A program made the translations under genes and the position numbers. From the IMG/VR virus record IMGVR_UViG_3300030060_004613, positions 1 through 64,000 of that record: 64,000 nucleotides of DNA. One strand, 5' to 3'. The notes beneath the pieces are model-generated. The model saw only the letters and a list, made by a program, of their open reading frames with translations, was not told the DNA's origin and did not search any database. This document shows positions 1 through 64,000 of this stretch, one piece after another. Within the stretch, counting starts at the first letter, position 1. Every line of letters begins with the position of its first letter. Origin of the DNA: a virus.

Positions 1-41
1 CGATGCCGCCACTGCTATCACACTCCAACCCAGGACCGATC

Positions 42-407
42 ATGACCATCACTGACCGACCGATTCCGCCCCAACTCCAGAAGCTCATCGATGCATGGGA
101 AGCCAACGCACGAGAGGCAGAGATGCCAGACGGCGCATGCTTTGTGGACTTTGAGCAGGAGCAGTCCTGCTACGTCCGCGAATACTACAGAGCCGACGAT
201 GGTGTCATTGACTACAGAAGGCGCACCGAGACTTGCCACATGGGCCCAGCCTGGGAGATCGCTTGCAACTTCGAGCGAGGTCCCATCCTGCGGTGGTTCC
301 CTGAACAGGACCTGTGGTTTGAGCAGAGCCGCTACGGCGACTGCAAGAAACTGAAGCACGGCCTGTCGTCTGCACTTGAAATCGCAGGCATGGCCTACAC
401 CGGATGA
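42..407 (+). CDS. Hypothetical early protein, 121 aa
   Basis: First gene of the window, function not recognised. I start it at the ATG at 42 because AGGA lies six bases upstream; an in-frame ATG at 3 has no visible ribosome site. The protein is acidic with scattered Cys and Trp residues and no membrane segment or clear domain. It opens a run of short early genes on the + strand; the next gene begins after a 64-base leader containing a GC-rich hairpin. The true upstream neighbour is outside the window, so its operon position is unknown. Confidence 0.6.
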   Translation: MTITDRPIPPQLQKLIDAWEANAREAEMPDGACFVDFEQEQSCYVREYYRADDGVIDYRRRTETCHMGPAWEIACNFERGPILRWFPEQDLWFEQSRYGDCKKLKHGLSSALEIAGMAYTG

Positions 408-427
408 AAAAACTTGAAAGACTTTGT

Positions 428-443
428 CCGCCCACCAGGGCGG
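428..443 (+). other. GC hairpin in early leader
   Basis: CCGCCC and GGGCGG form a perfect 6-bp stem around a four-base loop (ACCA), in the leader between the 121-aa gene and the 56-aa zinc ribbon. No T-run follows on the + strand, so it is not a standard intrinsic terminator; it may shape the leader RNA or be a processing site. Confidence 0.4.
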
Positions 444-471
444 GCACCGTCTTCCCAACTGAGAGGCAACC

Positions 472-642
472 ATGGCAGCATTCACTGACCCGATCACAGG
501 ATGGACCGCGACCTTCCACTGCAACATCTGCGGGCTGCACTACCCGGTCCAAGTGCGGCCACCCAACAGACCCAGTCTCCCCTGCACTGAGTGCGGGCAC
601 AAAGACTTCCGAAGAGTGAAACCTAAGCGAGGCAACCAATGA
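472..642 (+). CDS. Zinc-ribbon mini-protein, 56 aa
   Basis: A 56-residue protein with two Cys-x2-Cys pairs (C17/C20 and C38/C41, the second as C-x2-C-G-H-K), the pattern of a single treble-clef or zinc ribbon. The start is set by a GAGAGGCAACC ribosome site directly upstream; the longer overlapping ORF in another frame (from 404) has no such site and a non-protein-like composition. Its stop overlaps the next start (639). Phage zinc ribbons of this size often bind host proteins or nucleic acid, but the target cannot be told from sequence. Confidence 0.75.
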   Translation: MAAFTDPITGWTATFHCNICGLHYPVQVRPPNRPSLPCTECGHKDFRRVKPKRGNQ

Positions 643-920
643 ACAAGAAGAACTTGAAAGCAATCTACTTTGAGGATCACCGGAAGTACTACGAACTCGT
701 CTCCGCATTGAAGGGGATGGTTTCGAACATCGACTTGGCCTTCGACAACGGAGCAGACGAGTGTCTGAACCGAGCCGAGCAGGTCTTGTTGAGCAACAGC
801 TACGACCGAATCAGAAAGTTCTACGACTTCGCCGATGAGGTGCAGGAGGAGCTTGAAGAGGAGGGGTGGGACACCAGCTACTCGCCCTGGTCACAGGGCT
901 ACAAGGGAGAAGGACAATGA
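639..920 (+). CDS. Hypothetical early protein, 93 aa
   Basis: Not recognised. Starts inside the stop of the zinc-ribbon gene (ATGA overlap) with a GCGAGGCAACCA ribosome site, and its own stop overlaps the next start, so three genes are probably translated in a coupled way. The protein is predicted mostly helical and acidic, with a Glu-rich stretch near residue 70 and no cysteines or membrane segment beyond one Cys. Confidence 0.7.
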   Translation: MNKKNLKAIYFEDHRKYYELVSALKGMVSNIDLAFDNGADECLNRAEQVLLSNSYDRIRKFYDFADEVQEELEEEGWDTSYSPWSQGYKGEGQ

Positions 921-1330
921 GATTCAAAGCATACATCAACAACGGAACCGTAGTCCTCGACATCAAGCCAGGACAGACCATTCGACACAAGCGATGGCAG
1001 CCAACCGAGGAAGGATACGACGCGCAGTGTGTCACCTATGAAGCCTGCGAGGAAGGGATCACCCGGACCTGGGCTTCCTGGGGTAGAGACTGCGACGGGG
1101 ACATTGGATACGAGAGTGTCCGGTTCTGCCCCTGGTCAAAGGTCAAGGCTGCTACGGCGCGGGTCACCACGTCCAAGTGGACAAGGTGGAGGGAGATTGA
1201 CAACGACGGCACCGTCCACACTGGCATCGAGTATGCCGGGGTCCACACCCACGACGACCCAGGCTGGCCGGACTGGCAGGAGGAATCCCGCGAGCACTAC
1301 GATCAGCACGCCCAGGCGATGGGCTACTGA
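917..1330 (+). CDS. Hypothetical early protein, 137 aa
   Basis: Not recognised. I use the ATG at 917, which overlaps the previous stop as ATGA and follows GGAGAAGGAC; an ORF start at 866 would lie inside the preceding gene. The protein is rich in Trp, Asp and His, looks like a small alpha/beta domain, and has four cysteines but not in a clear zinc-finger spacing. It ends the first early operon; a tandem TGACA promoter-like motif follows immediately. Confidence 0.7.
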   Translation: MRFKAYINNGTVVLDIKPGQTIRHKRWQPTEEGYDAQCVTYEACEEGITRTWASWGRDCDGDIGYESVRFCPWSKVKAATARVTTSKWTRWREIDNDGTVHTGIEYAGVHTHDDPGWPDWQEESREHYDQHAQAMGY

Positions 1331-1334
1331 CCTG

Positions 1335-1376
1335 TGACATTTCGTGACAAAGTATCTGTGCTGACTACGGTATAAG
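1335..1376 (+). promoter_or_regulatory. Tandem TGACA promoter-like motif, copy 1
   Basis: TGACAT (1335-1340) and TGACAA (1345-1350) are spaced exactly 10 bp apart, followed after 20 bases by TATAAG (1371-1376). The same arrangement occurs at 4934 and 6950, each time at the head of a new early gene cluster. It could be an early promoter with a long spacer or an activator/repressor site one helical turn long upstream of a -10 box. Confidence 0.5.
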
Positions 1377-1402
1377 ACAATCAACAACAAACCGGAGGCA
1401 CC

Positions 1403-1681
1403 ATGCCAACCTGTGATGACTACACCGAAGCCTGCTTTCAACGCAGGTATTCCGAGACAATCGAGGAGGACTACCTGACCTGTGAAGTATGCGGAGACCG
1501 ACGTGAAACTCTTCACGAAGGCAATGCCTGTGAACACTGTGCCCATGAATGTGATGAATGCGGAGAAGCCTTTCATCCTGAACTCCTTGAAGAGACCGAC
1601 GATGGCGACGAGTTCATCTGCGAGGTCTGCTGGGACAACAGAGTCGAGGGCGAGAAGTGGAAGGAGAAGAACCTATGCTGA
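1403..1681 (+). CDS. Cys-rich zinc-binding protein, 92 aa
   Basis: A short acidic protein with several Cys-x2-Cys knuckles: C27/C30, C43/C46, C50/C53 and C73/C76, plus a nearby His, an arrangement like tandem zinc ribbons or a RING/LIM-like double site. The start follows ACCGGAGGCACC, a strong ribosome site, downstream of the first tandem TGACA motif and a CAA-rich leader. Such proteins usually bind a protein partner or nucleic acid; no specific function is claimed. Its end overlaps a 30-aa membrane protein. Confidence 0.75.
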   Translation: MPTCDDYTEACFQRRYSETIEEDYLTCEVCGDRRETLHEGNACEHCAHECDECGEAFHPELLEETDDGDEFICEVCWDNRVEGEKWKEKNLC

Positions 1682-1767
1682 CCCCTGAACAATCCCTGGC
1701 GCTCGCCTTCTGTGAGCTTGTGGTCCTGGCCACCCTGGTCTACATCGCTTTCCGAGCCCTTAGATAG
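1675..1767 (+). CDS. 30-aa single-span membrane mini-protein
   Basis: ATG at 1675 with AAGGAGAAG just upstream, overlapping the previous stop by seven bases. The 30 residues are almost one hydrophobic helix (Leu, Ala, Val rich, about residues 8-26) ending in basic FRALR, so it is predicted to be a small inner-membrane protein with a positive C-terminus. Comparable micro-proteins in early phage operons interfere with host membrane enzymes or superinfection, but nothing in this sequence fixes a role. Confidence 0.55.
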   Translation: MLTPEQSLALAFCELVVLATLVYIAFRALR

Positions 1768-1818
1768 ATCTAATAATAACAACACCAACAACAACAAACC
1801 AATACAAGAGAGGTAACT

Positions 1819-2829
1819 ATGCCTAAGTGGAACCCCTACACCCACGTCACTGAACTGGTCATCGATGGACTGAAGAACGGAGTCGGACCCTGGTCTCGAC
1901 CCTGGCAAGTCAAGCCCGGAGAAGACGGCATCCTTGGACTGGCACCATTCAACCCGCTGACCAAGTCAGGTGGACGCAAGTACAACGGAGCCAACACCTG
2001 GCTGCTGGCTATCCGTTCACTGAAGTACGGCTGGTCGGACCCTCGGTTCTGCACCTTCAAGCAACTGGCAGCCAAAGGCTGGAAGGTCAAGGAGGGACAG
2101 AGCGGGGCGAAGAGTGTCGGCGGACCCGGACCATCCCAGGTGTTCTTCACATTCCCCCAGCAGATCCCCTACCGTGACAAGGAAACCAACGAGCCCATCA
2201 AGGACTCAAAGGGCAACGTCAAGACCTGGACAAGCTGGCAGATCAAACTCTACCGAGTGTGGAACTACGAACAGCTTGACGGTCCCGAGGCATGGGTGAC
2301 CGAGGAACCCGAGGAGGTCGAGACCACCGAGACCGACGAGCTACAGCACGTCAAAGCTTGGGAGGTCATCGAGGCATGGCGTCAAGTGGTGACCACCTCG
2401 TTCGGTGGAAGCCGAGCCTTCTACCGGCCAGGTACAGACAGCATCAATCTGCCTGAGTACGACAGGTTCGACTCCGAGGAGGACGCCCTGTCCACCGAGT
2501 TCCACGAGCAAGTCCACTCCACTGGTCACAAGTCTCGACTCGACCGATTCAAGGAGGGCAACGGTGGCTTCGGCAGCAAGACCTACGCCTTCGAGGAGTT
2601 GGTCGCCGAGCTTGGGTCGGCCAACCTGATGGCTGCCACTGGTGTGGTAAGCACTGGCAACATTCGAGAGGACCACGTCCAGTATATCCAAGGTTGGATC
2701 AAGGTTCTGGAGAAGGACAACAAGGCACTGAGCAAGGCGTCAGGCTTGGCAGAGAGAGCCACCCGCTCCATCCTTGAGAACCACGAATCCGTGTCGGCTG
2801 TCGGGGAGAACGCGGAGAAGGCCGCCTAA
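1819..2829 (+). CDS. ardC: ArdC-type antirestriction protein
   Basis: 336 aa. The N-terminal half matches the ssDNA-binding domain of the ArdC family (plasmid antirestriction proteins): the pattern of PWSRPW near residue 23 and a GGRKYNGANTWLL stretch near residue 50. The C-terminal half is the zincin-like peptidase domain typical of the family, with H229-E230-x2-H233 in FHEQVHSTGH, then KSRLDR and an FEELVAELG helix carrying the likely third zinc ligand. ArdC proteins bind single-stranded DNA and protect entering DNA from type I/II restriction, which fits an early gene. Start follows AGAGAGGTAACT after a long CAA-rich leader. Conserved catalytic residues are intact. Confidence 0.88.
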   Translation: MPKWNPYTHVTELVIDGLKNGVGPWSRPWQVKPGEDGILGLAPFNPLTKSGGRKYNGANTWLLAIRSLKYGWSDPRFCTFKQLAAKGWKVKEGQSGAKSVGGPGPSQVFFTFPQQIPYRDKETNEPIKDSKGNVKTWTSWQIKLYRVWNYEQLDGPEAWVTEEPEEVETTETDELQHVKAWEVIEAWRQVVTTSFGGSRAFYRPGTDSINLPEYDRFDSEEDALSTEFHEQVHSTGHKSRLDRFKEGNGGFGSKTYAFEELVAELGSANLMAATGVVSTGNIREDHVQYIQGWIKVLEKDNKALSKASGLAERATRSILENHESVSAVGENAEKAA

Positions 2830-2920
2830 CGGCGACCAGGGGGTGAGGGTAGGGACACACCCTGCTCTCCCCCCAACCCTGGCTTAGAATCGAATACACG
2901 CCCAGCAATGGGCATCAGAC

Positions 2921-2943
2921 AGCCGCCGGTCGTTCCACCGGCT
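2921..2943 (+). other. Imperfect hairpin upstream of minigene
   Basis: AGCC(g)CCGGT pairs with ACCGGCT around a six-base loop, in the 274-base gap after ardC. There is no T-run, so it is not a standard terminator. The rest of the gap holds a C/G-rich stretch (2837-2881), a three-codon minigene (2974-2997) and two direct 28-29 bp repeats. Confidence 0.35.
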
Positions 2944-2973
2944 AACCCCAATCGTAGCGCAACAAGGTGAACC

Positions 2974-2997
2974 AGGAGGTGCGCCATGAAGAAATAA
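2974..2997 (+). other. Candidate minigene Met-Lys-Lys-stop
   Basis: A perfect AGGAGGT (2974-2980) sits five bases before ATG AAG AAA TAA. This is one of the strongest ribosome sites in the early region yet it leads only to a three-codon ORF. Phage lambda bar minigenes are comparable: they cause peptidyl-tRNA drop-off. Another Met-Lys-Lys-stop lies at 10475. It may instead be a remnant of a decayed gene. Confidence 0.4.
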
Positions 2998-2999
2998 AA

Positions 3000-3027
3000 C
3001 AAGACCTCGACACGTCTGAAACTGTCC
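3000..3027 (+). repeat. 28-29 bp dispersed repeat, copy 1
   Basis: Starts CAAGACCTCGACACGTC and ends GAAACTGTCC. Matches the copies at 3049 and 5555 except for a one-base deletion and few substitutions. The core holds GACA and TGTCC half-sites facing each other, suggesting a protein-binding site upstream of small early genes. Confidence 0.6.
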
Positions 3028-3048
3028 CCGATTTCTAACACAACAAGA

Positions 3049-3077
3049 CAAGACCTGGACACGTCGTGAAACTGTCC
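3049..3077 (+). repeat. 28-29 bp dispersed repeat, copy 2
   Basis: CAAGACCTGGACACGTCG followed by TGAAACTGTCC, 49 bases after copy 1 and about 20 bases before the ribosome site of the gene at 3104. The inverted GGACA/TGTCC half-sites are intact. Likely an operator or part of a promoter for the 3104-3920 operon (inference). Confidence 0.6.
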
Positions 3078-3103
3078 ACCTTCCAATCAACAACGAGGCA
3101 ACC

Positions 3104-3433
3104 ATGACAAGATACAGAGGGACCGGCGGCGATAGCCTACCAAAAGAGAACGCCCCAAGCAATTGGGTAGAGAACGTGTACTACCTCTTCATCGTAGAGA
3201 TGGAGAACGTGCCAGACGACACCCGCGTCGAGGACCTACCAAGAGTGAGCCGGGAACCAGGCAACGCCGTGGCAAGGTTCGAAGTGGTAGGCAACATGGA
3301 GCCAGAGCAAGCTGTACTTATGCTGCTCGGCAAAGCATTCATGAAAGGATGGAGCAGTGACAACTGCCTCAGTTTCATCACGCGGTCGTACAGTCTCCCG
3401 CACTTCTTGTCAGCCGAGGGAGGTGAGGAATGA
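3104..3433 (+). CDS. Hypothetical early protein, 109 aa
   Basis: Not recognised. Starts after AACGAGGCAACC, the standard ribosome site of this phage, downstream of two copies of the dispersed repeat. The stop overlaps the following start as ATGA. Mixed alpha/beta composition, no cysteine motif, no membrane span. Position between ardC and the putative origin suggests an early role only. Confidence 0.65.
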   Translation: MTRYRGTGGDSLPKENAPSNWVENVYYLFIVEMENVPDDTRVEDLPRVSREPGNAVARFEVVGNMEPEQAVLMLLGKAFMKGWSSDNCLSFITRSYSLPHFLSAEGGEE

Positions 3434-3741
3434 GGAGCTACATTGGATTGTGGGGTCGGTTGGACCCTGGACAGATTCAGATCGATGTCTTCTTCTACGA
3501 CAACGGTTCATCCGTGGCGAACTACCTCATCACCGACAAGATTGAGAAGAACCTGCGTACTGTCCGCAGGGACCTCAGCGACGCTGGCTTCGAGCAGAAG
3601 GGAGGCTTCGAGGAGGAGCAGTCCTGGCTGTACCCTGGCAAGATGACTCACATCGAGACTCACATTCGATGGATAAACAGAGAGACGAACCTGTACCAAC
3701 AGGTGCATGTCAAGTGGCTCGAAGATCTGGAGGAGAAGTGA
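3430..3741 (+). CDS. Hypothetical early protein, 103 aa
   Basis: Not recognised. The ATG overlaps the previous stop and follows GAGGTGAGGA. The sequence looks like a compact alpha/beta fold with many aromatic residues and no zinc or membrane signature. Its stop overlaps a GTG start at 3738, so the cluster 3104-3920 appears to be one coupled operon ending in the iteron region. Confidence 0.65.
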   Translation: MRSYIGLWGRLDPGQIQIDVFFYDNGSSVANYLITDKIEKNLRTVRRDLSDAGFEQKGGFEEEQSWLYPGKMTHIETHIRWINRETNLYQQVHVKWLEDLEEK

Positions 3742-3920
3742 GCAACCCAAGTGACCTGGAAAGAATCGTGGCTCGGACCCTGGAGCACTGGCTGCGGCGG
3801 AGCAATCCGTCCAGCCGTGTCTCCAAAACCGTCCAGAAAACCAACGACAAGATATCGGAATCATTAGAGTCTGAAACTAAAAGCGTCCAGACCACTGATC
3901 GAAAGCGTCCAGTCTGTTAG
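3738..3920 (+). CDS. Small ORF carrying iterons, 60 aa (GTG start)
   Basis: GTG at 3738 overlaps the previous stop and follows GGAGGAGAA, so I prefer it to the upstream in-frame ATG at 3669, which lies inside the neighbouring gene. The N-terminal 20 residues look helical; the C-terminal half is Ser/Thr/Lys-rich and is essentially the translation of the CCGTCCAG iterons, much like the linker of the replication initiator at 10483. It may be a degenerate fragment of such a protein, or just an ORF across the origin. Confidence 0.45.
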   Translation: MSNPSDLERIVARTLEHWLRRSNPSSRVSKTVQKTNDKISESLESETKSVQTTDRKRPVC

Positions 3921-3986
3921 GCAACCGTCCCGACAAACAGATGCAAGTGATTGAAATAAATGGAAAGCAAAAACGAAACCGTCCAG
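3804..3986 (+). repeat. Iteron cluster I (AAACCGTCCAG-type)
   Basis: Copies of an 11-bp element at 3804-3814, 3826-3836, 3880-3890, 3902-3912, 3922-3932 (variant ending CCG) and 3976-3986. Successive spacings are 22, 54, 22, 20 and 54 bp, so most lie close to the same helical face. The same element occurs four times inside the replication initiator gene near 10.7 kb. Direct repeats next to an AT-rich block are the hallmark of an initiator-bound replication origin. Confidence 0.75.
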
Positions 3987-4030
3987 GCGGACGACTCTAA
4001 AGTTTTCCTCTCCCCCATACCCCCTCTCCT

Positions 4031-4080
4031 ATCAAATGCTAATTACTGTAGAGTAATTAATTATAATTATAATATCTATT
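4031..4080. other. AT-rich block, candidate DNA unwinding element
   Basis: About 50 bases with very few G or C, beginning 45 bases after the last iteron. It contains a perfect inverted repeat (TAATTACT gtag AGTAATTA, 4040-4059) and a TTATAATTATAATAT stretch. Together with iteron cluster I and the C-rich tract 4008-4029 this looks like a replication origin, with this block as the melting site. Inference from layout; no experimental support here. Confidence 0.55.
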
Positions 4081-4084
4081 CCCA

Positions 4085-4213
4085 ATGAATAAGATCCAAT
4101 ACCAAATGATCAATACCCCATTGGAGAGCCAAGCTCATCCTGTTTGGGACGTGCTCGCCTATGCTTTCATCGCTCTTGCGCTGCTGACCACAGTGCTTTC
4201 AATGAGGGACTGA
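4085..4213 (+). CDS. 42-aa single-span membrane mini-protein
   Basis: ATG at 4085 opens a 42-residue ORF with a polar N-terminus and a clear hydrophobic helix at about residues 20-39 (Ala, Leu, Ile, Val, Phe), ending in a short charged tail. No good ribosome site is visible upstream (the region is AT-rich), which lowers confidence. A second internal ATG at 4106 also lacks a site. If real, it is a small inner-membrane protein adjacent to the origin. Confidence 0.4.
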   Translation: MNKIQYQMINTPLESQAHPVWDVLAYAFIALALLTTVLSMRD

Positions 4214-4329
4214 GAGCCTACCGAAAAAAACTTTCACCTTTTCTGTCCGCCGAAGACACCTGACCTCGTCTTCTCAAACAGGGAAGGGAACAACCCAACC
4301 CAACAACAACACCAGAGGCAACCAACCTT

Positions 4330-4692
4330 ATGAAACTTTCTCTTGATTTTATTCTTTCCCAAGACGACTACGAGGGCATCGTAGACATGGCGGGCATGAG
4401 CGGCGGCATCGGCTACTGGGCCATGGCCGGATGCATTGACAACACAGGCGAGGAAGGCGCGTACAAGTCCTACCTCGTCATTGATTCTGATGATGAGGAG
4501 TCATCCTACAGCTTGACGCGAGACAAGGTAGAGCAAGCAATCGCTCAGTTGTTTTTGAAGCGGTCACTCAACGGCTACTACATGAGTGCCATTGATATGT
4601 TGGTGCTCCAGGGTGAGTCTTGCAACGTTGGCGCAGACATCGCTGACGCTATCATCCAGCAGGCTTGCTTTGACGAGGTGATCTATGGGTGA
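4330..4692 (+). CDS. Hypothetical early protein, 120 aa
   Basis: Not recognised. The ribosome site CAGAGGCAACC sits 14 bases before the ATG, a longer spacing than elsewhere, after a leader that contains an A-run, a TGTCCGCC element and CAA repeats (4222-4325). The protein is acidic, Gly- and Ser-containing, with an even alpha/beta look. Its end overlaps the next gene by eight bases. Confidence 0.65.
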   Translation: MKLSLDFILSQDDYEGIVDMAGMSGGIGYWAMAGCIDNTGEEGAYKSYLVIDSDDEESSYSLTRDKVEQAIAQLFLKRSLNGYYMSAIDMLVLQGESCNVGADIADAIIQQACFDEVIYG

Positions 4693-4930
4693 GAACAACC
4701 TTCAGGAAGCAGTCCGAAAGACTCTTGTGAAAGCCAACGAGGTCATCCTTGGCAAGGAGGTCATCAACTGGACCATCCCTGCCGACGATGACAGCGGCAA
4801 CGTGTGCCTTGTGATGATCCTCAAGTGGAGGAAACAGCGAGGCAGCGACACACTCAAACCGTCACCGGGGTGGACAGTGCGAACAGTGATTGACCCCAAC
4901 GGAACAGTCCTGGCTACCGACAGAAAGTAG
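4685..4930 (+). CDS. Hypothetical early protein, 81 aa
   Basis: Not recognised. Starts within the last codons of the previous gene (eight-base overlap), suggesting translational coupling. Predicted one helix followed by beta strands (residues 28-80); no cysteine motif. Followed directly by the second tandem TGACA motif, so it ends this small operon. Confidence 0.6.
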   Translation: MGENNLQEAVRKTLVKANEVILGKEVINWTIPADDDSGNVCLVMILKWRKQRGSDTLKPSPGWTVRTVIDPNGTVLATDRK

Positions 4931-4933
4931 TCG

Positions 4934-4975
4934 TGACATTTGATGACAAACCAACAACCGTAGCTATGCTACTTA
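4934..4975 (+). promoter_or_regulatory. Tandem TGACA promoter-like motif, copy 2
   Basis: TGACAT (4934) and TGACAA (4944) spaced 10 bp, as in the copies at 1335 and 6950. At the position of the downstream TATAAG/TATATG box stands TACTTA (4970-4975), overlapped by a small palindrome GTAGC-TAT-GCTAC that could be an operator. Confidence 0.45.
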
Positions 4976-4997
4976 CACCATGAACAAGGAGGCAACT

Positions 4998-5540
4998 ATG
5001 TTCAACCACAATCCTAAAGTCAACCGAGCCGGGGCAGCGATGGCCCGAGCATTCCAACAAGCAGCCGAGGCTCTCATCGAGCAGCAAGAGTCCAATACAG
5101 TGTTCGAACCACGACACCTTGGACTCAAGCGATTCACCTTCGGTGGGACAGGCATTGGCCGACTGATGCTTGCACGAGGATTCAATCAACCTCGCATCGC
5201 TGTCAGTAATGGTTCTATTGCACTGGACCTTCGAGACAGTGAGAAGCATGACCAGTGGCTCGACACCACTGCCGATGTGCGAGAATGCACTGGCGCATCC
5301 TGGGAGAAGGAGACCCTGGGTATCAACCCTGGGATCCTCGACCAACACGGCTGGCCTATCCAGAAGCTGCACCATGAGAAGGCAGGTGTGAACGCTGTAA
5401 TGCTCAACGCTGCACTCAGGTGGGTAGGCGAGGGAGAGATCACCATCACCCAAAAGCCAACCGATCCACTCGGACCCATTCTAATTCAGAACCAGGACAT
5501 CCTGGTGTCAGCAGTGGTCATGCCATGCAGGCTGGCTTGA
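4998..5540 (+). CDS. Hypothetical early protein, 180 aa
   Basis: Not recognised. I choose the ATG at 4998 because AAGGAGGCAACT lies right before it; an in-frame ATG at 4980 has no site. The first 35 residues form a basic, Ala-rich helix, then an alpha/beta body with several conserved-looking Gly and Trp residues. No membrane segment. It is the main gene downstream of the second tandem TGACA motif. Confidence 0.65.
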   Translation: MFNHNPKVNRAGAAMARAFQQAAEALIEQQESNTVFEPRHLGLKRFTFGGTGIGRLMLARGFNQPRIAVSNGSIALDLRDSEKHDQWLDTTADVRECTGASWEKETLGINPGILDQHGWPIQKLHHEKAGVNAVMLNAALRWVGEGEITITQKPTDPLGPILIQNQDILVSAVVMPCRLA

Positions 5541-5554
5541 AACAAAACGTGAGG

Positions 5555-5583
5555 CAAGACCTGGACATGTCACGAAACTGTCC
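5555..5583 (+). repeat. 28-29 bp dispersed repeat, copy 3
   Basis: CAAGACCTGGACATGTCAC followed by GAAACTGTCC, matching the copies at 3000 and 3049 and located about 30 bases before the next gene start. The GGACA/TGTCC half-sites are kept. Confidence 0.6.
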
Positions 5584-5612
5584 GCCCCCCCCAACCCAAC
5601 CCAGGACCAACA

Positions 5613-5825
5613 ATGAAAAGTTTTCCACTTACTAAATGTCCACGCTGCGGAGAGAAGAAGCTCGTCGTCGCCCCGCTTGCACTGAACTGCCTGTCTCGTC
5701 GAGACAACAAGACCTACATTTGCACCCGGTGCGGAACGGAAGAAGCACTCAACGACTACTCCAACACCTGGAACGACGTGCATGATTGGGTGTCACCACC
5801 CGCTTCAATCGTCGCCCTTCAGTAA
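5613..5825 (+). CDS. Zinc-ribbon protein, 70 aa
   Basis: Two Cys-x2-Cys-Gly knuckles (CPRCG at residues 9-13 and CTRCG near 37-41) about 24 residues apart, a textbook zinc ribbon, with a Trp-rich C-terminus. Preceded by a C-rich leader and copy 3 of the dispersed repeat; the ribosome site is a weak CAGGACCAACA. Similar small ribbons are frequent in phage early regions; function unknown. Confidence 0.7.
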   Translation: MKSFPLTKCPRCGEKKLVVAPLALNCLSRRDNKTYICTRCGTEEALNDYSNTWNDVHDWVSPPASIVALQ

Positions 5826-5853
5826 CCAACAACAACAAACGACAGAGGCAACC

Positions 5854-6336
5854 ATGTCAGCATTTCAATGCACCCTTACCCACCTCGGCGCTATCGTCGG
5901 GACCTACATCGGCACTCGTTCTTATCGACAGTACGAGTTCGACAACTATGCGGGCTACGGATTCGGAAGCGAGGGGGAGCTACTCATTAGCATCCTCGAC
6001 AAAGCGAACGTCCGAAGCTTGAACGCTCGGTATCCGAACGATTCTAACTACACCCTGAGCCCGGACAGCGCGACTGCCAACAAGCTCTTGAACTACTTTG
6101 AGTGCAACCCGCTCACGCCTGGAGAGATGTTCAAAGCAATCAACTGCTTAGAGTATCAGTCCTGTGAGTTCGATGGCTGGCTGGAGAGCGATGCTTACAA
6201 CCTCTTGAGGATCATCCGTAACTCAACTCAAGAGCGAGTCCAGGGCTACGAGGATGCACCCTGGGGCATGAAGGACCTGGACCCCAGGCTCTTGGAGAAC
6301 GGACCAGTGCTACTCAGCAGCCTGGTCGGGAGGTGA
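5854..6336 (+). CDS. Hypothetical early protein, 160 aa
   Basis: Not recognised. Start set by CAGAGGCAACC before the ATG at 5854, behind a CAA-repeat leader; the upstream in-frame ATG at 5782 lies inside the zinc-ribbon gene. The protein has Gly/Tyr-rich N-terminal strands and a helical C-terminal half, three cysteines without a zinc pattern, and no membrane span. Confidence 0.65.
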   Translation: MSAFQCTLTHLGAIVGTYIGTRSYRQYEFDNYAGYGFGSEGELLISILDKANVRSLNARYPNDSNYTLSPDSATANKLLNYFECNPLTPGEMFKAINCLEYQSCEFDGWLESDAYNLLRIIRNSTQERVQGYEDAPWGMKDLDPRLLENGPVLLSSLVGR

Positions 6337-6339
6337 CTG

Positions 6340-6588
6340 ATGAACGAACTGACCAGCGTTCTTGGCTGGTTCGAGGTGCCCTTCAAGTTGGAGGGCACCA
6401 AGTTCACCGGCCCTTCGAGCGGGTACGTCTTCCAAACCAAACAATCTAAGCAAGCCAAGTATTTCAAAGAGAGGGACCAACATTATGAAACCCAAGGTAT
6501 TTCTTGTCCGATTCAACGCAAATGGGAAATGCTACGCGAGAGTAGCGCACTACCATTACAAAGACGACGACAACACAAAGATCTCTGA
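6340..6588 (+). CDS. Hypothetical protein, 82 aa, tail overlaps next gene
   Basis: Starts four bases after the previous stop with GGGAGGTGA as ribosome site. The first 46 codons look coding (Phe, Lys, Gly, Pro mix and codon choice like neighbours); the last 35 codons run out of frame across the beginning of the gene at 6485 and look less protein-like. Either a true long overlap, unusual for this phage, or a gene truncated by an ancestral frameshift. Confidence 0.45.
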   Translation: MNELTSVLGWFEVPFKLEGTKFTGPSSGYVFQTKQSKQAKYFKERDQHYETQGISCPIQRKWEMLRESSALPLQRRRQHKDL

Positions 6589-6952
6589 TCCATTGATGAC
6601 ATTCATTGCAGACCAACGAGCCCAAGATTCCACGGGGTCATGGGTTCCGTTGCCAAGGCTGCTTGCAACTCGGTGGGTGGTCTGGTCAGCGATGGCTGAG
6701 AGCCTCAACGCTCTTCGAGTGATCGACACTGTTGTCGTCGGAGACGACGTGTACGATGAGACCGCAGACTACATCTTCGATGTCTACTGTGATCGAATAG
6801 GACCACTGCTCGGATACCCGGACGTCAGGTGTAAGATGAAATACTTGGATGGGGACTACGTTGAAGTGTACCTGGATGCGTTCTCCAAGTTCCTGGCACA
6901 CTATCGAGAAAGCAAGACTGACCCCTTGCTTGAGATTGAAATCACACGATGA
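6485..6952 (+). CDS. Hypothetical early protein, 155 aa
   Basis: Not recognised. ATG at 6485 preceded by AGAGAGGGACC at a somewhat long spacing. Strong coding look through the whole ORF: an N-terminal beta segment, a central helix with WSAMAESLNAL, and an acidic Asp/Tyr-rich C-terminal part. It overlaps the preceding small ORF by about 100 bases in another frame. Followed at once by the third tandem TGACA motif. Confidence 0.6.
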   Translation: MKPKVFLVRFNANGKCYARVAHYHYKDDDNTKISDPLMTFIADQRAQDSTGSWVPLPRLLATRWVVWSAMAESLNALRVIDTVVVGDDVYDETADYIFDVYCDRIGPLLGYPDVRCKMKYLDGDYVEVYLDAFSKFLAHYRESKTDPLLEIEITR

Positions 6953-6991
6953 CATCTCGTGACAAACACTGGTAGCCTACCAGACTATATG
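6950..6991 (+). promoter_or_regulatory. Tandem TGACA promoter-like motif, copy 3
   Basis: TGACAT (6950) and TGACAA (6960) 10 bp apart, 20 bases, then TATATG (6986-6991), the same geometry as the copy at 1335. A perfect small palindrome GGTAG-C-CTACC (6971-6981) lies between the boxes. It precedes a CAA-rich leader and the operon starting at 7025. Confidence 0.5.
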
Positions 6992-7024
6992 TAAGAACAA
7001 CAACAACAAACCATAGAGGTAATC

Positions 7025-7546
7025 ATGGAAAACAACAACGACCTTCTCACTCTTGCTATTGGCAAGCTCGTTCAAGACAAGAACGTGAAGCTTGCTCGCA
7101 ACAACATCGAGCCTGGAAGCTACGACATCCCGGTGCTCATCCACGGCATCCTTCAGTTGGATGTTGCCGAGGACCCCAGCCCCCGCTCTGGGACGGCACG
7201 TCTCCCCTACACCAGGGTCTTAGCATTGCTTCTCAAGCACGCTGGGTACACCAAGGAGTCGTCTACCCGGACACTGATCAAGCTGTTCCAGCAGGCTCAC
7301 GCCATGGACAAGGATGCAGCCAAGCTTTTGGAGGATCGGTACGGACTGGAGGAAGCCCTCGATACTGTCCGCCGCATTGTCAAGGAGGGGTTGCCACCCA
7401 TCAATGTCAAGGGTGCCGTCAAGGTACGCAGCGAGGGACTCGTCATCGAGCAGCGAGAGCTTACTCGTGATGAGGCTGTCGCACTGGCTGCTCCTTCAAA
7501 GAAGCAGCGCAAACTCAAACCACGCAAAGAAGAAGGAGGTGAGTAA
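7025..7546 (+). CDS. Hypothetical early protein, 173 aa
   Basis: Not recognised. ATG follows ATAGAGGTAATC and a leader with repeated CAA. Mostly helical; a basic C-terminus (KKQRKLKPRKEE) could bind nucleic acid. First gene behind the third tandem TGACA motif; its stop overlaps the next start (TAATG), so 7025-8558 reads as one operon of five genes. Confidence 0.7.
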   Translation: MENNNDLLTLAIGKLVQDKNVKLARNNIEPGSYDIPVLIHGILQLDVAEDPSPRSGTARLPYTRVLALLLKHAGYTKESSTRTLIKLFQQAHAMDKDAAKLLEDRYGLEEALDTVRRIVKEGLPPINVKGAVKVRSEGLVIEQRELTRDEAVALAAPSKKQRKLKPRKEEGGE

Positions 7547-7770
7547 TGAAGACCTATCATGTTGAAATCGAACACACGGTGTACGTCGTGGTGGAGGTCG
7601 AGGCCGACTCGAAAGAGAAGGCCATCGAGCTTGCCCATGAGGCGACGAGCACACAAGAGTGCGGCACCTCGATAGAGTTCGAGGCTGACGAACCAGCCAT
7701 GATCGTCGAGGCATACCACGGTGGTAGCTGCGATGGAGGACACGTCACCGAGTGTGAGGAGGAGGAATAG
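7546..7770 (+). CDS. Small acidic protein, 74 aa
   Basis: Starts in the stop of the previous gene after GGAGGTGAGT. About a third of the residues are Glu/Asp, ending in EEEE, and the first 45 residues have the strand-helix pattern VEVEADSKEKAIELAHE found in many tiny phage and plasmid proteins of unknown role. A strongly acidic mini-protein could mimic DNA, but this is speculation. Confidence 0.65.
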   Translation: MKTYHVEIEHTVYVVVEVEADSKEKAIELAHEATSTQECGTSIEFEADEPAMIVEAYHGGSCDGGHVTECEEEE

Positions 7771-7771
7771 A

Positions 7772-8083
7772 ATGAGAATCTACCGAGTAAAACAAAACCT
7801 CGTCCAACCATTCACACCAAAGTTCTTTAGGTCTGCGGTGGATGCCAGGAAGCATGGCGTCCAGGTCATCCGAAAGTTCGTTGAACATGAGCGGAACTAC
7901 GTCAAAAACTTTCGATTGAAAGACGTACTGTACGACGCTGAGGTGTCCATCGATCAATGCGAGATTGAAAAGGCTGACAAGCAGTTCATCATTGACACGT
8001 TGAATGGCGATGACGCTGACCTAAATCCCACTACGATTGAGTGGTGGAATCCCCAGGACAAATGGGTAAAGGCAGGAGGATAA
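7772..8083 (+). CDS. Hypothetical early protein, 103 aa
   Basis: Not recognised. ATG at 7772 chosen for the GAGGAGGAAT site directly upstream; the in-frame start at 7721 would overlap the previous gene. Basic N-terminal half with a helix (residues 20-45), Asp-rich C-terminal half with tryptophans. No zinc or membrane signature. Confidence 0.65.
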   Translation: MRIYRVKQNLVQPFTPKFFRSAVDARKHGVQVIRKFVEHERNYVKNFRLKDVLYDAEVSIDQCEIEKADKQFIIDTLNGDDADLNPTTIEWWNPQDKWVKAGG

Positions 8084-8085
8084 TG

Positions 8086-8367
8086 ATGAATGACTTCGAG
8101 CTTACTGACAGTGTGACCATTGAGCTTACAAAGCTACAGTGGCTCATGATTATACAGGGACTACAGCGCAACAAACTTGCGTCCAAAACGCTTGCAGAGG
8201 AATCCAAAAAGAGGGGCCTCGAAGGAGACGTAGGGGCATTCAAGGCTGTACCTGGCTACCATGAGGACATGATTCAAAACCAACAGGCCATCGACTTCAT
8301 TCGACAGTTCCTGTTCACACCAGAACAGATTCAATTGGCTGAACAAATCAACGACAAGAGGGACTAA
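8086..8367 (+). CDS. Hypothetical early protein, 93 aa
   Basis: Not recognised. Two adjacent ATGs (8083, 8086); AGGAGGA is five bases before the second, so I use 8086. Predicted helical throughout, with an N-terminal strand. Sits four to five bases after the previous stop and two before the next gene, in the 7025-8558 operon. Confidence 0.65.
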   Translation: MNDFELTDSVTIELTKLQWLMIIQGLQRNKLASKTLAEESKKRGLEGDVGAFKAVPGYHEDMIQNQQAIDFIRQFLFTPEQIQLAEQINDKRD

Positions 8368-8369
8368 AC

Positions 8370-8558
8370 ATGGACAACTACACTGCAATCGGATTGGCTG
8401 AGGGCTTTATCGAAGGCTCTGAAGAAGACCAAGTAAGCGCATGGCAGCACCTCATTGACACTGGCTTGTGCTGGATTCTTCAGGGGTTCTTTGGCAGAAC
8501 TGCTCAACGACTTATCGAAGACGGTGTATGCAGCCCAGCGCAGAGCAATCAGGGCTAA
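8370..8558 (+). CDS. Conserved small phage protein, 62 aa
   Basis: Matches a small protein family I have seen often in phage genomes: a LAEGFIEGSEE-like start, then AWQHLIDTGL, LQG, FGRTAQRLIE and a short tail. Function unknown in all members I know of. Entirely helical by appearance. Its stop overlaps by a few bases the end of a minus-strand gene (8555-9088), a tail-to-tail arrangement. Confidence 0.75.
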   Translation: MDNYTAIGLAEGFIEGSEEDQVSAWQHLIDTGLCWILQGFFGRTAQRLIEDGVCSPAQSNQG

Positions 8559-9088
8559 CGCTTCCGAGCCCAGGCAATCCCTCGGGACTCCTGGGTGCGG
8601 GCCGTGGCATACCGCTCCATCTTTCTCACAGCCTCTGACTTCTTCTTCTTGGTGTCCAAGTTGTGGAGAGTTCGAATGTCAGTGAACTTGGAGCGGCGTT
8701 GCTTGCGGTTCTGGCGGCACGCTTGGTAAGCCATGAGTGATTCCTTTCCGACCAACATAAGCCTAAACAACGGACCCTTCTGGTTGTACAGAAGGTCGCA
8801 CGCTTCCCTGGTAGAGTCTGGAATCTCCCTCATGCTTTCTAATACCTCCGTGTCAACGTGGTCCCAGTCAATGTGCTTGTCTATAAAGTCCGACGACACT
8901 CTTCTCCATCCTGTTTTGAAAGGAGAGGGCTGCCTTGGGACAACAGATAGAAAGCAGTTGATTGCTGACCTTTGGCTCAATCCAAAGTACTCGCGCAGGG
9001 CTTTGGTGATCTTGGCGCGAGAGAAGCCAGACTTGTGCATTTCCCTTACAACATTCTGATGTTTGCTATTCCAAAGACGAGAACCCAT
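8555..9088 (-). CDS. Minus-strand HTH-like basic protein, 177 aa
   Basis: Reads opposite to its neighbours. Start at the ATG at 9088, six bases after GGAG. Residues 7-45 look like a helix-turn-helix (SGFSRAKITKALREYFGLSQ), and the C-terminal 50 residues are very basic (RKQRRSKF, KKKKSEAVRK), so it is a likely DNA- or RNA-binding protein. The + strand frame across it is Ser-rich and less convincing. The start codon shares bases with the + strand start at 9087. Could be a regulator acquired as a stand-alone unit; specificity unknown. Confidence 0.65.
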   Translation of the reverse strand: MGSRLWNSKHQNVVREMHKSGFSRAKITKALREYFGLSQRSAINCFLSVVPRQPSPFKTGWRRVSSDFIDKHIDWDHVDTEVLESMREIPDSTREACDLLYNQKGPLFRLMLVGKESLMAYQACRQNRKQRRSKFTDIRTLHNLDTKKKKSEAVRKMERYATARTQESRGIAWARKR

Positions 9089-9461
9089 GAGACGCTCCAC
9101 GATTAGAGATGCCGAAACAAAAGCCATCGAGGTGGCTGAAGGAACCCGTGTTCCATCTGCACCATGGCACTACGGTGCTGTACAAGCATGGCTCGCCTGG
9201 AGAAAAGTTCAAGAGGAAATGGAAGATACTTGGATGCTCAAGGACTTTGCGGCGGACTGCAACAGCACCATGGTCAAAGTCGTAGCGGTACTATCGGGGC
9301 TCACCAAAGCTTCAGGTTCATTCGATGCTGTCCACAAGTGGTGCATTGAAATCTCTGCGGCCTGGAAAGACCGTGGTGTTCCGTATGACATGTGGCTTTT
9401 GGCAAGACCTGATGGGACCATTGGAGCAAAAGCAAGGAGGACTACTGGATCATCAAAGTAA
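9087..9461 (+). CDS. Hypothetical protein, 124 aa
   Basis: Not recognised. The ATG at 9087 lies on the complementary bases of the minus-strand start at 9088, so the two genes diverge from the same codon. The ribosome site is poor (GACGAGAA). The protein appears fully helical with Trp and Ala, and a looser Gly/Arg tail; the composition supports real coding, and the minus frame opposite it looks random. Confidence 0.55.
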   Translation: MRRSTIRDAETKAIEVAEGTRVPSAPWHYGAVQAWLAWRKVQEEMEDTWMLKDFAADCNSTMVKVVAVLSGLTKASGSFDAVHKWCIEISAAWKDRGVPYDMWLLARPDGTIGAKARRTTGSSK

Positions 9462-9484
9462 AGAGTACTATATGTGAATACACA

Positions 9485-9520
9485 GCGGATTCATCCGCAC
9501 CCCAAAAACCGATTAGGGGT
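9485..9520. other. Adjacent small hairpins
   Basis: GCGGAT/ATCCGC (9485-9498) is followed by ACCCC/GGGGT (9499-9503 with 9516-9520). They lie after the 124-aa gene and at the end of the minus-strand ORF 9491-9733. They could stop or slow either transcript; no T-run is present. Confidence 0.35.
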
Positions 9521-9733
9521 TATCCACTGGTGCTTAGGGCACCATCGGAGACCCTCGAAGTCACCACTAACAACCTCGAAGTAGCTTGGAAAAGGATAGC
9601 CCTCTTGAAAACACACAGGACAAACCCTGTCGATGCTTTTTGCAAGATGGTCTCTAATCAAAACCCGCTTACCAACTTCGAAATCAACAGACTCCTCCGA
9701 GTCATCAACTCGGGGAAAAAGAGGCACTACCAT
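9491..9733 (-). CDS. Putative small zinc-finger protein, 80 aa (strand uncertain)
   Basis: On the minus strand the ORF ends in a protein-like segment with CPVC near residue 38, a WCPKH near residue 64 and a final Cys, a plausible zinc site. The start ATG at 9733 has only a weak GGTGG. The + strand is also open here (from a GTG at 9530 with AGGGG upstream) and uses codons more like its neighbours, so the strand call is not secure; the zinc-like spacing decides me slightly for minus. Confidence 0.4.
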   Translation of the reverse strand: MVVPLFPRVDDSEESVDFEVGKRVLIRDHLAKSIDRVCPVCFQEGYPFPSYFEVVSGDFEGLRWCPKHQWITPNRFLGCG

Positions 9734-10010
9734 GGATAACCACCGATCAACACCAAAACCTAAAGAAACGCCAGCACAAAAGTTCTATAGGCTTTCTACA
9801 GTAAAATCAATGGCTGAGTTTGCTCGCATTGTAGATTTTCACCCAGTGACTATTAGAACTTACTTACTCCCCAGTGACCGAAAAAGCTGGAAGCAAGCAC
9901 CGATTTCATCTCTTCATGACTGGGCTCAGTCAATCAAAGATAGTGGCGGCCCTTCGATTGCAATTGGACTGTGGCCTGATGGAGACGTCACGTTTGAAGT
10001 CGAAGAGTAA
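9732..10010 (+). CDS. Hypothetical protein, 92 aa, possible HTH
   Basis: Starts after AGAGGCACTACC, a variant of the standard ribosome site. The segment MAEFARIVDFHPVTIRTYL (about residues 31-49) resembles a helix-turn-helix, followed by SSLHDWAQSI; a small DNA-binding protein is possible. Lies in the cluster leading to the replication initiator. Confidence 0.6.
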   Translation: MDNHRSTPKPKETPAQKFYRLSTVKSMAEFARIVDFHPVTIRTYLLPSDRKSWKQAPISSLHDWAQSIKDSGGPSIAIGLWPDGDVTFEVEE

Positions 10011-10299
10011 GCGTCCGAAATACTGGTCGAACTGGAGAGAAGACCCCAAGCTCGCGGGAATCGTGGCCTCCTATGAGATTTGTATCGACGACCGGCTCTG
10101 TGTAGTAGCAATCACGAACACTGGAGTTCCTATTCTGGAGATTGTTTCTCCGAGGGACTGCATTCGAAAGAGAGCTAAAGAGGCGGGGCTGGTCTTCGGT
10201 ACTTGGCCAACAGATGACGGACAAATGAAAAGGGGTTGGTTACCAGGGAGACCTGACGAGCCTCAACAAACCAACCCTTATTTGATAGAGAAGAAATGA
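9979..10299 (+). CDS. Hypothetical basic protein, 106 aa
   Basis: Not recognised. The frame is clearly coding from about 10005 on; the start is uncertain. I give the ATG at 9979, which overlaps the previous gene by 32 bases; a TTG at 9994 with GGAG upstream is an alternative. Basic N-terminus, then a beta-rich domain and a Pro/Gln C-terminal stretch. Confidence 0.55.
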   Translation: METSRLKSKSKRPKYWSNWREDPKLAGIVASYEICIDDRLCVVAITNTGVPILEIVSPRDCIRKRAKEAGLVFGTWPTDDGQMKRGWLPGRPDEPQQTNPYLIEKK

Positions 10300-10478
10300 T
10301 GGGCTTTACAGATTCCCCTCCATTTTGTAAAACCGAGGGCTGTGGCAACGTCCCACAGGCTTACATCAAGGGAAGCTTTAGATGCTCATCGTGTGCAGTA
10401 AAGATCCAACTCAACACCATCAATAGAATTGAGATCAACCAACACGGTGTTGCTAAGTATCAAGGAAAGGACCAATGA
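10296..10478 (+). CDS. Zinc-finger mini-protein, 60 aa
   Basis: Cys residues at 11, 16, 30 and 33 in the pattern C-x4-C ... C-x2-C fit a single zinc site. Start after GAGAAGAA; two tandem ATGs at 10296/10299. Its stop overlaps a Met-Lys-Lys-stop mini-ORF (10475) that in turn overlaps the initiator start at 10483. Confidence 0.65.
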   Translation: MMGFTDSPPFCKTEGCGNVPQAYIKGSFRCSSCAVKIQLNTINRIEINQHGVAKYQGKDQ

Positions 10479-10482
10479 AAAA

Positions 10483-11421
10483 ATGAGCGAGCAGCAGGGA
10501 CCAACCGGAGTTTGGCTTGACCTCGAACTCTGGAACAGCATCAAAAAAACAACAAACCAACCCTGGCCGCTCGCTTTGGCTCAGTTGGATCTTGGCTTTG
10601 TAGAACAAGAGTACGGCGCTCTTCTTTCTCGATCCCAGTTGATGGAGCGATGGGGACTCAGTGAAAGAAAAGTACGCACCGTCTTGAGTCGCTACAAGAA
10701 AAAACGTCCAGACTCAAATCATAAACCGTCCAGTATTGCGCCCAGCAAAGTGACGCAAGTTGCTGGAATCACTCCAGTTGACACGGCAACACCGTCCAGG
10801 CCAGGGTTAAAAACCGTCCCGAAATGCACCGACGTTTTCGACGAGTCTGTACAGACTATTTTCCGTTGTTGGGAGCAGCTTCAGTTTGATAGAACTGGTC
10901 GCCACAACAAGCTCACTAAGGGTAGAGAGAGAGTTCTTCGGTCGGCTCTCAAGAGTGGTCACTCCGTCGATGACTTACAACTTGTGATTCGAATGGCCTT
11001 TGAGTATCCAGATGGCGACTTCATGATCGATTCTTGGAGAACGCAGGGCTACATGGACATCACGAACCTCCTGAATCGAGAGAAGATAGACCGCAATGTC
11101 ACCCTCGCAGCAGAGCGGTGGAAAGGAAATGAATGGTCATTCAGTAAACCAAAGGTCATCACCTTCGATGCAAAGTATCAGAAACTATGGGACCACCTAC
11201 AGTTCTTACTCGGAGCATACGGTTCAGAGCCAGACAGCTTGCATAAGAACCCCCGTGTCAGTCAAGCAATGTCCAGTGCAGTACGAGCCATTGGGGGATG
11301 GCGGATGCTCGGGAGCTTAAGGTCCGGTCGAGACATGGAAAAGGTACGACAAGACTTTCTTTCTGAAGTCCAAGGCAACATCATCAGGATTCAACAACAA
11401 ACCAAACAACGGAGCATGTAA
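10483..11421 (+). CDS. Replication initiator-like protein, 312 aa
   Basis: The N-terminal 90 residues form a winged-helix-type domain (SRSQLMERWGLSERKVRTVLSR). A Pro/Ser/Thr linker at about residues 74-115 is encoded by the iteron DNA. The C-terminal part has the helical pattern W..LQFDRTGRHNKLT...RERVLRSALKSG and FMIDSWRTQGY seen in phage replisome organisers. It sits directly before dnaB (TAATG overlap). By layout it is a lambda O-type protein: binds iterons, melts the origin and recruits helicase. The ATG at 10483 is chosen over an in-frame TTG at 10429. No Walker motif, so it is not an AAA+ initiator or loader. Confidence 0.75.
   Translation: MSEQQGPTGVWLDLELWNSIKKTTNQPWPLALAQLDLGFVEQEYGALLSRSQLMERWGLSERKVRTVLSRYKKKRPDSNHKPSSIAPSKVTQVAGITPVDTATPSRPGLKTVPKCTDVFDESVQTIFRCWEQLQFDRTGRHNKLTKGRERVLRSALKSGHSVDDLQLVIRMAFEYPDGDFMIDSWRTQGYMDITNLLNREKIDRNVTLAAERWKGNEWSFSKPKVITFDAKYQKLWDHLQFLLGAYGSEPDSLHKNPRVSQAMSSAVRAIGGWRMLGSLRSGRDMEKVRQDFLSEVQGNIIRIQQQTKQRSM
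10701..10821 (+). repeat. Iteron cluster II inside the initiator gene
   Basis: The 11-bp element AAACCGTCCAG occurs at 10701-10711, 10723-10733, 10789-10799 and 10811-10821 (last copy ends CCG), with a degenerate copy at 10767-10777 (AATCACTCCAG). The spacings are multiples of 22 bp (22, 44, 22, 22). This parallels lambda, where the origin lies within gene O, and the element is the same as in cluster I at 3.8-4.0 kb. Confidence 0.75.
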
Positions 11422-12812
11422 TGGGACCGACCCCCCCAAAGAGCATTCAAAGCGAAAAGGTAGTTCTCGGCGGACTACTTATGGAGCCTTCCCTCATCAA
11501 CGATGTGGTTGCCGAGGTGGAAGCAGACGACTTTGCTCAACAACAACACCGAGATCTGTTCAAGCTAATCAAGTCATGGGTAGCAAAAGGCAAGCACGTT
11601 GACTCTGTTATGGTAGTGGAACATATCCGAGCCACTGGCACGCCCGCGAATCTCGACATTATGTACGTCATCTCTTTGCCAGAGGAGTGTGGAGCTACAG
11701 CAACTGTTCCTTTTCATGCCAGGAACGTCCGTGAAACAGGTATACGTCGCAGAATGTTCGAGGCTTCATCTGCTTTAGTAAGCAACGCATCGGATACCAG
11801 CCTTGAGATTGATGAGCTTATTGAGCAAGGCCAAAGGGAATTGCTGGAGATTGCTGGCAGGCAGCGTGGAGATGATTGGTTTGAGGGGCCACAACTTGTC
11901 GAGAGGGCTCAGGACCGCTGGGAACGCCTGGTAGAGATGAAGATGAAAGGCGAAGTAGCTGCCTTATCTACAGGCCTGGTGGCTGTAGACAACGTCCTTA
12001 GTGGACTGCATCCGGGCTTGAACCTGTTGGCTGCTCGACCATCGATGGGAAAGACTGCGATGGCTTTGAACATCACGATGTCGGCTTTACAGCAAAACGT
12101 GCCTGTTGCTTTCTTCTCATTAGAAATGAGCGCCGACCAACTGGTAGATCGAATGGCCTCGGCTCTCGCTAAGGTAAGTGCCTGGAACATCAAGACCGGG
12201 TCTTTGAAAAGCGAGGAGTGGGGAAGGTTGGAGAATGAGGCTCTGGACTTTTTGCACAACGCTCCTTTGTTCGTATCCGACAAGGCCGGTGTTTCGATCT
12301 CCAAGATTTCTGCACAGGCTCGGAGGTTAAAGTCTAAGGAGCCAAACCTTGGACTCATCGTCATTGACTACCTCCAGCTTATTCGACAGCCAAAGGCTGA
12401 GAGTATGGAGCAGTCTGTCTCTCAAGTCTCCAGCACACTCAAGGTCATATCCAGAGACCTCAACGTACCTGTCCTCTGCTTGGCCCAGTTGAACCGTGGT
12501 TGTGAGCAAAGGTCCAACAAGAGGCCAATGCTCTCTGACCTCCGAGGCTCCGGCTCACTGGAGCAGGACGCTGATGTGGTCATGTTCCTGTATCGACATG
12601 CCTACTACGATGACCGTGCTGATCCTACGGATGCTGAGGTAATCGTTGCAAAACACAGGAGTGGACCCACGGGTGCGGTCAACGTCACCTGGGATGCGAA
12701 CAATCAAAAGTTTCAAGACAAGGACACTGGTCCTAAGTTTTCTATGGTGAAGGCCGCCATGAGGACCAGGAGAGACATCGACGACGAGGACTCCGAGCCG
12801 TCTTGGTTTTAA
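11421..12812 (+). CDS. dnaB: DnaB-like replicative helicase, 463 aa
   Basis: Full-length DnaB: an N-terminal helical domain (QSEKVVLGGLL near residue 10), a linker, and a RecA-type ATPase with Walker A ARPSMGKT at about 206-213, Walker B LIVIDYLQL near 312-320, an AQLNRG sensor and the DLRGSGSLEQDADVV arginine-finger/H4 region near 375. Length is normal for the family. It unwinds DNA 5' to 3' as a ring hexamer at the fork. No separate loader or primase is visible nearby, so primase is either host-derived or outside the window. It is the last gene of the long early operon; a terminator follows. Confidence 0.95.
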   Translation: MGPTPPKSIQSEKVVLGGLLMEPSLINDVVAEVEADDFAQQQHRDLFKLIKSWVAKGKHVDSVMVVEHIRATGTPANLDIMYVISLPEECGATATVPFHARNVRETGIRRRMFEASSALVSNASDTSLEIDELIEQGQRELLEIAGRQRGDDWFEGPQLVERAQDRWERLVEMKMKGEVAALSTGLVAVDNVLSGLHPGLNLLAARPSMGKTAMALNITMSALQQNVPVAFFSLEMSADQLVDRMASALAKVSAWNIKTGSLKSEEWGRLENEALDFLHNAPLFVSDKAGVSISKISAQARRLKSKEPNLGLIVIDYLQLIRQPKAESMEQSVSQVSSTLKVISRDLNVPVLCLAQLNRGCEQRSNKRPMLSDLRGSGSLEQDADVVMFLYRHAYYDDRADPTDAEVIVAKHRSGPTGAVNVTWDANNQKFQDKDTGPKFSMVKAAMRTRRDIDDEDSEPSWF

Positions 12813-12908
12813 ATTTTTTTTAGAAAGTTTGTCACGCTCGGTGCCTACTGCACCAGTACTTATGTTGAGGGCGTCGTTAACCCTCACGACTTCTCCCCTT
12901 GTCTTCAT

Positions 12909-12944
12909 GGGGGGAGGGGTCACCCGCCCTCTCCTCCTTTTTTT
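12909..12944 (+). terminator. Intrinsic terminator after dnaB
   Basis: A G-rich arm (GGGGGGAGGG) pairs with CCCTCTCCTCC through a few G-T pairs and one bulge, followed by seven T (12938-12944). It ends the helicase operon. The surrounding 336-base gap (12813-13148) also has a GAGGG/CCCTC hairpin (12868-12886), an inverted TTTGTCACG element, AT-rich DNA and a long hairpin at 13074. Confidence 0.65.
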
Positions 12945-13073
12945 CCTCGGGGGGAGGGGGCATCCCTTTTAGACAACAAAATTAATTTTTTTTGAAGAGC
13001 GAGGTTAACTTTTTAGGTCGTCATTCGTAATGGTAAGTGAGAGCAAGAGGTTCGTAGGGGATTCTTGCTTTCA

Positions 13074-13110
13074 GTCTCTCTCCCTTTTTTAGGGTTTGAG
13101 GGAGAGAGAC
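13074..13110 (+). other. Strong hairpin in leader of 94-aa gene
   Basis: GTCTCTCTCCC and GGGAGAGAGAC are a perfect 11-bp inverted repeat with a 15-base loop that includes six T. It ends 38 bases before the start at 13149. No T-run follows on either strand, so it looks more like an RNA-level control or stability element than a terminator. Confidence 0.5.
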
Positions 13111-13148
13111 ACCCCGCCCCTACAACAACAAACAACAAAGGAAGACCA

Positions 13149-13433
13149 ATGAGGTCATCAGAAAGAAGACAGAACCAAGAACAGCCAATCAAAAGAATTT
13201 TGGCAATGATGCTCGATGAAGAAGGTGCTTGCAGAGCCGCCGCTTGGGGACCAAGTACGGAAATCGACGACATCAAGAAAAAGGCCAGAAGAGTATTGGC
13301 TAAGTACATCGAAGAAAAGAAGAAGCTTCACGACCCTCTTGCCTATCACGATTACACCATGCAGATTAAGGTCGAGAATGCTGAGGACGATTGGGAAATC
13401 GTAGAAATAGACTTCAGAAAAGACGTAAGTTGA
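13149..13433 (+). CDS. Hypothetical protein, 94 aa
   Basis: Not recognised. ATG at 13149 with AAAGGAAGA upstream, behind a CAA-repeat leader and a strong hairpin. Basic N-terminus, long central helix with Lys/Glu pairs, and an acidic C-terminal strand region. It stands alone between two terminators, so it is probably controlled separately. Confidence 0.65.
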   Translation: MRSSERRQNQEQPIKRILAMMLDEEGACRAAAWGPSTEIDDIKKKARRVLAKYIEEKKKLHDPLAYHDYTMQIKVENAEDDWEIVEIDFRKDVS

Positions 13434-13439
13434 AAGTAA

Positions 13440-13478
13440 AACGACCCTGGCAGGGACCAATTTCTTGCCAGGGTCGTT
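13440..13478. terminator. Convergent hairpin terminator
   Basis: AACGACCCTGGCA and its exact complement form a 13-bp stem with a 13-base loop between the + gene ending at 13433 and the minus gene ending at 13568. On the minus strand it is followed by TTTTACTTTC. After it, the + strand has CAA repeats and an orphan GGAGGCAACC (13501-13510) not followed by an ATG. Confidence 0.7.
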
Positions 13479-13567
13479 CAACAACAAACCGTCAAATACT
13501 GGAGGCAACCAACATTCGACGTCTCAACTTTAACGTCTGTATTTTTTAACGTCAATAGTAATCGTCT

Positions 13568-14092
13568 CTACGACAGGCTGCCTTTGTCGAACTTCAAACC
13601 ATACATAGCAATGCACGCAGCATCAGCAATCCCGTCGTGAGGTTTTCTTTTTTTGCCAGGAGTCAGGTCTAAACTGGGGATTCTTTGTTTACAGATAAGA
13701 ACAGCCCTGCCTTTGCCCACGCCGGGTGCATCACGGAGTATGGTTTTCTGCCAGGTTTTTGGATGAACGATCAAAAGAGGAACGTCCAGCACACCAAGAA
13801 TGCCAAGCCAAAGTCCGTAACCTACGCCGATGCTGAACATCGATGTTCCCCCCTGGCCTGGACGAGCCTGTTGTTTCTCGACCACCGCCATCTTGATTCC
13901 CACAGTCGCATGAAGCTCAGTCAGAACCTTGCCCATAGCGTTGGAATCGTACTCTCTTCGAGAGCCCTTACCGATTGGAATCGTAAAGTTTTCTCTGGTG
14001 AGCATAACTTTTCTTACTATTCCCTCCTCATCGAGAGCAACGATGGCTCCGTCTTTGCCGGGGTCGATTCCCAAGTAAACTCCACCCATCAT
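13568..14092 (-). CDS. RuvC-like Holliday junction resolvase, 174 aa
   Basis: RNase H-fold nuclease: GIDPGKDGAIV with the first catalytic Asp at residue 10, a VVEKQQ strand with Glu near 72, and HDGIADAACIAMYG near 147-160 with the last acidic residues. This is the pattern of phage and bacterial RuvC-like enzymes, which cut four-way junctions symmetrically, needed before packaging of branched replicative DNA. Starts in the stop of the XRE gene (ATGATG overlap), so repressor and nuclease share a transcript. Host-type RuvC is about the same length. Confidence 0.8.
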   Translation of the reverse strand: MMGGVYLGIDPGKDGAIVALDEEGIVRKVMLTRENFTIPIGKGSRREYDSNAMGKVLTELHATVGIKMAVVEKQQARPGQGGTSMFSIGVGYGLWLGILGVLDVPLLIVHPKTWQKTILRDAPGVGKGRAVLICKQRIPSLDLTPGKKRKPHDGIADAACIAMYGLKFDKGSLS

Positions 14093-14325
14093 TGCTCCAC
14101 TTGTTCAGGAACCAGTTCATCGAACAACAACGACCCAGGGCTCACACCCAGAGCATCAGCGATTTGTTTGAGACGCATAGTCCTTGGCTGAACTGTGCCT
14201 TGAACGTAGCGTTTCAACAGGGAGTAATCTAAGTCCACTTCCCTCGCGAACTCTCGAAGACCCTTACCGTTAGCTCGAATCAAGTAGTGGAGATTCCGTC
14301 CAAATGGTTGCTTTCTTTTATCCAT
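14089..14325 (-). CDS. XRE/Cro-CI-like transcriptional regulator, 78 aa
   Basis: A single helix-turn-helix domain of the XRE family: LREFAREVDLDYSLLKRYVQG and MRLKQIADALGVSPGSLLF are the characteristic helices. No C-terminal oligomerisation or protease domain, so it is Cro-sized. The ATG has no good ribosome site, but a -10 box lies only six bases upstream, implying a leaderless mRNA. It diverges from the operon at 14417 and probably represses it, itself, or both through the two inverted repeats between them. Confidence 0.85.
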   Translation of the reverse strand: MDKRKQPFGRNLHYLIRANGKGLREFAREVDLDYSLLKRYVQGTVQPRTMRLKQIADALGVSPGSLLFDELVPEQVEQ

Positions 14326-14331
14326 TGGTTA

Positions 14332-14359
14332 ATCATATCCTGTGTGGGGGCATTTTCAA
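14332..14359 (-). promoter_or_regulatory. Promoter of the XRE repressor (leaderless)
   Basis: On the minus strand TTGAAA (14359-14354), 16 bases, TATGAT (14337-14332), then TAACCA and the ATG. The predicted transcription start falls on or next to the A of the start codon, so the mRNA would be leaderless, as for lambda cI from PRM. Confidence 0.6.
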
Positions 14360-14366
14360 CCCCCAC
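14344..14366. promoter_or_regulatory. Inverted repeat, candidate operator
   Basis: GTGGGGG and CCCCCAC, a perfect 7-bp inverted repeat with a nine-base spacer, covers the -35 box of the repressor promoter. Suggests autoregulation by the XRE protein. It could alternatively act as an RNA hairpin on readthrough transcripts. Confidence 0.55.
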
Positions 14367-14368
14367 CC

Positions 14369-14397
14369 TTGACGGGCGCATGCTTTGCGCCATAAAG
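14369..14397 (+). promoter_or_regulatory. Promoter and operator of recombination operon
   Basis: TTGACG (14369-14374), a 17-base spacer and ATAAAG (14392-14397). The spacer is itself an inverted repeat, GGCGCA ... TGCGCC (14375-14391), exactly filling the space between -35 and -10, an ideal repressor site. It points to the gene at 14417. Confidence 0.55.
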
Positions 14398-14416
14398 TAA
14401 TTACCAGGAAACTATA

Positions 14417-15082
14417 ATGAGCATTTTGCCATCCGAAAGAGACAGCCTTCTTGTAGATAACCCCAACGAGCCTATCTCATCAGGACGTAAAATCGTTGAT
14501 CCAAGCGTGCTTGTTGCAACTGCGGAGCGCATGGTTTCCCGAGTTACTGTCGATGCGAACCCCGAACATCGTACCCGAGAGTCAATTTGTCGTTGGCGAG
14601 TAGCTAATCTTTTGAGTGCTGTGGACGAGAGCCTGTTCTTTAATATGGTGAGCGGTGCTCTTGATGGAATGAAGAAGACCATCTTGAATCAACAGCCCAA
14701 CGGAGAATGGCAACCCTGTGAATATGAAATCGAGATTCGAGAAATCAATGAAGAGGCTATCATCTTGATGGGAATCCGTTGGACGGACATCATGGGTCAG
14801 GACGACGTTCAGTATCAAAACGGTGCCCCAGCAGTGAACGTGAACGTCACCGCCAAGACTGCTCCTGCTCAGACTGATTCAGCTACCGTAGAGCTTTTGA
14901 AGCTGCTCGCTGCTGGTCAGCTTTCTAATCAAGACGCCTTGAATAAGCTTCAGTCTCTTGCACAAGAGACCACTGCTGCAACAGTCGATGTTGAAGAGGA
15001 CGTGGTGATTCAAGAGGCGAAACCTGCCCCTAAATCCAAGAACCCTCGTGGCCGACGTAAGTTAGTCAGGAAGTCCGACTGA
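14417..15082 (+). CDS. Hypothetical protein, 221 aa, recombination operon
   Basis: Not recognised. ATG follows CAGGAAACTATA. The N-terminal 130 residues look like a folded alpha/beta domain; residues 135-160 are Ala/Thr/Val-rich linker; the C-terminus is very basic (PKSKNPRGRRKLVRK) and may bind DNA. First gene of the operon controlled by the divergent switch, upstream of exonuclease and RecT, so a recombination or ssDNA-binding role is possible but unproven. Confidence 0.65.
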   Translation: MSILPSERDSLLVDNPNEPISSGRKIVDPSVLVATAERMVSRVTVDANPEHRTRESICRWRVANLLSAVDESLFFNMVSGALDGMKKTILNQQPNGEWQPCEYEIEIREINEEAIILMGIRWTDIMGQDDVQYQNGAPAVNVNVTAKTAPAQTDSATVELLKLLAAGQLSNQDALNKLQSLAQETTAATVDVEEDVVIQEAKPAPKSKNPRGRRKLVRKSD

Positions 15083-15256
15083 TACAGTCTCGTCAGGATG
15101 AACACTTTGAACTTGTCCGTCGTTAGAAAGCCTTCCGTGCATCTCAAGTTTCCTGCCCCTGGCAAGAGCTTGAACACGATTCTCTCCTTTGTCGGCGGCT
15201 CGTTCAGCATACTTTGCTGCTCGTGCGATTCCTTGATGGCTAATTTTGTTTTTCAT
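15062..15256 (-). CDS. Small basic minus-strand protein, 64 aa
   Basis: ATG at 15256 preceded by a weak TAGG. The protein (QGIARAAKYAERAADKGENRVQALARGR in part) is helical and basic and looks coding. It overlaps the end of the 221-aa gene by 21 bases tail to tail and diverges from the exonuclease at 15284. Function unknown. Confidence 0.5.
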   Translation of the reverse strand: MKNKISHQGIARAAKYAERAADKGENRVQALARGRKLEMHGRLSNDGQVQSVHPDETVSVGLPD

Positions 15257-15283
15257 TTGCCTACTATATCTTAGGAGAATCAT

Positions 15284-16222
15284 TTGTCTAAACCAGAAGG
15301 TTGGTTCGAAGCTCGTAGAGCGGGTCTCGGTGGCTCTGACATCGCCGCTGTACTTGGCTTGTCTAAGTGGCAAAGCCCTATGGATGTTTGGTCTGCAAAG
15401 CGCGGACTGTCAGAAGAAGTTGTTGAAACAAACGCAATGCGCCGGGGTCGCCTTCTGGAGTCAGCCATTGCAAATTGGTATCAGGAGGAAACAGGACTTG
15501 AGGTTTTGGATGGCAATGAAATGCCAATTGTAGGACCAAAACCTTTCATGCTTGCTTCCCCCGACAGGTACGTCAGTGCTGGGAAAACTCGGTTCGGGTT
15601 GGAAATAAAAACGGCGCGTAGCGTTGACGGCTGGGGAGATGACCTTGGCTCTGGCGTACCTGTTTACTATGCCACTCAAGCAGCATGGTACATGGCTTGC
15701 ACAAACATTGACCGATGGGACTTTGCTGTGTTGTTCCTCGTGAACGATGAGTTCCGTCGCTACACTTTGATTCGAGACAAGAAGACCGAGAAGAAGCTGG
15801 TCAAGAAGTGCGGCGACTGGTGGAAGAGGCACGTTGTTGGAGGAGAGCCTCCACCTATCGATGGATCAACAGCGGCGGACAAATTTTTGCAGGGTAAGTA
15901 TGATAATCCAAATGAAGAGTATCGACTGGCTGTCCCTGAAGAAGAAGAACTAATTTTTGAACTGGACGATATTCAGAACGAAATCAAAGCACTCAAAGAA
16001 AAAGAAGCACTATTCAAAAACCAACTCAAAGAAAAGATTGGGGAGAACGCAGGACTTAGAGGAACCTTTGGAACTGTAAGTTGGAAAATGTCTAACGGAC
16101 GAACAAGCTTAGACTCCAAATCTCTTAGAAAAGCGCACCCCGAGATAGCTAAAGAGTTTTCTAAAACCAGCGAACCAAACCGAATCTTTCGAATGAAAGT
16201 TCAACACAAGAGAGGCAACTAA
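15284..16222 (+). CDS. YqaJ/lambda-type exonuclease, 312 aa (TTG start)
   Basis: PD-(D/E)xK nuclease of the YqaJ viral recombinase family. Visible motifs: an early GGSDIAAVLGLS helix, RRGRLLESAI with a catalytic-site Glu, ASPDRYV with the metal-binding Asp, and the L-E107-I-K109 core. A coiled helical C-terminal part (residues 225-255) is typical. It degrades one strand of a DNA end 5' to 3' for strand annealing by the RecT protein encoded next (TAATG overlap). No ATG is possible near the start; TTG at 15284 follows AGGAG by six bases. Confidence 0.92.
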   Translation: MSKPEGWFEARRAGLGGSDIAAVLGLSKWQSPMDVWSAKRGLSEEVVETNAMRRGRLLESAIANWYQEETGLEVLDGNEMPIVGPKPFMLASPDRYVSAGKTRFGLEIKTARSVDGWGDDLGSGVPVYYATQAAWYMACTNIDRWDFAVLFLVNDEFRRYTLIRDKKTEKKLVKKCGDWWKRHVVGGEPPPIDGSTAADKFLQGKYDNPNEEYRLAVPEEEELIFELDDIQNEIKALKEKEALFKNQLKEKIGENAGLRGTFGTVSWKMSNGRTSLDSKSLRKAHPEIAKEFSKTSEPNRIFRMKVQHKRGN

Positions 16223-17010
16223 TGGCCAAGAACGAAATCGCAAACAAGCCGCCAACCAAGATGGAGAAGTTTAAGGATCTCATCAACAACAAGATGAAAG
16301 ACCAAGTAGCATCCATCTTGCCCAATCATTTAACTCCAGAGCGCATGTGCAAGGTTCTTATTGTAGAGGCCAGCCGGAATCCGAAGCTAATGGAATGCAC
16401 CAGCATCTCCGTAGCTGAATCGGTCATGCTGTCGGCGCAGCTTGGCCTGGAGCCAGGAGGCACGCTCGGCCACATCTACTTCATTCCTTATGGGAACAAG
16501 TGTACGCCAATCATTGGCTACAAGGGATACCTGGAGCTTGCTCGACGCAGTGGCCAGGTAGCTCGCCTCGATGCCCGTGTTGTCTACGAGGGCGAGAAGT
16601 TTGAGGTAAGCGCAGGGCTCCACCCTAACATTGAGCACAGTGTTCGAGGAGACGTGGACCGTTCAGACGACAAGATTGTGGCAGCCTACGCTGTTGCTGT
16701 TCTCAAGGACGGGTCCTCTTACTTCGAGGTGCTGTGGAAGGTAGACATCGACAAGGTTCGTCGTCGGTCCAAGGCTGGACGTAGCGGGCCATGGGTAGAC
16801 GATTACTCTCGGATGGCTCGCAAGAGCGCTATCCGTGCTCTGTTTAACGGCGGCACTGTGCCTATGTCCTTCGAGCTTGCAACGGCTGTCTCTTCAGATG
16901 GAGATGATCCTCACGCAAAGATGCCTCCTATCGACATTACGCCAATCGTTGGCGAGGATGAACCCAAGGAGGTAAATGGAATGAGCGACCTTGGTGCGGC
17001 CCTGGCATGA
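16222..17010 (+). CDS. recT: RecT-family ssDNA-annealing protein, 262 aa
   Basis: Clear RecT/Bet-like signature: an N-terminal LPNHLTPERMCKVLIVEA helix, SVAESVMLSAQLGLEPGG, LGHIYFIPYGNKCTPIIGYKGYLELARRSG, and the SGPWVDDYSRMARKSAIRALF segment. The protein coats and anneals single strands made by the upstream exonuclease. Length is normal for the family. The stop overlaps a zinc-ribbon mini-gene at 17007. Confidence 0.95.
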   Translation: MAKNEIANKPPTKMEKFKDLINNKMKDQVASILPNHLTPERMCKVLIVEASRNPKLMECTSISVAESVMLSAQLGLEPGGTLGHIYFIPYGNKCTPIIGYKGYLELARRSGQVARLDARVVYEGEKFEVSAGLHPNIEHSVRGDVDRSDDKIVAAYAVAVLKDGSSYFEVLWKVDIDKVRRRSKAGRSGPWVDDYSRMARKSAIRALFNGGTVPMSFELATAVSSDGDDPHAKMPPIDITPIVGEDEPKEVNGMSDLGAALA

Positions 17011-17132
17011 AGCCGCTCAAGCGCATTTGCTTTGAATGTGATCACCGATACACGGGCGATGAGCGTTGCCCAAAATGCGGGTTCTTTTCAGGCGAACCTA
17101 TACCAACAAAAAAGAACCCCCGGAAACGCTAA
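17007..17132 (+). CDS. Zinc-ribbon mini-protein, 41 aa
   Basis: ATGA overlap with recT. C8-x2-C11 and C20-x2-C23-G make a compact zinc ribbon, followed by a basic tail (TKKNPRKR). The last codons lie within the terminator stem. Conserved position after recT suggests a helper of recombination, by inference only. Confidence 0.65.
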   Translation: MKPLKRICFECDHRYTGDERCPKCGFFSGEPIPTKKNPRKR

Positions 17133-17148
17133 GTCTCCGGGGGTTTTT
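17115..17148. terminator. Strong bidirectional terminator between early and late
   Basis: AACCCCCGGA (17115-17124) and TCCGGGGGTT (17136-17145) form a 10-bp stem with an 11-base loop, followed by TTTTTCTT on the + strand and TTCTTTTTTG on the minus strand. It lies where the + recombination operon meets the end of the minus late operon. Confidence 0.92.
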
Positions 17149-17149
17149 C

Positions 17150-17377
17150 TTAGGCGTCTGCTTCAGCGCCTTTTTCTTCAGGAGCTTCAGCGGGTGCGGC
17201 AGGCTCCGGGGCTGGCGTCTCTTCAGCCGGAGCTTCGACGGGGGCTTCTTCTGCTGCCTCCTCGTCGCTTGAATCCATTAGATGACAAGTGCCAAAGGAA
17301 GTCGAGATGACCACGACTCCGCCAATCAAAGCAACCCGAGGGTTGAGCTTCTTCCAAAGTTCTTTTAGTTTTTCCAT
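17150..17377 (-). CDS. Small membrane protein of lysis region, 75 aa
   Basis: Basic N-terminus (KLKELWKKLNPR), one hydrophobic helix at about residues 15-32 and a 40-residue Glu/Ala/Pro-rich tail. It is the last gene of the late operon, directly after the endolysin candidate, where holins or spanin subunits often lie. The Cys near residue 31 is not in a lipobox. A pinholin or inner-membrane spanin are both possible; the Ala/Pro tail is not typical of either. Confidence 0.6.
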   Translation of the reverse strand: MEKLKELWKKLNPRVALIGGVVVISTSFGTCHLMDSSDEEAAEEAPVEAPAEETPAPEPAAPAEAPEEKGAEADA

Positions 17378-17385
17378 TACGTCTC

Positions 17386-18192
17386 CTACGACAGGTCATC
17401 TTCGGTGATGAGGGTATAAGTAAAGACCTCAGCCTCCGATGCCTTCCAGATCTTAACCGCTTCTTCCCAGTCTGCGATTCGGGCAAAGACCTGGCAGCCA
17501 GCCGACCAGCGGTCTACTTGCGTAGAGTTCTCCCCAGCATGGTGCAAATTCACACCGTACCAGCCCTCGATTCCGGGGTCGTCGTCATGGCCAAACGACA
17601 AAATGTTATTGCGATCATTGTCCCTCCAGACGCGGATGGGCGATGCTCGCTGACATAGAGTTTCATACTTTCCACGGTGCATATCCCACTTGTAGGCACG
17701 GTAGGAACCAGGCACCATGATGGCTGTACCAGCGGAACTTCCATAGACTTCAGGATGCTCTAAACAATAAGTCCCTGGGTCCGTGGTGATTCTGTACTTC
17801 TTGTGCTGCCACAGTCCGTTGTTCACCCAAACCAAGTGCATCTCATCATCGAAGCTGTTGGCAATAGGATTGTTTGAGCGCACACCAATCGTGTTGATCT
17901 GCCCATCGGTATAGACCTCGTAGCCTTTGGCTTTGAGCACACCAATGATAGCAGGAGGATCGTCAGACACTTCAGGCTGCTCTGGCTCCTCAGCGGCCTG
18001 TAAAGCATTGAGGGTGTTGGGCCCTACGATTCCGTCTGCGGCCAGTCCTGACGCCTGCTGGAAGCGCTTCACGGCTTTCTCAGTACCACTACCAAAGATT
18101 CCATCGACGCCGATTTGGCCATAGCCCTTGTCGTTCAACGCCTTCTGGATTTCTTTAACGTCGTCGCCTCTACTTCCTTTCTTGATCAACAT
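17386..18192 (-). CDS. Endolysin candidate: PG-binding plus YkuD-like domain
   Basis: 268 aa from the ATG at 18192, which has AGGAGG six bases upstream. Residues 3-68 are a classical PG_binding_1 domain (GSRGDDVKEIQKALNDKGYG, DGIFGSGTEKAVKRFQ, DGIVGPNTLNAL). The C-terminal domain has His217/His218 in GVNLHHAGE and Cys233 in WSAGCQVF, the His...S-x-G-C layout of YkuD-like L,D-transpeptidase folds found in phage wall enzymes. It most likely cleaves or modifies peptide cross-links at lysis. No signal peptide, so a holin would be needed. Confidence 0.7.
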   Translation of the reverse strand: MLIKKGSRGDDVKEIQKALNDKGYGQIGVDGIFGSGTEKAVKRFQQASGLAADGIVGPNTLNALQAAEEPEQPEVSDDPPAIIGVLKAKGYEVYTDGQINTIGVRSNNPIANSFDDEMHLVWVNNGLWQHKKYRITTDPGTYCLEHPEVYGSSAGTAIMVPGSYRAYKWDMHRGKYETLCQRASPIRVWRDNDRNNILSFGHDDDPGIEGWYGVNLHHAGENSTQVDRWSAGCQVFARIADWEEAVKIWKASEAEVFTYTLITEDDLS

Positions 18193-18367
18193 AGGATGCC
18201 TCCTGCCCAGGCTGAGGACCACACGTCTTGTCCTCAGTATTGTTGTTGGCACCCTGAACAGAAGGCTTGCGATCTTTAAAACCAATACGAACGACTGTCA
18301 CTGATGACTTTCTAATTTTCATCTTTTCAGTGGAGCGATGCCTATACGACCGGGTAACCGTCTTCAT
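18170..18367 (-). CDS. Hypothetical basic protein, 65 aa
   Basis: ATG at 18367 two bases after the stop of the previous gene and no clear ribosome site, so coupling is likely if it is expressed. The N-terminal half is Arg/Lys-rich, the C-terminal half polar. It overlaps the endolysin start by 23 bases and contains a perfect 8-bp hairpin. May simply be a leader region. Confidence 0.4.
   Translation of the reverse strand: MKTVTRSYRHRSTEKMKIRKSSVTVVRIGFKDRKPSVQGANNNTEDKTCGPQPGQEASYVDQERK
18212..18237 (-). other. Hairpin just upstream of endolysin ribosome site
   Basis: CTGAGGAC and GTCCTCAG form a perfect 8-bp stem with a ten-base loop, ending a few bases before the AGGAGG of the endolysin gene. 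It could time endolysin translation or mark RNA processing. No T-run, so not a terminator. Confidence 0.5.
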
Positions 18368-18369
18368 AT

Positions 18370-18768
18370 CTACGTCGAGATAAGGATTCGATAGGTGACG
18401 CTGCTGGCAGGCGCTGTTGATGCGGCTGTGCCGTTCAAGTCAGTCCCGGCGGCAGTAACACAAATAGCCTTGAGGCCATTTGCGTAGGTTGTGCCTGTTG
18501 GGCTTGAGTAAACCCGAGTCACACTGGCAGGACACATGAATGCCCAGTCTGGACCTGTAGCAGCATCTCCACCCACATTCACGGTTCCAGTGCTGTCGTA
18601 GAGTTTTACATACACTGGGACTGTATTTTGAGTGTTGTCGATCTCCACTTTATACAAAACACCACTGCTTGCATCAAGAGTTTCGACGTTATGATCTGGA
18701 TCAAGGTTCACACAATGGAATGTGCCAACGTCTGAAATAACGGATGTTTTTACGAGTGCTGATGCCAT
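18370..18768 (-). CDS. Small beta-rich virion-type protein, 132 aa
   Basis: Not recognised by name. Thr/Ser/Ala/Val-rich with a strand pattern and a segment LYKVEIDNTQNTVPVYVKLYD that aligns in pattern with IHSIHLINGHSNPAWLKIYN of the next gene, so the two are paralogues. Such short beta-sandwich proteins in late operons are usually particle decorations or fiber parts. Confidence 0.6.
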   Translation of the reverse strand: MASALVKTSVISDVGTFHCVNLDPDHNVETLDASSGVLYKVEIDNTQNTVPVYVKLYDSTGTVNVGGDAATGPDWAFMCPASVTRVYSSPTGTTYANGLKAICVTAAGTDLNGTAASTAPASSVTYRILIST

Positions 18769-18770
18769 TT

Positions 18771-19145
18771 CTACCTCACAACCATGCTGACGGTAAGACT
18801 TCCAGCATCAGGGTTCGATGTTCCAGCGGTTCCATTGGAGTCCTCACAGGCATAAGTCATATTAGTAAGAGCAATCCCATCAATGATTTGCCAAACAGTT
18901 CGTCCACCATTCGACCCGGAACCCTCTGATTTAATAATGATGTCGGGGTCGGTTGTGCCCACAGTCGCAGTTGATGCGTTGTAGATCTTCAACCATGCTG
19001 GATTAGAGTGTCCGTTGATCAAGTGAATGCTGTGAATAGTGGCAGCCCCGGCGAACACATCAGTGACGGCAGTGGCCGTAGCAGCCGTGTCAATAAACAT
19101 AAAATCGACTTGAGTTATCGAGTTTTTACCAGAAGTAATCGCCAT
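18771..19145 (-). CDS. Small beta-rich virion-type protein, 124 aa
   Basis: Paralogue of the 132-aa protein two bases downstream. Starts with MAITSGKNSI, then Thr/Ala-rich strands and a Gly/Ser loop. Same likely role. Similar architecture, though weaker similarity, is seen in the proteins at 23210, 25627 and 26084. Confidence 0.6.
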   Translation of the reverse strand: MAITSGKNSITQVDFMFIDTAATATAVTDVFAGAATIHSIHLINGHSNPAWLKIYNASTATVGTTDPDIIIKSEGSGSNGGRTVWQIIDGIALTNMTYACEDSNGTAGTSNPDAGSLTVSMVVR

Positions 19146-19784
19146 TTATCCGTTCCTCGTTGCAGGAGTGGGTGGGTTGGTAGGCTGATTAACAGGAGGT
19201 GCTGCCGCTGGTTTCTCTGCAATTGCAGACTGCACAATATCAAGACAGCGCTTCAATCCTTCGGGCATGCCATCGTCACGAGCAATCACCTTGACGTTGT
19301 ACTTTGCAGAGTTGTCCGAGGTCCGAGTGTTCTCGCTTTTTGCGGAGATAGACCCGTGAATCTTGACATCAACACTGACTGGTCCCCAGCCTGCTTTGAC
19401 GTGAGTGTCCATGGCCGCTTCATAGTCCCGACTACTTTTCTCAGACGTGCTGGACTTCACTTCCATAGTAAAGTCAACTTCAACCTCTTTTACTTGAAGA
19501 GATGGAGTGTTGAGAATTGCTAAGATAGGAACATCAAGTTGGTTGGTGACCTCAGTGTAGCCACCAGCGCCATCATTGACGGGCTTAGTATAGGTAAAGT
19601 CAACCGTGCGGGCCTTAACAATCCCGTTCGAATCAGTTTCAAGCCCCACGTTTTGAATGAAATCAGCAGTCGCTTTAGCAAGCTGCACCTGTGAATCACA
19701 AGCTGCTTTCAGTGGGCCACCAATAAGTTGATCCATTGGGAGACCACCAAACTGGTCGGACATTTTAACGAGGCCGTCTGCCAT
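19146..19784 (-). CDS. DUF2589-like protein, 212 aa
   Basis: Pattern of the DUF2589 family: LPMDQLIGGPLKAACDSQVQLAKATADFI near residues 15-43, VRTVDF-like strand, then VPILAILNTPSLQVKEVEVDFTMEVK near 92-118. The family is known mostly from bacterial genomes with no assigned function. The C-terminus is Pro/Ala-rich. Together with the protein at 20797 it brackets five lysine-rich mini-genes. I am fairly sure of the family, not of any activity. Confidence 0.7.
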   Translation of the reverse strand: MADGLVKMSDQFGGLPMDQLIGGPLKAACDSQVQLAKATADFIQNVGLETDSNGIVKARTVDFTYTKPVNDGAGGYTEVTNQLDVPILAILNTPSLQVKEVEVDFTMEVKSSTSEKSSRDYEAAMDTHVKAGWGPVSVDVKIHGSISAKSENTRTSDNSAKYNVKVIARDDGMPEGLKRCLDIVQSAIAEKPAAAPPVNQPTNPPTPATRNG

Positions 19785-19792
19785 GTTTCACT

Positions 19793-20035
19793 CTACCTTT
19801 TTTTGCCTTTATGAAGACCGTGAGATGAATGCTGCTTACCTTTTTTGGTAGCAGCCCTTTTAGCTTTGTTTGCAGCAGCCAGTTTTTTCCGGCCTGCTGA
19901 GGTGGACTTTAACTTAGAGATAGTCTTAGCGGGTGCATAAACTTCACCAGTCTTGCCGCTCGGCTTTCCTGATGGGGTTCTCCATTTTTGTTTGCCCCAC
20001 TTCTTCAAAGACTTTTGGCTCTTCTTGAGTGCCAT
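19793..20035 (-). CDS. Lysine-rich mini-protein 1, 80 aa
   Basis: Very basic (Lys about a quarter of residues) with the motif KWRTPSGKPS-GKTGEVYAP followed by KLKSTSAGRKKLAAANKAKRAATKKGKQ and HGLHKGKKR. I recognise this as a recurrent small family in phages and some large DNA viruses, function unknown. Likely binds nucleic acid; could be packaged with the genome. Its start overlaps the stop of the next upstream gene. Confidence 0.75.
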   Translation of the reverse strand: MALKKSQKSLKKWGKQKWRTPSGKPSGKTGEVYAPAKTISKLKSTSAGRKKLAAANKAKRAATKKGKQHSSHGLHKGKKR

Positions 20036-20190
20036 TACTTGCGCTTCCTGCTGGTGTAGCTGGGTTTCGCACGTTCCTTCTTTGCTATCGTCTTCGACAG
20101 TTTCTTAGTGACCTTAGACTGACGAGCATGCATCTTGGATGCGTTAGCAAGTTCCTTGCTGACTTTTGCAAGCTTCTTAGATGCCTTCAT
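20035..20190 (-). CDS. Lysine-rich mini-protein 2, 51 aa
   Basis: ATG at 20190, stop overlapping the next start at 20035. Composed of a Lys/Ser/Ala amphipathic helix and a basic tail (PSYTSRKRK). Reads like a short histone-tail-type or DNA-binding peptide. Detected from position, overlap pattern and composition, no family recognised. Confidence 0.6.
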   Translation of the reverse strand: MKASKKLAKVSKELANASKMHARQSKVTKKLSKTIAKKERAKPSYTSRKRK

Positions 20191-20372
20191 GATTTGTATC
20201 CTCCACCTTTGGCTCTGTACTGCTTAGCAAGCATTTGTGCTTTTCGTGCTGACCACTGACCAGGCTTGCCACCTTTACCCGCTGCTTTAATTTTCTTGAA
20301 CAGGTTCTTCCGCATGGTGGGCTTGGTATAGTTACCAGCCTCATTCACACGAGATTTAGATTTCTTGCTCAT
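20187..20372 (-). CDS. Lysine-rich mini-protein 3, 61 aa
   Basis: Contains GNYTKPTMRKNLFKKIKA and GGKPGQWSARKAQMLAKQY with a GGGYK end, a motif combination found in many small phage proteins. Basic, no cysteine, no membrane span. Four-base overlaps with both neighbours argue for coupled translation of the set. Confidence 0.75.
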   Translation of the reverse strand: MSKKSKSRVNEAGNYTKPTMRKNLFKKIKAAGKGGKPGQWSARKAQMLAKQYRAKGGGYKS

Positions 20373-20494
20373 CGTTTCTTAGATCCCTTTTTAGCTTTCT
20401 TTAATTTCTTAAAGTCCGCCCCAGTAATCTTCTTACGAGGAGGCGCGACTCCTGCCAGTTTCTTTTGTTTCGCGCTGTATTTTTTGTACGGCAT
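20369..20494 (-). CDS. Lysine-rich mini-protein 4, 41 aa
   Basis: Starts MPYKKYSAKQKKLAGVAPP and continues RKKITGADFKKLKKAKKGSKKR: 16 Lys/Arg of 41 residues. The YSAKQKKLA...APPR...ITGADFKKL motif recurs in small phage proteins. Too short to fold alone; probably nucleic acid- or capsid-bound. Confidence 0.7.
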   Translation of the reverse strand: MPYKKYSAKQKKLAGVAPPRKKITGADFKKLKKAKKGSKKR

Positions 20495-20498
20495 TACA

Positions 20499-20789
20499 CT
20501 ACCACTTTACCTTGTCGGCCCAATATGCTGCGCTCATCTTGCCCTTCTTGATGTTCTTGCCGTGACGCGACTTAAAGCTTGCTCGTTTCTTAGTCATCGT
20601 TTTAGACTCGCCCTTCTTAGGCTTTCCTGCTGTTTTCGCACCTTGCTCACCAAACCGTATGGTCTTGACGTTACTGCCTTCTTTAGCCAGGACAACGTGT
20701 GACTTCTTAGGGTGCTTAGGAGTTCGCTTGGGCTTGTTGTAGCCAGACACTCCAAGCTTTGCCATTCTGGGATCTTTCTTCGCGGGCAT
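20499..20789 (-). CDS. Lysine-rich mini-protein 5, 96 aa
   Basis: Lys-rich with several family motifs: GVSGYNKPKRTPKHPKKSH, KTIRFGEQGAKTAGKPKKGE, KRASFKSRHGKNIKKGKM and a YWADKVKW end. The family occurs in many aquatic phages. Predicted basic, with an aromatic C-terminal helix. With its four neighbours it forms a run of mini-genes coding only cationic proteins. Confidence 0.78.
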   Translation of the reverse strand: MPAKKDPRMAKLGVSGYNKPKRTPKHPKKSHVVLAKEGSNVKTIRFGEQGAKTAGKPKKGESKTMTKKRASFKSRHGKNIKKGKMSAAYWADKVKW

Positions 20790-20796
20790 ATTGTTC

Positions 20797-21285
20797 CTAT
20801 GGCAAGAGCTTAATTAGCTGGTTGTCGATTCTGGCATACCCCTCAGGAGGCTCTTGGCCTTTGAAGGTTATTGAAATCTTAGCAGTATTCCGCTTTTTAG
20901 CAAACCATCCATTACCGCCAACAGTCGGGTTGATTCTCAACTTCCGATGCTGGCATCCGATGTCCGCTCCTTCTTCCATGCCTTGAAGCTCAACGTCCAT
21001 TTCTACAGTCATCTGCTCAATAGCTAAAGACTGTCCAGTAACCAAGGTTTGCATTGGGACTTGAATGTCCTTGTGTATCTGCTTGCCCTCTTCCCACACG
21101 GGCAATCTGACAGTAACCATGCGAGGTCTGTAGATAGGTTGACCATCTGCATCTTTCTCGCCTGTATCAATCCACCATTCTTCTTCTCGAATGTGATTGA
21201 GTTCATGGGTCTCTGCAATATCAGTAGACTTTACGACCGCTGTTTGAATCGCCTGAACAAACTCATCGAGTGAGAACTCAGCCAA
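20797..21285 (-). CDS. Second DUF2589-like protein, 162 aa
   Basis: Starts with FSLDEFVQAIQTAVVKSTDIAE, has VTVRLPVWEEGKQIHKDIQVPMQTLV and LAIEQMTVEMDVEL, the same helix plus two-strand layout as the 212-aa DUF2589-like protein, and an extended C-terminal beta part. Paired DUF2589-type genes are usual in the bacterial loci I know. Acidic, unlike the basic cluster it borders, so the two kinds of protein might associate. Confidence 0.65.
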   Translation of the reverse strand: MAEFSLDEFVQAIQTAVVKSTDIAETHELNHIREEEWWIDTGEKDADGQPIYRPRMVTVRLPVWEEGKQIHKDIQVPMQTLVTGQSLAIEQMTVEMDVELQGMEEGADIGCQHRKLRINPTVGGNGWFAKKRNTAKISITFKGQEPPEGYARIDNQLIKLLP

Positions 21286-21311
21286 GTTGCCTCCTGGGGT
21301 TGTTGTTTAGG

Positions 21312-21734
21312 TTACATTCCGTCTTGCAGGGTCTCCTGCTCTGAACGTTGTTGCCATTCTTCAGATACCTTGTCCTCACTGATTGGTCCACCAGCAGCCC
21401 AGGTATAGCAAGCACGAGCGCTGTGGCACTTGAAGTTGTGCATCCAGCAATATCCCAGTTCGCCGTCCTCATCTTCAATTGGCTCTGACGCAGGACCAGG
21501 CATGCACTCCTTCATTTTAGGGGAAACATCGAAGGCAATACAGTTGCCACAACGTGATTGCTTTGCAACCTCAACAGTAGTGTTCCAGTGCTTTGCTGCA
21601 TCTACCCAATACTGTTCATCCTCAAGATTTAGAGGGCCATATTTAATAAATGGCTGTCGAATGGCGTTGTTTCGATTGCGAGTGTTTACTTCTAAGTCGC
21701 GAGTAGCCAGAGGGCAGGAGTTTCCGTTAGCCAT
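21312..21734 (-). CDS. Cys-rich conserved phage protein, 140 aa
   Basis: ATG at 21734 (GAGAAA upstream); a longer frame to 21806 overlaps the previous gene. Ten cysteines; the segment CGNCIAFD...C...GYCWMHNFKCHSARACYTWAAGGPI is a pattern I have seen in other marine-type phages, function unknown. It may bind metal or be disulfide-bonded in the particle. Confidence 0.65.
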   Translation of the reverse strand: MANGNSCPLATRDLEVNTRNRNNAIRQPFIKYGPLNLEDEQYWVDAAKHWNTTVEVAKQSRCGNCIAFDVSPKMKECMPGPASEPIEDEDGELGYCWMHNFKCHSARACYTWAAGGPISEDKVSEEWQQRSEQETLQDGM

Positions 21735-21891
21735 TTTCTCGATTTCCTTGTTTGAATCCAGCTTGGTAAGCCTCGTACATGTAGAGTACCAGACCTGGAC
21801 TGACAAACGGTTTTACATCGTCATCTTTAAGCTCTGCATATTGCATTTTTAAAAGCCAGTTTACAAATGGCTTGTGGTATTTCCACTTCAT
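21727..21891 (-). CDS. Hypothetical protein, 54 aa
   Basis: ATG at 21891, stop overlapping the next start by eight bases. Aromatic and mixed-charge composition (MKWKYHKPFVNWLLKM start), probably helical with amphipathic N-terminus. Not recognised; supported by tight packing and protein-like composition. Confidence 0.55.
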   Translation of the reverse strand: MKWKYHKPFVNWLLKMQYAELKDDDVKPFVSPGLVLYMYEAYQAGFKQGNRENG

Positions 21892-21901
21892 TTGACCACT
21901 A

Positions 21902-22087
21902 TTACTCGCGCTCTCTCTTCAAGACTCGCTCGAAAAGCTCTTCATACTTTCGAGTCATCATCGTGAGCGCTTTGCCCTGTCGTCGATTGGTATTGATAAG
22001 GTACGCAATGAAGCCGCAAGTCATTCCCAAGTCGAGGTACTGAGCTACTACATCCGCCTCCACATCAGCCTTCCATAAAAATCGCAA
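21902..22087 (-). CDS. Small hydrophobic-core protein, 61 aa
   Basis: Central segment VAQYLDLGMTCGFIAYLI could be a weak membrane span, with a basic C-terminal helix rich in Arg and Glu. It overlaps the coiled-coil/membrane gene upstream by 23 bases. Both may act together at the membrane (for example in lysis), which is only a suggestion. Confidence 0.5.
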   Translation of the reverse strand: MRFLWKADVEADVVAQYLDLGMTCGFIAYLINTNRRQGKALTMMTRKYEELFERVLKRERE

Positions 22088-22256
22088 TGCATTGCATGAT
22101 GACGACGGTAGCCAGGATTAAGCCTTGGGCTTTGTGGATCGACGCTTTGATTCCTTGAATGTCTTGGCGGATGGCAGACACTTCTACCTCCGCTGTATCG
22201 ACACGCTGACCGAGAACAGCCACATCCGTTTCAAGCTTTCGAACACGTTGTTCCAT
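22065..22256 (-). CDS. Coiled coil plus C-terminal membrane span, 63 aa
   Basis: Residues 1-42 have heptad spacing (VRKLETDVAVLGQRVDTAEVEV), and residues 44-62 form one hydrophobic helix. This is the layout of XhlA-type hemolysin/holin-associated proteins of phages. It would sit on the cytoplasmic side of the inner membrane. Likely part of lysis or membrane remodelling; separated by 4 kb from the endolysin. Confidence 0.6.
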   Translation of the reverse strand: MEQRVRKLETDVAVLGQRVDTAEVEVSAIRQDIQGIKASIHKAQGLILATVVIMQCIAIFMEG

Positions 22257-22259
22257 TTG

Positions 22260-23213
22260 TCAACTTCCTTGTCGGTTGTTGCTGTTTGGATCATAGGTTG
22301 GCTCGAATTCATCTTCCGAAAAAAGGAGCCTATACCACAATTTAAACTTGCCTGTTCTACGCACAGCAGACCCCCCACCAGAATTGTCTCGCGCAAATGG
22401 CGCTATAACCAAATAGGCTTTATCGTCCATGGCCATTGGATCGCCAGTTTTTTGCTGCATATAGGTCTGATTATTATGATGGGTCATCGTGTAGTCATTT
22501 TTTAAAGAAAGAGCTACTGAAGTAGCGCAAACAACCTCGGTGGCGCTTTTTTGTACGAAATGAAACTGAGCCCAACCTACCTTGCAATCTGAGACAGTGT
22601 TGAGTGCAGTGGTTAGCCCATGTGGATTGTACGCATGCACGCCCATTTTGAGTGGATTAGTAGACGCATTGCCTTGATAAAAAAGACCCAAACAATACCC
22701 GTGACCGTCACCCGTAACAGTTAAAAATTTCTCGCTCGAAAGACCAACAAGTATTCCGGTGTCATGGTTTTCATCGTTGGGACAGTTTTCGTGAGCTTCT
22801 ACCAAAAACTCTATGGTACACCCAACAAGGTCGCTAAACTCTAAAATGCCCGTGCCGTCTGGTTTCGTAAGAGCCGTAGCAAGCTTTCCGCTGGTCTGTT
22901 CGACGTTGTCGATTTCTTGATCTTTCATTGCGGCAAGATCACAATAAAACTCAACGCCATTTGCGTCTCGTGCAACCCAGTCGCTGGCGTGACCACTAAT
23001 GTCAAATACGCTGTTTGGATCGGCATGATACCAAACGCCAGGGGTGCCGTTGTCAGGGTCACTGCTTCCTAAAGTAGCTACATCTGTAGGAAGCACGCCG
23101 CCCGGACATGGATTTACTGAAATCCAATTACTCTTAAAGCTGTTCCGAAAAGTTCCTTTTGGAGAGGCATCGGAATCTTTAACAGGCCCTGGGCTTCGAC
23201 TTCTACGGCTCAT
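22260..23213 (-). CDS. Putative virion appendage protein, 317 aa
   Basis: Not recognised. Ser/Arg-rich first 20 residues, then a beta-rich domain with SPRY/lectin-like looks (GVWYHADPNSVF, GYCLGLFYQGN, GVHAYNPHG) and a polar tail. Lies directly after the fiber gene cluster; a receptor-binding or fiber accessory role is plausible. Confidence 0.5.
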   Translation of the reverse strand: MSRRSRSPGPVKDSDASPKGTFRNSFKSNWISVNPCPGGVLPTDVATLGSSDPDNGTPGVWYHADPNSVFDISGHASDWVARDANGVEFYCDLAAMKDQEIDNVEQTSGKLATALTKPDGTGILEFSDLVGCTIEFLVEAHENCPNDENHDTGILVGLSSEKFLTVTGDGHGYCLGLFYQGNASTNPLKMGVHAYNPHGLTTALNTVSDCKVGWAQFHFVQKSATEVVCATSVALSLKNDYTMTHHNNQTYMQQKTGDPMAMDDKAYLVIAPFARDNSGGGSAVRRTGKFKLWYRLLFSEDEFEPTYDPNSNNRQGS

Positions 23214-23575
23214 GCTGCGTCAATCCTGTTGACGTGACCAATAATCGAGACTTTGTTTGCTGTCGTAGAAAAAGCCTTACAGATTAGAGCAGTACTTGAG
23301 TTTCCTTTGAGAATCCATCCAGGCGCAACCAAAACGGTTTCGTTTGGTTGGATTGTTGTTTTCAAGTGGTCGTCTGTCGCGGTTGTGCCTCCCCACTCCA
23401 AAGTAAGAACCTCTGCTGAGGTGTTGTGATTACAAGCCCACAACCAAATCTCATCGTAGTCATCATTAACGCTTGGCCCAGTGTGAATGGTTGTGCCAGC
23501 GCTTGAATTCGCAGCAACCTCAATGGGCCGACCATCGGTTGAAGCGCTCAAATGGATTCTTGAAATAGTAGCCAT
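23210..23575 (-). CDS. Small beta-rich virion-type protein, 121 aa
   Basis: Ser/Thr-rich strands, with IWLWACNHNTSAEVLTLEW and a later APGWILKGNSSTALICKAF segment, a fold pattern shared by other short particle proteins. ATGA overlap with the next gene. Probably a fiber-associated or decoration protein. Confidence 0.55.
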   Translation of the reverse strand: MATISRIHLSASTDGRPIEVAANSSAGTTIHTGPSVNDDYDEIWLWACNHNTSAEVLTLEWGGTTATDDHLKTTIQPNETVLVAPGWILKGNSSTALICKAFSTTANKVSIIGHVNRIDAA

Positions 23576-23584
23576 GTTGGTTTC

Positions 23585-25621
23585 CTATGTAAAAACTTGC
23601 ATGTGTAGAATAAGGTTTTCATCGTTAGCGGCAGAGCCCCCAGAAGCCTCCACCCAACTAAGTTGTCCTGAGCTATCCGACTGAAGAACCCGGTCTGCCC
23701 CAGGTAACGCGGCTGGAAAGGTATAGGTGTGGTTAGACGCGATATTTGCAGCGGCCTGGAACTTCATAAAGTTCGTGCCGTTGTCCGAATCCTCGTTGAG
23801 CATAAGAGATGCTGCTGCGGCAGTAGACCCAAAGATCCGCACACCACCAGTTCCCTTAGGCTTCAAGGACATCGTAATGTTGCTTGAGTCGCCCAACACG
23901 CTGATTGCGGGGGCAGTACCATCTGCTGCGTTTTCAACCTCAACAAAGTTCACTGCGCTGCCAACGGAACAGAACTTCAAAAGCTTGTTGTTGTTCTCGT
24001 CGTTAATCGCACTGCTGTCCGTCATTCCAATGTTGCCAGGAACAACAATGTCGCCATCATTTTCGATAGTAAAAACGGTAGCCAAACTGTTGGCGCTACT
24101 TCCCGAACCACCCGCTGCGGAGCTTTGAAAAATGATGTTTCCACCACCAGCGTTGCCGGTGCTTTGGCCACCACTAATCGTCAGGCTTTTTCCAGCAGTG
24201 TTGGTGCCAGATACAGCAGCAATAGACATTGTAGCGTTCTGACCATTGCCGTATTGAATGTCGCCACCGTTTACGGAGAGGTCACCATCAACCTGAGTGT
24301 TTCCAGAGCCGTCAAACGAAATGCCCGCCGAACCGGCACTATCAACAATGTTGTTGCCGGAAACTTGAAGGTCTCCAGCAAGCGCTACATTCTGTGCCTC
24401 ACTGATTGTAAGAGCGGCCTGCAAGCCTGAGTCGTTGTTGGTCGAGAAGACCATCTTACCTTTTTCATCGTTCGACGAACCAACGTGGCTGATTTCAATC
24501 TGACCCAGGGCGTTGTTGCCGTGATCCTCAAAGATTAATCGAGTCTCACAACCGCCATCACTGTTCTCAGCAGTCTCATTTTGAAGGGTCAGATATGCGT
24601 TTGCACCTTTAATCTGCAACATGGTGCCTGGAGCCGAATCCCCGATACCGACATTTCCATCAGTGTGGATTCGCATGCGCTCGCCAACATCATCAGTACC
24701 GCTAACTTTCGTCCTAAACTGCATGCTTGCGGTGCCAACGCCATCGCCTTTGCCAGTAGACAAAATCAAGTCGCCACCGTTGATGTCGCTGCTTCCGCCG
24801 ATAACGCCGCTTCCAGCGCTAATAGACAAGCTCTTGCCTGCGGTGGTGCCGGTTGTCTGATCTCGGGCAGTAAGAACCGTAAGATCAGCATTGCCAGCCG
24901 CACCTAAAATAAGATCCGCAGTGGTGCCCGTAATAATTGCACCAAAGTTTTGGTCAGCGCCTGAAGCAAAGATGTCCAAACCAATGTTGGTCTGCGCTCC
25001 AGAAGTTCCGCCAGTAAGATCAACATCAAGCCCTGTATTCAAAACCGTTCCAACCATGGTTGGTGAGTCTGAGTTGATGTCTACATCAATACCAATGTTC
25101 TGTCCTGTTTGGCCAGATGCGATGATGCCCGTAGCGTCGTAATCAATGTGGGCGGCAACGGTTGTGTGATTCGTTGTAGCCGTGACATTGGCGTCTACCA
25201 CGAGGCTTCCGCCACCGACAGTTAGGTCACCAGCGAGCGTTGTATCCTGCTCGTCATCAATAGTCAGAGCAGTGGTAAGCGAGGACCCGGTATGGGTCGA
25301 AAGGATTAGCTTTCCTTTAGTGTCATCAGAAGACCCGCTGTGGCTACCCTCGATTTGAGCAAGAGTGGCGTCGGCGTGATCTTCGAAGATCACCCGAGCC
25401 TCACAACCACCATCCGAGTTCTCGGCTGTTGAGTTTTTGAGAGTCACATAGGGGGCGGTATCGGTGACCTGGAGCTTTGTTCCAGGTGCAGTATCACCGA
25501 TTCCAACCCTATTGTTCTCTTCATCAACCGAAAGAGTGCCGTCTAAAAGATCAATTTCAAGGTCAGTACCAACCACTCGTTGGTTTCCAAACCTATTGAA
25601 GAACCCTGTGCTAATCCCCAT
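23585..25621 (-). CDS. Tail fiber protein with internal duplication, 678 aa
   Basis: Ser/Gly/Thr/Asp-rich fiber. Residues about 40-135 and 345-435 are two copies of one module, each with GIGD-APGT, an AENSDGGCE stretch, IFEDH, a GSS...KGK segment and ALAGDL/TLAGDL. The C-terminal region (SNHTYTFPAALPGADRVLQSDSSGQLSW) is the tip arrangement common in marine phage fibers. No chaperone or peptidase tail is seen. Likely contacts the host receptor. Confidence 0.75.
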   Translation of the reverse strand: MGISTGFFNRFGNQRVVGTDLEIDLLDGTLSVDEENNRVGIGDTAPGTKLQVTDTAPYVTLKNSTAENSDGGCEARVIFEDHADATLAQIEGSHSGSSDDTKGKLILSTHTGSSLTTALTIDDEQDTTLAGDLTVGGGSLVVDANVTATTNHTTVAAHIDYDATGIIASGQTGQNIGIDVDINSDSPTMVGTVLNTGLDVDLTGGTSGAQTNIGLDIFASGADQNFGAIITGTTADLILGAAGNADLTVLTARDQTTGTTAGKSLSISAGSGVIGGSSDINGGDLILSTGKGDGVGTASMQFRTKVSGTDDVGERMRIHTDGNVGIGDSAPGTMLQIKGANAYLTLQNETAENSDGGCETRLIFEDHGNNALGQIEISHVGSSNDEKGKMVFSTNNDSGLQAALTISEAQNVALAGDLQVSGNNIVDSAGSAGISFDGSGNTQVDGDLSVNGGDIQYGNGQNATMSIAAVSGTNTAGKSLTISGGQSTGNAGGGNIIFQSSAAGGSGSSANSLATVFTIENDGDIVVPGNIGMTDSSAINDENNNKLLKFCSVGSAVNFVEVENAADGTAPAISVLGDSSNITMSLKPKGTGGVRIFGSTAAAASLMLNEDSDNGTNFMKFQAAANIASNHTYTFPAALPGADRVLQSDSSGQLSWVEASGGSAANDENLILHMQVFT

Positions 25622-25626
25622 TTACC

Positions 25627-26055
25627 CTACCTCACAGCCCACAAAAGACGAGCTTTTCTTAATGTCACAACACCAGCATTGACCTTCAAAAACAAATAGC
25701 ACTTGTTTGCTGTTGTTTGTCCTGTGGGCGCACGGACATAAACATCAGTGGCAACCGCTGTGTTTCTAAGGCTGGTGTCAGTCATGCCAGCATGAAGGTT
25801 AATAAGCTGCGCCTCTGCCGAAAGCGGATCGTCTCCTGACGAATCCCATGTCAAGAAACAAGACACAGTGGCTGGAGATCCAGAAGTCACGTCAAGCTGA
25901 AGCTCAAGGTGAGATAGATAACAAGCTTGTGGCATTGCTCTCGACAAAGGATCTGCTGTCAGGTCCTCATGAAGAAGAATCGCCTGCCCAGCAGAGTAAG
26001 ACGTGCCAATGCTCGCCTGCTCTGCATCGTTAACAACAAAGCCCTGATCAGCCAT
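25627..26055 (-). CDS. Small virion-type protein, 142 aa
   Basis: I start at the ATG at 26055, five bases after GGGAGG; a GTG directly before it is less likely. Beta-rich with a SHLELQLDVTSGSPATVSCFLTW segment and a final RKARLLWAVR. Similar in design to the other short beta proteins of the late operon. Role in fiber or particle surface inferred. Confidence 0.55.
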   Translation of the reverse strand: MADQGFVVNDAEQASIGTSYSAGQAILLHEDLTADPLSRAMPQACYLSHLELQLDVTSGSPATVSCFLTWDSSGDDPLSAEAQLINLHAGMTDTSLRNTAVATDVYVRAPTGQTTANKCYLFLKVNAGVVTLRKARLLWAVR

Positions 26056-26083
26056 CACGGCCTCCCATTAGAAGGTGGATGAA

Positions 26084-26692
26084 TCAGGTAGACGGATTGA
26101 CGATGTCTACGACAAACAGGTCTGAGCGACAGGAGTTGCTCGCTGATGCTGCACTCCATTGAGCACTCACAGCAAGAGTGCTTGCTACCGTCGTGTTCAG
26201 CGTGAAGGAAGCCTTGATTTCTCGTTTGGTAGCCGTTCCCACTGCATCGGGGTCCTGGTATTGCACCATTGCCACTGCGGTTCCGCCGGTTCCAACAGTC
26301 CGAACTTGGATGATTGCATCAATGTAGAACACATCGTTGTTATCCACGTTAGCATCTGTTGTTGCCAGGATTTCTTCCCTGGATGCAAGGGCGGTAGCTG
26401 TTGGCCCCAAGCTCAAGAAGATTTGAAGGGCATCAGATCCATTTGTGGCAGTTGCAATTCCCATCGACTTGACTCGAATCGTAGAGCCAGCAACCAACGA
26501 GTTTGCAGGAATCGCCACAGAATCAAGCGCTGTTTCGGTAGTGGTATTCGTAAGTGCAGCACTCGCTGCGGTTTTTGTAGCAGCCTGACCGCCCACATGC
26601 ATTTGCGAGCCGCTGGGGCCACCATGGTCAAGGAACATGCTGATTCCATGTTCAAGCGAGTTGCCGTTTACGAGTTCAATAATTTTGGACAT
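26084..26692 (-). CDS. Beta-rich virion-type protein, 202 aa
   Basis: Ala/Thr/Ser-rich strands with the typical surface-protein segment LVAGSTIRVKSMGIATATNG. Preceded by AGGAGACCCAG. First gene after the giant ORF, across a 60-base gap. Likely particle surface or fiber; no domain recognised. Confidence 0.55.
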   Translation of the reverse strand: MSKIIELVNGNSLEHGISMFLDHGGPSGSQMHVGGQAATKTAASAALTNTTTETALDSVAIPANSLVAGSTIRVKSMGIATATNGSDALQIFLSLGPTATALASREEILATTDANVDNNDVFYIDAIIQVRTVGTGGTAVAMVQYQDPDAVGTATKREIKASFTLNTTVASTLAVSAQWSAASASNSCRSDLFVVDIVNPST

Positions 26693-26752
26693 CTGGGTCT
26701 CCTAAAGAGAATCGGGTTGGATTGTTAGGAATGGTAACATGGTCAACAGTTT

Positions 26753-29700
26753 TTAGTCATCTGTAGTTTCTACTACGCCTGTGCGTAGGGAGACGTCAAG
26801 GTCTTCGGGGTCTACTCTTGCCGAAAGAATGTTAATGACATCCTCAAGCCTGCGTTTTTCGTTGAAGAAGAGACGTAATGCAGCAGCTTGTGGAGTTGGG
26901 ATAGTCTGGATGTTGAACAACAGCCCCAGGAATCCTTCGTCTACTCCTAATCGTCCACGTTCCCCACGCACTGGTACTCCGTCCGGGCTTGCAAACATGA
27001 TGTCTCCATCATCATTCAGAACAAACCCTGCTGCGGTTATACGATCTATCATAGTCTTGTATGAGCCCGGTGCATCTGGATCGTAATACCCAAGAGACTC
27101 CCTTTTACCTGCCTCTACTTTTTGAGTGTAAGAGTCGTATTCCATTTGAAGCAGTTGTGGGATGAGGTACTGGCCACGAACCATGCGGCTCATTGTGTCC
27201 ATCGAACGACCAAAGATGCCGAGTTCGAACGGCATTCCAAGCGTTGAAAAACCTTGTCTGGATGCTTCGAATGGATCCATGCGCAGAAGCATTCCGGGCA
27301 AGGAACGATCAATTGGTCCCAAGTTAACACCTGGAATAACACTGTCTCTCAAAGGCGTGATTGGAAACACACCATGAAAACTACTTCGTAACAAGAAGTA
27401 GTTCACCGCATTGCTTGCCTCGTAAACATGAGTTTGACCAGGAAACTCTTGTGGCTCATACTCCCGCAGATGGCGTACTTCGTAGCCAACCATTTCCAAA
27501 ATCATCCCACCTGTGGTCAACAGATCGTACTGGACAAAAGATGTTGGGATTCTTTTTGGACCTAAATCTCTGCCACGGAAAAAATCCTTTTCGAAAGCAG
27601 CACCGAGGAACGATTGTATCCATGGATTCAATCGAGCTAACGTTTTGATTGCTCGCTCGCTTGTTTGTTCCGTTTCTGCGAGACCGGGAGTAAGCGCTGA
27701 GATGATTGCGAAAAAGTCAAAATGCGCCTTGAGAGCCTCTGCCGCTGGTAACACGGGAGCGTTCACACGATTTGCCTGAACCATGTGATCGATACCATTC
27801 CTAAGGAATGCAAGACCAAGCCTGTCAGCACTAAACTCGCTCTCAATCAAAGTTGAGTCACCATCCAAGAAGTGCTGGTTCAAGCCGCGAGCCAACCTAA
27901 ACTGCGCGAAGATTCTGGAGGGATTCGTAAGCAGTGTATCGTAGAACAAGTCCATGTTCTTTCGCTGAAACGAATAGAAGATGAATACAGTCCGCATCGT
28001 TTTGCGTTCGAACTCGGTTAGATCTGTGTAGTCAAACAACGCTCTACGAGCCACTCCTGCGGCATCAGTCGTGGACAGGCCTTTCTCAACCCCATCAAGA
28101 AACACCGCAACTCGGTAGTAGTTGTCGATGAAAGACGCAAAGTTGATAAGTTGATTATGATAGAACTTAGCAGCAGCAATTGGTTTGTAAGCAAGGCTTG
28201 CAGCACCTCTCGCAGCAGCAGTCACTCCTTCTGCCGTAACAGCTACAACGTCTGACTCAAGTGGCGACCCTGGACGAGAGTAGTATGGCCCCTCTTCAGT
28301 CATCGTGCGCCAGTAACTGGGTTCGTTTCGCTTGAGGTCCTCTGCCAGTGACGTTGCAGTTTCCGCCGCGAGGAACGAGCCGGTGATGTTGAACTCCTCA
28401 ATCATAGAGATCAACTGTCGTTTCGTATACACCGTCCCGTCTGGAGCTACGAGTGGTCGAACTTTGTTCCACCGCATATTTTTTGGCTGACCACCAAACA
28501 CGCTGGCAGCAAGCTCCAAAGACAAAAGGGCGTTTGGTCCAAAGGTTGTCGTAAAGTATCCTTTGGCACCAATTGTCATGTACACCTGGAACTGAGCACC
28601 AATAAAGTTTGCCGTGTAGTAAGCAAGGTTTGGAAGTAACAATCCAGACGTTACGCCCATTTTCATAAGGCGATAGCCTACAGTGTAACTGTTGAATAAG
28701 AAATCAACGGCCTTCTGCGTCGTTGCTCCTGCAAGCTCTTTTGCTGTTGCTCTCGGTAAACCAAACTCCTCAGGTACAGAGAATCGAGTTCTCTTGGCCA
28801 TTAACCCTGCACCCATTCGACCGGATGCCTCTCCTGCTAATCGGTCAATTTGAGCTTCGATTTCTTCTTTGAAGAACGGAGGAACCAAACGTTCCGATCC
28901 ATCTAAGAACCTTACAAGCTCAAAGTCTTTACCATCGGAACCAAGCTTCAAGCCCCATTCTTCAATAAGCTGCATGGCCATTTGAAAGGCTTCAAGATCA
29001 TGAATGACTCTACCGCTTTTGAGACCTGGAGCATCCTCTAAGACTTGGTACTGGAACGTGCCTCGTTCTCTGGAACGTTTTTGTGCTGCGGCGGAATACG
29101 GAGCGCTTTCGCCTGATTTGCCTTGAATCAACTCTCCGTAGGCTCCTCGTTTTGGAGATGCAAGGTTCGCCCGCATGCGGCCAGTGGGTCGCCCATATTG
29201 ATCAAGAGTGATTCTTACACCACCAAAGTTCAACTCCTCATCGATGTACATCTTCACTCGCTCAACAAACTGTCGGCGTTCTGCTGCACCACGAATATCG
29301 GCAGGAGCAATTTCATCAATGCCGGTTTTCATGCCATACCGGGACATGTCATCCAAAAGGCTCTGATAAATATGGTCAGCCCTTAGACGCAAGATTGCCT
29401 CAAGAGCAGCGTGTGGCAGTGAAAACTTACCAGGCCGAACTGATGCTGTACCCACAGCAAGACCCTCGCCTGCAAGCTCAACCAACATTTGCTCCCATTC
29501 GCCCTTGTAGAACAAATCGTAGAATCGGATAGCAAAGGTTTTGTCTACAAGAGGATTTTCAATTTCCCGACCCAGCTTTACAGCTTGCTCTGGCGAGCCA
29601 CCAAACGCAGCAAAAAGCTTTAGGGTAGTTTGATTGGCAAGATGGACCCGTTGATCAATGCCTTCCTCAATGACCTCGTATGCTTCTGCAATCGCCCGCT

Positions 29701-32700
29701 TTTGTGCTTGTTCCAGAACATCGTAGTTATCGTAGATGTCTTGGATTAGTTCGATGGCCATTCTCTCTCGTGGCGTCATCTTGTGGTTTTCTGAGAACGC
29801 AATGATGATGTCATCTACATGTGCAGCAAACTGCTTGCGGTTCATTCCAGAACCACTCGTAAAGATGTTTTGGATTCCAGCAAGACGTCGATAGCTTTGG
29901 CTTGTAATAGGCTGGGATAGCGTCTTACGCAATCCATTGATGACATGCATGACCGCTGCTGCTTTCCTTCCATCTTTCAGAAGCTGCTGTGCAGTCTGTA
30001 CCCATTTGGTCAACTCATTCATCTGTCGCGTTCGGCGCTCAAACAACTTCTGAATGACAGGGCTCGTCTCTATTTTTTGTCCCTCTTTGGTGCGACCAGT
30101 AAGCGGAAGATCTGTGACGAATGCATCTCTCAACTTTCTGGACACGGCACCAAGAAACGGAGCAGCGTTGATAGGAGCCATCAATTCTTTAACTGCCGCA
30201 TACCCAAGAGACTTGGGAACGTTCATCATCTCTTTGGTAGCGCCTGTGCCAACACCTACAACGTGGTCGCGGATCAATTCGTCTACCAACAGTCGATACT
30301 GCGAAACTGGAATCTGACTGAGGTCTGCACCTGGAGCCAACAGGTCTGCCAACGTTGAGCTTTGCAACATACTGGCCGTTTTTGGATCTGCTCCTAACGT
30401 CAACAAAAGATTGCGAAGCCTGCGCTGTTGCGGCTCCAGCAGATTGATGACCTCAATTTGAGTTACGCGGGCCTCACCAGTAGGCAGAACCTCTGTGACC
30501 TTCTCGACGTCTACATTGCCAAACTCATCAACTACCTCAACCTCAAGGTCAACTTTGTCGAATTGCTTGGCAAGCATGTTTGGATCTCCAAACACATTCC
30601 AAATGATTCGCTGCGCTTGTCCGAGATATTGAGCCAGTTGGCGTTTGGGAACGATAGAACGGGTAGAAAAGGAAACCCAGTTGTTGGTGTACTTCTTTCT
30701 GGATTTTTCGGTAACGACGTAACCAACTGCCTTTTGAATAGCCTGGAACACATCCACGCTGGTATCTGCCTCTCCGATTTCAAGGTATGAGCGGATGCGT
30801 CCAGAATCCAAATCAATGCGACCGGCCTCTTTGGCTTCACCTTGTTTTCTGATTGACTCTGTTTCGAGAATGTCTTCTGGAACCCGTGTTACTTCAACCC
30901 GCTTAAATGCTGGATCGGCGCTGACGTCAAACATTGCCTCCTTCTTGGCGTCGTTTAAGATACCAGTCCATTCATCAAAATACCGACGCAGACCCGGAGA
31001 AGTGTGATCAACTCGATGACGAAGCCGTCTCCACGTCACGGCAATCCTGTCTCGAATCGTTTCGAATGAACGCTCGACTACAGGGTCTTTAAAGTACCTG
31101 TCGTGCCAGTATTGTTGAAAAGCTTCCTTGGCCTCTACCATGCCCTTTGAAGTCAGTGCTTTAGTACCATCAGCAAGTTCTACATTGTCGAACCTTTCAG
31201 CCAGAGCACGCATCGCTGCTGGATAGTCGTCACCAAGAAGTTGGACGAGGCCCAGAGAGGCATCACCAAACAACGCATCCAAGTCTCCTTCCGCAAAGAA
31301 CTTGGTCAGATCCGCACCAGAACCAAAGAATGTCGTAAGAAGAGGGTTTTCGAAATCTGCCCCCGACATGTACAACGCGCCTCGACTAAGCTGTGTCGGA
31401 AGCGGTTTTTCTTGGAACGGAGACTTACCAGTAAACCCTCCCTCTTTGAACGAATCGTAGAGCTTTTGAAACCCTGCTCCAAACAAACCAGCAGCGAGTC
31501 TGTTTTCTCTGGACGAAATTGCCGCCTGCACCCTGGGGTCGGTAATGTCGGGGTAAACGTCCTCAAGTCTCTTAACCACGGCTTTCATGGCTGCTGGACG
31601 CACAGCAGGAAGCATTGAGCTACCTGGATGCACAATGACGTGTGGGTCAAGGTAACCACGCCATTCATCCCAGACTTGATGCTGTCGAGTCGCAGCAGAA
31701 CCCAAAAGGTCAGATTGATCAGCGTTGTCCGTCAATATGTTGAGAGCCCTTTCATACTCTGGCGACATGACGTCCAATGAAGTAACGGCCTTGCTTTCAA
31801 AACCATCAATCGATTTTTGAACTACAGGGTGCCCGACCCCGTATGTATCGATGGTGCTCTGGAACATCTTGTGGGCTCGAAGAGTCTTCTCAACCCTCTC
31901 AACGTTCTTTTTCTTGATGGCCTTTTCAGCCTCGGTTTTAGCGGGTTTACGTCGAATTTTGTCCAGAGCTTTTTGGACTCCCTCAACGTCAATTCGACGA
32001 GCAGATTCTGACGGAAACAAATCTGAAATCTCTTTGATTCCAGTAGGAAACAAAGGCAAGCTCTCTGGAGAGGTAACTTCAATACGAAGCTGATCTCTCC
32101 AGAACGTGTACGCAGGATTGTCTTTTGAAGGTGTGAGGAACTTCTCAAAGGTCAAGCTGGACCGCTTTACAATTTCGTCCTCAAAAATTTCTTTTGCACG
32201 CGCTTTGATTTTGTTTGCAGAAGGCACAAAGTCAGATTGACCCGACTCTCTAATCAATTGCATTTCTGCAATTTCTTTTAGATGATTTCTTGCGGCCTCA
32301 GACTTAATGTTCTTCCAATCAACAAACCACTGTTTTGCTTTGTCGAGGTACTTTGGATTTTTAAAAAGTTCCTCACCCATCAATCCAATCATGTGGATGT
32401 CAAGCGCTCCAATGTTAGCCATGAATGGATTTTGCCAGTACAAACCAAACATCGTAATCTTGGTAGCCATACCCGGAACGAGACTGGCAACACGATCAGA
32501 AAACACTCTCCAATCTTCTTCGGGGAATCGCTCGAAGAATGAGTATTCGAGTTCTCCGTTAAGGACTCGATTGAAGTCGTCGAGCATTACCTCATACATC
32601 TGGAGCATAAGATCCATGTTTGCAGGGCTCGACAAAGAGACGTCATTGGTGAGATTAATGACGTTGTCGCTTCGGACTTTGGTTCTCAGAGACTGGTAGT

Positions 32701-35700
32701 TGAGATCTGCGGCCTGCATGTCAGCAATCGCTTGCTTCAACTCTCGTTTTTTATCACGCTTGGTTTTCGGGTCCTTGGTTGTTGGAATCTGTTTTTCAAG
32801 TTTGGCTATCAGATTCTTTTTGGAGCCGTAGGTGCTAAGAGCGGATGACATAGCGCCTTCCATCTTTACGGCATTAAGAGGAGCCACATCGAGCATTTGC
32901 ACGTCGATTAAGGGCGCACCAGGCAGAGACCAGTCTTGGATTCTGACCATAGGCGCAACATCTGTCTCGATGTCCAGCATCTTGTTGGTTTTTCCAAACC
33001 GATCTTTAAGTGTGCCAGTCCCGATATTGAGAGCAAACCCAAGAATGTGTGCTGCCTCCTCTCTGGAAAGAGCTTCTTTTTTGTTCTTGCGAGCACGCTT
33101 GTACTTCTCAACCATTTGAGTAAGGTCTTTCATGCCTCTTGGTCTGGCTACTGCTGCAAAGACCTGATTGTTCATCAGGTTTGTATTCATCGACAGGAAC
33201 GCAAAGATGTACTGAGAAGCAACATCCATGAGATGCGCCTCCATCTTTTGCCGCCACTCAATTGCCTTCTCTCCTCGTTGCAGCCTGTTGTTCTTAAAGA
33301 AGTCTTTATTGTTCGGACGAAGCTGCTCTACTCCGTAGCTCTTATGAAGTTTGCTGTACAAGTCTGTAAGCATCGCCCGATAAGCGTCTTTGTACTGCAT
33401 CATGATTTGATCGAAGTTAGCAATCGAGCCGCTTTCTCCAAACAACATTGCACCGTTGTCTGACCACCATTTAGCAGCAGCATCTTCAACCAGAGTTTCG
33501 ATAGGTCTCCGCGCAAGGTACTGCACATCTGCAAAACTAAACTCACCGGCAATACCACCAGGAACAAAAACCCTTTGACCAGCAACACCAGCAGCAAAAT
33601 CTGTTGCTTTTAGCATTGGATAAACCGAAGCGGTCACCTGACGACGTTCAATGGTCTTCTCGACAGAGGTGGACGGGAAGATGTACTCAACTTCAAACTC
33701 AACAGGAATTTCAACGTTTTCAAGAGGAGATGCTTTACCCAACCTCTCAGAAATAAACTCAGCTTGATTTGGTGTAATTTCTCCAAAAGCAATTCGTTGA
33801 CGCAAACCAGCTTCTGCTTCGGAATCAACTATCTTATGAGGAGATCCACCAGGAACCTCAGATTGTACTTCAAACTCTCCGACTAACTCTTCTGAGAGGT
33901 GTCCTGAGTCAACAACATCACGGTCATTGACGATCGCCCTGACATCGGCTCCGAGTCGGTCGAGCGCTCCTGGGATGTCGAGGATTGAATTTGAGCCATT
34001 ATACGCCGGTCCCTCGCTTCTTCGCTGAAATCGTGGTTCTCTGGTAGCGGGTTCAGACCCAGGGCCTGTCTCAGGGCGTTCGAAGAGCGGCGTCGAATCT
34101 CCTCCTCCGTCTCTGACTTGGTTTCTGCTTCGTTCAATCCAGTACTGGTAGGATCCTGGGTTTTCTGTTGCATCTGGACTCCTGCTGTTTGAGACAGCGT
34201 AAACAGACTCTTGCTCGAATCTAATCTTCACATCGCCAAGGTCTTTCTTTTTAGCGTACTCAGTTATATCATTGAGCACATCATCCACGATGTTAGCAAA
34301 TGTCTTTACTGACGCTGCGTCATCAGGAATCCACTCTGGAACGTGGACCAATTCGATAACGCTGCTACCATCATCAAGTGTGTCAAGACGGATAGTAGCG
34401 CCAGTGTAGTTGTCGGCAATGCTTTTAAGGACAGTCCTTGCAACACCACTCTCAAAACCTGATGGGATAATAATCTGAGCAGTAGCTCCCCTGGATACTC
34501 CTTTGTCGTCAAAAGTAATTTGAGGGGCAAGAGGTTGGGTGGTATCGATTTCAACAGTTTGAACCCTTTCCCGAACCAACATTGCATCTTGATTGTATGC
34601 CTTAGAATACTCGGCAACACGACCAAGAATCACATCTCTTGGGCCATCCAGGGTAATGTAAAATCCAGCTTCAGGATCATAGTCAGCAAAAGCACCAAGG
34701 CTTGTTTGGAACTGTCCTTCTTCAGTCAAGTTGGTGACGCGAATCATTCCTTCGGGCAGGCCATCGTTTAAGGTTCGCTGAACATCACCAGCCAGAAGCG
34801 CAAACAACTCTTGGTTTACTGCCTCAAGCTGTCTTGTGTAGCGCGTCCGTGTGCCCAGCCGAGTAGCCTTGTCTCTTTTTACTCGAAGAGCATTTGATTG
34901 GTTCATAAGATTCTGAGCTTCGATAAACTCAGGACGCATACCAACGACTGCTACAGTCATCTGAACGCGATTCTCAATGGCCTCATTGACCTTCATCAAC
35001 AAGCTGTTGTCTGCGGCAGCATCATCTGCTGTGCGGAAAAGAGGCGCTGCCTCATCGATGTAGTCATCGAATGTGTTGTCTACATACTGACCGTCGATGT
35101 CACCAAACTCTCTGGCAACAACGGTTGGTTTGCCCTGTTGTTCTAAGCGAACACCAATCATGCTGGATAATCGTGCGTTGACTTCTCTTCGAGAACCCAT
35201 TGGCAAAGCTTCGCCATCAAACAGTCGCTCAACGAGATTTACTAAAACAGGATGAAAGTCTTCTCGCGAACGCACGCTGCGTCGAAACCAACTGTCGAAG
35301 AAGGATGAAAGACGCTCGACAAGATGATTGAACACTCTGAGAATCGAGTTGGAATCAGCGCGGTTGTTCAACACCTTAGGCAGTTGATGTGTGATTACAA
35401 ACTCTGCAAAATTTTCTGCGAACCACTCGGCATATTGAACTTGAGAATATGGAACTTGGCCTCGAACATAAGCTGTGTCCCTATTAAGAAATTGTAGAAA
35501 TTCATCTCTGTATGCCTGTGCAAGCAAAGCATTTTCGCTATCAGACAGGAACGACATTTGAATTGCATGGCCAAGCTCATGCAGGAAAGTGTAGGTCCTC
35601 GGGCCAATTCGTTTTGAATTACCAACGATTCTTTGCAGAGATCCATGGATTCGTGTTTGTGCTCGCAACCTATCGAGAGTGTCTGCCTCAGCAGGAAAAT

Positions 35701-38700
35701 CAGCTTTTGCAATTTTTTCGGCTAATTCGAAGGCGGTAAACGGTTTACCAGTCGCAGGGTTTACAGCGTTGTTGAACAGCCTCATCGCCAACGCTCGCAT
35801 AAGCTGGCCGCGTTGTGCGACCCCTTGATCGTAGTGGAGAGCAATCATCTCATCAACGCTTGCGTTTACAAACTCTGGGACGGTCTCTGATGCTTTAAGA
35901 AGACCTACCTCGTTTTTATAAGCAAACAGTTGAATTGCAGAGACGACTCGATCTGGGCCACCACCAAGAATACTGGTTGCTCCGAGTGCATCTGGATTTT
36001 GAGCGAACAACTCTACTTCTTCTACAAACCGAATGTCTCTTAAGACGCGGTCGGGTAGAGCAAGGACCATCGCCTGAAGCACCGCTGCCATTTCATCATC
36101 AAGAAACTCTTCCGCACGAAGCTTTCTGAGGGTTTCAAGAATCTGTGTTTTACCAGTCTCTGGAAGAGGCGAGCGTCTTGATTCAGGAATTTGAGAACGA
36201 AGTAGGCGTTCTTGGGTCAAGTTTAAAAGTGAGTCTATTTCATCAGAAATATCGTTAATGACGTCAAGCGGAAGATTAGAACGCAACACCCGTTCTCGAA
36301 AATCGTCACTTAAGCTCTCTATTTTCCTCATAAGATCGTCGAAGGTGCTACCACCTGAGTCTATTAAGTCGAGTGCTTTTCTAAAGAATTGATCTAAAGC
36401 TTTAGGTGCATTTGACACGCCGCTGGTACGGTCACGGATCAACATTCCAAGAACAAAATCAAAGGTCTCTTCTGCGTTTAAAACCTTAAGTTGATCATCA
36501 AGACTCAAGCCTTCTGCTAAAGGTCTAAGAAACTCTTCTAAGGTGGCTTTTACTTCAGGAGTTAAGTCAGCCTCCGCTATTTTCGTTTCGAAACCTCTCA
36601 TGAACAAAGGTTCTGGCTCAGGCAGATCAATCTTATCAAAATCAATCGCGTCCAAAACCTGCTGAATGTAGATGCGTGTAGACTCAAGACCCTCGTCCAG
36701 CCCTTTGGTTCGGGCCAGTGCCACTGCCGTAGCCTCAATCATCGCCATGTATGTGTCGATGGGGCTGATACCACGAATCTTCTTAATGTTTGCAGCAGCG
36801 CCAGTGTCTTTAGAAACCTGCTCTACAGCGTCCCTGAGTCTTTGATACTCATCAAGGTCACGCACGCTTCTCGTGTAGTCGTCAGAACCTTCGAGTCGCT
36901 CTGTGGCTTTCTCCATAAAATCCGCAGTTCGGATTCGAGAAGTATCTCTTAAAGCATTCATCGCGTCTCGTGGATCGATACCGGCTGCCCGAAGCACCTC
37001 CAACACATCTTCTTGTGTGTTTTTACCAAGACCTTCGAAAGGATTTCGCCCTTGGAGGATGTTGTTTTGAACCATCTCCTCTGCAAAATGTCTGGTGATG
37101 TCGTGAATACCACCAATCTTTTCTTTGGTGCCCACGCCAAACATCGTGCCTGGAGCAGGCCCTTCTCGACCCAAACGCTCCGAAAGGCTTCGGAGACCAA
37201 CTCTCCAGCCTAAAGAACCTTCGGCTTCCTTAAGGGTTCGACGAGCCTGCTTGACACCTCTGCTGTCGAAAAGACGCCTAAGAGGTGTTCCTTCAAAAAA
37301 CTCAATCGTAGATGCTGAGACAATGCCCCTACGTGTAGAGGATTCAGCAAACGCTGCTCGATCAGCCGTTTGTACAGCTTGTGCAACTTCGAGAGCTTCT
37401 TGCGCGTCTTCTGGAGTAATCACCTTGGTTGGGATTTTAGATTGCAAGCTACCCAAGCCAAACACACCTTCGGGTAAGTACGCGGCTCGAATCAAATCAA
37501 TCGATGGAGCACCAGGCAGATCCTGCATGAGTCTTTTGAAACGAGATGTTCCCACTACAGGCCGACTGAGTGAGGTGAGCGCCCATTGTTCACCAGGCAC
37601 GAGGACGTCCAGACCAAGACCATACGCGGTCATCCTGTCGTACATCTCGCTGTCTTTGGAGTAGCCCATGCCAATAGCGGCTTCGCCAAGACGACCAAAA
37701 AAGCCTGCGGAATCTGGTTCATCCAATCCAGAAAACCAATCTCCAAGACCGCCACGATCACTTGCGCGTCCGTTCCACTCCCACCGACCAAACTGCTCAC
37801 CCATGGCCATCACGGGGTCAAAAAACAGGTCCATCGCTGTTTCAGCAATGGGGTCAAACAAAATGGTGCTACCGATTCTTAATGTAGATCCAGGGATGGA
37901 CTCAGAAGTATTTACAATTGTCCCATCTACTGTGGTGTTTGTCGTAAGATTACCCAATCCTTCAAGGGTAAAGTACCCAATGGTGCGATCTTCTGCGCCA
38001 AACAATCGCTCTCTTTCCGAACGAACCCGCTCAACGCTGTCTTTGATTCCATCATAACCACCTACGCTTGTGATAATTTTAGTGGCAATCGTAGTAGGCA
38101 GTTGAGCCAATGGAATCGAGTTTAATCGACTTTCCAAGGCAGCCATTTTGGAGGAATCATCAAGATACTCCTCCAGAGACATACCAAGCTCCTGGGCTCG
38201 GTCTTGAAAATCATCGATGATTCTCGCGTATTGACGAGAAACGTAAGGGTTTCCATCGGAGTCAACTCTGGATCTTGAACCCTGAGGTAGCGCCTTAAAG
38301 TCTTGGCTCTCAATGATTTCACTTTTGAACCCATCGAACCTGGGAACATCAATAAAGAACTTGCTGGTGTGGAGTTTGTTTCTGCTCTGCCGGAAGAACA
38401 AGTTGTACAGCACAGCCCTGCGCTCCTCCTCCGTCTCGGCAATCAACTCCTCGTTGTCAAAGAATCCCTTGAAGTCACCATAAGCTCCGCCGCCCCAAAG
38501 TCCCTGAAGGGTGTCACTCATGTTAGGAGCAATGTCTACAAACGGAAGACCAAACAACCCCGCGTCATCTACTTTTTGAGCAATACCAACGGCTGTTTGC
38601 AATGTTGCCTGGGCGCTGGCCCTTGCGCCTGTTCCAAAGCTTCCAGTGAGATCGTAGTCGTGAGACTCAACTCCAGGCAAATAGGAAATACCTTCTGCTG

Positions 38701-40111
38701 CGACCTCAAAGATTGGACTTGCAACTTGCGCGAAATCACCAAACCCGGTGTTTCTCATATTGCTCATTCGGGTGAACTGAGCAGACTCTCCATACTCCAT
38801 TTTGTGGCGATCACGGAGGCTTTGATCGGGAAACAAGTCGTTAGGAATGCTTTGCAGTACGACGTTTAGTCGGCGTGTGGCCTCGTCAAATCGTGCCTGG
38901 TTCCCTCGGGCTTGCTCACGCAACTCTGCCAAACCCAGAGCAGAAGACACTTGTTGAGTAACCTGATCGTTTCTTGGAAAGGTTTGTGTCTGTGTCTTAG
39001 GGTTAGGAGTAAGCCCAACACTTTTCAAAAAATTGTGCTTGCTCCCACGGGCAATCCAAGAACTCCTAAAATCTTCGAGAGCGCCTGTTGGAATTTCATC
39101 TAACCACTGTTTACGATTGTTCGCGTAAACCTGAAAGTAATCAATGAAGTCTTGATCAGCAGTAGTCCTCAGATTGGTGAGGTCTTCTAAAGCATCTCTA
39201 TACGTTTCGATCTCTTGGTCCGAAGCAGTTCCAAGTCGTTCTCTCGCCTCAATGCTTTCATACCAAGGTCTGGTTTTGCCAGTATCTGGGTCTTCGACAT
39301 CATCAAACTTTTCAGCGTCTGGATGCTCTGCGTAAATAGGATTCTGGGTAAACTCGTTCGTTTGATTGGCCCACCATCGCTTTCCACGATTCTGACCAGA
39401 GTAGTTCTCTGTGTAATCCTCGCTCCAGAAATTTATAGCACCAACGCCAAATCCGACGACACCACGGAGTGCGCTTCCCACAGCACTCTCTGAAACGAGA
39501 TCTTTGTAGGTAGCAGTAAACCCAGGCTCTGCTGCACGCTCAAGTGCCTCCCACTTCTTCGAGAACGCAAACCCCCCGTCCTCTTCTGTAGGACCCTCTG
39601 CGGATCCCTCGTGTCGAGACACAGTGCCCTGTTGAGCCTGACCCAAAGCTTCGAACTCCTCAAGGCTGGGGTCCTCCAGCATCAAGGCGAACTTGGTATT
39701 CTGAATTGCATTCAACTCAAGTCTGTCTTCGTAATCTGCCGCTGGGTCAAATCCACCGGGGTAGTAGTAATCTTCACGTCGAGTCAGACCACGAAGCAGT
39801 TTTCGAAACGAGGTGTCCTCGTCAAGATTTTCAGCAGCCCATGCCTCTGTTGCTTTTTGATGGATGTCTTCGTCCACCTGAATCTTTTCAAGAAGCTCAT
39901 TGTACTGAACAACAAACTCATCGTCTGATAGGTTGGGCTGTGTCTCTTCGAGGTATTCACGAGCGGCCTGTAGTGCCTGTTCTTGGAGAGCCTCAAGCTC
40001 GGCTGGATCATAGTCAAATGATTTGGGTGCGGAGTATTGCCCAAGACCCTCATCCGCCTCATCATCTAAACTGCGCTCTGCGCCTCGAACAACACCAGTC
40101 GGGGAAGCCAT
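26753..40111 (-). CDS. Giant polyvalent internal virion protein, 4452 aa
   Basis: An uninterrupted 13.4 kb gene, a fifth of the window. I see: an acidic helical N-terminus; long coiled/helical regions; a zinc metalloprotease motif, HELGH at residues 1511-1515 with a Glu helix (ENFAEF) near 1566-1570; a large central region (about 2100-2700) resembling other giant phage polyproteins; hydrophobic segments near 3810-3870; and a C-terminal FDYTDLTEFERKTMR ... FYSF-RKN motif near 4030-4050 as seen in phage polyvalent/DNA-ejection proteins. By position (after the coiled internal proteins) it is probably carried in the head and ejected with the DNA. No RNA polymerase, methylase or helicase motif was recognised. 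Confidence 0.8.
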   Translation of the reverse strand: MASPTGVVRGAERSLDDEADEGLGQYSAPKSFDYDPAELEALQEQALQAAREYLEETQPNLSDDEFVVQYNELLEKIQVDEDIHQKATEAWAAENLDEDTSFRKLLRGLTRREDYYYPGGFDPAADYEDRLELNAIQNTKFALMLEDPSLEEFEALGQAQQGTVSRHEGSAEGPTEEDGGFAFSKKWEALERAAEPGFTATYKDLVSESAVGSALRGVVGFGVGAINFWSEDYTENYSGQNRGKRWWANQTNEFTQNPIYAEHPDAEKFDDVEDPDTGKTRPWYESIEARERLGTASDQEIETYRDALEDLTNLRTTADQDFIDYFQVYANNRKQWLDEIPTGALEDFRSSWIARGSKHNFLKSVGLTPNPKTQTQTFPRNDQVTQQVSSALGLAELREQARGNQARFDEATRRLNVVLQSIPNDLFPDQSLRDRHKMEYGESAQFTRMSNMRNTGFGDFAQVASPIFEVAAEGISYLPGVESHDYDLTGSFGTGARASAQATLQTAVGIAQKVDDAGLFGLPFVDIAPNMSDTLQGLWGGGAYGDFKGFFDNEELIAETEEERRAVLYNLFFRQSRNKLHTSKFFIDVPRFDGFKSEIIESQDFKALPQGSRSRVDSDGNPYVSRQYARIIDDFQDRAQELGMSLEEYLDDSSKMAALESRLNSIPLAQLPTTIATKIITSVGGYDGIKDSVERVRSERERLFGAEDRTIGYFTLEGLGNLTTNTTVDGTIVNTSESIPGSTLRIGSTILFDPIAETAMDLFFDPVMAMGEQFGRWEWNGRASDRGGLGDWFSGLDEPDSAGFFGRLGEAAIGMGYSKDSEMYDRMTAYGLGLDVLVPGEQWALTSLSRPVVGTSRFKRLMQDLPGAPSIDLIRAAYLPEGVFGLGSLQSKIPTKVITPEDAQEALEVAQAVQTADRAAFAESSTRRGIVSASTIEFFEGTPLRRLFDSRGVKQARRTLKEAEGSLGWRVGLRSLSERLGREGPAPGTMFGVGTKEKIGGIHDITRHFAEEMVQNNILQGRNPFEGLGKNTQEDVLEVLRAAGIDPRDAMNALRDTSRIRTADFMEKATERLEGSDDYTRSVRDLDEYQRLRDAVEQVSKDTGAAANIKKIRGISPIDTYMAMIEATAVALARTKGLDEGLESTRIYIQQVLDAIDFDKIDLPEPEPLFMRGFETKIAEADLTPEVKATLEEFLRPLAEGLSLDDQLKVLNAEETFDFVLGMLIRDRTSGVSNAPKALDQFFRKALDLIDSGGSTFDDLMRKIESLSDDFRERVLRSNLPLDVINDISDEIDSLLNLTQERLLRSQIPESRRSPLPETGKTQILETLRKLRAEEFLDDEMAAVLQAMVLALPDRVLRDIRFVEEVELFAQNPDALGATSILGGGPDRVVSAIQLFAYKNEVGLLKASETVPEFVNASVDEMIALHYDQGVAQRGQLMRALAMRLFNNAVNPATGKPFTAFELAEKIAKADFPAEADTLDRLRAQTRIHGSLQRIVGNSKRIGPRTYTFLHELGHAIQMSFLSDSENALLAQAYRDEFLQFLNRDTAYVRGQVPYSQVQYAEWFAENFAEFVITHQLPKVLNNRADSNSILRVFNHLVERLSSFFDSWFRRSVRSREDFHPVLVNLVERLFDGEALPMGSRREVNARLSSMIGVRLEQQGKPTVVAREFGDIDGQYVDNTFDDYIDEAAPLFRTADDAAADNSLLMKVNEAIENRVQMTVAVVGMRPEFIEAQNLMNQSNALRVKRDKATRLGTRTRYTRQLEAVNQELFALLAGDVQRTLNDGLPEGMIRVTNLTEEGQFQTSLGAFADYDPEAGFYITLDGPRDVILGRVAEYSKAYNQDAMLVRERVQTVEIDTTQPLAPQITFDDKGVSRGATAQIIIPSGFESGVARTVLKSIADNYTGATIRLDTLDDGSSVIELVHVPEWIPDDAASVKTFANIVDDVLNDITEYAKKKDLGDVKIRFEQESVYAVSNSRSPDATENPGSYQYWIERSRNQVRDGGGDSTPLFERPETGPGSEPATREPRFQRRSEGPAYNGSNSILDIPGALDRLGADVRAIVNDRDVVDSGHLSEELVGEFEVQSEVPGGSPHKIVDSEAEAGLRQRIAFGEITPNQAEFISERLGKASPLENVEIPVEFEVEYIFPSTSVEKTIERRQVTASVYPMLKATDFAAGVAGQRVFVPGGIAGEFSFADVQYLARRPIETLVEDAAAKWWSDNGAMLFGESGSIANFDQIMMQYKDAYRAMLTDLYSKLHKSYGVEQLRPNNKDFFKNNRLQRGEKAIEWRQKMEAHLMDVASQYIFAFLSMNTNLMNNQVFAAVARPRGMKDLTQMVEKYKRARKNKKEALSREEAAHILGFALNIGTGTLKDRFGKTNKMLDIETDVAPMVRIQDWSLPGAPLIDVQMLDVAPLNAVKMEGAMSSALSTYGSKKNLIAKLEKQIPTTKDPKTKRDKKRELKQAIADMQAADLNYQSLRTKVRSDNVINLTNDVSLSSPANMDLMLQMYEVMLDDFNRVLNGELEYSFFERFPEEDWRVFSDRVASLVPGMATKITMFGLYWQNPFMANIGALDIHMIGLMGEELFKNPKYLDKAKQWFVDWKNIKSEAARNHLKEIAEMQLIRESGQSDFVPSANKIKARAKEIFEDEIVKRSSLTFEKFLTPSKDNPAYTFWRDQLRIEVTSPESLPLFPTGIKEISDLFPSESARRIDVEGVQKALDKIRRKPAKTEAEKAIKKKNVERVEKTLRAHKMFQSTIDTYGVGHPVVQKSIDGFESKAVTSLDVMSPEYERALNILTDNADQSDLLGSAATRQHQVWDEWRGYLDPHVIVHPGSSMLPAVRPAAMKAVVKRLEDVYPDITDPRVQAAISSRENRLAAGLFGAGFQKLYDSFKEGGFTGKSPFQEKPLPTQLSRGALYMSGADFENPLLTTFFGSGADLTKFFAEGDLDALFGDASLGLVQLLGDDYPAAMRALAERFDNVELADGTKALTSKGMVEAKEAFQQYWHDRYFKDPVVERSFETIRDRIAVTWRRLRHRVDHTSPGLRRYFDEWTGILNDAKKEAMFDVSADPAFKRVEVTRVPEDILETESIRKQGEAKEAGRIDLDSGRIRSYLEIGEADTSVDVFQAIQKAVGYVVTEKSRKKYTNNWVSFSTRSIVPKRQLAQYLGQAQRIIWNVFGDPNMLAKQFDKVDLEVEVVDEFGNVDVEKVTEVLPTGEARVTQIEVINLLEPQQRRLRNLLLTLGADPKTASMLQSSTLADLLAPGADLSQIPVSQYRLLVDELIRDHVVGVGTGATKEMMNVPKSLGYAAVKELMAPINAAPFLGAVSRKLRDAFVTDLPLTGRTKEGQKIETSPVIQKLFERRTRQMNELTKWVQTAQQLLKDGRKAAAVMHVINGLRKTLSQPITSQSYRRLAGIQNIFTSGSGMNRKQFAAHVDDIIIAFSENHKMTPRERMAIELIQDIYDNYDVLEQAQKRAIAEAYEVIEEGIDQRVHLANQTTLKLFAAFGGSPEQAVKLGREIENPLVDKTFAIRFYDLFYKGEWEQMLVELAGEGLAVGTASVRPGKFSLPHAALEAILRLRADHIYQSLLDDMSRYGMKTGIDEIAPADIRGAAERRQFVERVKMYIDEELNFGGVRITLDQYGRPTGRMRANLASPKRGAYGELIQGKSGESAPYSAAAQKRSRERGTFQYQVLEDAPGLKSGRVIHDLEAFQMAMQLIEEWGLKLGSDGKDFELVRFLDGSERLVPPFFKEEIEAQIDRLAGEASGRMGAGLMAKRTRFSVPEEFGLPRATAKELAGATTQKAVDFLFNSYTVGYRLMKMGVTSGLLLPNLAYYTANFIGAQFQVYMTIGAKGYFTTTFGPNALLSLELAASVFGGQPKNMRWNKVRPLVAPDGTVYTKRQLISMIEEFNITGSFLAAETATSLAEDLKRNEPSYWRTMTEEGPYYSRPGSPLESDVVAVTAEGVTAAARGAASLAYKPIAAAKFYHNQLINFASFIDNYYRVAVFLDGVEKGLSTTDAAGVARRALFDYTDLTEFERKTMRTVFIFYSFQRKNMDLFYDTLLTNPSRIFAQFRLARGLNQHFLDGDSTLIESEFSADRLGLAFLRNGIDHMVQANRVNAPVLPAAEALKAHFDFFAIISALTPGLAETEQTSERAIKTLARLNPWIQSFLGAAFEKDFFRGRDLGPKRIPTSFVQYDLLTTGGMILEMVGYEVRHLREYEPQEFPGQTHVYEASNAVNYFLLRSSFHGVFPITPLRDSVIPGVNLGPIDRSLPGMLLRMDPFEASRQGFSTLGMPFELGIFGRSMDTMSRMVRGQYLIPQLLQMEYDSYTQKVEAGKRESLGYYDPDAPGSYKTMIDRITAAGFVLNDDGDIMFASPDGVPVRGERGRLGVDEGFLGLLFNIQTIPTPQAAALRLFFNEKRRLEDVINILSARVDPEDLDVSLRTGVVETTDD

Positions 40112-40120
40112 ATACCAATC

Positions 40121-42961
40121 CTACAAAGACATGTTTTGTTCTAACAGAGAATCGTCGTCTTCAGGCTCACTATTCTCTAACCTTGCCTGAGCTTCATCAA
40201 AAAGCTTGCCTGCGGCTAACATTTCAGGGTCATCTCCAAACTTTCCAATTGCAGCGAAACTCCAGTTTTCAAAAAATTCATTAAGGTCGTCGTTGGTTTC
40301 AATAGTACGCTCGCCTTCCATGAACTTTGCAAAATTATCCAGATTCTGCATCTTGCGTTCAGTTGCTTGCGCTCCTGCTTCCGGCGCAACATTACCGAAC
40401 GTAAGATTAGGGGGTCTACTGTATCTTTCACCGCCAGTAGGAATGGTAATGGTATCGAGTTCTTCTTGTAAAGCTTTGAAGTCTAAGTCGGTATCAGGCA
40501 GGAAATCAATCCCTTGATCCGGTAAAGCCTGACCGGGAGTCGTGCCAGGAGTTCTTGGTGATCCGGCCTCGGCCTCAAATCGAGCAAGCCCCTCAGCAGG
40601 AAAGTTTTCTTGATTGAGCAACGAAGTTGCATCATCGATAACACTCTGCAAATCTCGCTTTGTTTCTTCGATCCCTTTTCGAGTGTTAGGACCCATAAGT
40701 CCATCTTCTGCGATTGGATCAGCAGACGACCCAAATTCATTGATAATTTGTTGAATTTGGAGAACACCCGATGCAGACTCCAGCATGCTCGGATCATTCA
40801 GTAGATCCAACTGCTCTTGGAACCTTGCCTTTTGCATTCTTGCAATATCAATAGACTCGTCTATGTTGGCCTCTTGTTGACGCGCCAAGTCTGCGGCTCC
40901 TGCGTACCCTCGTAGTTGCTCATCTATCTGCCGATTAAAACTTTCATCAACCAGTTGCCTTCCTTCTTTTTTCCCCTCGATTGCAGCGGCTCTTTGTTGT
41001 TCCTCTTGTGCTTGAATAGCCTCATCGCTCAGAGCGCCAACAGTTCCCTGTCGGGCACCAAGCCTGTCCTCCGGTCGAATCCGATAAGCTGGATCGTTCT
41101 CTACCAAATAGTTGATTGCTGATTGACCTTCTGAGGCAAACGAAATCTGTTCATTCTGCTGGAGAAGAAGACCATTAAGGGCGTTTTGATTCTGCTGTAG
41201 TTCACGCCTTGCTTCGTCTGCAAACTCAGTAGCTCCAGAAGACTCATACTCTTGAATGTCTTCCTCGTTGATTCGAATTGATTCTCTGGTTGCGTCGATA
41301 GTGTTTTCCAGAATGTCGGCCTGGGCCAAAGCACTCACGCGGACAGCTTCCGTAATCGTAAGACGCTCCTCTGGAGACATGGATGACCATGCTCTTTCCA
41401 GCCCCCTGGGGTCTTGAGCATAGGCTTCTAAAGCTTCAAGGCCCACAGTGACAGACTGGAGATTAGTCTGCAAATCTCGCTGTTTAAGCATGCGCTGCTC
41501 GACGGTTTGCCTAATTCGCAGGAACTCTGGCTCCGCACCCTCCAGTCTTTCAATCTCAGCAGCAAGTTGTGGATCGTCTTGCCCTTGGTCACGAAGCAAT
41601 CGAAGCCTGTCTCGTTTTTCATTGAGGTCGCCAACTTTGCTCTGTAGGTACTCTAATTGTCTCTGCAAAGGTGCAAGAGTCGCCGCAACTTGTTGTTCCT
41701 GGGCTCGAATCTTAGCCTGCAAATCTCTTGCCCCCCGCACTCTCTGTGCGAGAGCCTGAGGGTTTAGGATGTTGGCTTCAACAAACTCTGGTGCAATCTG
41801 TTGCCGACCAATAGACGAAACCATTCGAGTTTCAGCAAGAATCTCATTCCGAGTACCCTCGTCTTCAACCTCCCCAAGAACGTCGAGAATGTTCTGTACA
41901 GCAGGGTCGGTGTACGAGTATGGAGAAAGCGCCCCAAAGATGTCCCGACGACCGAGACGGTCTTCAATGATTTCACCTCGACGACCAGCGAGACCTTTTC
42001 GTTCCTCTTGAATCTCCTCAAGCCTTTCCATTTGCTTGTCGAGAAACTCTTGAGTCCTTGTAGTCTGATCACTGCCCGGAACATCTATGGTTGTTCCACC
42101 TGTAGTCGTTCTGGTAGTCGAGCCACCTGCTCGCGCTGCTGCGTCTGCGTCTGCTTTGTCCCGCCTCATTTTTTCAGTAAGCGGTTCAGCGATTCGACGC
42201 TGGAATTCTCTGTCGTCGTAGTCACCAATCGCGGCCTGCAAGCTTGCCTCACCGGGTCCTGCTTCGGACATCAAAACCGGAACGGTCCAATCGTTGTCAC
42301 GAAACTCCTCTGAAATTGCTTGTTTAAAAGCAAGATGTGCATCCCTGTTGGGAAACGCATCTTTGAGTGCTTTATAGAACTCAATGAAGTAAGACCCCTC
42401 GGGGCCGTCTGGAGGAGGCATTAGCTCGTCGTTTGTGCCTCCGTGTTTTCGATAAGCCTGTTTTAATATTTCGAGGTGTCGGGGGTTGTTGGTGTCGGGA
42501 AAATTAGGGTCCGCTATGATCTTTTGATTTACATTAGCCAAAAAGTTGGTTCTGGCTGGTCCAAGTCTCCCTTCAACTTGTGCTCTGTGTCTTTTGTTTT
42601 TCTCGTGTAACTCAGTTGCTTTTTTTAGATCGGCGTCAAACCGAGTCTGAATCGCTCGTCGTTCTCTGGTACTATCGCCAGCCCTCCGGGCGCTGAGTGA
42701 TCCTGTCCCCTCAGATTTAGAAATGATGGCCTGCTCACGACTAAGCAAAGAACGCTGTAGGTTCGTGATGTTGGTTTGGATACGAACAGCCTCGTCTTTC
42801 AACTGAGCTTGATTCCGACTCAAAGCCTCCAACTCAACCTGCATCATCTCCTTGTTCTTCTGATCAGTAAGCTTGATCCGGGTGTACAAGTAGTCTGCAA
42901 AGAAGTTGGACTTCGCGGTGTAAATGTTGCCTGTAGCAAACATCGGCTGATTGATTGCCAT
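40121..42961 (-). CDS. Coiled-coil internal virion protein, 946 aa
   Basis: Dominated by Gln/Glu/Arg/Ala helices with heptad repeats (residues 30-130 and 380-700). A short PG-binding-like stretch, DGLMGPNTRKGIEE, lies near residue 750. Placed between a membrane-active glycine-zipper protein and the giant protein, it corresponds to the gp15-type internal virion protein of T7-like phages by position, not by detectable similarity. May form part of the periplasmic ejection tube. Confidence 0.65.
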   Translation of the reverse strand: MAINQPMFATGNIYTAKSNFFADYLYTRIKLTDQKNKEMMQVELEALSRNQAQLKDEAVRIQTNITNLQRSLLSREQAIISKSEGTGSLSARRAGDSTRERRAIQTRFDADLKKATELHEKNKRHRAQVEGRLGPARTNFLANVNQKIIADPNFPDTNNPRHLEILKQAYRKHGGTNDELMPPPDGPEGSYFIEFYKALKDAFPNRDAHLAFKQAISEEFRDNDWTVPVLMSEAGPGEASLQAAIGDYDDREFQRRIAEPLTEKMRRDKADADAAARAGGSTTRTTTGGTTIDVPGSDQTTRTQEFLDKQMERLEEIQEERKGLAGRRGEIIEDRLGRRDIFGALSPYSYTDPAVQNILDVLGEVEDEGTRNEILAETRMVSSIGRQQIAPEFVEANILNPQALAQRVRGARDLQAKIRAQEQQVAATLAPLQRQLEYLQSKVGDLNEKRDRLRLLRDQGQDDPQLAAEIERLEGAEPEFLRIRQTVEQRMLKQRDLQTNLQSVTVGLEALEAYAQDPRGLERAWSSMSPEERLTITEAVRVSALAQADILENTIDATRESIRINEEDIQEYESSGATEFADEARRELQQNQNALNGLLLQQNEQISFASEGQSAINYLVENDPAYRIRPEDRLGARQGTVGALSDEAIQAQEEQQRAAAIEGKKEGRQLVDESFNRQIDEQLRGYAGAADLARQQEANIDESIDIARMQKARFQEQLDLLNDPSMLESASGVLQIQQIINEFGSSADPIAEDGLMGPNTRKGIEETKRDLQSVIDDATSLLNQENFPAEGLARFEAEAGSPRTPGTTPGQALPDQGIDFLPDTDLDFKALQEELDTITIPTGGERYSRPPNLTFGNVAPEAGAQATERKMQNLDNFAKFMEGERTIETNDDLNEFFENWSFAAIGKFGDDPEMLAAGKLFDEAQARLENSEPEDDDSLLEQNMSL

Positions 42962-42969
42962 AAGTTGTC

Positions 42970-44280
42970 CTATGCCTCAGTGTTTTGAGCAGTATCTTGG
43001 GTGGCCGATGCCTGTGCGGTTTCGGCTGCGGCTGCTCTTTGTTTTACATAAGCATACAGTCGAGCCAACTCGTCGGTGCTCTTGGCATTCATGGAGTATG
43101 CGTAGAACATGTCTTGGAACTCTTCAGGCAAGTTCTGAATGTCCTTGCTGTACTCTTTGTAGCCCCGATTCACGTCGAGGGCAGCCGCTACTGGAGCAAA
43201 CTGGCCCAGCGCCTGCATCGTTGACTGAGCTACGGCGTTGTTAGCTTGAGACAGGTATGCAATGGCAGATCGGAACTCGCCAAGGCTTTCAGCATCAGCC
43301 CGTGCAGCAAGCTCCCTTGCGTTGGCCTCAAGCTCTGCCTCTTCCTTGGTGAAGGCATCGGCAGCAGCATCACGAATCTGTTCCTGACGGCGAACATCAG
43401 TAGCGCCTGAAGCGGCTGCAATGTCTTCTTGAACTTGACGACTAAGCTGTGCTTGACGATTAATCGCGGCTCTTCCAGCGCCCATGGTTGCCCTATAGGC
43501 TTCTTCCCCTGCCTGACCTTCAACAAATTGATCTTTGGTTCTTTCGGCTTCTTTAATGGCGGGATCTTGTCCAAAACCCAACAATCCAAACCTTTGAATA
43601 AGGGGAATAGCTGCCTGAACAGCCCCTATACCACCAGCGACTGCCAACTGAGTGCTTAGTTGTTTGGTACGAGGATCTCCGACAGTTGCTGCCTCGGCTT
43701 GTCGCTCAGGGGTTGCCGCCAACGACCTGCTCTGTGTTTGACCCACCACAGGAGCAGCAGTGGGCGTGCCTTGTAAAGAAAGGGGGTCACCTAAGGCTGC
43801 ATCGATTCCGGCCACCTCTTGATCGACTCGGCCCTGGGCCGCAGCTTCTTGCAACCTCTGCATCATGTCTTGGTTTACTGCAACGCCACCAATCATCGTG
43901 ACCCTACCAGGGTCAACAGGGTCACCAGGCAGACCAGGCGTTGGATCTTGCCCCATGTACCCTGGCCGTACTGGATCTGGTGGCAGGAAGTCAAGATCGT
44001 CTTCTCCGGGTCGAACATCAAACTCAGAAATTAACTGACCAGTAACTGGGTCGAACCGACGCTCATCTGGTTGAATACCTTGCAACAACTCCTCGAAGTC
44101 TTGATCATAAGGATCAAAACTCCCGAAAGGAGCTACGTCTATGCTTTGAGGTTGTTGTGGCGGGGGCACCTGCATGCGAGACTGAGCGTATGAGTATGGT
44201 GCGCCCATCTGTTGTTCGGGGTAACCGACGTCTCCTGGCTCCAACTCATACAGTCCTGTTCTATTATTAAAACGAGCCAT
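42970..44280 (-). CDS. Internal virion protein, 436 aa
   Basis: ATG at 44280, five bases after GGAG; a longer in-frame start overlaps the preceding gene. N-terminal half Pro/Gln/Asp-rich and disordered, C-terminal half Ala/Glu/Gln helical (residues 200-420). One hydrophobic stretch, VAGGIGAVQAAIPLIQRFGLLGF. Probably a core or ejection protein; not recognised at family level. Confidence 0.6.
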   Translation of the reverse strand: MARFNNRTGLYELEPGDVGYPEQQMGAPYSYAQSRMQVPPPQQPQSIDVAPFGSFDPYDQDFEELLQGIQPDERRFDPVTGQLISEFDVRPGEDDLDFLPPDPVRPGYMGQDPTPGLPGDPVDPGRVTMIGGVAVNQDMMQRLQEAAAQGRVDQEVAGIDAALGDPLSLQGTPTAAPVVGQTQSRSLAATPERQAEAATVGDPRTKQLSTQLAVAGGIGAVQAAIPLIQRFGLLGFGQDPAIKEAERTKDQFVEGQAGEEAYRATMGAGRAAINRQAQLSRQVQEDIAAASGATDVRRQEQIRDAAADAFTKEEAELEANARELAARADAESLGEFRSAIAYLSQANNAVAQSTMQALGQFAPVAAALDVNRGYKEYSKDIQNLPEEFQDMFYAYSMNAKSTDELARLYAYVKQRAAAAETAQASATQDTAQNTEA

Positions 44281-44281
44281 C

Positions 44282-44806
44282 TCAACTCCATCCAAACTTG
44301 TTGCGTACCGTTTGTCGATACGGATCCATGGGTGCTGATCCGCCCATGCGGACTGGCATGCTGCCCATCAAAATGTTTTCGTCCGAAGGCGCTCCCGGAA
44401 GATTGCGGACGCTTACGTCTGGCCCCTTCTTCGCTAACGACTGTGCTGCTCGCAAAGCATTCTGTTCGTCTTCACGAGCCCTGGCTGCTTGTTTCTGTGC
44501 TTGTATTTGTGCCCGTTGTGAGTCGTCGTCGTAAGTAACGTTGCCTGCTATTGAGCCTACCAAAAATCCTAAACCAGCCCCAATAGCGCTACCAGCAGCG
44601 CCACCAAGCGCAGCGCCTGCCGCTGTACCTGCACCGGGAACAATAGAACCAGCAATAGAACCAAGAATAGTGCCTACTGTGCCACCGATTGAAGAACCTG
44701 TTGAGAGGCCGGTCATGCCACCCTCAAGACCGGCTTGCGTCCGCCCGCTCTTTACTTGTGCTTTTTCTTTTTCGGTAAGCTTGGTTCCGCCATAGGTATC
44801 AGCCAT
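44282..44806 (-). CDS. Glycine-zipper membrane-active virion protein, 174 aa
   Basis: ATG at 44806 with GGAG seven bases upstream. Residues 33-90 are Gly/Ala/Ile-rich with GxxxG spacing (GTILGSIAGSIVPGAGTAAGAALGG in part), typical of proteins that insert into or pierce membranes, like gp14 of T7. The C-terminal half is helical and polar. Likely forms the first membrane channel in DNA ejection (inference by position and composition). Confidence 0.65.
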   Translation of the reverse strand: MADTYGGTKLTEKEKAQVKSGRTQAGLEGGMTGLSTGSSIGGTVGTILGSIAGSIVPGAGTAAGAALGGAAGSAIGAGLGFLVGSIAGNVTYDDDSQRAQIQAQKQAARAREDEQNALRAAQSLAKKGPDVSVRNLPGAPSDENILMGSMPVRMGGSAPMDPYRQTVRNKFGWS

Positions 44807-45426
44807 TATGGAACTCCAGAAGAAAGAATAAACCAATTGGTTCCGTTCGAAATAATATTAACAAACGTCCAGCGGTCAGAGAAGCTCTTAGTGGCTGTGC
44901 CATCAATAGTTTCGTCTCCGTTTGGATCTAATATCATGTTGTTCGCTGCCTGTAGTTTCTTGAAACCCAGAACCATGTTGGTGCAAGTTGCCGCAGCAGG
45001 AAGCGTTATCGTCACGTCTCCACCAGATGTAGCGACCAGATACCAAGATGCAGTGCCTACAGTAATGCTGCCTGATGATGAAATGCTACTTCCTACATGC
45101 AGGCCAAAGCGCTTAAATGACCAGTCATCGCTGAGATTAGCAGCCGCTGCTGGTACAGAGCCCGACATATAGATAGGATTGTTGCCTCTCACCGCAAGGC
45201 CTTCGGCCCTGTCCCCGGTTGCATTAGCTTTGGTGGCTGTCGTTTCAGCGTCAGTAATTTGAGTTGTTACAGCAGAATCAATAGCGCTGCTTGTCACTGT
45301 TCCTGATGGAATGTCGAGCTTTGAGATTCTTCGCACCCGCAAAGGTTGCGATTCTAAATCATCAATAATCTCCTCAAGGTCTTGTCTTGAGGGCTCCTTT
45401 ACGGAAAAACGTCCTTTCCATGCCAT
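44806..45426 (-). CDS. Fiber-like protein, 206 aa
   Basis: N-terminal helix with PSRQDLEEIIDDLESQPLR, then Ser/Thr/Gly-rich strands, ending in a DPNGDETIDG...TFVNIISNGTNWFIL segment common at phage fiber tips. Start overlaps the neighbouring stop. Probably a short tail or head fiber. Confidence 0.65.
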   Translation of the reverse strand: MAWKGRFSVKEPSRQDLEEIIDDLESQPLRVRRISKLDIPSGTVTSSAIDSAVTTQITDAETTATKANATGDRAEGLAVRGNNPIYMSGSVPAAAANLSDDWSFKRFGLHVGSSISSSGSITVGTASWYLVATSGGDVTITLPAAATCTNMVLGFKKLQAANNMILDPNGDETIDGTATKSFSDRWTFVNIISNGTNWFILSSGVP

Positions 45427-46220
45427 CAGGTGCTCGTTGTAAAGTGACAGTCAACCACACAAGATCGAGGCCGCACAAAAATGTTTTGAGAGGTTGTTCC
45501 GTCTACCGTGCTGCTTGATGCCTGAGTGGGCAGGCAGCGAATCCCTACGTTGTAAACGCCAGGGTCTACTCTAAAAATATAATGAGTAGACATTTGTTTT
45601 CCGGTTGACTTGCTCCATCCTCCGTATTTGCCAGGAGTAGTAGCACCAGTGCCCTCGATTTCATCGTACTGGTTGTTTAAACCAAAGAATAAACTTCTTT
45701 TACTCCCATTTACGACTGTCGTTGTGCCCGCAGTTACATTTTCAACGTAGAGTTTAAATCTTGCTACCGGATAGGTTGCGTCATTAATTCTTTCGTGACG
45801 ACGATTGCCACCACTTGTCTCTACATAGCTTGCTTGGGCACTTGTAGATCCTGTTTCCCAGGCGTGCCAGCTTGCCGTGTAAATTATAAGCATCTCTCTA
45901 TACGCTTTTACGGTGACGTTAAGACCGTTTACAACCTGATAGCCACCGCCCCTTGACTCTCGATGAAAGATTTCTGCACCGACCTTGTCGGGTGAATGAA
46001 GCCTGTAAAAAACACTTCCCGTGCAGAACTCTCCTCGGTCGTTCGATCCTCCAATAAAATCGGGCCTGTAGATGTGGTGAGGCTGAACCCACTCCCCGTG
46101 AGCCAAATCAGCAGCCACTGAGCCGCCGTTCACATACTGCTCAAAATTATCAATCCGATCTTTCAGGTCGGATTCTGTAATGACGTTTCCGTCGATGAAA
46201 GGTGTATTTGTAAACGCCAT
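45426..46220 (-). CDS. Fiber/tail-associated protein, 264 aa
   Basis: First 45 residues contain a short helical repeat unit (VITESDLKDRIDNFEQYVNGG) that resembles the N-termini of the next two proteins, so the three may bind the tail in the same way. The body is beta-rich. Not recognised; virion role inferred from position. Confidence 0.55.
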   Translation of the reverse strand: MAFTNTPFIDGNVITESDLKDRIDNFEQYVNGGSVAADLAHGEWVQPHHIYRPDFIGGSNDRGEFCTGSVFYRLHSPDKVGAEIFHRESRGGGYQVVNGLNVTVKAYREMLIIYTASWHAWETGSTSAQASYVETSGGNRRHERINDATYPVARFKLYVENVTAGTTTVVNGSKRSLFFGLNNQYDEIEGTGATTPGKYGGWSKSTGKQMSTHYIFRVDPGVYNVGIRCLPTQASSSTVDGTTSQNIFVRPRSCVVDCHFTTST

Positions 46221-46223
46221 AAA

Positions 46224-46958
46224 TCACTTGTACCTAACAATAGATCCAGTAAGTCTTCTTATTCGAATTGCTCTTTCCGTTGCGGTTTTTCCGTCTGCCG
46301 CGCTAACAACTGTGGTGTCAGGAGCCGGGGTTCCGTTACCATGATCGTCGATTTGATAGTAAAGCTCACAGGTAAACGGGCCCAACGTAGACTCTCCAAT
46401 GATTGGATAGAAAAGAGTCACTGATTGAACAGAACGAGCCGAGTCTTCTTTACTACCGGCGCTGTTTCCCTTGCTTCCAAAAATAGCGTTTTGAACGTGC
46501 ATTTGTGTGCTTAGAAGAGGGACTCCATTTAAGAAAATAATAAAGGATACATCTTCGTTGACTTCGCTGTGGAGGCTGTTGTCAACTCGGCCTTCAATCA
46601 CTACCTCCAAACTGTACCGGACGATAGCGTAGTTATAGGAACCCCTATCGAGAGTAAACGGTACGCCTGCTGAAAACGTCGGTGCGCTTGAGCCACCCAC
46701 CCAAGATGATCCTGCTGGCACTTTTTGATATGAGTTTCGTGTGCTCAATCCTAAAGCGGCATAGTTGTCTGAAAGACTACTGTGGAAGTTGACGTCAATT
46801 AAAGGAAACGCAAGATTGCGTTCATCTATGCCTTCAACTCGAACATTCTCTTGATTTAAAGAAGCTGTTGCTGTGTTGGTGGCGGTCATCAGCGAGTTTG
46901 GGTTTGTGATGGACGCAGCATCACCAGGCTGGATTGGCGTAAAGGTTACCTTGCTCAT
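46224..46958 (-). CDS. Fiber/tail-associated protein, 244 aa
   Basis: N-terminal ITNPNSLMTATNTATASLNQENVR-type region, then Asp/Ser/Thr beta sheets. Same architecture as its neighbours, and overlaps the upstream gene by four bases. Likely a paralogous fiber unit. Confidence 0.55.
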   Translation of the reverse strand: MSKVTFTPIQPGDAASITNPNSLMTATNTATASLNQENVRVEGIDERNLAFPLIDVNFHSSLSDNYAALGLSTRNSYQKVPAGSSWVGGSSAPTFSAGVPFTLDRGSYNYAIVRYSLEVVIEGRVDNSLHSEVNEDVSFIIFLNGVPLLSTQMHVQNAIFGSKGNSAGSKEDSARSVQSVTLFYPIIGESTLGPFTCELYYQIDDHGNGTPAPDTTVVSAADGKTATERAIRIRRLTGSIVRYK

Positions 46959-47635
46959 CGCTTTCTCCTATTGACCAGGATGTTCGCTCGACGAATGTTT
47001 ATAGCAAGGCCTGTTACTGCACTATCCCAGGTATGGGTATCCCCGCCGTTTCTGTCCACATAAACCCTAATGAACAGTTCTACTGTATTGGCACCCGCTT
47101 CAACGGGTAGAGCACCGCACATGTACACAGGCTGTCTTCTATTGAAGGCAGTAAAAGGTCCCGCGTAAGCTATTTCAATGCCATTGAGTGTCATCATTAG
47201 TTCATACTGACACCAATCTAAAATAGTCTTCTGGGTGACGTGAATGTAGCCATCGTTGAATGTAGTACCTGACGGGTTGGAGTTTGGAGCCGTCAAAGTA
47301 TTCCCGCCGGTATCAACTTGAACCATTGCCTCACAAATCAACATTTCATCAGACACAGCGGTTAAGGTATTGGCGAATGGAATTTTTTGAAAGCTTTGAT
47401 TGTTGTCTTCTAAGGCGTGACCCGAAGTCGAACTATCTGAAAATCTTGCGATAGAAAAATCATTGAAGACCTCCGACTTTACTTCCTCATCAGGGGTAAT
47501 GGCGTTAGGGGGCAGGTTGTCACGGTCTAAGTATCCGTTGATCTCCTCTACAAACTCTCTGGAGTTTTCATTCCAATCAGCAGGATCGAGAATGTCTCCA
47601 GCTTGAAAGTCTCGTTTTACATATTTCCAAGCCAT
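46955..47635 (-). CDS. Fiber/tail-associated protein, 226 aa
   Basis: N-terminal DILDPADWNENSREFVEEI and NGYLDRDNLP segments are typical of phage fiber attachment regions. C-terminal beta domain with the tryptophans conserved in strands. Follows the nozzle gene directly. With its two neighbours it forms a paralogous trio. Confidence 0.6.
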   Translation of the reverse strand: MAWKYVKRDFQAGDILDPADWNENSREFVEEINGYLDRDNLPPNAITPDEEVKSEVFNDFSIARFSDSSTSGHALEDNNQSFQKIPFANTLTAVSDEMLICEAMVQVDTGGNTLTAPNSNPSGTTFNDGYIHVTQKTILDWCQYELMMTLNGIEIAYAGPFTAFNRRQPVYMCGALPVEAGANTVELFIRVYVDRNGGDTHTWDSAVTGLAINIRRANILVNRRKR

Positions 47636-49737
47636 CAGCCTCTTTGCTCCTCAACAACCGAGCTAACCGGAATAACCTTTTCGTAAGGGGCTCCAGCAAC
47701 CACACCAATCTGAAAACTTAGAACCTGCATCCTTCTGCCAGCAGATTCAAAGGTTAATCGCAACTCACGACACGCGGGCTGTCCTGAAGTAGTGATGTCA
47801 AACCGAATTGGTATAGGTCTGTGCTCATACCATTGGCTGTCCGATGACCAAGTTGCTGTGTCGTAAACAGAATAGACATTCGTCAAGTCTTGTTGATCTA
47901 CAGACTTGGCAGTCTGCACGGTTGTAATGTTTCGGTTGACTCGGTAGTTCATTTCAAAATCATTGTCTCCGTAGCCAATGATGTCACAAACTACATACTT
48001 AGGATTGAATGCTGCAAAGGGTCCATTGAAGTCTAAGTCAGTTGTTTCCCATAGAGGCTCAATGCTTTGAGTAGCCGCATTTGTTCCTTTCGAGGAGGCA
48101 CCCCGGCAGTAAAGATGGAGCCCTTTGTTGTTTGAGTCATTCGATCCGAAAATGTAATAACCGCGATGGTCTTGGGTAATAATGGCATCGGCAATAGGGT
48201 AGTTCTCTCGGAAAGACCAAGAACCAATGTTGCCATGGTAAATCAAAACAAAGTTGTTCTTGTCGCTTCCATCAACAGGCACAGACAGCCAATACTCTTT
48301 GTCCTCTGGATAGTATGTGCCACAAGCCTGTACTGCTGCCGCCCCGTTGATTCGTTTGACAAGGTTTGTAATCGGAGAGGAGTATCGAATAATACGCAAG
48401 TTTCCTTGTCCACTTTCAAGACTGCCTTCAATTGCATAAACGCCATCTTGACCTAAAAAGAAAACTCCTACTCCAGGCACTTCGGCAATAGAGTTTGCGG
48501 CGACACAGCCAACATCTCTCGAAATGTTTTGAGCAGAGAAAAAACTGCCATCGTTTGTGTCTTCGCTCTTTACTAAGAAAACACCACGCTGTTTGAAGAC
48601 GAGAAGTGCGTTTTGTGATGTGTACAAGCCCGTGACTTGACCGCACTCATCTTGTCCGAAACTCAAAATGTTAGCAACGGGATACACCTCTGGCCTAAGA
48701 ACTGCTGAAAACCTAACGTCGGTGCTCTGGTCTCCCGCCAAGAACACTCGATTTTTGAATACGGCACCCATGCTCGCTGCGGATGGCCACGTCCCAAAAT
48801 CATCCTCATCAAGCAATGGTCCCAGAAATGCGTCTTGTACTCCGTCTTCGAAAGATGTCTGGAGGTTGTTGGATATTTCTGTAAGGAAGTAAAAGCTTGC
48901 CCCAATGGCTCGGCTAAGCATGTCCCCACTTGTGTCTAAACACTGACGAGTCCTGTAGATTCTACGAGCAACAATGCCTTCTCCACCCTTGGGGATACTA
49001 ACGATTGCAAACTTTCGTTTGCCGTCTTGATCGTTTTCCCCCACGACTAATGATGAGGCATCAGACGGAGGACCTTCCTGTCCTCTTTCGTTTATAAAAG
49101 TCACCTTATACCGATAACCGAAGTCTCTAATCGGATCGTCTGCGCCGGGGGAGCCAGTGACGGCTGGTCTTCTACCCAAGCCCATCGTTTTAATTCCTGT
49201 CACTCCTTTCCGTAAAGACTCTCCCATGGGGGCTGCGGGTCTTCCATCGAAACCCGCCTGCTCAACGTATCGACCATTGAAAACCAAGGGCGGATCTTTG
49301 CCGTTGAAAAGATACAGGCGTCCACCAAACGCAAAAGACATAGTGCGGAGATGAGGGGCTTCTACTCTTGTTCGGGCATCTGAATTTGTGCCGTCAGCCT
49401 TAACAAGGGGCCGCCACTTTACTGTGGTTGATAAAGAACCATCAAAGACGTAAAGCCTCATGTCAGTCCCATCGAACGCTTCAAACACAAGGTGTTGTCT
49501 GTTTCCTGAGTGCTGCGAAAACCAATGCACACTCTCAATCTCACTGAACGAGTTCCAGGCTGGTACGCCCTCAATGTCGTCCGGCACCAATACTTTGTAC
49601 CCCCCCGAGTTTTCCCAGGCGTCCTTTTGGTTGTATCGCATGTCGCGAATCCTAAGAGCCTTGGGAGGATTCTGACTGGGGCGATAAGAGTCGTCGATGC
49701 CTCGAAGCGGAGCAAACAAAATCTTTTGAGTTTTCAT
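47635..49737 (-). CDS. Tail nozzle / tail tubular protein B-like, 700 aa
   Basis: Beta-propeller-like protein with repeated FDG, RLYLFNGKDPP, VFKNRVFLAGDQS and QNALLVFKQRGVFLV strands, the look of gp12-type nozzle proteins of podophages. Position after the gp11-type adaptor supports this. It forms the distal tail tube through which DNA leaves. Start overlaps the lytic transglycosylase stop; stop overlaps the next start. Confidence 0.8.
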   Translation of the reverse strand: MKTQKILFAPLRGIDDSYRPSQNPPKALRIRDMRYNQKDAWENSGGYKVLVPDDIEGVPAWNSFSEIESVHWFSQHSGNRQHLVFEAFDGTDMRLYVFDGSLSTTVKWRPLVKADGTNSDARTRVEAPHLRTMSFAFGGRLYLFNGKDPPLVFNGRYVEQAGFDGRPAAPMGESLRKGVTGIKTMGLGRRPAVTGSPGADDPIRDFGYRYKVTFINERGQEGPPSDASSLVVGENDQDGKRKFAIVSIPKGGEGIVARRIYRTRQCLDTSGDMLSRAIGASFYFLTEISNNLQTSFEDGVQDAFLGPLLDEDDFGTWPSAASMGAVFKNRVFLAGDQSTDVRFSAVLRPEVYPVANILSFGQDECGQVTGLYTSQNALLVFKQRGVFLVKSEDTNDGSFFSAQNISRDVGCVAANSIAEVPGVGVFFLGQDGVYAIEGSLESGQGNLRIIRYSSPITNLVKRINGAAAVQACGTYYPEDKEYWLSVPVDGSDKNNFVLIYHGNIGSWSFRENYPIADAIITQDHRGYYIFGSNDSNNKGLHLYCRGASSKGTNAATQSIEPLWETTDLDFNGPFAAFNPKYVVCDIIGYGDNDFEMNYRVNRNITTVQTAKSVDQQDLTNVYSVYDTATWSSDSQWYEHRPIPIRFDITTSGQPACRELRLTFESAGRRMQVLSFQIGVVAGAPYEKVIPVSSVVEEQRG

Positions 49738-50582
49738 TATTGTGAACCCACTGGAGTAATGAGGCCTCTATCAGAGTAAATCTCCACGAGATCATCTGAA
49801 ACCGTCGTCAGTTCTTGTTTGAGGGCACCTCTAACCATTTCATGAGTCACGCTTACAACAGGCCAGTACATGTTCGACTGACCAGGAAACTCACTGTCTC
49901 CACGCATAATCTGACCTACACGAGACACCCCAACGTTGTATGCGAGCACAGCAAGATCAATACTGTTGAGTGCTTGTCGTTCTCGGTCGAGAAGTTTAGC
50001 TGCTGCTTCGATAGACAAAACAGGATCAATTCGTTCATCTAAGGAACGACCAGGCATAATTTCTTGCCAGGTGCGAGGCGTAAACTGCATTAAACCAACG
50101 TCGTTTGTAGGGCCTATTGCGTCTGGATTTCCACCAGACTCATATCCAGCGATGCTTGCAATCAAGAGAGGGTCCACATCGTACAAGTCTCCGTATTTGT
50201 TGAACTCCTCTGCATACTTAGAAAGAGCTATAAGAGCGCCTTGATATGCGTTTAGGCTTCGGTTCTTGACATCAGGATCTCTGACGTCAACAGAAAGTTG
50301 TTTTAATGTAGATGCGCCCTCTCCGTAGGTCACGCTTGGAGGGGCTGGTTCCTCTTCTTCGATTACTTCTTCTTCCACGAAGATCGCACTGGACTCTTCT
50401 TCGTCAAAGTCCATAGAGATAGATTCTTGAGGTGAAGGAGCTAATGATTGAACAACTGGTTCATCTTCCTCGACAGCAACAGGATCCTCTCGCAGGTACA
50501 CATCATCTTTATGAGTGTCCCACCAATCATCGAGAAGTCTTTCATACGAAAGATATTCTTCATTGGGTTTGGGTTCTGACAT
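49737..50582 (-). CDS. Lytic transglycosylase (SLT domain), 281 aa
   Basis: Acidic N-terminal 100 residues, then an SLT domain at about 130-240: DPLLIASIAGYESGGNPDA with catalytic Glu148, NDVGLMQFTPRTWQEI and AVLAYNVGVSRV. It cleaves the glycan strands of peptidoglycan, most likely a particle-borne enzyme that opens the wall during infection. A disordered acidic N-terminus may be a structural anchor. Confidence 0.88.
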   Translation of the reverse strand: MSEPKPNEEYLSYERLLDDWWDTHKDDVYLREDPVAVEEDEPVVQSLAPSPQESISMDFDEEESSAIFVEEEVIEEEEPAPPSVTYGEGASTLKQLSVDVRDPDVKNRSLNAYQGALIALSKYAEEFNKYGDLYDVDPLLIASIAGYESGGNPDAIGPTNDVGLMQFTPRTWQEIMPGRSLDERIDPVLSIEAAAKLLDRERQALNSIDLAVLAYNVGVSRVGQIMRGDSEFPGQSNMYWPVVSVTHEMVRGALKQELTTVSDDLVEIYSDRGLITPVGSQ

Positions 50583-50583
50583 C

Positions 50584-50997
50584 TCAACCCATCCCTTGCA
50601 TTAAATCGTTTTGATTGTTGAGAAACGAATCAAGATCGTTCTTCATCGTTTCTTCTGCTAACGAATCTTGCTGGTTACGAGCTTCGGTAAGAATCTGATT
50701 GTACTCATTAACAATGGTCTCGGAGTCCGCCTGTTGGGCCAGCTTTTCAATCCGAGTTCGATACCCTCGAATGCGAGCCTCACTGAGTTGCTCAGAGTTA
50801 ATACGTTGAGCAAGCTCTGGTGCTTGGGTAGACTTTTGTCCGGGCTGAACCGGAACGGTTTTACGTCCAGGAAACCGTTGGGCCCCTTTAGAGGTGCTCA
50901 TAAACGAGTTTCCAGGGAGAGCACCAGCACTTGCTGTTGAGGTCTGGTATGCCTTTTGACCCGCTTGTCGTGCGTTTTGTACTGGCAAGTTCTTCAT
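50584..50997 (-). CDS. Hypothetical virion protein, 137 aa
   Basis: Not recognised. Basic Gln/Pro N-terminus (PVQNARQAGQKAYQTS), then a helical C-terminal half with a coiled look (TRIEKLAQQADSE) and an Asn/Gln/Met end. Between the adaptor and the transglycosylase, so probably a tail or connector accessory. Confidence 0.6.
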   Translation of the reverse strand: MKNLPVQNARQAGQKAYQTSTASAGALPGNSFMSTSKGAQRFPGRKTVPVQPGQKSTQAPELAQRINSEQLSEARIRGYRTRIEKLAQQADSETIVNEYNQILTEARNQQDSLAEETMKNDLDSFLNNQNDLMQGMG

Positions 50998-51004
50998 TTC
51001 AACC

Positions 51005-51292
51005 TCAGTAGTCGAGCATATTCATCAGACCAGAAAGCAAAACCTCGTCGTCTGGTTCAACCATTTTCTTATTAGATGGAGGAGGATTGTTTCCCTCACC
51101 GATTCGAGCAAAAAGATTTGAGTATTGGCTCATGCGATCCAACTGTTCTTTCTGCATTCTCGCGAACTCTTTTTCCTCCTCTGAAATCTCTGGGATTTCA
51201 ATTTCAGGGGCCTCTTCCTCTTGGTTTGGCTCAGAGTAATCTTTGCCAAGCAAACCAAAGCGTTTCATCTGTCTGTCGAAATAACGTCCCAT
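51005..51292 (-). CDS. Hypothetical virion protein, 95 aa
   Basis: Not recognised. Highly acidic middle (EPNQEEEAPEIEIPEISEEEKE), Met-rich helix, Pro-rich end. Start overlaps the adaptor stop by one base. Possibly a small tail chaperone or connector protein. Confidence 0.6.
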   Translation of the reverse strand: MGRYFDRQMKRFGLLGKDYSEPNQEEEAPEIEIPEISEEEKEFARMQKEQLDRMSQYSNLFARIGEGNNPPPSNKKMVEPDDEVLLSGLMNMLDY

Positions 51293-52581
51293 CAGGTCTT
51301 CACCGGGTCGCCATACAGGTACGCATACCCGCTTGGCATTTCTTGAAATGATCCTCTACGATACAGTCTATCATTCCGGTCAAGATAACGTTTTCGCATC
51401 TGATCTAAACGTTGTTCCGCTTTGACCTCATAGATGTTGGACAAACTGCCTTGTCCGTATTGTAGATAGAGATCAGCTACGGTTTTGTAAACCAAGACAG
51501 AATGATACTGCGGTGGAATCTGGGGCTCATCGTTGTTCCCTACGAGTCTGGGTGGACGTCGCATGTACCGAATCTCACACTTGATGTCTGTATCTGGCCG
51601 CCTGTACAGACGCATCGTGTCACGAGGCCCTTCGTAGTAAAGAGGGCGCTCATAATCTAATGGGAACGACCCATCGTCATTAAAAAATGAAGAGGGTGAG
51701 GTAGCTGGAATCACTTCAAAAATTTGAAACCAACCTGTTTTGGCCGTTGCGTTTCTTCGATAAATTCGTTTTCTATAAACGTCAACGCCACTGTCGTCGG
51801 GCAAACCACCTATAGTAATTGTACGATTTGAACCAGAAGCCGCAATCGTACCGCTTACTACTGGGCTCGGCGCAGATTCAATACCTTCTCTTTCAAGAGT
51901 AGCGCAGTACTCAAACTTAGTGCCGTGTGTCAGTGTTCCACCGGCCCCAACTGCTGCGGTAAGGGTGAGGTCGTTGTTCGGGGTGCGGTCATAGTCATCA
52001 TCCGTAATGATGATCGTGTCTCCAGAAGATGTGTGGTCTAAAAGTAAGTCCTCTTCAGTTCGAGGGTCTACATACACAAGTCTTCGGTCACGCGAGTTAG
52101 CTGCTTGTCCAAAGATTTCATCTCGAATGGTAATGCCCAAAAAGTCCACCATGTCTCTTGGCAGCTTAATTTTGTCCCATTTGACTTTAAAATCTGAGGT
52201 CGCAGTCAGCGCACCAGACGCTCCTGTTGGACCAGTCAAGAATGCAGTGGTAGTGCTTGCAACAGAATCAATCCGATACTCGATGTTGTTGGTCGTATCT
52301 TCGATTACGGCACCTTCCATGCCCGTATGAAGCCAAGTACCGGCTGCTGCCGTCACTAACTTACTGTTGTTTGCTAACGTAAGTGTTCTTCCCGCAGCAC
52401 CCTCTATGTCTTGATAAAGTTGTTGTTCAGCACGTTCCTGCAAAAAACGCCAAGGCGAGGAACTACAAAGCTCCTCGTAGTGCCTGTTGATGAGTCGCAC
52501 TAAGTGGTTCTCATGAGTCGCAACATTTGGGTTGTGATCAAGCAAGCCGTTGATTTCTTCGATGATGTCTTTGAGAATCAT
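51292..52581 (-). CDS. Adaptor / tail tubular protein A-like, 429 aa
   Basis: N-terminal helical region (IIEEINGLLDH, LVRLINRHYEELCSSSPWRFL) and C-terminal IPPQYHSVLVYKTVADLYLQYG plus a long helix AEQRLDQMRKRYL are typical of gp11-type head-to-tail adaptors of podophages; an Ig-like beta insert lies at about 200-290. It joins portal to nozzle. First gene behind the terminator at 52592-52628, so it may have its own promoter in that gap. Confidence 0.78.
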   Translation of the reverse strand: MILKDIIEEINGLLDHNPNVATHENHLVRLINRHYEELCSSSPWRFLQERAEQQLYQDIEGAAGRTLTLANNSKLVTAAAGTWLHTGMEGAVIEDTTNNIEYRIDSVASTTTAFLTGPTGASGALTATSDFKVKWDKIKLPRDMVDFLGITIRDEIFGQAANSRDRRLVYVDPRTEEDLLLDHTSSGDTIIITDDDYDRTPNNDLTLTAAVGAGGTLTHGTKFEYCATLEREGIESAPSPVVSGTIAASGSNRTITIGGLPDDSGVDVYRKRIYRRNATAKTGWFQIFEVIPATSPSSFFNDDGSFPLDYERPLYYEGPRDTMRLYRRPDTDIKCEIRYMRRPPRLVGNNDEPQIPPQYHSVLVYKTVADLYLQYGQGSLSNIYEVKAEQRLDQMRKRYLDRNDRLYRRGSFQEMPSGYAYLYGDPVKT

Positions 52582-52591
52582 GTTCCTTCCT

Positions 52592-52628
52592 AAAAGAAAG
52601 CCCCTCGAAAGTATATCTCCCGAGGGGC
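52592..52628 (-). terminator. Terminator between decoration and adaptor genes
   Basis: GCCCCTCG (52600-52607) and CGAGGGGC (52621-52628) form an 8-bp stem with a 13-base loop; on the minus strand the stem is followed by TTTCTTTT. It would stop part of the transcription after capsid and decoration genes, raising their level over tail genes. Confidence 0.8.
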
Positions 52629-52652
52629 CTCAAAGTCACAACAAAGCTGTGA

Positions 52653-53108
52653 TCAATAGAACCAGCCCTTGTCCATAATCAGGATTGCTCCATCAGACAG
52701 ACCAGATCCAATGTCATTGACACAGACACCGAATGGAAACACGGTCTCATCGTCAATCGCATCACAATCACGAAGCTGACCGCTTGCGGACCCAGATACC
52801 AGGGCACCGATAGCAATAGCCTCTGCTGCTACGCAAGAGTCGTTGAATCCAGCAACCTGGACTTGAACTTCTTCACCGTCAGCAGCCGCAGTGGTTGCGA
52901 CACCAAATGCGAGAGGCGAGTTGCTTTCAGCCGTAGCGGTCACGACGAAACCACCAGCACCGTAGGTGTCTGGGTCTGGATCCGCACTAACGTCCGTTTC
53001 GACTTTTACAACATTACCAATCGCAATGGTCCCGTTGGCCAGTGCGGTAATAGTCTTCTTTGGGTAGGCAATAACGCCATTAGCGCCATCTCTTTTCAAA
53101 ATACTCAT
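52653..53108 (-). CDS. Capsid decoration/stabilisation-like protein, 151 aa
   Basis: Beta-rich; the AFGVATTAAADGEEVQVQVAG and AIAIGALVSGSASGQL segments are the pattern of DUF2190-type head decoration proteins found beside major capsid genes. Just after the capsid gene and before the terminator, so likely made in similar amounts. Contains three Cys. Confidence 0.65.
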   Translation of the reverse strand: MSILKRDGANGVIAYPKKTITALANGTIAIGNVVKVETDVSADPDPDTYGAGGFVVTATAESNSPLAFGVATTAAADGEEVQVQVAGFNDSCVAAEAIAIGALVSGSASGQLRDCDAIDDETVFPFGVCVNDIGSGLSDGAILIMDKGWFY

Positions 53109-53132
53109 TTTAAAGCTCCTTTAAAACTTTTA

Positions 53133-54185
53133 TTAGAAGGTTTCACCGTCATAGGCAATGCCTGACGATCCGAGGTGCTTAGCAACAAGCTGTCCGTAAA
53201 GACGAACATTTGCTGAACGAACATCGTACTCACCGCTGATCTTCTCGAACGGGGACACGTCGAAGTATCCTTCGCTATCAAAGACGAAGTGAATGTCATC
53301 AAGGTTCAGCAAGTAGAAGCTGATGACAGCCGTGGTGTGAGTCGCGGTGTCGGTAGGCATGAAGTACTCAGTCTCCATACGAATACCGTCCCACATTTGA
53401 ATCATGCGACCGCCGTCAAGCTTCGCCTCATCAACGTATCGCTCGAATGAACGGAGCGAACGCTTGAGGTTCTTCATGCCCTGACGGGATGCAAGCCAGA
53501 TGTGAGGCTCACCAGAGGAGGACACAGCAGCAGTCTCGACACGAAGGTCCACCAGAGCCTGGAGACCGTTAGCGTTGAAGCTGTTGTTGATGTTCGCAAC
53601 TTGGTTTTGCCAGCCTGGAATAGCTGAGTAGGTTCCCTTGTTGACACCACCAACAACGTTGGTTTGTGTCGTAGGAGCACCTTCCTCCAGGTAACCAGTG
53701 TTGAAGGTAATGCCGTTGAGCGTTGCCCAATCAGCAAAACCGCCAGCGTCTACGCCCTCAACCGTTTTACGGAGAAGGTTACGGCGCATAGCACCCATCA
53801 CTGCCTTGGTACGAGCGTCAAGAATGCTAATGACAGCAGACTCGCCTCGGTTCTTAATCTCCTCATCTTTGGAGATTGCGATAGGCATAGTGACGTGAGC
53901 AGGGGTGTAGACCGCAGGGGTCAACACGTCAGCAACCGTCAGGTTGAGCTTCTCGTATCCAGTCTGCATACGAGTGGCGTTACTGTGCTCACCGAAACCA
54001 AGAGGCTCGATGTAGCGGGTTCCGCCTTCTACCTGGGGTTGTCCCTTGCCGTGAACGTCCTCGTGAACGTCGAGAAGCGCAGTGCTTCGATGCAAGTTGT
54101 CACGGAAGTCTTCCGCGAGCAGATATAGAGTCGATGAGAGCAACTCATCGGTGATATTTAGGCCAGTGGCCTGTGTAACGGGCAT
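53133..54185 (-). CDS. Major capsid protein, 350 aa
   Basis: HK97-type capsid by pattern and place: a helical N-terminal arm, TRYIEPLGFGEHSNATRM, the TMPIAISKDEEI strand-helix, the long spine helix with AVISILDARTKAVMGAMRR, and a C-terminal beta P-domain. The scaffold gene lies just upstream and a decoration protein just downstream, the usual order. Length normal. No scaffold-like delta domain, consistent with a separate scaffold. Confidence 0.88.
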   Translation of the reverse strand: MPVTQATGLNITDELLSSTLYLLAEDFRDNLHRSTALLDVHEDVHGKGQPQVEGGTRYIEPLGFGEHSNATRMQTGYEKLNLTVADVLTPAVYTPAHVTMPIAISKDEEIKNRGESAVISILDARTKAVMGAMRRNLLRKTVEGVDAGGFADWATLNGITFNTGYLEEGAPTTQTNVVGGVNKGTYSAIPGWQNQVANINNSFNANGLQALVDLRVETAAVSSSGEPHIWLASRQGMKNLKRSLRSFERYVDEAKLDGGRMIQMWDGIRMETEYFMPTDTATHTTAVISFYLLNLDDIHFVFDSEGYFDVSPFEKISGEYDVRSANVRLYGQLVAKHLGSSGIAYDGETF

Positions 54186-54204
54186 TTTTTACCTCGGGGC
54201 TTAG

Positions 54205-55197
54205 TTATTTGAGACCAGCAAGACGCTTAGCCTCTTCTTGATTTGCCTTGACCCAAGCATAAAGCTCTTGAGCCCTGGCACCTTTCGGAGGACCTGAAGT
54301 CTTTGCCGCATTCGCTTTGGATTTCCCAATTTGCCGCGCACTGGCCGCCCTCACCTGTCGCTGACGTGCTTGCAGGCGAGCTTGCTCGTCCTGTGCGCGT
54401 TGCGCTTTGATGAGTTCGTATGCGTCCGGTGTGCTAATCGCGAAACCAGATGAACGTCTTTGCCGGATGAGTTCAGCAACATCTCCACGAAATCCGTTAT
54501 CGCGCATCTCAGGATGAGACTCGATAAAGTCATTCAGTGCCATACGCCGCGTTTCTTGCTGCGTATGTTCTTGGATTGGTGCAACCAACTCATTGAGCTT
54601 CTGGGCGGTAGCCCGCTCAATCCGAGCTTCGATTCCCTCTGGGGTTAAGAGGTCAGGCAAGCTCGATTCAGGTCGAGCAAGAACCTCTTTCAACTTGGGA
54701 TCGTCCATGAGTTTTGCGAGCGCTGCTTGTCGAGTGACAAACGCACGCTCCTTTTCCTCAAGGGCTTTTACCCGCTCACCAAACTGAGCATCGTAATCCC
54801 GTGCTTTTTGAGAATCGCGTTGACGTTTATTGTGGTAATCACGACGCAAATTGTGGATGACTCGCTTCGAAAGCGGATCAAGCTTTTCAAGATGCTCCGG
54901 CTTGATTCCCTTATAAAAGCCATCCAACGAAAAGGTTTCGTCTTCAGGCAAGTCTGATGTCAAGAGATCGAATGCACGATCTGTTTGAGCACCAGTTTCG
55001 ACATCATTGGTGCCCCGAGTCTCCTGCTTGTTAGCCACATTTCCCGCGCTGTCGTGATCGCTTGCCGCTTCAACTTGCTGAATGATGTTGCCCGAGGCGT
55101 CATTCGTAGCTTCGACTGCTACAGTTGGTGCGACAGCGTCATTGGACGCAACGGTTCCTGTTTCAACTGCGGAGTTGCTCAGTTCCGTATCTGCCAT
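54205..55197 (-). CDS. Scaffolding protein, 330 aa
   Basis: Acidic disordered first 80 residues, helical coiled-coil centre (residues 110-200: YHNKRQRDSQKARDYDAQF in part), Arg/Gln/Ala-rich helix near 285 and a Lys-rich C-terminus, the layout of podophage scaffolds that bind capsid through the basic end. Lies directly upstream of the capsid gene. Confidence 0.78.
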   Translation of the reverse strand: MADTELSNSAVETGTVASNDAVAPTVAVEATNDASGNIIQQVEAASDHDSAGNVANKQETRGTNDVETGAQTDRAFDLLTSDLPEDETFSLDGFYKGIKPEHLEKLDPLSKRVIHNLRRDYHNKRQRDSQKARDYDAQFGERVKALEEKERAFVTRQAALAKLMDDPKLKEVLARPESSLPDLLTPEGIEARIERATAQKLNELVAPIQEHTQQETRRMALNDFIESHPEMRDNGFRGDVAELIRQRRSSGFAISTPDAYELIKAQRAQDEQARLQARQRQVRAASARQIGKSKANAAKTSGPPKGARAQELYAWVKANQEEAKRLAGLK

Positions 55198-55209
55198 TTT
55201 TTCTCCTAT

Positions 55210-55231
55210 GTACAGGTAAGGGACCCTGTAC
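55210..55231 (-). other. Hairpin upstream of scaffold gene
   Basis: GTACAGG (55210-55216) pairs with CCTGTAC (55225-55231) around an eight-base loop, just upstream of the scaffold start. Could control its translation or be an RNA processing point. Confidence 0.4.
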
Positions 55232-55245
55232 GATTTGATTCTAAA

Positions 55246-55265
55246 TGCCTACGCTTATGTAGGCA
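55246..55265 (-). terminator. Possible weak terminator before scaffold gene
   Basis: TGCCTAC and GTAGGCA give a perfect 7-bp stem with a six-base loop; on the minus strand TTTAG follows, so it may be a leaky terminator in the late operon between the 203-aa gene and the scaffold gene. Confidence 0.4.
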
Positions 55266-55275
55266 AGAGTGTAAG

Positions 55276-55887
55276 TTACATGTTTTCTGCGAGAAGCTCA
55301 TCTTCTGCGCTCATTGGACCCTCTTCTCCTTCCGGCATTGGGGGTGGTTCTTGACCCTCGGCCATAGCTTCCTCACCAGGAGGATTACGCAGTTCTTGGG
55401 CGAGGTTGTTGTCTTTTTCCATCATTTTGAGTTTGCCTGCTGCTGCCTTGAGGGCAGTGTCAGAGTTCAACTCAGATGGTTCAAAGATAAACTTTTCGAA
55501 GTTGCCTTCTTCATCGATGAAACGAATGGCCTCAACAAGCGCAACTGCTGGCGCGTACACCTCTGGTGGGAGGGGCTCGGGCCAACGGTCACCTTTTTCA
55601 ACCATGTTGGGGTCAGGATTCCAAGCTGGGATCTGCACGTCAGTTCCCGCAAGAGCATCCAGCGTTTTATCCAACTGGTCTGAAAACATTTGAATGGTCT
55701 TCAGCTTAAAAGGTTTTTCTGGAGGAGGGGCTCCCATCGCAAGCTCCTGCATGGCCATGTCCGCTTCTTGAGCACGCATCTGCTCAAGTTCTTGCGGAGA
55801 AGGACCCATGCCTCCCTGCGGGGGTGCCATTCCTGGCTGCATTCCTGGTCCCATTTGACCCTGACCCATTTCTTCTTGCGACGGCAT
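55276..55887 (-). CDS. Gly/Met/Pro/Gln-rich virion protein, 203 aa
   Basis: N-terminal 55 residues Met/Gly/Pro/Gln-rich, low-complexity; then a helical domain (FSDQLDKTLDALAG, ALVEAIRFIDEEG, ALKAAAGKLKMME) and an acidic Pro/Glu tail. Between portal and scaffold; may be a head-completion, protease-like or minor capsid protein. Not recognised. Confidence 0.6.
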   Translation of the reverse strand: MPSQEEMGQGQMGPGMQPGMAPPQGGMGPSPQELEQMRAQEADMAMQELAMGAPPPEKPFKLKTIQMFSDQLDKTLDALAGTDVQIPAWNPDPNMVEKGDRWPEPLPPEVYAPAVALVEAIRFIDEEGNFEKFIFEPSELNSDTALKAAAGKLKMMEKDNNLAQELRNPPGEEAMAEGQEPPPMPEGEEGPMSAEDELLAENM

Positions 55888-55900
55888 TTTGAACTCCTAT

Positions 55901-56524
55901 TCAGTCTGGCGGCAAAAGTGCGGCCATCTTGCCTTGATCAATCTTCTTACGAACATCTTTATACGCCGGATCATTATTAATCCGGTCATAATAATCGCGG
56001 TAAATATCTTTTTCTTCATCGATTTTAGCGTCTTGCTTAGAAATCTCACCGGACATATCCCAGTCGCCGTCTACTGGTACGACGCCTTGTTGTCGGCATA
56101 CTTCACGACGATGTGATTCAGACTTCAACATCACGCCAAGAGCCCTATCGTAGTAAGGGTAACGAGCCCAGTGCATATCAAGTTTGGGGCGAACGACTCG
56201 TTTGGCCTGTCCGCCACAGCCCCCGGTCTCACACGGATAGGTTTCAGGTGGTACGCCACTCAACCATTCAAACGTAGTCTCTCCGCAGTCCTCACAGGAA
56301 AACTGCATCAATCGCTCTTTCTTCATAAACTCGTCGGAGTCCAAACCTTTGCCATATACGACGTGATGATTTTGTGGCTTTGGTGGTGGCTGCCAGTTGA
56401 TTGAGCGCCAAATAGATTCCGAACCACATTGTTCGCAATCCACTGTCTCTGGCTTTGATTCAAAGCTTGAAAAAACGTCGGTGGCGTGATCACACTTAGG
56501 ACAGTCGAAAGTATAGATCGGCAT
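55901..56524 (-). CDS. FmdB-like double zinc-ribbon protein, 207 aa
   Basis: First 42 residues: MPIYTFDCPKC then CEQCG, the pattern of FmdB-type zinc ribbons. A second ribbon, CEDCGE and CETGGCGG, follows near residues 76-105. The C-terminal helical part (GVMLKSESHRREVCRQQG and GDWD) recurs in phage proteins of this place in other genomes. Between portal and capsid genes, so likely head assembly; activity unknown. Confidence 0.7.
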   Translation of the reverse strand: MPIYTFDCPKCDHATDVFSSFESKPETVDCEQCGSESIWRSINWQPPPKPQNHHVVYGKGLDSDEFMKKERLMQFSCEDCGETTFEWLSGVPPETYPCETGGCGGQAKRVVRPKLDMHWARYPYYDRALGVMLKSESHRREVCRQQGVVPVDGDWDMSGEISKQDAKIDEEKDIYRDYYDRINNDPAYKDVRKKIDQGKMAALLPPD

Positions 56525-58770
56525 TACTGTGCCCCAAGTTGTTGAAGAAGCTGTTGTAGAAACTGTGCTTGTTGATCAGGAGGCAACTGAAGGGCCTGCT
56601 GTAGTTGCTGGAGCAGTTCAGGTGGTGCTCCTGCTTGCTGGAGAAGTTCTGCAAGCTGTTGCAACGCTTGCTGTGGAGGGGCCGCAAGGAGTTGTTGGAC
56701 AACCTCAGGGGGAAGCCCCCCACCTTGTGGAGGAGGTGGAGGGCCGGGTTGTGCCGTTTGCGCTGGCGCTGCGGCAGCCTGGGGACCCTGAGCCGGAGGA
56801 GGACCTCCTTGTGGCTGTTGAGGAGGCGCTTGCTGACCCATCTCTGCTTCTTTCTCTGCTTGCTCTTCTGTCATTTGAGCAAGAGCTTGTTCGAGAGAGT
56901 CTGGGTGCATGTCCTTTGGCAAATCAAACTTTTCAACAATGGCTTCCATCTGAGCTTTCGCAAGAACAGCGCCAGGTCCGCCCTTTTGAATGATTTCCCA
57001 CAACTGTTGAAGAGGTCCAAGCAACTGAAGGACAGCATCTCGTACAGCTTGATCAGAAAATGGAGTGCGCCTTGAATCAACAACTTCGATTTGGAAGTCG
57101 CCTTCAAGGTCATCGACAGTGATTTCAACAATGTCTGGGCCTTGTTTGATTCGAATTACGTCAGGAGCGGGAGGCATATCAACGTCGATTTCAGCCGCAG
57201 CTTGAACCACAACAGCCTCGCCTTCTCCCGCTTGCTCGGCAGCTTCTTCTGCAACTTCCTGAACTTCTTCAACGACGCCTTCGATTTGATCTTCAGCTTC
57301 GTCAATCGCCTCTTCTCTCTGAGTCTCTTTGAGGCTGTTGTCGTCAACGTCATGAAGCTCACGCTTATACTCCATGCCGAAGTCACGAAGCGGTGCTTCC
57401 ATTGAAGCCACGATGGCGCGTAAAAAGACTCGAACAATCTGAGCAACCCAGTTGTCCTTAATCATTGCGTGACGTCCATACTCGGACTCGGTGTAGTCAC
57501 GCAGGTTCATTACCTCTGTAGCCGTAGCTTTGGTGGGCACACCGTAAGCGTTAGGGCTGGTGCCTGCTGCTCGTTGAAGGTCTGCCTCAGCCTGAGCTTC
57601 GTAACTCAGAATATTCGAAGAAATTGGAGCATTCTGAATTGGAACGATGACGTTGTTTAGAGCGCGTCCGTTTAAACGACCGTCTTCCACGGGAATAACC
57701 AGACCATCAACACCCGCAGTAATCAAACTCATCTGATCTGCGGTCAGTACACCATCAAGGGCTAAGTACTGCCTGGAGTCACGACGTGCAGCATTCGCTC
57801 GGAAAGAACGAAAAACATTGATCTCTTGAATCTGTGGGAAGATACGAGATGCGTGGCTAATCCCTCGAAGAGGAAACTCAGGCTCAGAGTTGAAGATTAA
57901 AGGCACGATGTGAGGCAGCGGATCGCCGGGTCTCGTAGAGTAAGGCATAGGACCTTCGAAGATTGGCTCTTCATTGTACTCAGTGCCTTGATCAAGCAGA
58001 AAGACCTGAAACTTGCCCTTCATTGGTCCTTCTGAACTCTGATAGGTGTCCACCATATTGCAGACTTCGAACACCCGGACGAACAAATCATCGTCAGGAT
58101 CATAAGAAGAACCACCCTTACCGACTTTGGTCCGCTGTTTTTGATGAGCTTTCTGGTAGTTGGTCTCCAGATAATCTTCTCGTGGCTGACCTTTAAGACC
58201 AGTCAGGCCATATTGATCCTCAACTTCTTTGAGCGGTCGATAGTAAACGTGACCAATAAAACGCTGGTCGTCCTCATCATACACATCATTATCGAGAACC
58301 ATCTCCCAATAGGGAATGACCCGGAACCATACGCGATCCAGAACGTCACCAGGACCATCGTCAACGCCAACTTTAATTCCTGAACCAGGGTACAACAGTC
58401 CCTGACGAATCGACTTGAGTACACGAAGATGCGTTTTGTTTTGATTGAGCCACTTGTTGGCTACCATCTCGACTTTTGAAGCGTCTCCCCCCAAAGTAGG
58501 CCCAGGCCCTACAACAACGCGAGCAGCTTTCGGGTACAAAGCAGCAACGTATGATTCAATGATTCCGTAGAGACGGTTCACCTCAACTTGAATTTGGCTC
58601 GGCAAATCCTGCATCGTGCGGACGTTGCCAGCCTGTTGAGTCTCCCAAAATCTCGTCAGATATGTTTCTTTGTACAAACGCCATTTTTTAGCGTTTCGCT
58701 TTGAGGTGGTTTCGTGCAGCCTCAAATGATCCAGCAGGACTTTGGGAGTAAGAATGTCGTTTTCAGCCAT
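56524..58770 (-). CDS. Portal protein with Gln/Pro-rich tail, 748 aa
   Basis: By place (two genes from TerL, before scaffold and capsid) and pattern: an N-terminal RLYGIIESYVAALYP helix, an EVCNMVDTYQ strand, TTAG-like loops, AAGTSPNAYGVPTKATATEVMNL and a helical crown. It forms the ring at the head vertex through which DNA passes. The last 100 residues are almost only Gln, Pro, Ala, Gly and Leu, an unusual low-complexity extension. Confidence 0.85.
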   Translation of the reverse strand: MAENDILTPKVLLDHLRLHETTSKRNAKKWRLYKETYLTRFWETQQAGNVRTMQDLPSQIQVEVNRLYGIIESYVAALYPKAARVVVGPGPTLGGDASKVEMVANKWLNQNKTHLRVLKSIRQGLLYPGSGIKVGVDDGPGDVLDRVWFRVIPYWEMVLDNDVYDEDDQRFIGHVYYRPLKEVEDQYGLTGLKGQPREDYLETNYQKAHQKQRTKVGKGGSSYDPDDDLFVRVFEVCNMVDTYQSSEGPMKGKFQVFLLDQGTEYNEEPIFEGPMPYSTRPGDPLPHIVPLIFNSEPEFPLRGISHASRIFPQIQEINVFRSFRANAARRDSRQYLALDGVLTADQMSLITAGVDGLVIPVEDGRLNGRALNNVIVPIQNAPISSNILSYEAQAEADLQRAAGTSPNAYGVPTKATATEVMNLRDYTESEYGRHAMIKDNWVAQIVRVFLRAIVASMEAPLRDFGMEYKRELHDVDDNSLKETQREEAIDEAEDQIEGVVEEVQEVAEEAAEQAGEGEAVVVQAAAEIDVDMPPAPDVIRIKQGPDIVEITVDDLEGDFQIEVVDSRRTPFSDQAVRDAVLQLLGPLQQLWEIIQKGGPGAVLAKAQMEAIVEKFDLPKDMHPDSLEQALAQMTEEQAEKEAEMGQQAPPQQPQGGPPPAQGPQAAAAPAQTAQPGPPPPPQGGGLPPEVVQQLLAAPPQQALQQLAELLQQAGAPPELLQQLQQALQLPPDQQAQFLQQLLQQLGAQ

Positions 58771-58777
58771 GATGTGC

Positions 58778-59176
58778 CTAATCTAAATCAATGAGGTCGA
58801 ATTTGTCACGCATCGGTTCAAACTCTTCTTTGCTCACATATCTCAAATCACCAGAGCTAATAAGATCGTAAATGCGCCCAGCGTTGTTCGGATAACGCTT
58901 GTCAATGTCTGCGAGCAACTCACCAAGAAAAGAATCTTGCATTCCATCTTTCTTTAACTTGAGCGATGCGCGTCCTTTCTGGCTCTTAACAAAATCCATT
59001 TCAGCGGCGCGTTTTTCGTTTTCTTGTTGCTGATACTCCATCTTTGCTTGCTTTGCAGTAGCTTCGATGGTCTCGCGATTAACGTCGGTGCTCATTCGCT
59101 TCTGCTCAGCGTCTCGCAAACTTCGCATGTTTTCGAGAGACTCTTTCATCTTTTCTTTGTACTGCCTGTCTGCCAT
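58778..59176 (-). CDS. Hypothetical virion protein, 132 aa
   Basis: Not recognised. Lys/Glu-rich helical N-terminal 70 residues with coiled-coil tendency and a C-terminal domain with KFDLIDLD ending. Located between an 854-aa protein and the portal; could be a terminase or portal accessory. Confidence 0.6.
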   Translation of the reverse strand: MADRQYKEKMKESLENMRSLRDAEQKRMSTDVNRETIEATAKQAKMEYQQQENEKRAAEMDFVKSQKGRASLKLKKDGMQDSFLGELLADIDKRYPNNAGRIYDLISSGDLRYVSKEEFEPMRDKFDLIDLD

Positions 59177-59180
59177 TTGA

Positions 59181-61745
59181 TTACCTCATTCCGTTCATAA
59201 GAGCTTCGTCTTGAGCAGGTTGTAAATACGGATCTGAATTAATCGCAGGAGGTTCAAGTCCCTGCTCCCGAGCAGCGATCCATCCTTCCATGTATTTTTT
59301 TGCACGCCGTCGAGCACTGTCTTGGTCTAAGCCCATACGCACTCCAAATTCAGTAGCCTCTTCATATTGCCTACGACGTGCTTTTCGTTCTCTCTCACGT
59401 CCGTATGCACCCACTGTGCTTACAATCCCACGCCCCAAAGCAGCAGCACCCTCAGCGAGCACTTCTGGTCGAGACAGCATGCCTTGCTCTGCACGCTCTT
59501 GATAGTTGGGAGCAAAAGTTTCATAAGCAGCCTGAGGTAGACCCATAAGAGCGCCTGTGCCCTCTACAGCAGCAGCACCAGCGGCCATGACGCCAGCAGG
59601 CACGCTGCGCTCTTTCACGCTGTAGTAAACAAGCTCACCGGCTAATGCCACATTTCCAGCCGCACGCAATGCTGGAGCCGCCTTTAGGGCAAGTTCTCGA
59701 ATGCGACTTAATTGCTTTGGAGCGATCCTTGCTTCAATCTCCGGGTCTGCAAGTAGGTCTCTTGCCTGCTCGGCAGTTGCAATAAACTTTGCAGACAAGG
59801 GCATTCCGCGACGACCAGAACCTGGGTTTGGAGCATCCGTGGGGTCAAAACCTAATGCTCCAGTAGTCGAACCAAGCAGAGGTCTATCTACAGCCATTCT
59901 GACTTTGTCTGGTTCAAGTTCTGCTGCACTCCTCAATGCACCCTGTCCCGCTTCTGTTTGACCTTCGCTAAGTTGGGCACCAACACCCTGTGTGCGACGA
60001 GACTCTGATCCTGTTGGCAAGACATCAGAAGCTGTCGGTAAAGACTCGCCCTCTTCTGCTGCTTGTCTAAGCAACTGCATCCTCGAACGGGAGCCAGGGC
60101 GGCGCTCCATAGTTCTGGCACTACGCGAGGCCTCGTCAGCCTCAATCGCAATTTGTTCGAGTGGATCAAGTAGTTCGTAGTTTACGATTCTATCGTACTC
60201 ACGTTGAGACATGCCTCGTTGTGCGCTTGCTTGGCCTCGACGCGCGTCTACATCATAGGTACTTAGGTATCGTTCAACTGGATTGAGGCGGTCCAGGCCC
60301 GGATTTCTTTGTTTAGCGATTTCATACGCCGACCGTTGGATTGGGTCATCAAAGGCAACAGAAAACTGTCGGCTAAGGTCCTGGGTAGTACCGGGAAACG
60401 CAGGCGTTCTGCCTTCCTTAATCATTTCGTCGTAAAAGTCCGCTTGTTCCCTCACACGTCGTCGATACTCCCCAGGAGTCATGTCATAGGCTCTGGCACC
60501 CGATTCCATGAGGTCGTCGTCTGCAAAAAGCCCTCGCATCAGCATGTCTTCGTCGGTCACAAAGTCTGCTTCAACATCGGTCGGTGTAAAGACGCGAAGC
60601 CCTGTCTCTGGATCTTGAGCACTAAACGCTCTTTGATCTGAGGTCGGGGACACCGTGAGGGACGTGGGGCGTCGGACGGTTTCACCGAACTCATCGGTGT
60701 ATGTTCCCGACTGCAAGATTGGATCGGAAGACAACCCTTCGAGAGGAAGGCGTGGTTTAGAGCGTCCAAGGAACTCAGCGGTCTCTGGAAGCTCGCCTGC
60801 AATCTTGTAATCTTCAATCAACTGAGGGATTGATTTCCCAGAACGACGATTTTCTGGGGTTTCAATAAAGTCTAAAAAGCTATCCCTGGGAATGCCCTCG
60901 CTCTCCAACATAGCAGACAGACCCGTTCGGGCAGGAAATCCGGCTGCACGTTCAGCAGCCTCGCCTCGCATGACTTGACCCATTCGGCGTCGGGTCTCCT
61001 TCTCGCGATCAAACACTTCTTCTTCGATCAATGGCTCCCTGACAGTAGAGGCATACCTGTCTTCAAGTTCTGCACCAGCGCGAGCGCGTTCGCCCTGAGC
61101 CCTAAGGTATTCGTCCCGTAGGTTTCGTTGTGTGTTCTCAAGGCGTTTTTGAGCCTGTTCAAGATCGTACTCACGGTCTTCTGCAATATTCACGAAACCA
61201 AAACGACGGTTTGATCTCTCAATCTCCAACTCCTCTCTAAGTTCTTGAACTCTTGCTGCTTGTTCGTCATGAAGCTCGAAAAGATTTTCAATCGAAGGGT
61301 CCCGCCGCATGGTCATCATCAGTGTGTCATCGAATGCATCGATGAAAGCCTGGGGGTCCCCTTGAACCGTGGGTGTAGGATTCCGAACTGCTTCCCTGTA
61401 CTCGGGTGGAACGTTTGCAAGCGGATCACGCACAGTTCCTGGCGGGCCAAAATCTTCAGGCAAGCCCGTTTCCATCGTGCGGGTCACTACAGGGTCCTCT
61501 AAGAAATCTGAGGGGTCGGGCCGCCTGCTTTCAACTGTGTCACCAAAGATGTCGGTCCTAGCCGGAACTTGGGTGTAGTAGTTCTCCAGGGCTCTGTCGA
61601 GAAGACGAATCTCCCCCCGCAGTTCGTTGTATGCACGACTGTCGGAAGCCGTAACTCTGAACTGTTCCTGCAAGTCTGCGAGTTCTTTCAGAGCTTGTTC
61701 CTCTGTAAGTTTGCGTCCGTAAACATCGACCATGTTGTCAGCCAT
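59181..61745 (-). CDS. Large hypothetical protein near terminase, 854 aa
   Basis: Arg/Glu/Asp-rich helical protein, unlike terminase small subunits in length. Coiled-coil tendencies near 160-260, a Pro/Arg-rich middle, and a hydrophobic Ala/Gly stretch near 720-770 (ALRAAGNVALAGELVYYS, AGVMAAGAAAVEGTGALMG), possibly membrane-active. Could be an internal virion protein encoded far from the others. Confidence 0.55.
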   Translation of the reverse strand: MADNMVDVYGRKLTEEQALKELADLQEQFRVTASDSRAYNELRGEIRLLDRALENYYTQVPARTDIFGDTVESRRPDPSDFLEDPVVTRTMETGLPEDFGPPGTVRDPLANVPPEYREAVRNPTPTVQGDPQAFIDAFDDTLMMTMRRDPSIENLFELHDEQAARVQELREELEIERSNRRFGFVNIAEDREYDLEQAQKRLENTQRNLRDEYLRAQGERARAGAELEDRYASTVREPLIEEEVFDREKETRRRMGQVMRGEAAERAAGFPARTGLSAMLESEGIPRDSFLDFIETPENRRSGKSIPQLIEDYKIAGELPETAEFLGRSKPRLPLEGLSSDPILQSGTYTDEFGETVRRPTSLTVSPTSDQRAFSAQDPETGLRVFTPTDVEADFVTDEDMLMRGLFADDDLMESGARAYDMTPGEYRRRVREQADFYDEMIKEGRTPAFPGTTQDLSRQFSVAFDDPIQRSAYEIAKQRNPGLDRLNPVERYLSTYDVDARRGQASAQRGMSQREYDRIVNYELLDPLEQIAIEADEASRSARTMERRPGSRSRMQLLRQAAEEGESLPTASDVLPTGSESRRTQGVGAQLSEGQTEAGQGALRSAAELEPDKVRMAVDRPLLGSTTGALGFDPTDAPNPGSGRRGMPLSAKFIATAEQARDLLADPEIEARIAPKQLSRIRELALKAAPALRAAGNVALAGELVYYSVKERSVPAGVMAAGAAAVEGTGALMGLPQAAYETFAPNYQERAEQGMLSRPEVLAEGAAALGRGIVSTVGAYGRERERKARRRQYEEATEFGVRMGLDQDSARRRAKKYMEGWIAAREQGLEPPAINSDPYLQPAQDEALMNGMR

Positions 61746-61796
61746 TCTTGGCTCCTGTGGTTGTTTTTGTAGTAACTTGAATGTTCTTAGACAAAG

Positions 61797-62600
61797 CTAT
61801 CGGCCTCCGGCCCGCATCATCTCTTGTGCCACTGAAAGATAGAAGTCCTCGTCCTCACCAGGGTATCGATCTCGCAGGAACTGCTGACGGCCCTCATACT
61901 GGCGCACACGCTCCTCTCGTTCCTTCGCACGCTGGGCAGCGGGGGTCAGCCCCCCAATCGCTTGACCGGCTTCAAATGCACCGTATAGAGCACCGGCAGG
62001 CCCAAGCCTACGAAGCCCAAAATCTACCGCTCGCTCGACGCCCTGTCCGGCTCTACGAGCGATGCGCTCGGAGGTTCCAACACGGCCCGTTGCTTCTAAG
62101 CCCTGGTACATGGTCTCAAAGGTCTTAGCCAACTGTCGGACGTCTCTGTGTTGTGCGCCCTTGGTTCGAGCCCTCATGCGGTCGAACTCTTTGCGGGACT
62201 GATGGCGCTCATCTGTCTCTGGAAAAGGTTTTACTCGACGCGCAGAGTCCTCAACAAACCGTCGAGTTCTTTCGAAGTCCCTCGTTTCTGGACTCTGGTC
62301 AAAGTATCGACCGGGGCTTGGCTTGTTTTTGTAATCAGCCCGTAGCTCTCGGTTGAACTCAGGCGTTAAATCAGCGCGAGGTGTCGTGCCTTCAGCGGGT
62401 GTAAAGGTCTCGACAGCAGGAGTAGCGGTGGACATTGGTGCTGGAGAAGACGACATCGTTCGATAACGAGCGGGAACGGGGGTCATTCGGCCCAACAAAT
62501 CATCGTCGTCTTCGTCTTCTTCACCCTCTTCTCGGTCTTCAGGGTCTCGGAGACCACCAAGGAAATATCTACGATAGAACTCTGTTTCTCGATCTGCCAT
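61797..62600 (-). CDS. Hypothetical protein adjacent to terminase, 267 aa
   Basis: ATG at 62600 with AGGAG six bases upstream. Very acidic start (EEGEEDEDDDD), Pro/Thr/Ser middle, then Arg/Glu helical part with an Ala/Gly stretch (GPAGALYGAFEAGQAI). In the place of a small terminase subunit but without the HTH expected for one, so I do not call it that. Similar in composition to the 854-aa neighbour. Confidence 0.55.
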   Translation of the reverse strand: MADRETEFYRRYFLGGLRDPEDREEGEEDEDDDDLLGRMTPVPARYRTMSSSPAPMSTATPAVETFTPAEGTTPRADLTPEFNRELRADYKNKPSPGRYFDQSPETRDFERTRRFVEDSARRVKPFPETDERHQSRKEFDRMRARTKGAQHRDVRQLAKTFETMYQGLEATGRVGTSERIARRAGQGVERAVDFGLRRLGPAGALYGAFEAGQAIGGLTPAAQRAKEREERVRQYEGRQQFLRDRYPGEDEDFYLSVAQEMMRAGGR

Positions 62601-62627
62601 CAAAAACTCCTGGACTTTCAGAAGTTA

Positions 62628-64000
62628 TCACACTCCGAACGGGTGAGGCAGTGCCTTTCTTTTCCTCCTGAATGGGAACGCTCCTACGCCCACGGGGCGT
62701 GGCAAGTTTTTAGCGTTCCATGTTGCCAGAGCCAGCGCATCGGCAAGGTCATCGTGGTATCCGTCGCGGCCTTCAATCTTGCCGCCCTCTTCTCGGATGT
62801 GCATCAACTGTTGAACCGTAGGCAAATCGTTCAGTGTAAGGCCGTCTCCATCCACTAAATACCTTAAATGACTATAGACTTGGGTCTTCTTGCCTACTGA
62901 AGACCGTCCTCCGGTCATCTTAAAGTGGTCGCCGGTTTGAGGATCAAACCAAAGTGGAACTCCCATTTCCCGCAGCTTGGCGATAACTACAGGCCCTCCT
63001 CCTCCCGTGTTCCACTCACACAGAACTCTCGCACGGTTGTAGAAGTAGGACAACTCGCCAAGTCGCATCGCAAAGTCTTCGGGAGTCCTTACGTTCGTCG
63101 TAAACGTCGCAACCTGCTCTCCGTCTTCGCTCAACACCTGCGCTACTGCGTAATCGTTGCCCGTTCCCCAGCTTGGGTCTGCTCCAATCGCGTAAGCAAC
63201 TCCGGCTTCTGGCTGTTTGAAGACTCGCACTTCTTTAGAGTTATCAGGAGGCCTGAGCGTACAGATGACTTCGTTGAGATAGGTAACGTCGAACCATGAG
63301 CCCGCCGTTTCCATAAAGCCCTCTTCGACCGTAAGAGGGTATTCTTTGCGGAACCTGTCAGCGCCAATGCCGTCCGCACCCGAGATTTTTTGATTCCTCC
63401 AGTACAACTGGCAGATGTTGAGGTCGTGAAGTTCTTTGAGGTCCCACTCTTCTTGTGTGGGCTCCCAGTCGGGTGGCGGTTTAAGGCTGTACGCATGATG
63501 ATCAGCCCAACGAAAGAACCGAAAGCAAGCATTTGGGTCATTCTGGGCATCCAACACCTTCCTGTGAAATAAATTTCCGGGTCCATTCGGCGTAGACGTG
63601 ACAAAGATGCTCTTATGTGGACCGTCATGGAGCGTAGATGTCACTGAGGCCCACACGTCATCGGCGTTCGGCCAGAAGGCTACCTCGTCTGCGTGCAGCC
63701 GCTGAAAGGTAAATGAACGACCGTGCCCTCGACCACCAGCAGTCAGGCATCGGAACATCACTCCCGTGTCGGAGAACTCCATCTCCTTTCGGTTCGAGCG
63801 TGCCATCGGTCTCTTCATCACGTTCGGAAGACTGTCGTGGAAATACTTCAGCCTTCGGAAGATAGAATCCGTCGCATCGTGGTCGTTTGCAACAATTAAA
63901 GTTCGTACAGGGTCGGACGCCCAGTACCCATAAGTAAAGTTCCAGGCACAACCTACTGTCGTGTCACCAATCTGACGTGGCTTGCAGTGAACAATCGTCT
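62628..64000 (-). CDS. Terminase large subunit, cut by window edge
   Basis: The frame stays open to the right edge and continues past it. Visible: a deviant Walker A, KPRQIGDTTVG near 63965-63985; Walker B in LHADEVAFWP; a TSTPNGPGNLFHRKV motif III; and a C-terminal nuclease with GADPSWGTGNDYAV, CEWNTGGGG and HDDLADALALA. It packages DNA using ATP and cuts concatemers. The N-terminal end, with the adenine-binding region, lies outside the window. Confidence 0.9.
   Translation of the reverse strand, partial: TIVHCKPRQIGDTTVGCAWNFTYGYWASDPVRTLIVANDHDATDSIFRRLKYFHDSLPNVMKRPMARSNRKEMEFSDTGVMFRCLTAGGRGHGRSFTFQRLHADEVAFWPNADDVWASVTSTLHDGPHKSIFVTSTPNGPGNLFHRKVLDAQNDPNACFRFFRWADHHAYSLKPPPDWEPTQEEWDLKELHDLNICQLYWRNQKISGADGIGADRFRKEYPLTVEEGFMETAGSWFDVTYLNEVICTLRPPDNSKEVRVFKQPEAGVAYAIGADPSWGTGNDYAVAQVLSEDGEQVATFTTNVRTPEDFAMRLGELSYFYNRARVLCEWNTGGGGPVVIAKLREMGVPLWFDPQTGDHFKMTGGRSSVGKKTQVYSHLRYLVDGDGLTLNDLPTVQQLMHIREEGGKIEGRDGYHDDLADALALATWNAKNLPRPVGVGAFPFRRKRKALPHPFGV

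Follow-up and report, generated by a model that had tools for sequence, protein, structure and literature searches.

Gene context and the two iteron clusters

The window analysed here is a 64-kb stretch comprising bases 1-64000 of a 69,314-base IMG/VR virus record. This record looks near-complete and circularly permuted with respect to one of its relatives, G005, because both of its ends map to nearly the same position on that genome. The early genes lie on the plus strand at the left, and the minus strand carries the terminase, capsid and other structural genes; neither Rfam families nor tRNAs were detected in the 64 kb. The plus strand encodes a putative replication initiator of 312 residues (10483..11421), directly upstream of the gene for a DnaB-type replicative helicase (11421..12812, plus strand; Pfam DnaB_C, 1.1e-91; PHROG, 7.8e-101). 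Further genes encode a RuvC-like Holliday junction resolvase (13568..14092, minus strand; PHROG, 5.4e-26), a RecE-like/YqaJ exonuclease (15284..16222, plus strand; profile matches) and a RecT-like annealing protein (16222..17010, plus strand; PHROG, 2.9e-71). An ArdC-like antirestriction protein with a zincin-like peptidase domain is encoded at 1819-2829. The sequence TGTCCAGGTCTTG is found on the minus strand in three copies in the early region (at 2231, 3060 and 5566), two of which immediately precede small early genes, and is a possible early leader or regulatory element.

The assignment of 10483..11421 as the initiator gene is putative and draws on weak family matches (E 0.0019), a modest structure model and gene order. 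The PHROG 'replication initiation protein' profile gave a weak match in eight of nine family members, and dnaB follows this gene in the relatives too. The predicted structure (pLDDT 69.6) has an N-terminal helix-turn-helix region, a disordered linker at about 75-115 and a helical C-terminal part. No Pfam lambda-O match to the initiator was obtained at HMMER sensitivity, and a comparison of the predicted fold with the PDB gave no convincing match, the top hit, a lambda P chain, reaching a non-significant Z of 5.4. Relatives were gathered from viral contigs with DnaB and initiator queries; one of these is a 16-kb fragment (G004), and two others, G015 (59 kb) and G008 (33 kb), are possibly incomplete. 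Neither the cultured phages nor genome_contigs yielded a relative of the initiator.

Six iterons occupy 3804..3987 on the plus strand, with CGTCCAG cores at 3808, 3830, 3884, 3906, 3926 and 3980. The spacings of 22, 54, 22, 20 and 54 bp described in an earlier note on this DNA were matched exactly (3808-3986). Six sites within 200 bp are far beyond chance, the maximum per 200 bp being three in 200 simulated first-order Markov windows of 64 kb. They are direct repeats of one putative initiator site at roughly helical spacing, the arrangement that characterizes an iteron-type origin. The homologous cluster in G005 and G003 has the identical spacing, 22-54-22-20-54, but the core CGTCCCAA. Between iterons 2 and 3 lies the gap motif CGGAATCA (3856..3863, plus strand), and a degenerate copy, TGAAATAA, is found at 3952. 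The form TG[GA]AATCA is present in a large gap in 9 of the 11 clusters examined, for an expectation of ∼0.04-0.08 per genome.

This cluster, referred to below as non-coding, is not wholly intergenic, since its first four iterons lie inside the 3' tail of a small ORF (3738..3920, plus strand; GTG start, 60 aa) and encode its C-terminal tail. The N-terminus of the ORF is conserved in three relatives, and in its counterparts in G003, G005 and G006 the stop falls after the second iteron. Another small ORF of 42 aa (4085..4213, plus strand; ATG at 4085, stop at 4211-4213), with a similar ORF in G005, starts directly 3' of the AT-rich block described below. No consensus DnaA box (TTWTNCACA) was found near the non-coding cluster; DnaA boxes are present in many iteron-type origins, not in all, and do not strictly define them. 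GC skew was dropped for placing the origin, since its extremes coincide with gene-strand switches; they track gene orientation and do not point to the cluster.

A second array (10705-10815) was found 6.9 kb away, as the earlier note had stated. It falls in the linker of the putative initiator (10701..10822, plus strand), with cores at 10705, 10727, 10793 and 10815, and its spacing of 22, 66 and 22 bp is the same in relatives. Its gap motif, TGGAATCA (10764..10771, plus strand), begins 59 bp past the first iteron, an offset also observed in the in-gene clusters of G003, G005, G008 and G011. The in-gene iterons occupy different reading frames. Synonymous codon conservation was 73% at the iterons versus 42% in the rest of the initiator gene, and none of 288 rotated placements reached 0.73. 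As the iteron codons keep their synonymous bases, the DNA itself is under selection, beyond the protein.

Both clusters, and no further motif clusters, are present in the window's record and in G003, G005, G006 and G011, and the G004 fragment has both too. In G001, G002, G007, G008 and G014-G016 the in-gene cluster alone was detected, in records that are short or possibly incomplete, so the absence of the other cluster from them may be only apparent. The core is CGTCCAG here versus CGTCCCAA in most relatives, with the same core in both clusters of a genome (some copies in relatives read TGTCCCAA or CGTCCCG), and the gap motif, like the core, is common to both clusters. The more distant G011 (initiator identity 38%) has shifted to spacings of 11-bp units in both clusters. 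Because core and spacing change jointly in the two clusters, one initiator very probably reads both.

With respect to G005 and G011, the initiator-dnaB block (window 10429-12812) is inverted in genomes that are otherwise collinear (G005 reversed); in G003 and G006 the two clusters are arranged as in G005. The non-coding cluster keeps its place while this block flips, and therefore the orientation of the two sites to each other need not be fixed.

The AT-rich block and the pyrimidine mirror repeat

The AT-rich stretch reported beside the non-coding cluster is real. The block at 4040..4079, a candidate DNA unwinding element, is the most AT-rich 40-mer of the window (88% AT). In the window, G003, G004, G005 and G006, an AT peak lies 233-252 bp past iteron 1 of the non-coding cluster and ranks in each among the most AT-rich 40-mers of the stretch; G011 has a weaker peak (72% AT) at its non-coding cluster. 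Nothing comparable was detected beside the in-gene cluster in any genome examined, which bears out the earlier statement that just one cluster has a melting-type region. The perfect 8-bp inverted repeat noted at the same place is present (4040..4059; TAATTACT-GTAG-AGTAATTA) but not conserved, being found in none of three relatives. Such a repeat arises in 4-8% of randomized AT-rich 50-mers; because of this chance rate and its absence from the three relatives, it was rejected as a functional element and given no weight.

Between the last iteron and the AT-rich block there is a further feature, absent from the earlier note: a homopyrimidine mirror repeat (4004..4032, plus strand; TTTCCTCTCCCCC-ATA-CCCCCTCTCCTAT). 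No other perfect mirror repeat in the window is as long as its core. Over 13 triads the tract is compatible with a purine-motif triplex, as a homopurine-homopyrimidine mirror repeat obeying the triad rules, which is the sequence criterion of purine-motif H-DNA. The order of iterons (with the gap motif between them), pyrimidine mirror repeat and AT-rich block is conserved in relatives, and the homologous tracts of G005, G003 and G006 are mirror-symmetric too, with different sequences.

Triplex-compatible runs were scanned on both strands (at least 11 triads, loop of 1-7, either half as third strand). The tract gave runs of 13, 14, 14, 14 and 13 triads in the window's record, G011, G005, G003 and G006, respectively, and in each of these five records it is the sole site of runs of at least 11 triads and hence of the longest run. 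In the six pairwise comparisons among the four nearest genomes, the arms differ by 3, 3, 3, 1, 2 and 2 mirrored double changes, and no one-sided arm differences occur among the window, G005, G003 and G006; length changes are symmetric by construction, because one-base differences in length were assigned by the script to equivalent points of the two arms, and substitutions are unaffected by this.

Could this symmetry have arisen by chance, given that the pyrimidine stretch is of low complexity? The tests are not independent, as they compare related genomes, and the 19-base core, TCTCCCCCNNNCCCCCTCT, matches at least 119 stretches in a large collection and so is not rare on its own. However, within-tract shuffles reached the symmetry score in 0.03-0.3% of cases, and 60 simulated 70-kb genomes gave a maximum of 11 triads; we consider a chance origin improbable.

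The interior non-mirror pairs, including two in G011, have T at the left and A at the right. Purine-motif triplexes allow the triads A(T)AT and GGC (PMC4666352), and the left T/right A pairs are compatible with these rules if the half on the AT side is the third strand. Polarity of this kind was rejected as a general rule: across all extended families from the core scan the counts were 19 to 11 (p = 0.20), and for this reason it is claimed for origin-associated tracts alone. The distance from the last iteron to the tract centre takes values of 29, 37-38 and 49 bp, about one helical turn apart, a weak hint only.

We tentatively propose that the tract may be kept able to fold into a triplex, a hypothesis backed by the covariation of its arms. 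That it is conserved for some other reason, because the C-run pair forms a G-quadruplex or i-motif or because a protein binds there, with no triplex involved, is a serious if somewhat doubtful possibility. The paired C-runs are of equal length (5/5, 6/6, 4/4 and 5/5), which would also fit quadruplex-type folds. Quadruplex folding explains neither the mirrored C/T changes in the flanks, however, nor the left T/right A interior pairs. As a feature shared by the tracts, a G-quadruplex was discarded, four runs of at least three G occurring solely in the G006/G004 version.

Among H-DNA mirror repeats, a triplex has been proposed at the SV40 origin (PMC13125764). The tract described here resembles that proposal as a homopurine-homopyrimidine mirror repeat beside a replication origin; it differs in that mirrored changes preserve its symmetry from genome to genome, the setting is a probable phage iteron origin and the triplex is putative. 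The open-access literature yielded no paper joining triplex, iterons and replication origin, and a mirror-repeat tract appears to be new for phage origins.

The likely origin and possible roles of the in-gene cluster

Because the non-coding cluster is the sole cluster with a melting-type block, we read it as the origin. The sequence comparisons make it likely that replication starts within 3804-4080 and that the in-gene array is an accessory initiator-binding site. The initiator would bind the iterons of both clusters and would wrap the non-coding one, straining the DNA to its right. The tract and the AT-rich block would then open, and the DnaB helicase encoded by the next gene would be loaded there. 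More tentatively, the mirror repeat might aid opening by folding: in an intramolecular triplex of the purine motif, the pyrimidine strand would stay single-stranded over its AT-side half, next to the AT block. The fuller proposal is that a triplex-forming tract, kept by mirrored changes, may be a working part of the origin in this phage family, may recur in the origins of unrelated phages and may open the DNA beside the AT block, or poise it, for helicase loading; we regard this as plausible and stop short of calling it probable.

A role of the non-coding cluster as an operator or promoter, through which the initiator would control early genes, was also considered. It is possible because the cluster overlaps one small ORF and precedes another, and AT-rich DNA can be promoter DNA. 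However, no sigma-70-type promoter was found at 3700-4400, an operator needs far less than six phased iterons with a conserved tract and an AT block, and the cluster stays put despite the inversion of the initiator-dnaB block in the window. An operator in place of an origin is thus most unlikely.

The earlier note had offered a choice between two origins and an origin plus a titration or handcuffing site. Paired conservation of the clusters and the joint change of core and spacing support the latter; support for two equal origins is lacking, as no genome examined has an AT-rich block at its in-gene cluster. Since it is without a melting block, the in-gene cluster is more likely to be an accessory site (for titration, looping, self-regulation or as a fork barrier) than a second start point.

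The closest alternative plan is that of phage SPP1, whose initiator is G38P and whose origins, oriL and oriR, lie ∼12-13 kb apart, one within the initiator gene, the other non-coding, with an AT-rich block at both (PMC6316719, PMC3485210). Applied to our phage, the in-gene site would start theta replication and the non-coding site would act later, as origin or fork barrier, leading to concatemers. The layout agrees at the level of plan: initiator-binding sites lie in the initiator gene and in non-coding DNA several kb away, the non-coding cluster here partly overlapping a small ORF. Like SPP1, the phage encodes a DnaB-type helicase, a resolvase, an exonuclease and an annealing protein; the last three would suit such a scheme, as would the apparent circular permutation of the record. 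By contrast, the AT-rich block is found here at the non-coding site only, and we therefore consider two working origins unlikely. The mirror-repeat tract between the iterons and the AT block is a further difference from SPP1. On sequence grounds, the locus is best described as a well-conserved candidate phage origin with a presumed accessory in-gene site, SPP1-like in plan minus one SPP1 feature.

The locus also shares traits with the lambda ori in gene O, namely iterons placed centrally in the initiator gene, iterons adjoining an AT-rich block and strand-asymmetric purine/pyrimidine DNA at the opening site (PMC5043065, PMC7466680). In lambda, iterons and AT block both lie inside the initiator gene, whereas here the gene holds the iterons without the AT block, the melting block belonging to a separate cluster 6.9 kb away; moreover, the longest triplex-compatible run near the lambda ori is 9 triads. 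The first opening of origin DNA is called an open question in the title of one review, in which the AT-rich strand asymmetry of lambda is regarded as paradoxical, since it stiffens DNA (PMC5043065). The arms that change together across the present genomes offer a structural hypothesis open to direct testing. For probing the purpose of the second site, the family also supplies natural variation in how two sites for initiator binding are laid out, the initiator-helicase inversion being one case.

Some iteron plasmids have a second iteron locus besides the origin, P1 incC/incA being an example. The present arrangement is similar in combining origin iterons with a separate iteron group that could titrate the initiator or pair with the origin. 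It differs in belonging to a phage genome, in the position of the second group within the initiator coding sequence and in that a DnaA box was not found.

Triplex-compatible tracts in unrelated phages

Among the matches to the 19-base core that were listed, one family (L074, L127, L111 and others) reaches 38 triads. The tract-bearing gene of this family matches replication initiation proteins (L074, 1.7e-9; L125, 3.5e-11) and adjoins a DnaB gene, and the DNA past the tract is 82-90% AT. In L074, the tract lies at 2674-2752 and AT-rich DNA then follows within the putative initiator gene. Another member, L077, has 33 triads and just 40% AT past the tract, and interrupted members have 20 (L115) and 10 triads (L125). 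Comparison of L125 with L127 revealed both mirrored and one-sided changes.

Other matches lie near replication genes of different kinds. A tract of 13 triads in L070 lies past many in-frame iterons, in an unassigned ORF adjoining a DnaC-like helicase loader. In L068, repeats are followed by a one-break tract in a DUF6291 gene adjoining SSB, and the tract of L061 is in an unassigned ORF adjoining a weakly matched primase. Several further long-run matches are simple repeats or lie away from replication genes. That similar tracts recur in a few unrelated phages, within putative initiator genes, is suggestive and no stronger, because the window's own core served as the seed of the scan.

L049 was rejected as a relative; it is an unrelated phage with an array of its own. 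At 10775-11950 it carries 14 copies of TGTCCC, spaced 10-22 bp apart in an ORF of 391 aa, which looks like another in-gene iteron array.

Follow-up and report, generated by a model that had tools for sequence, protein, structure and literature searches.

Two arrays of phased CGTCC-core iterons, one of them inside a putative replication initiator gene, in a viral genome

The window analysed here, from an environmental phage, is the 64,000 nt at positions 1 to 64,000 of IMG/VR record IMGVR_UViG_3300030060_004613, and all coordinates refer to it. An ORF of 312 aa at 10483-11421 (+) encodes a putative replication initiator or replisome organizer, assigned from its match to phrog_16167, its AlphaFold2 model and its Foldseek neighbours. 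The gene downstream, at 11421-12812 (+), encodes a phage DnaB-family replicative helicase of 463 aa (DnaB_C, 1e-91; DnaB N, 3e-19). At 11421 the stop codon of the initiator and the start codon of the helicase overlap, and there is no separate loader gene between the two genes. Further downstream in the early region are genes for a RecE-like exonuclease and a RecT-like annealing protein (15284-17010, +), which would give context to a switch from theta to concatemer replication. The window also encodes an ArdC-type anti-restriction protein (1819-2829; ArdcN and MPTase-PolyVal domains) and a single ORF of 4452 aa at 26753-40111 (-). The search for a host found no tRNAs in the window and, by initiator profile or helicase, no relative in genome contigs.

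The AlphaFold2 model of the initiator, built from a 12-row alignment, has a mean pLDDT of 64.5. It shows a winged-HTH-like N-terminal region (helices within residues 14-73), a disordered, low-confidence linker (76-115), a better predicted helical segment (115-174) continuing to about residue 212, and then a helical C-terminus. The model is suggestive of a DnaD/Phg_2220_C-like domain at residues 115-212. All 12 homologues searched match phrog_16167 (replication initiation protein), although these matches are weak (best 5.7e-5; 0.0019 for the window protein). Pfam gave weak HTH and Phg_2220_C matches for the family, none of them significant, the latter in one of the 12 homologues at E = 0.11. 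No Phage_rep_O match was listed for the 12 homologues up to E = 5, and there was no Rep_3 match in the initiator or its 12 homologues. The fold search returned no significant PDB match, and the one match of the PDB sequence profile, 45 residues of chain SAKe6AR, was disregarded. Among viral models (BFVD), the Foldseek neighbours are HTH proteins, phage-C-terminal-domain proteins and replisome organizers, all at low overall TM-scores; the names include 'Phage conserved hypothetical protein C-terminal domain', 'Replisome organizer' and 'Replication initiator'. The predicted architecture of winged HTH, linker and small helical C-terminal domain, with the helicase gene adjacent, resembles that of the DnaD-like/Phg_2220_C replisome organizers, but the sequence match to that family is limited to 0.11 in one of 12 members.

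The stretch of the gene that encodes the disordered linker carries an array of 11-mers with a CGTCC core in a 22-bp register. The first-pass annotation described five copies spaced by 22, 44, 22 and 22 bp, and the positions read from the sequence agree: 10701-10711 (iteron 1, +, AAAACGTCCAG), 10723-10733 (iteron 2, +, AAACCGTCCAG), 10767-10777 (the copy described as degenerate, AATCACTCCAG), 10789-10799 (iteron 3, +, ACACCGTCCAG) and 10811-10821 (iteron 4, +, AAACCGTCCCG). Iterons 1 to 4 were also recovered by a position weight matrix (PWM) scan and keep their register in relatives. The 11-bp iterons are not palindromic. A stability scan of the window found no AT-rich opening tract adjoining the in-gene array, the 3' flank of which is not unusually unstable (z about 1.2), and GC skew was uninformative as an origin locator in the window as it tracks gene direction.

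Repeats in a coding sequence could be codon-driven or of low complexity and have no function, the null that came with the first-pass annotation. Proline codons are indeed repeated in the linker, which as a disordered region would tolerate repeats. However, the four in-gene sites occupy all three codon frames (0, 1, 1 and 2) and the repeats are therefore not codon-driven. Additionally, CGTCC[AC][AG] at offsets 0, 22, 88 and 110 arose in 0 of 20,000 synonymous recodings of the 312-aa protein, and four such sites at any spacing in 6 of 20,000.

Single-sequence searches with the initiator found no relatives among viral contigs and INPHARED phages, and relatives were reached instead through the adjacent DnaB helicase. 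This gave viral contigs with helicases 69-70% identical and initiators about 50% identical to those of the window. Initiators of 38-42% identity were picked up with a profile search, and three more came from a DNA-only search for arrays. The in-gene sites lie at the same place of the gene in all 13 records searched by pattern, a number that includes the window's own record, partial records and relatives that share ancestry and are not independent trials. The nearer relatives have exactly the register of the window (0, 22, 88, 110), with the motif CGTCCCAA in place of CGTCCAG; in one record (L006) three sites are kept and the first has one mismatch. Where the initiators are 37-42% identical, each half of the array is a triplet at 11-bp steps and the halves are 78 bp apart. 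The four good copies reported within an initiator-like gene hold up, and their array is kept in every relative found. The fifth copy does not: the slot corresponding to 10767 holds GRAATCAC in the relatives and not an iteron, and the conserved in-gene arrangement is one of 2 + 2 sites.

The PWM scan of the 64 kb found ten strong sites in two clusters, and elsewhere isolated matches that are weaker or, at 28429, equal to the weakest cluster member. The expectation that the repeats are not scattered across the window was borne out, but they are not confined to the initiator gene. A second array, built from this motif and running on the same strand, lies at 3804-3986; the first-pass annotation missed it. 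It consists of six sites, defined by the PWM scan: 3804-3814, 3826-3836, 3880-3890, 3902-3912, 3922-3932 and 3976-3986 (distal iterons 1 to 6, all +). Spacings are 22, 54, 22, 20 and 54 bp, or offsets of 0, 22, 76, 98, 118 and 172. The sequence CCGTCCAG has three exact copies outside the initiator gene, at 3807, 3829 and 3979. A short ORF (3738-3920, +; 60 aa, starting VSNPSDLERIVARTLEHWLRRS), conserved in relatives in its N-terminal half, shares its 3' part with distal iterons 1 to 4, and the rest of the array is in non-coding DNA. The iterons are followed by a pyrimidine-rich tract conserved in the alignment of distal regions (4000-4031, +, AAGTTTTCCTCTCCCCCATACCCCCTCTCCTA) and then by an AT-rich tract, a candidate DNA unwinding element (DUE), at 4030-4079. 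By nearest-neighbour stability this tract is the least stable 50-mer in the 64 kb (z = 5.1), and the 100-mer of lowest stability is at 4016 (z = 4.6). The anatomy of 3804-4079, phased iterons and then the weakest duplex of the window, is that of an origin.

The surroundings of the distal array have some further features. On its other side, an ORF at 4085-4213 encodes a 42-aa protein that is conserved in relatives (93% identical in L009). Upstream there are two 24-bp direct repeats, 88% identical and 49 bp apart (2993-3079), each followed by TGAAACTGTCC (at 3017 and 3067). The 3000-12000 region contains 22 terminator-like hairpins against 9.2 expected, nearly all on the minus strand, which may reflect the base composition, the coding strand being A-rich.

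The two arrays could also be operators at which the initiator or another regulator controls the early genes and the initiator operon, with no part in the start of replication. Both are on the coding strand among the early genes, the AT-rich tract at 4030-4079 holds TATAAT-like strings, and many iteron initiators also autoregulate. Nevertheless, there is no sigma-70-like promoter at either array, the sites are not palindromic, and the in-gene array is some 220 bp into its gene, an unusual place for operators. Many direct repeats together with a DUE-like tract and a DnaB operon have the anatomy of an origin, and we regard the operator explanation as improbable.

The distal array is found in the same gene neighbourhood in relatives. 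Its offsets are exactly those of the window in L007 and L009, and are 0, 22, 76, 98, 107 and 162 in L008 and L010. In G013, a distant 73-kb phage, they are 0, 11, 78, 89 and 100 with an additional degenerate site. No distal array was seen in the remaining relatives, most of whose records are short. The two arrays are about 7 kb apart in the window and about 11 kb apart in relatives. We considered whether the distal array had been relocated between phages and rejected this, as the synteny shows that it is the initiator-helicase cassette (10429-12812) that is inverted: it runs along the early genes in the window and opposite to them in L007, L008, L009, L010, L035 and L038. How the two arrays are oriented to each other is therefore not a conserved feature.

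There is a second element, B, in the long gaps between the iterons. With both strands counted, the 64 kb contain exactly three copies of the motif CAAGN4YGRAAT, each long iteron gap holding one: at 3848-3861 (B1, +) and 3944-3957 (B2, +) in the distal array, and at 10756-10769 (+, CAAGTTGCTGGAAT) between the in-gene iteron pairs, where it overlaps the degenerate copy at 10767-10777. Its YGRAAT core begins 26, 26 and 37 bp past the preceding iteron core (3848, 3944 and 10756 copies, respectively) and 28, 28 and 29 bp ahead of the next one; the in-gene value of 37 bp exceeds 26 bp by roughly one turn of the helix. The relatives have a looser form of the element, placed at +59 in their in-gene arrays; in their distal arrays its positions are +48 and +144 (or +134). 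In G013 it is at +59 of the distal array, and both the layout of that array and the position of element B match those of its own in-gene array. Element B probably positions or bends the nucleoprotein complex, and it may be a site for a host architectural protein or a second initiator contact. That it is an IHF site is speculation: some copies come close to YAANNNNTTG, but with a consistent deviation in the flank.

The base that follows YGTCCM differs between the window and its relatives, and it does so at both loci. Across 48 aligned sites it is G in all ten sites of the two window arrays (CGTCC[A/C]G) and A in each of the 38 sites from five nearer relatives (YGTCC[C/A]A; the in-gene array of every one of the five and the distal array of three). 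The motif and spacings of the gene are found again in DNA that is mostly non-coding, and from phage to phage they change together. These comparative data already refute the null of functionless repeats, for which we see practically no room. The winged helix differs as well, with S51-Q52 in the window protein and R51-[K/R]52 in all homologues that have CCCA sites. L069, one of the phages with an in-gene array from the DNA-only search, has CGTCCAG sites and P51-S52, again without the R51-[K/R]52 pair; it groups with the other clade (split support 100/99), its own branch being long. This covariation, which comprises two cases and is accompanied by differences at other winged-HTH residues, suggests that residues 51-52 help to set iteron specificity. 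The initiator and its presumed binding sites at the two loci would then have visibly co-evolved.

Taken together, the site layout, its conservation and the gene context indicate that both arrays are very likely docking sites for starting or controlling the copying of the phage genome. The winged HTH of the initiator would recognize the 11-bp CGTCC-core site, and several copies would assemble on the phased sites at 3804-3986 and at 10701-10821. The complex on the distal array would most likely open the adjacent AT-rich tract at 4030-4079, and the DnaD/Phg_2220_C-like domain could then deliver the phage DnaB encoded next door. The distal locus would thus probably be the main origin and opening site. 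The in-gene array has no comparable opening tract and is therefore more likely a second assembly site, either a weaker second origin or a barrier or control site at which forks may be paused, the initiator titrated or handcuffed, or the initiator gene repressed. We consider this scheme as a whole, a distal main origin with a second or control site inside the initiator gene, to be reasonably probable.

The closest known system appears to be the two-site one of the Bacillus phage SPP1 with its initiator gp38 (G38P), rather than the lambda origin. In SPP1, oriL lies inside gene 38 and oriR elsewhere, and each has direct repeats and an AT-rich tract and is bound by gp38 (PMC6316719, PMC3485210). 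Replication begins at oriL; the proposed role of bound oriR is to stall forks and set off concatemer synthesis (PMC6316719, PMC3485210). The window shares with SPP1 the two distant direct-repeat arrays with one inside the initiator gene, an AT-rich opening tract, the gene for a DnaB-family phage helicase beside the initiator gene, and the exonuclease and annealing recombination genes. In contrast, the SPP1 origins are 12-13 kb apart (about 7 kb in the window and about 11 kb in relatives), both have a marked AT-rich tract whereas the window has one at the distal locus only (z = 5.1, against about 1.2 in the gene), and the window has no separate loader gene between initiator and helicase. By its layout the system may work like that of SPP1. 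We do not file it as a demonstrated member of that system because it has a single marked AT-rich tract and no loader gene in between, and because the comparison with the gp38 system covered its layout.

The SPP1 precedent bears on two other assignments of roles to the arrays. In the first, the in-gene array would be the principal, lambda-type origin and the distal array a secondary site like oriR. In agreement with this, the in-gene array is present in every relative found, including those with short records, the theta origin of SPP1 is the in-gene oriL, and the DNA 3' of the in-gene array is moderately AT-rich in L011 (z = 2.9) and L007 (z = 2.0). However, the same flank is not unusually unstable in the window or in L035-L038 (z of 0.5-1.3 in the latter), and the distal flank is the stability minimum of the whole window. 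We therefore think this assignment unlikely, though less so than operators. The second is a narrower form of the two-locus scheme, with the sole origin at the distal locus and the in-gene array serving only for control by autorepression, handcuffing, titration or a fork barrier. The lack of an adjoining DUE-like tract in the gene agrees with it, and a control site would tolerate the variable orientation that the cassette inversion brings. On the other hand, replication of SPP1 starts at its in-gene site, and the geometry and element B kept in both arrays suggest that the same complex forms at both. This narrower form is a serious possibility that we put a little below an even chance. The broader scheme, in which the in-gene array is a second origin or a control site, is the one we prefer.

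Lambda has one array, and its loader P works with host DnaB. The first-pass annotation likened the in-gene repeats to the iterons of lambda gene O, and this survives in part. As in the lambda origin and its Stx-phage variants, iterons about two helical turns apart lie in mid-gene (PMC7466680), with lambda spacings of 20, 24 and 23 bp (NC_001416 annotation). The likeness does not extend further: lambda iterons are 18-bp inverted repeats with an adjacent in-gene AT-rich tract, whereas those of the window are 11 bp, asymmetric and without such a tract, and the window has its own DnaB, no Phage_rep_O match and a second, larger array with an opening tract 7 kb away. Rep_3 iteron plasmids are alike in their phased direct repeats beside an AT-rich tract and in possible autoregulation and handcuffing, but the window initiator has no Rep_3 match and one of its arrays is inside the initiator gene. 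There are no CGTCC repeats in the TP901-1 rep gene.

The window and its relatives might represent an undescribed class of phage replicon, a proposal we make tentatively and with somewhat more doubt than belief. It would be defined by a two-part code of CGTCC iterons and the bipartite element CAAN5YGRAAT, helically spaced and present in duplicate, once within the initiator gene and once at an origin that is mostly intergenic, with iteron specificity switching in concert at both loci with the winged-helix residues (R51-K/R52 with CCCA sites, S/P51-Q/S52 with CCAG sites). Two questions become testable with this case: how iteron specificity can shift while an array that lies within a coding sequence stays intact, and for what reason certain phages retain a second initiator-binding array inside the initiator gene. 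With phased CGTCC sites and element B as a signature, such loci can be found in metagenomic phages by their DNA sequence alone.

The DNA-only search also recovered in-gene CGTCC-type arrays in other phages. L071 (about 11400-11550, -) has a CGTCC/TGTCCC array in the gene of a Lin1244_N protein (replication initiation), and L057 (1467-1581, -) has inverted CGTCCC...GGGACG units in a gene with DnaD/O-like matches. There are dense arrays in L069 (3356-3510) and, of the CGTCC/TGTCCC type, in L072 and L074, all in ORFs without a family match. Six further candidates (L058, L059, L060, L061, L064 and L070) were unrelated tandem repeats and were discarded. The arrays of the five retained phages are mostly in steps of about 10-11 bp and at least two of the ORFs are replication-initiation-like, and GTCC-core iterons inside genes may be common.
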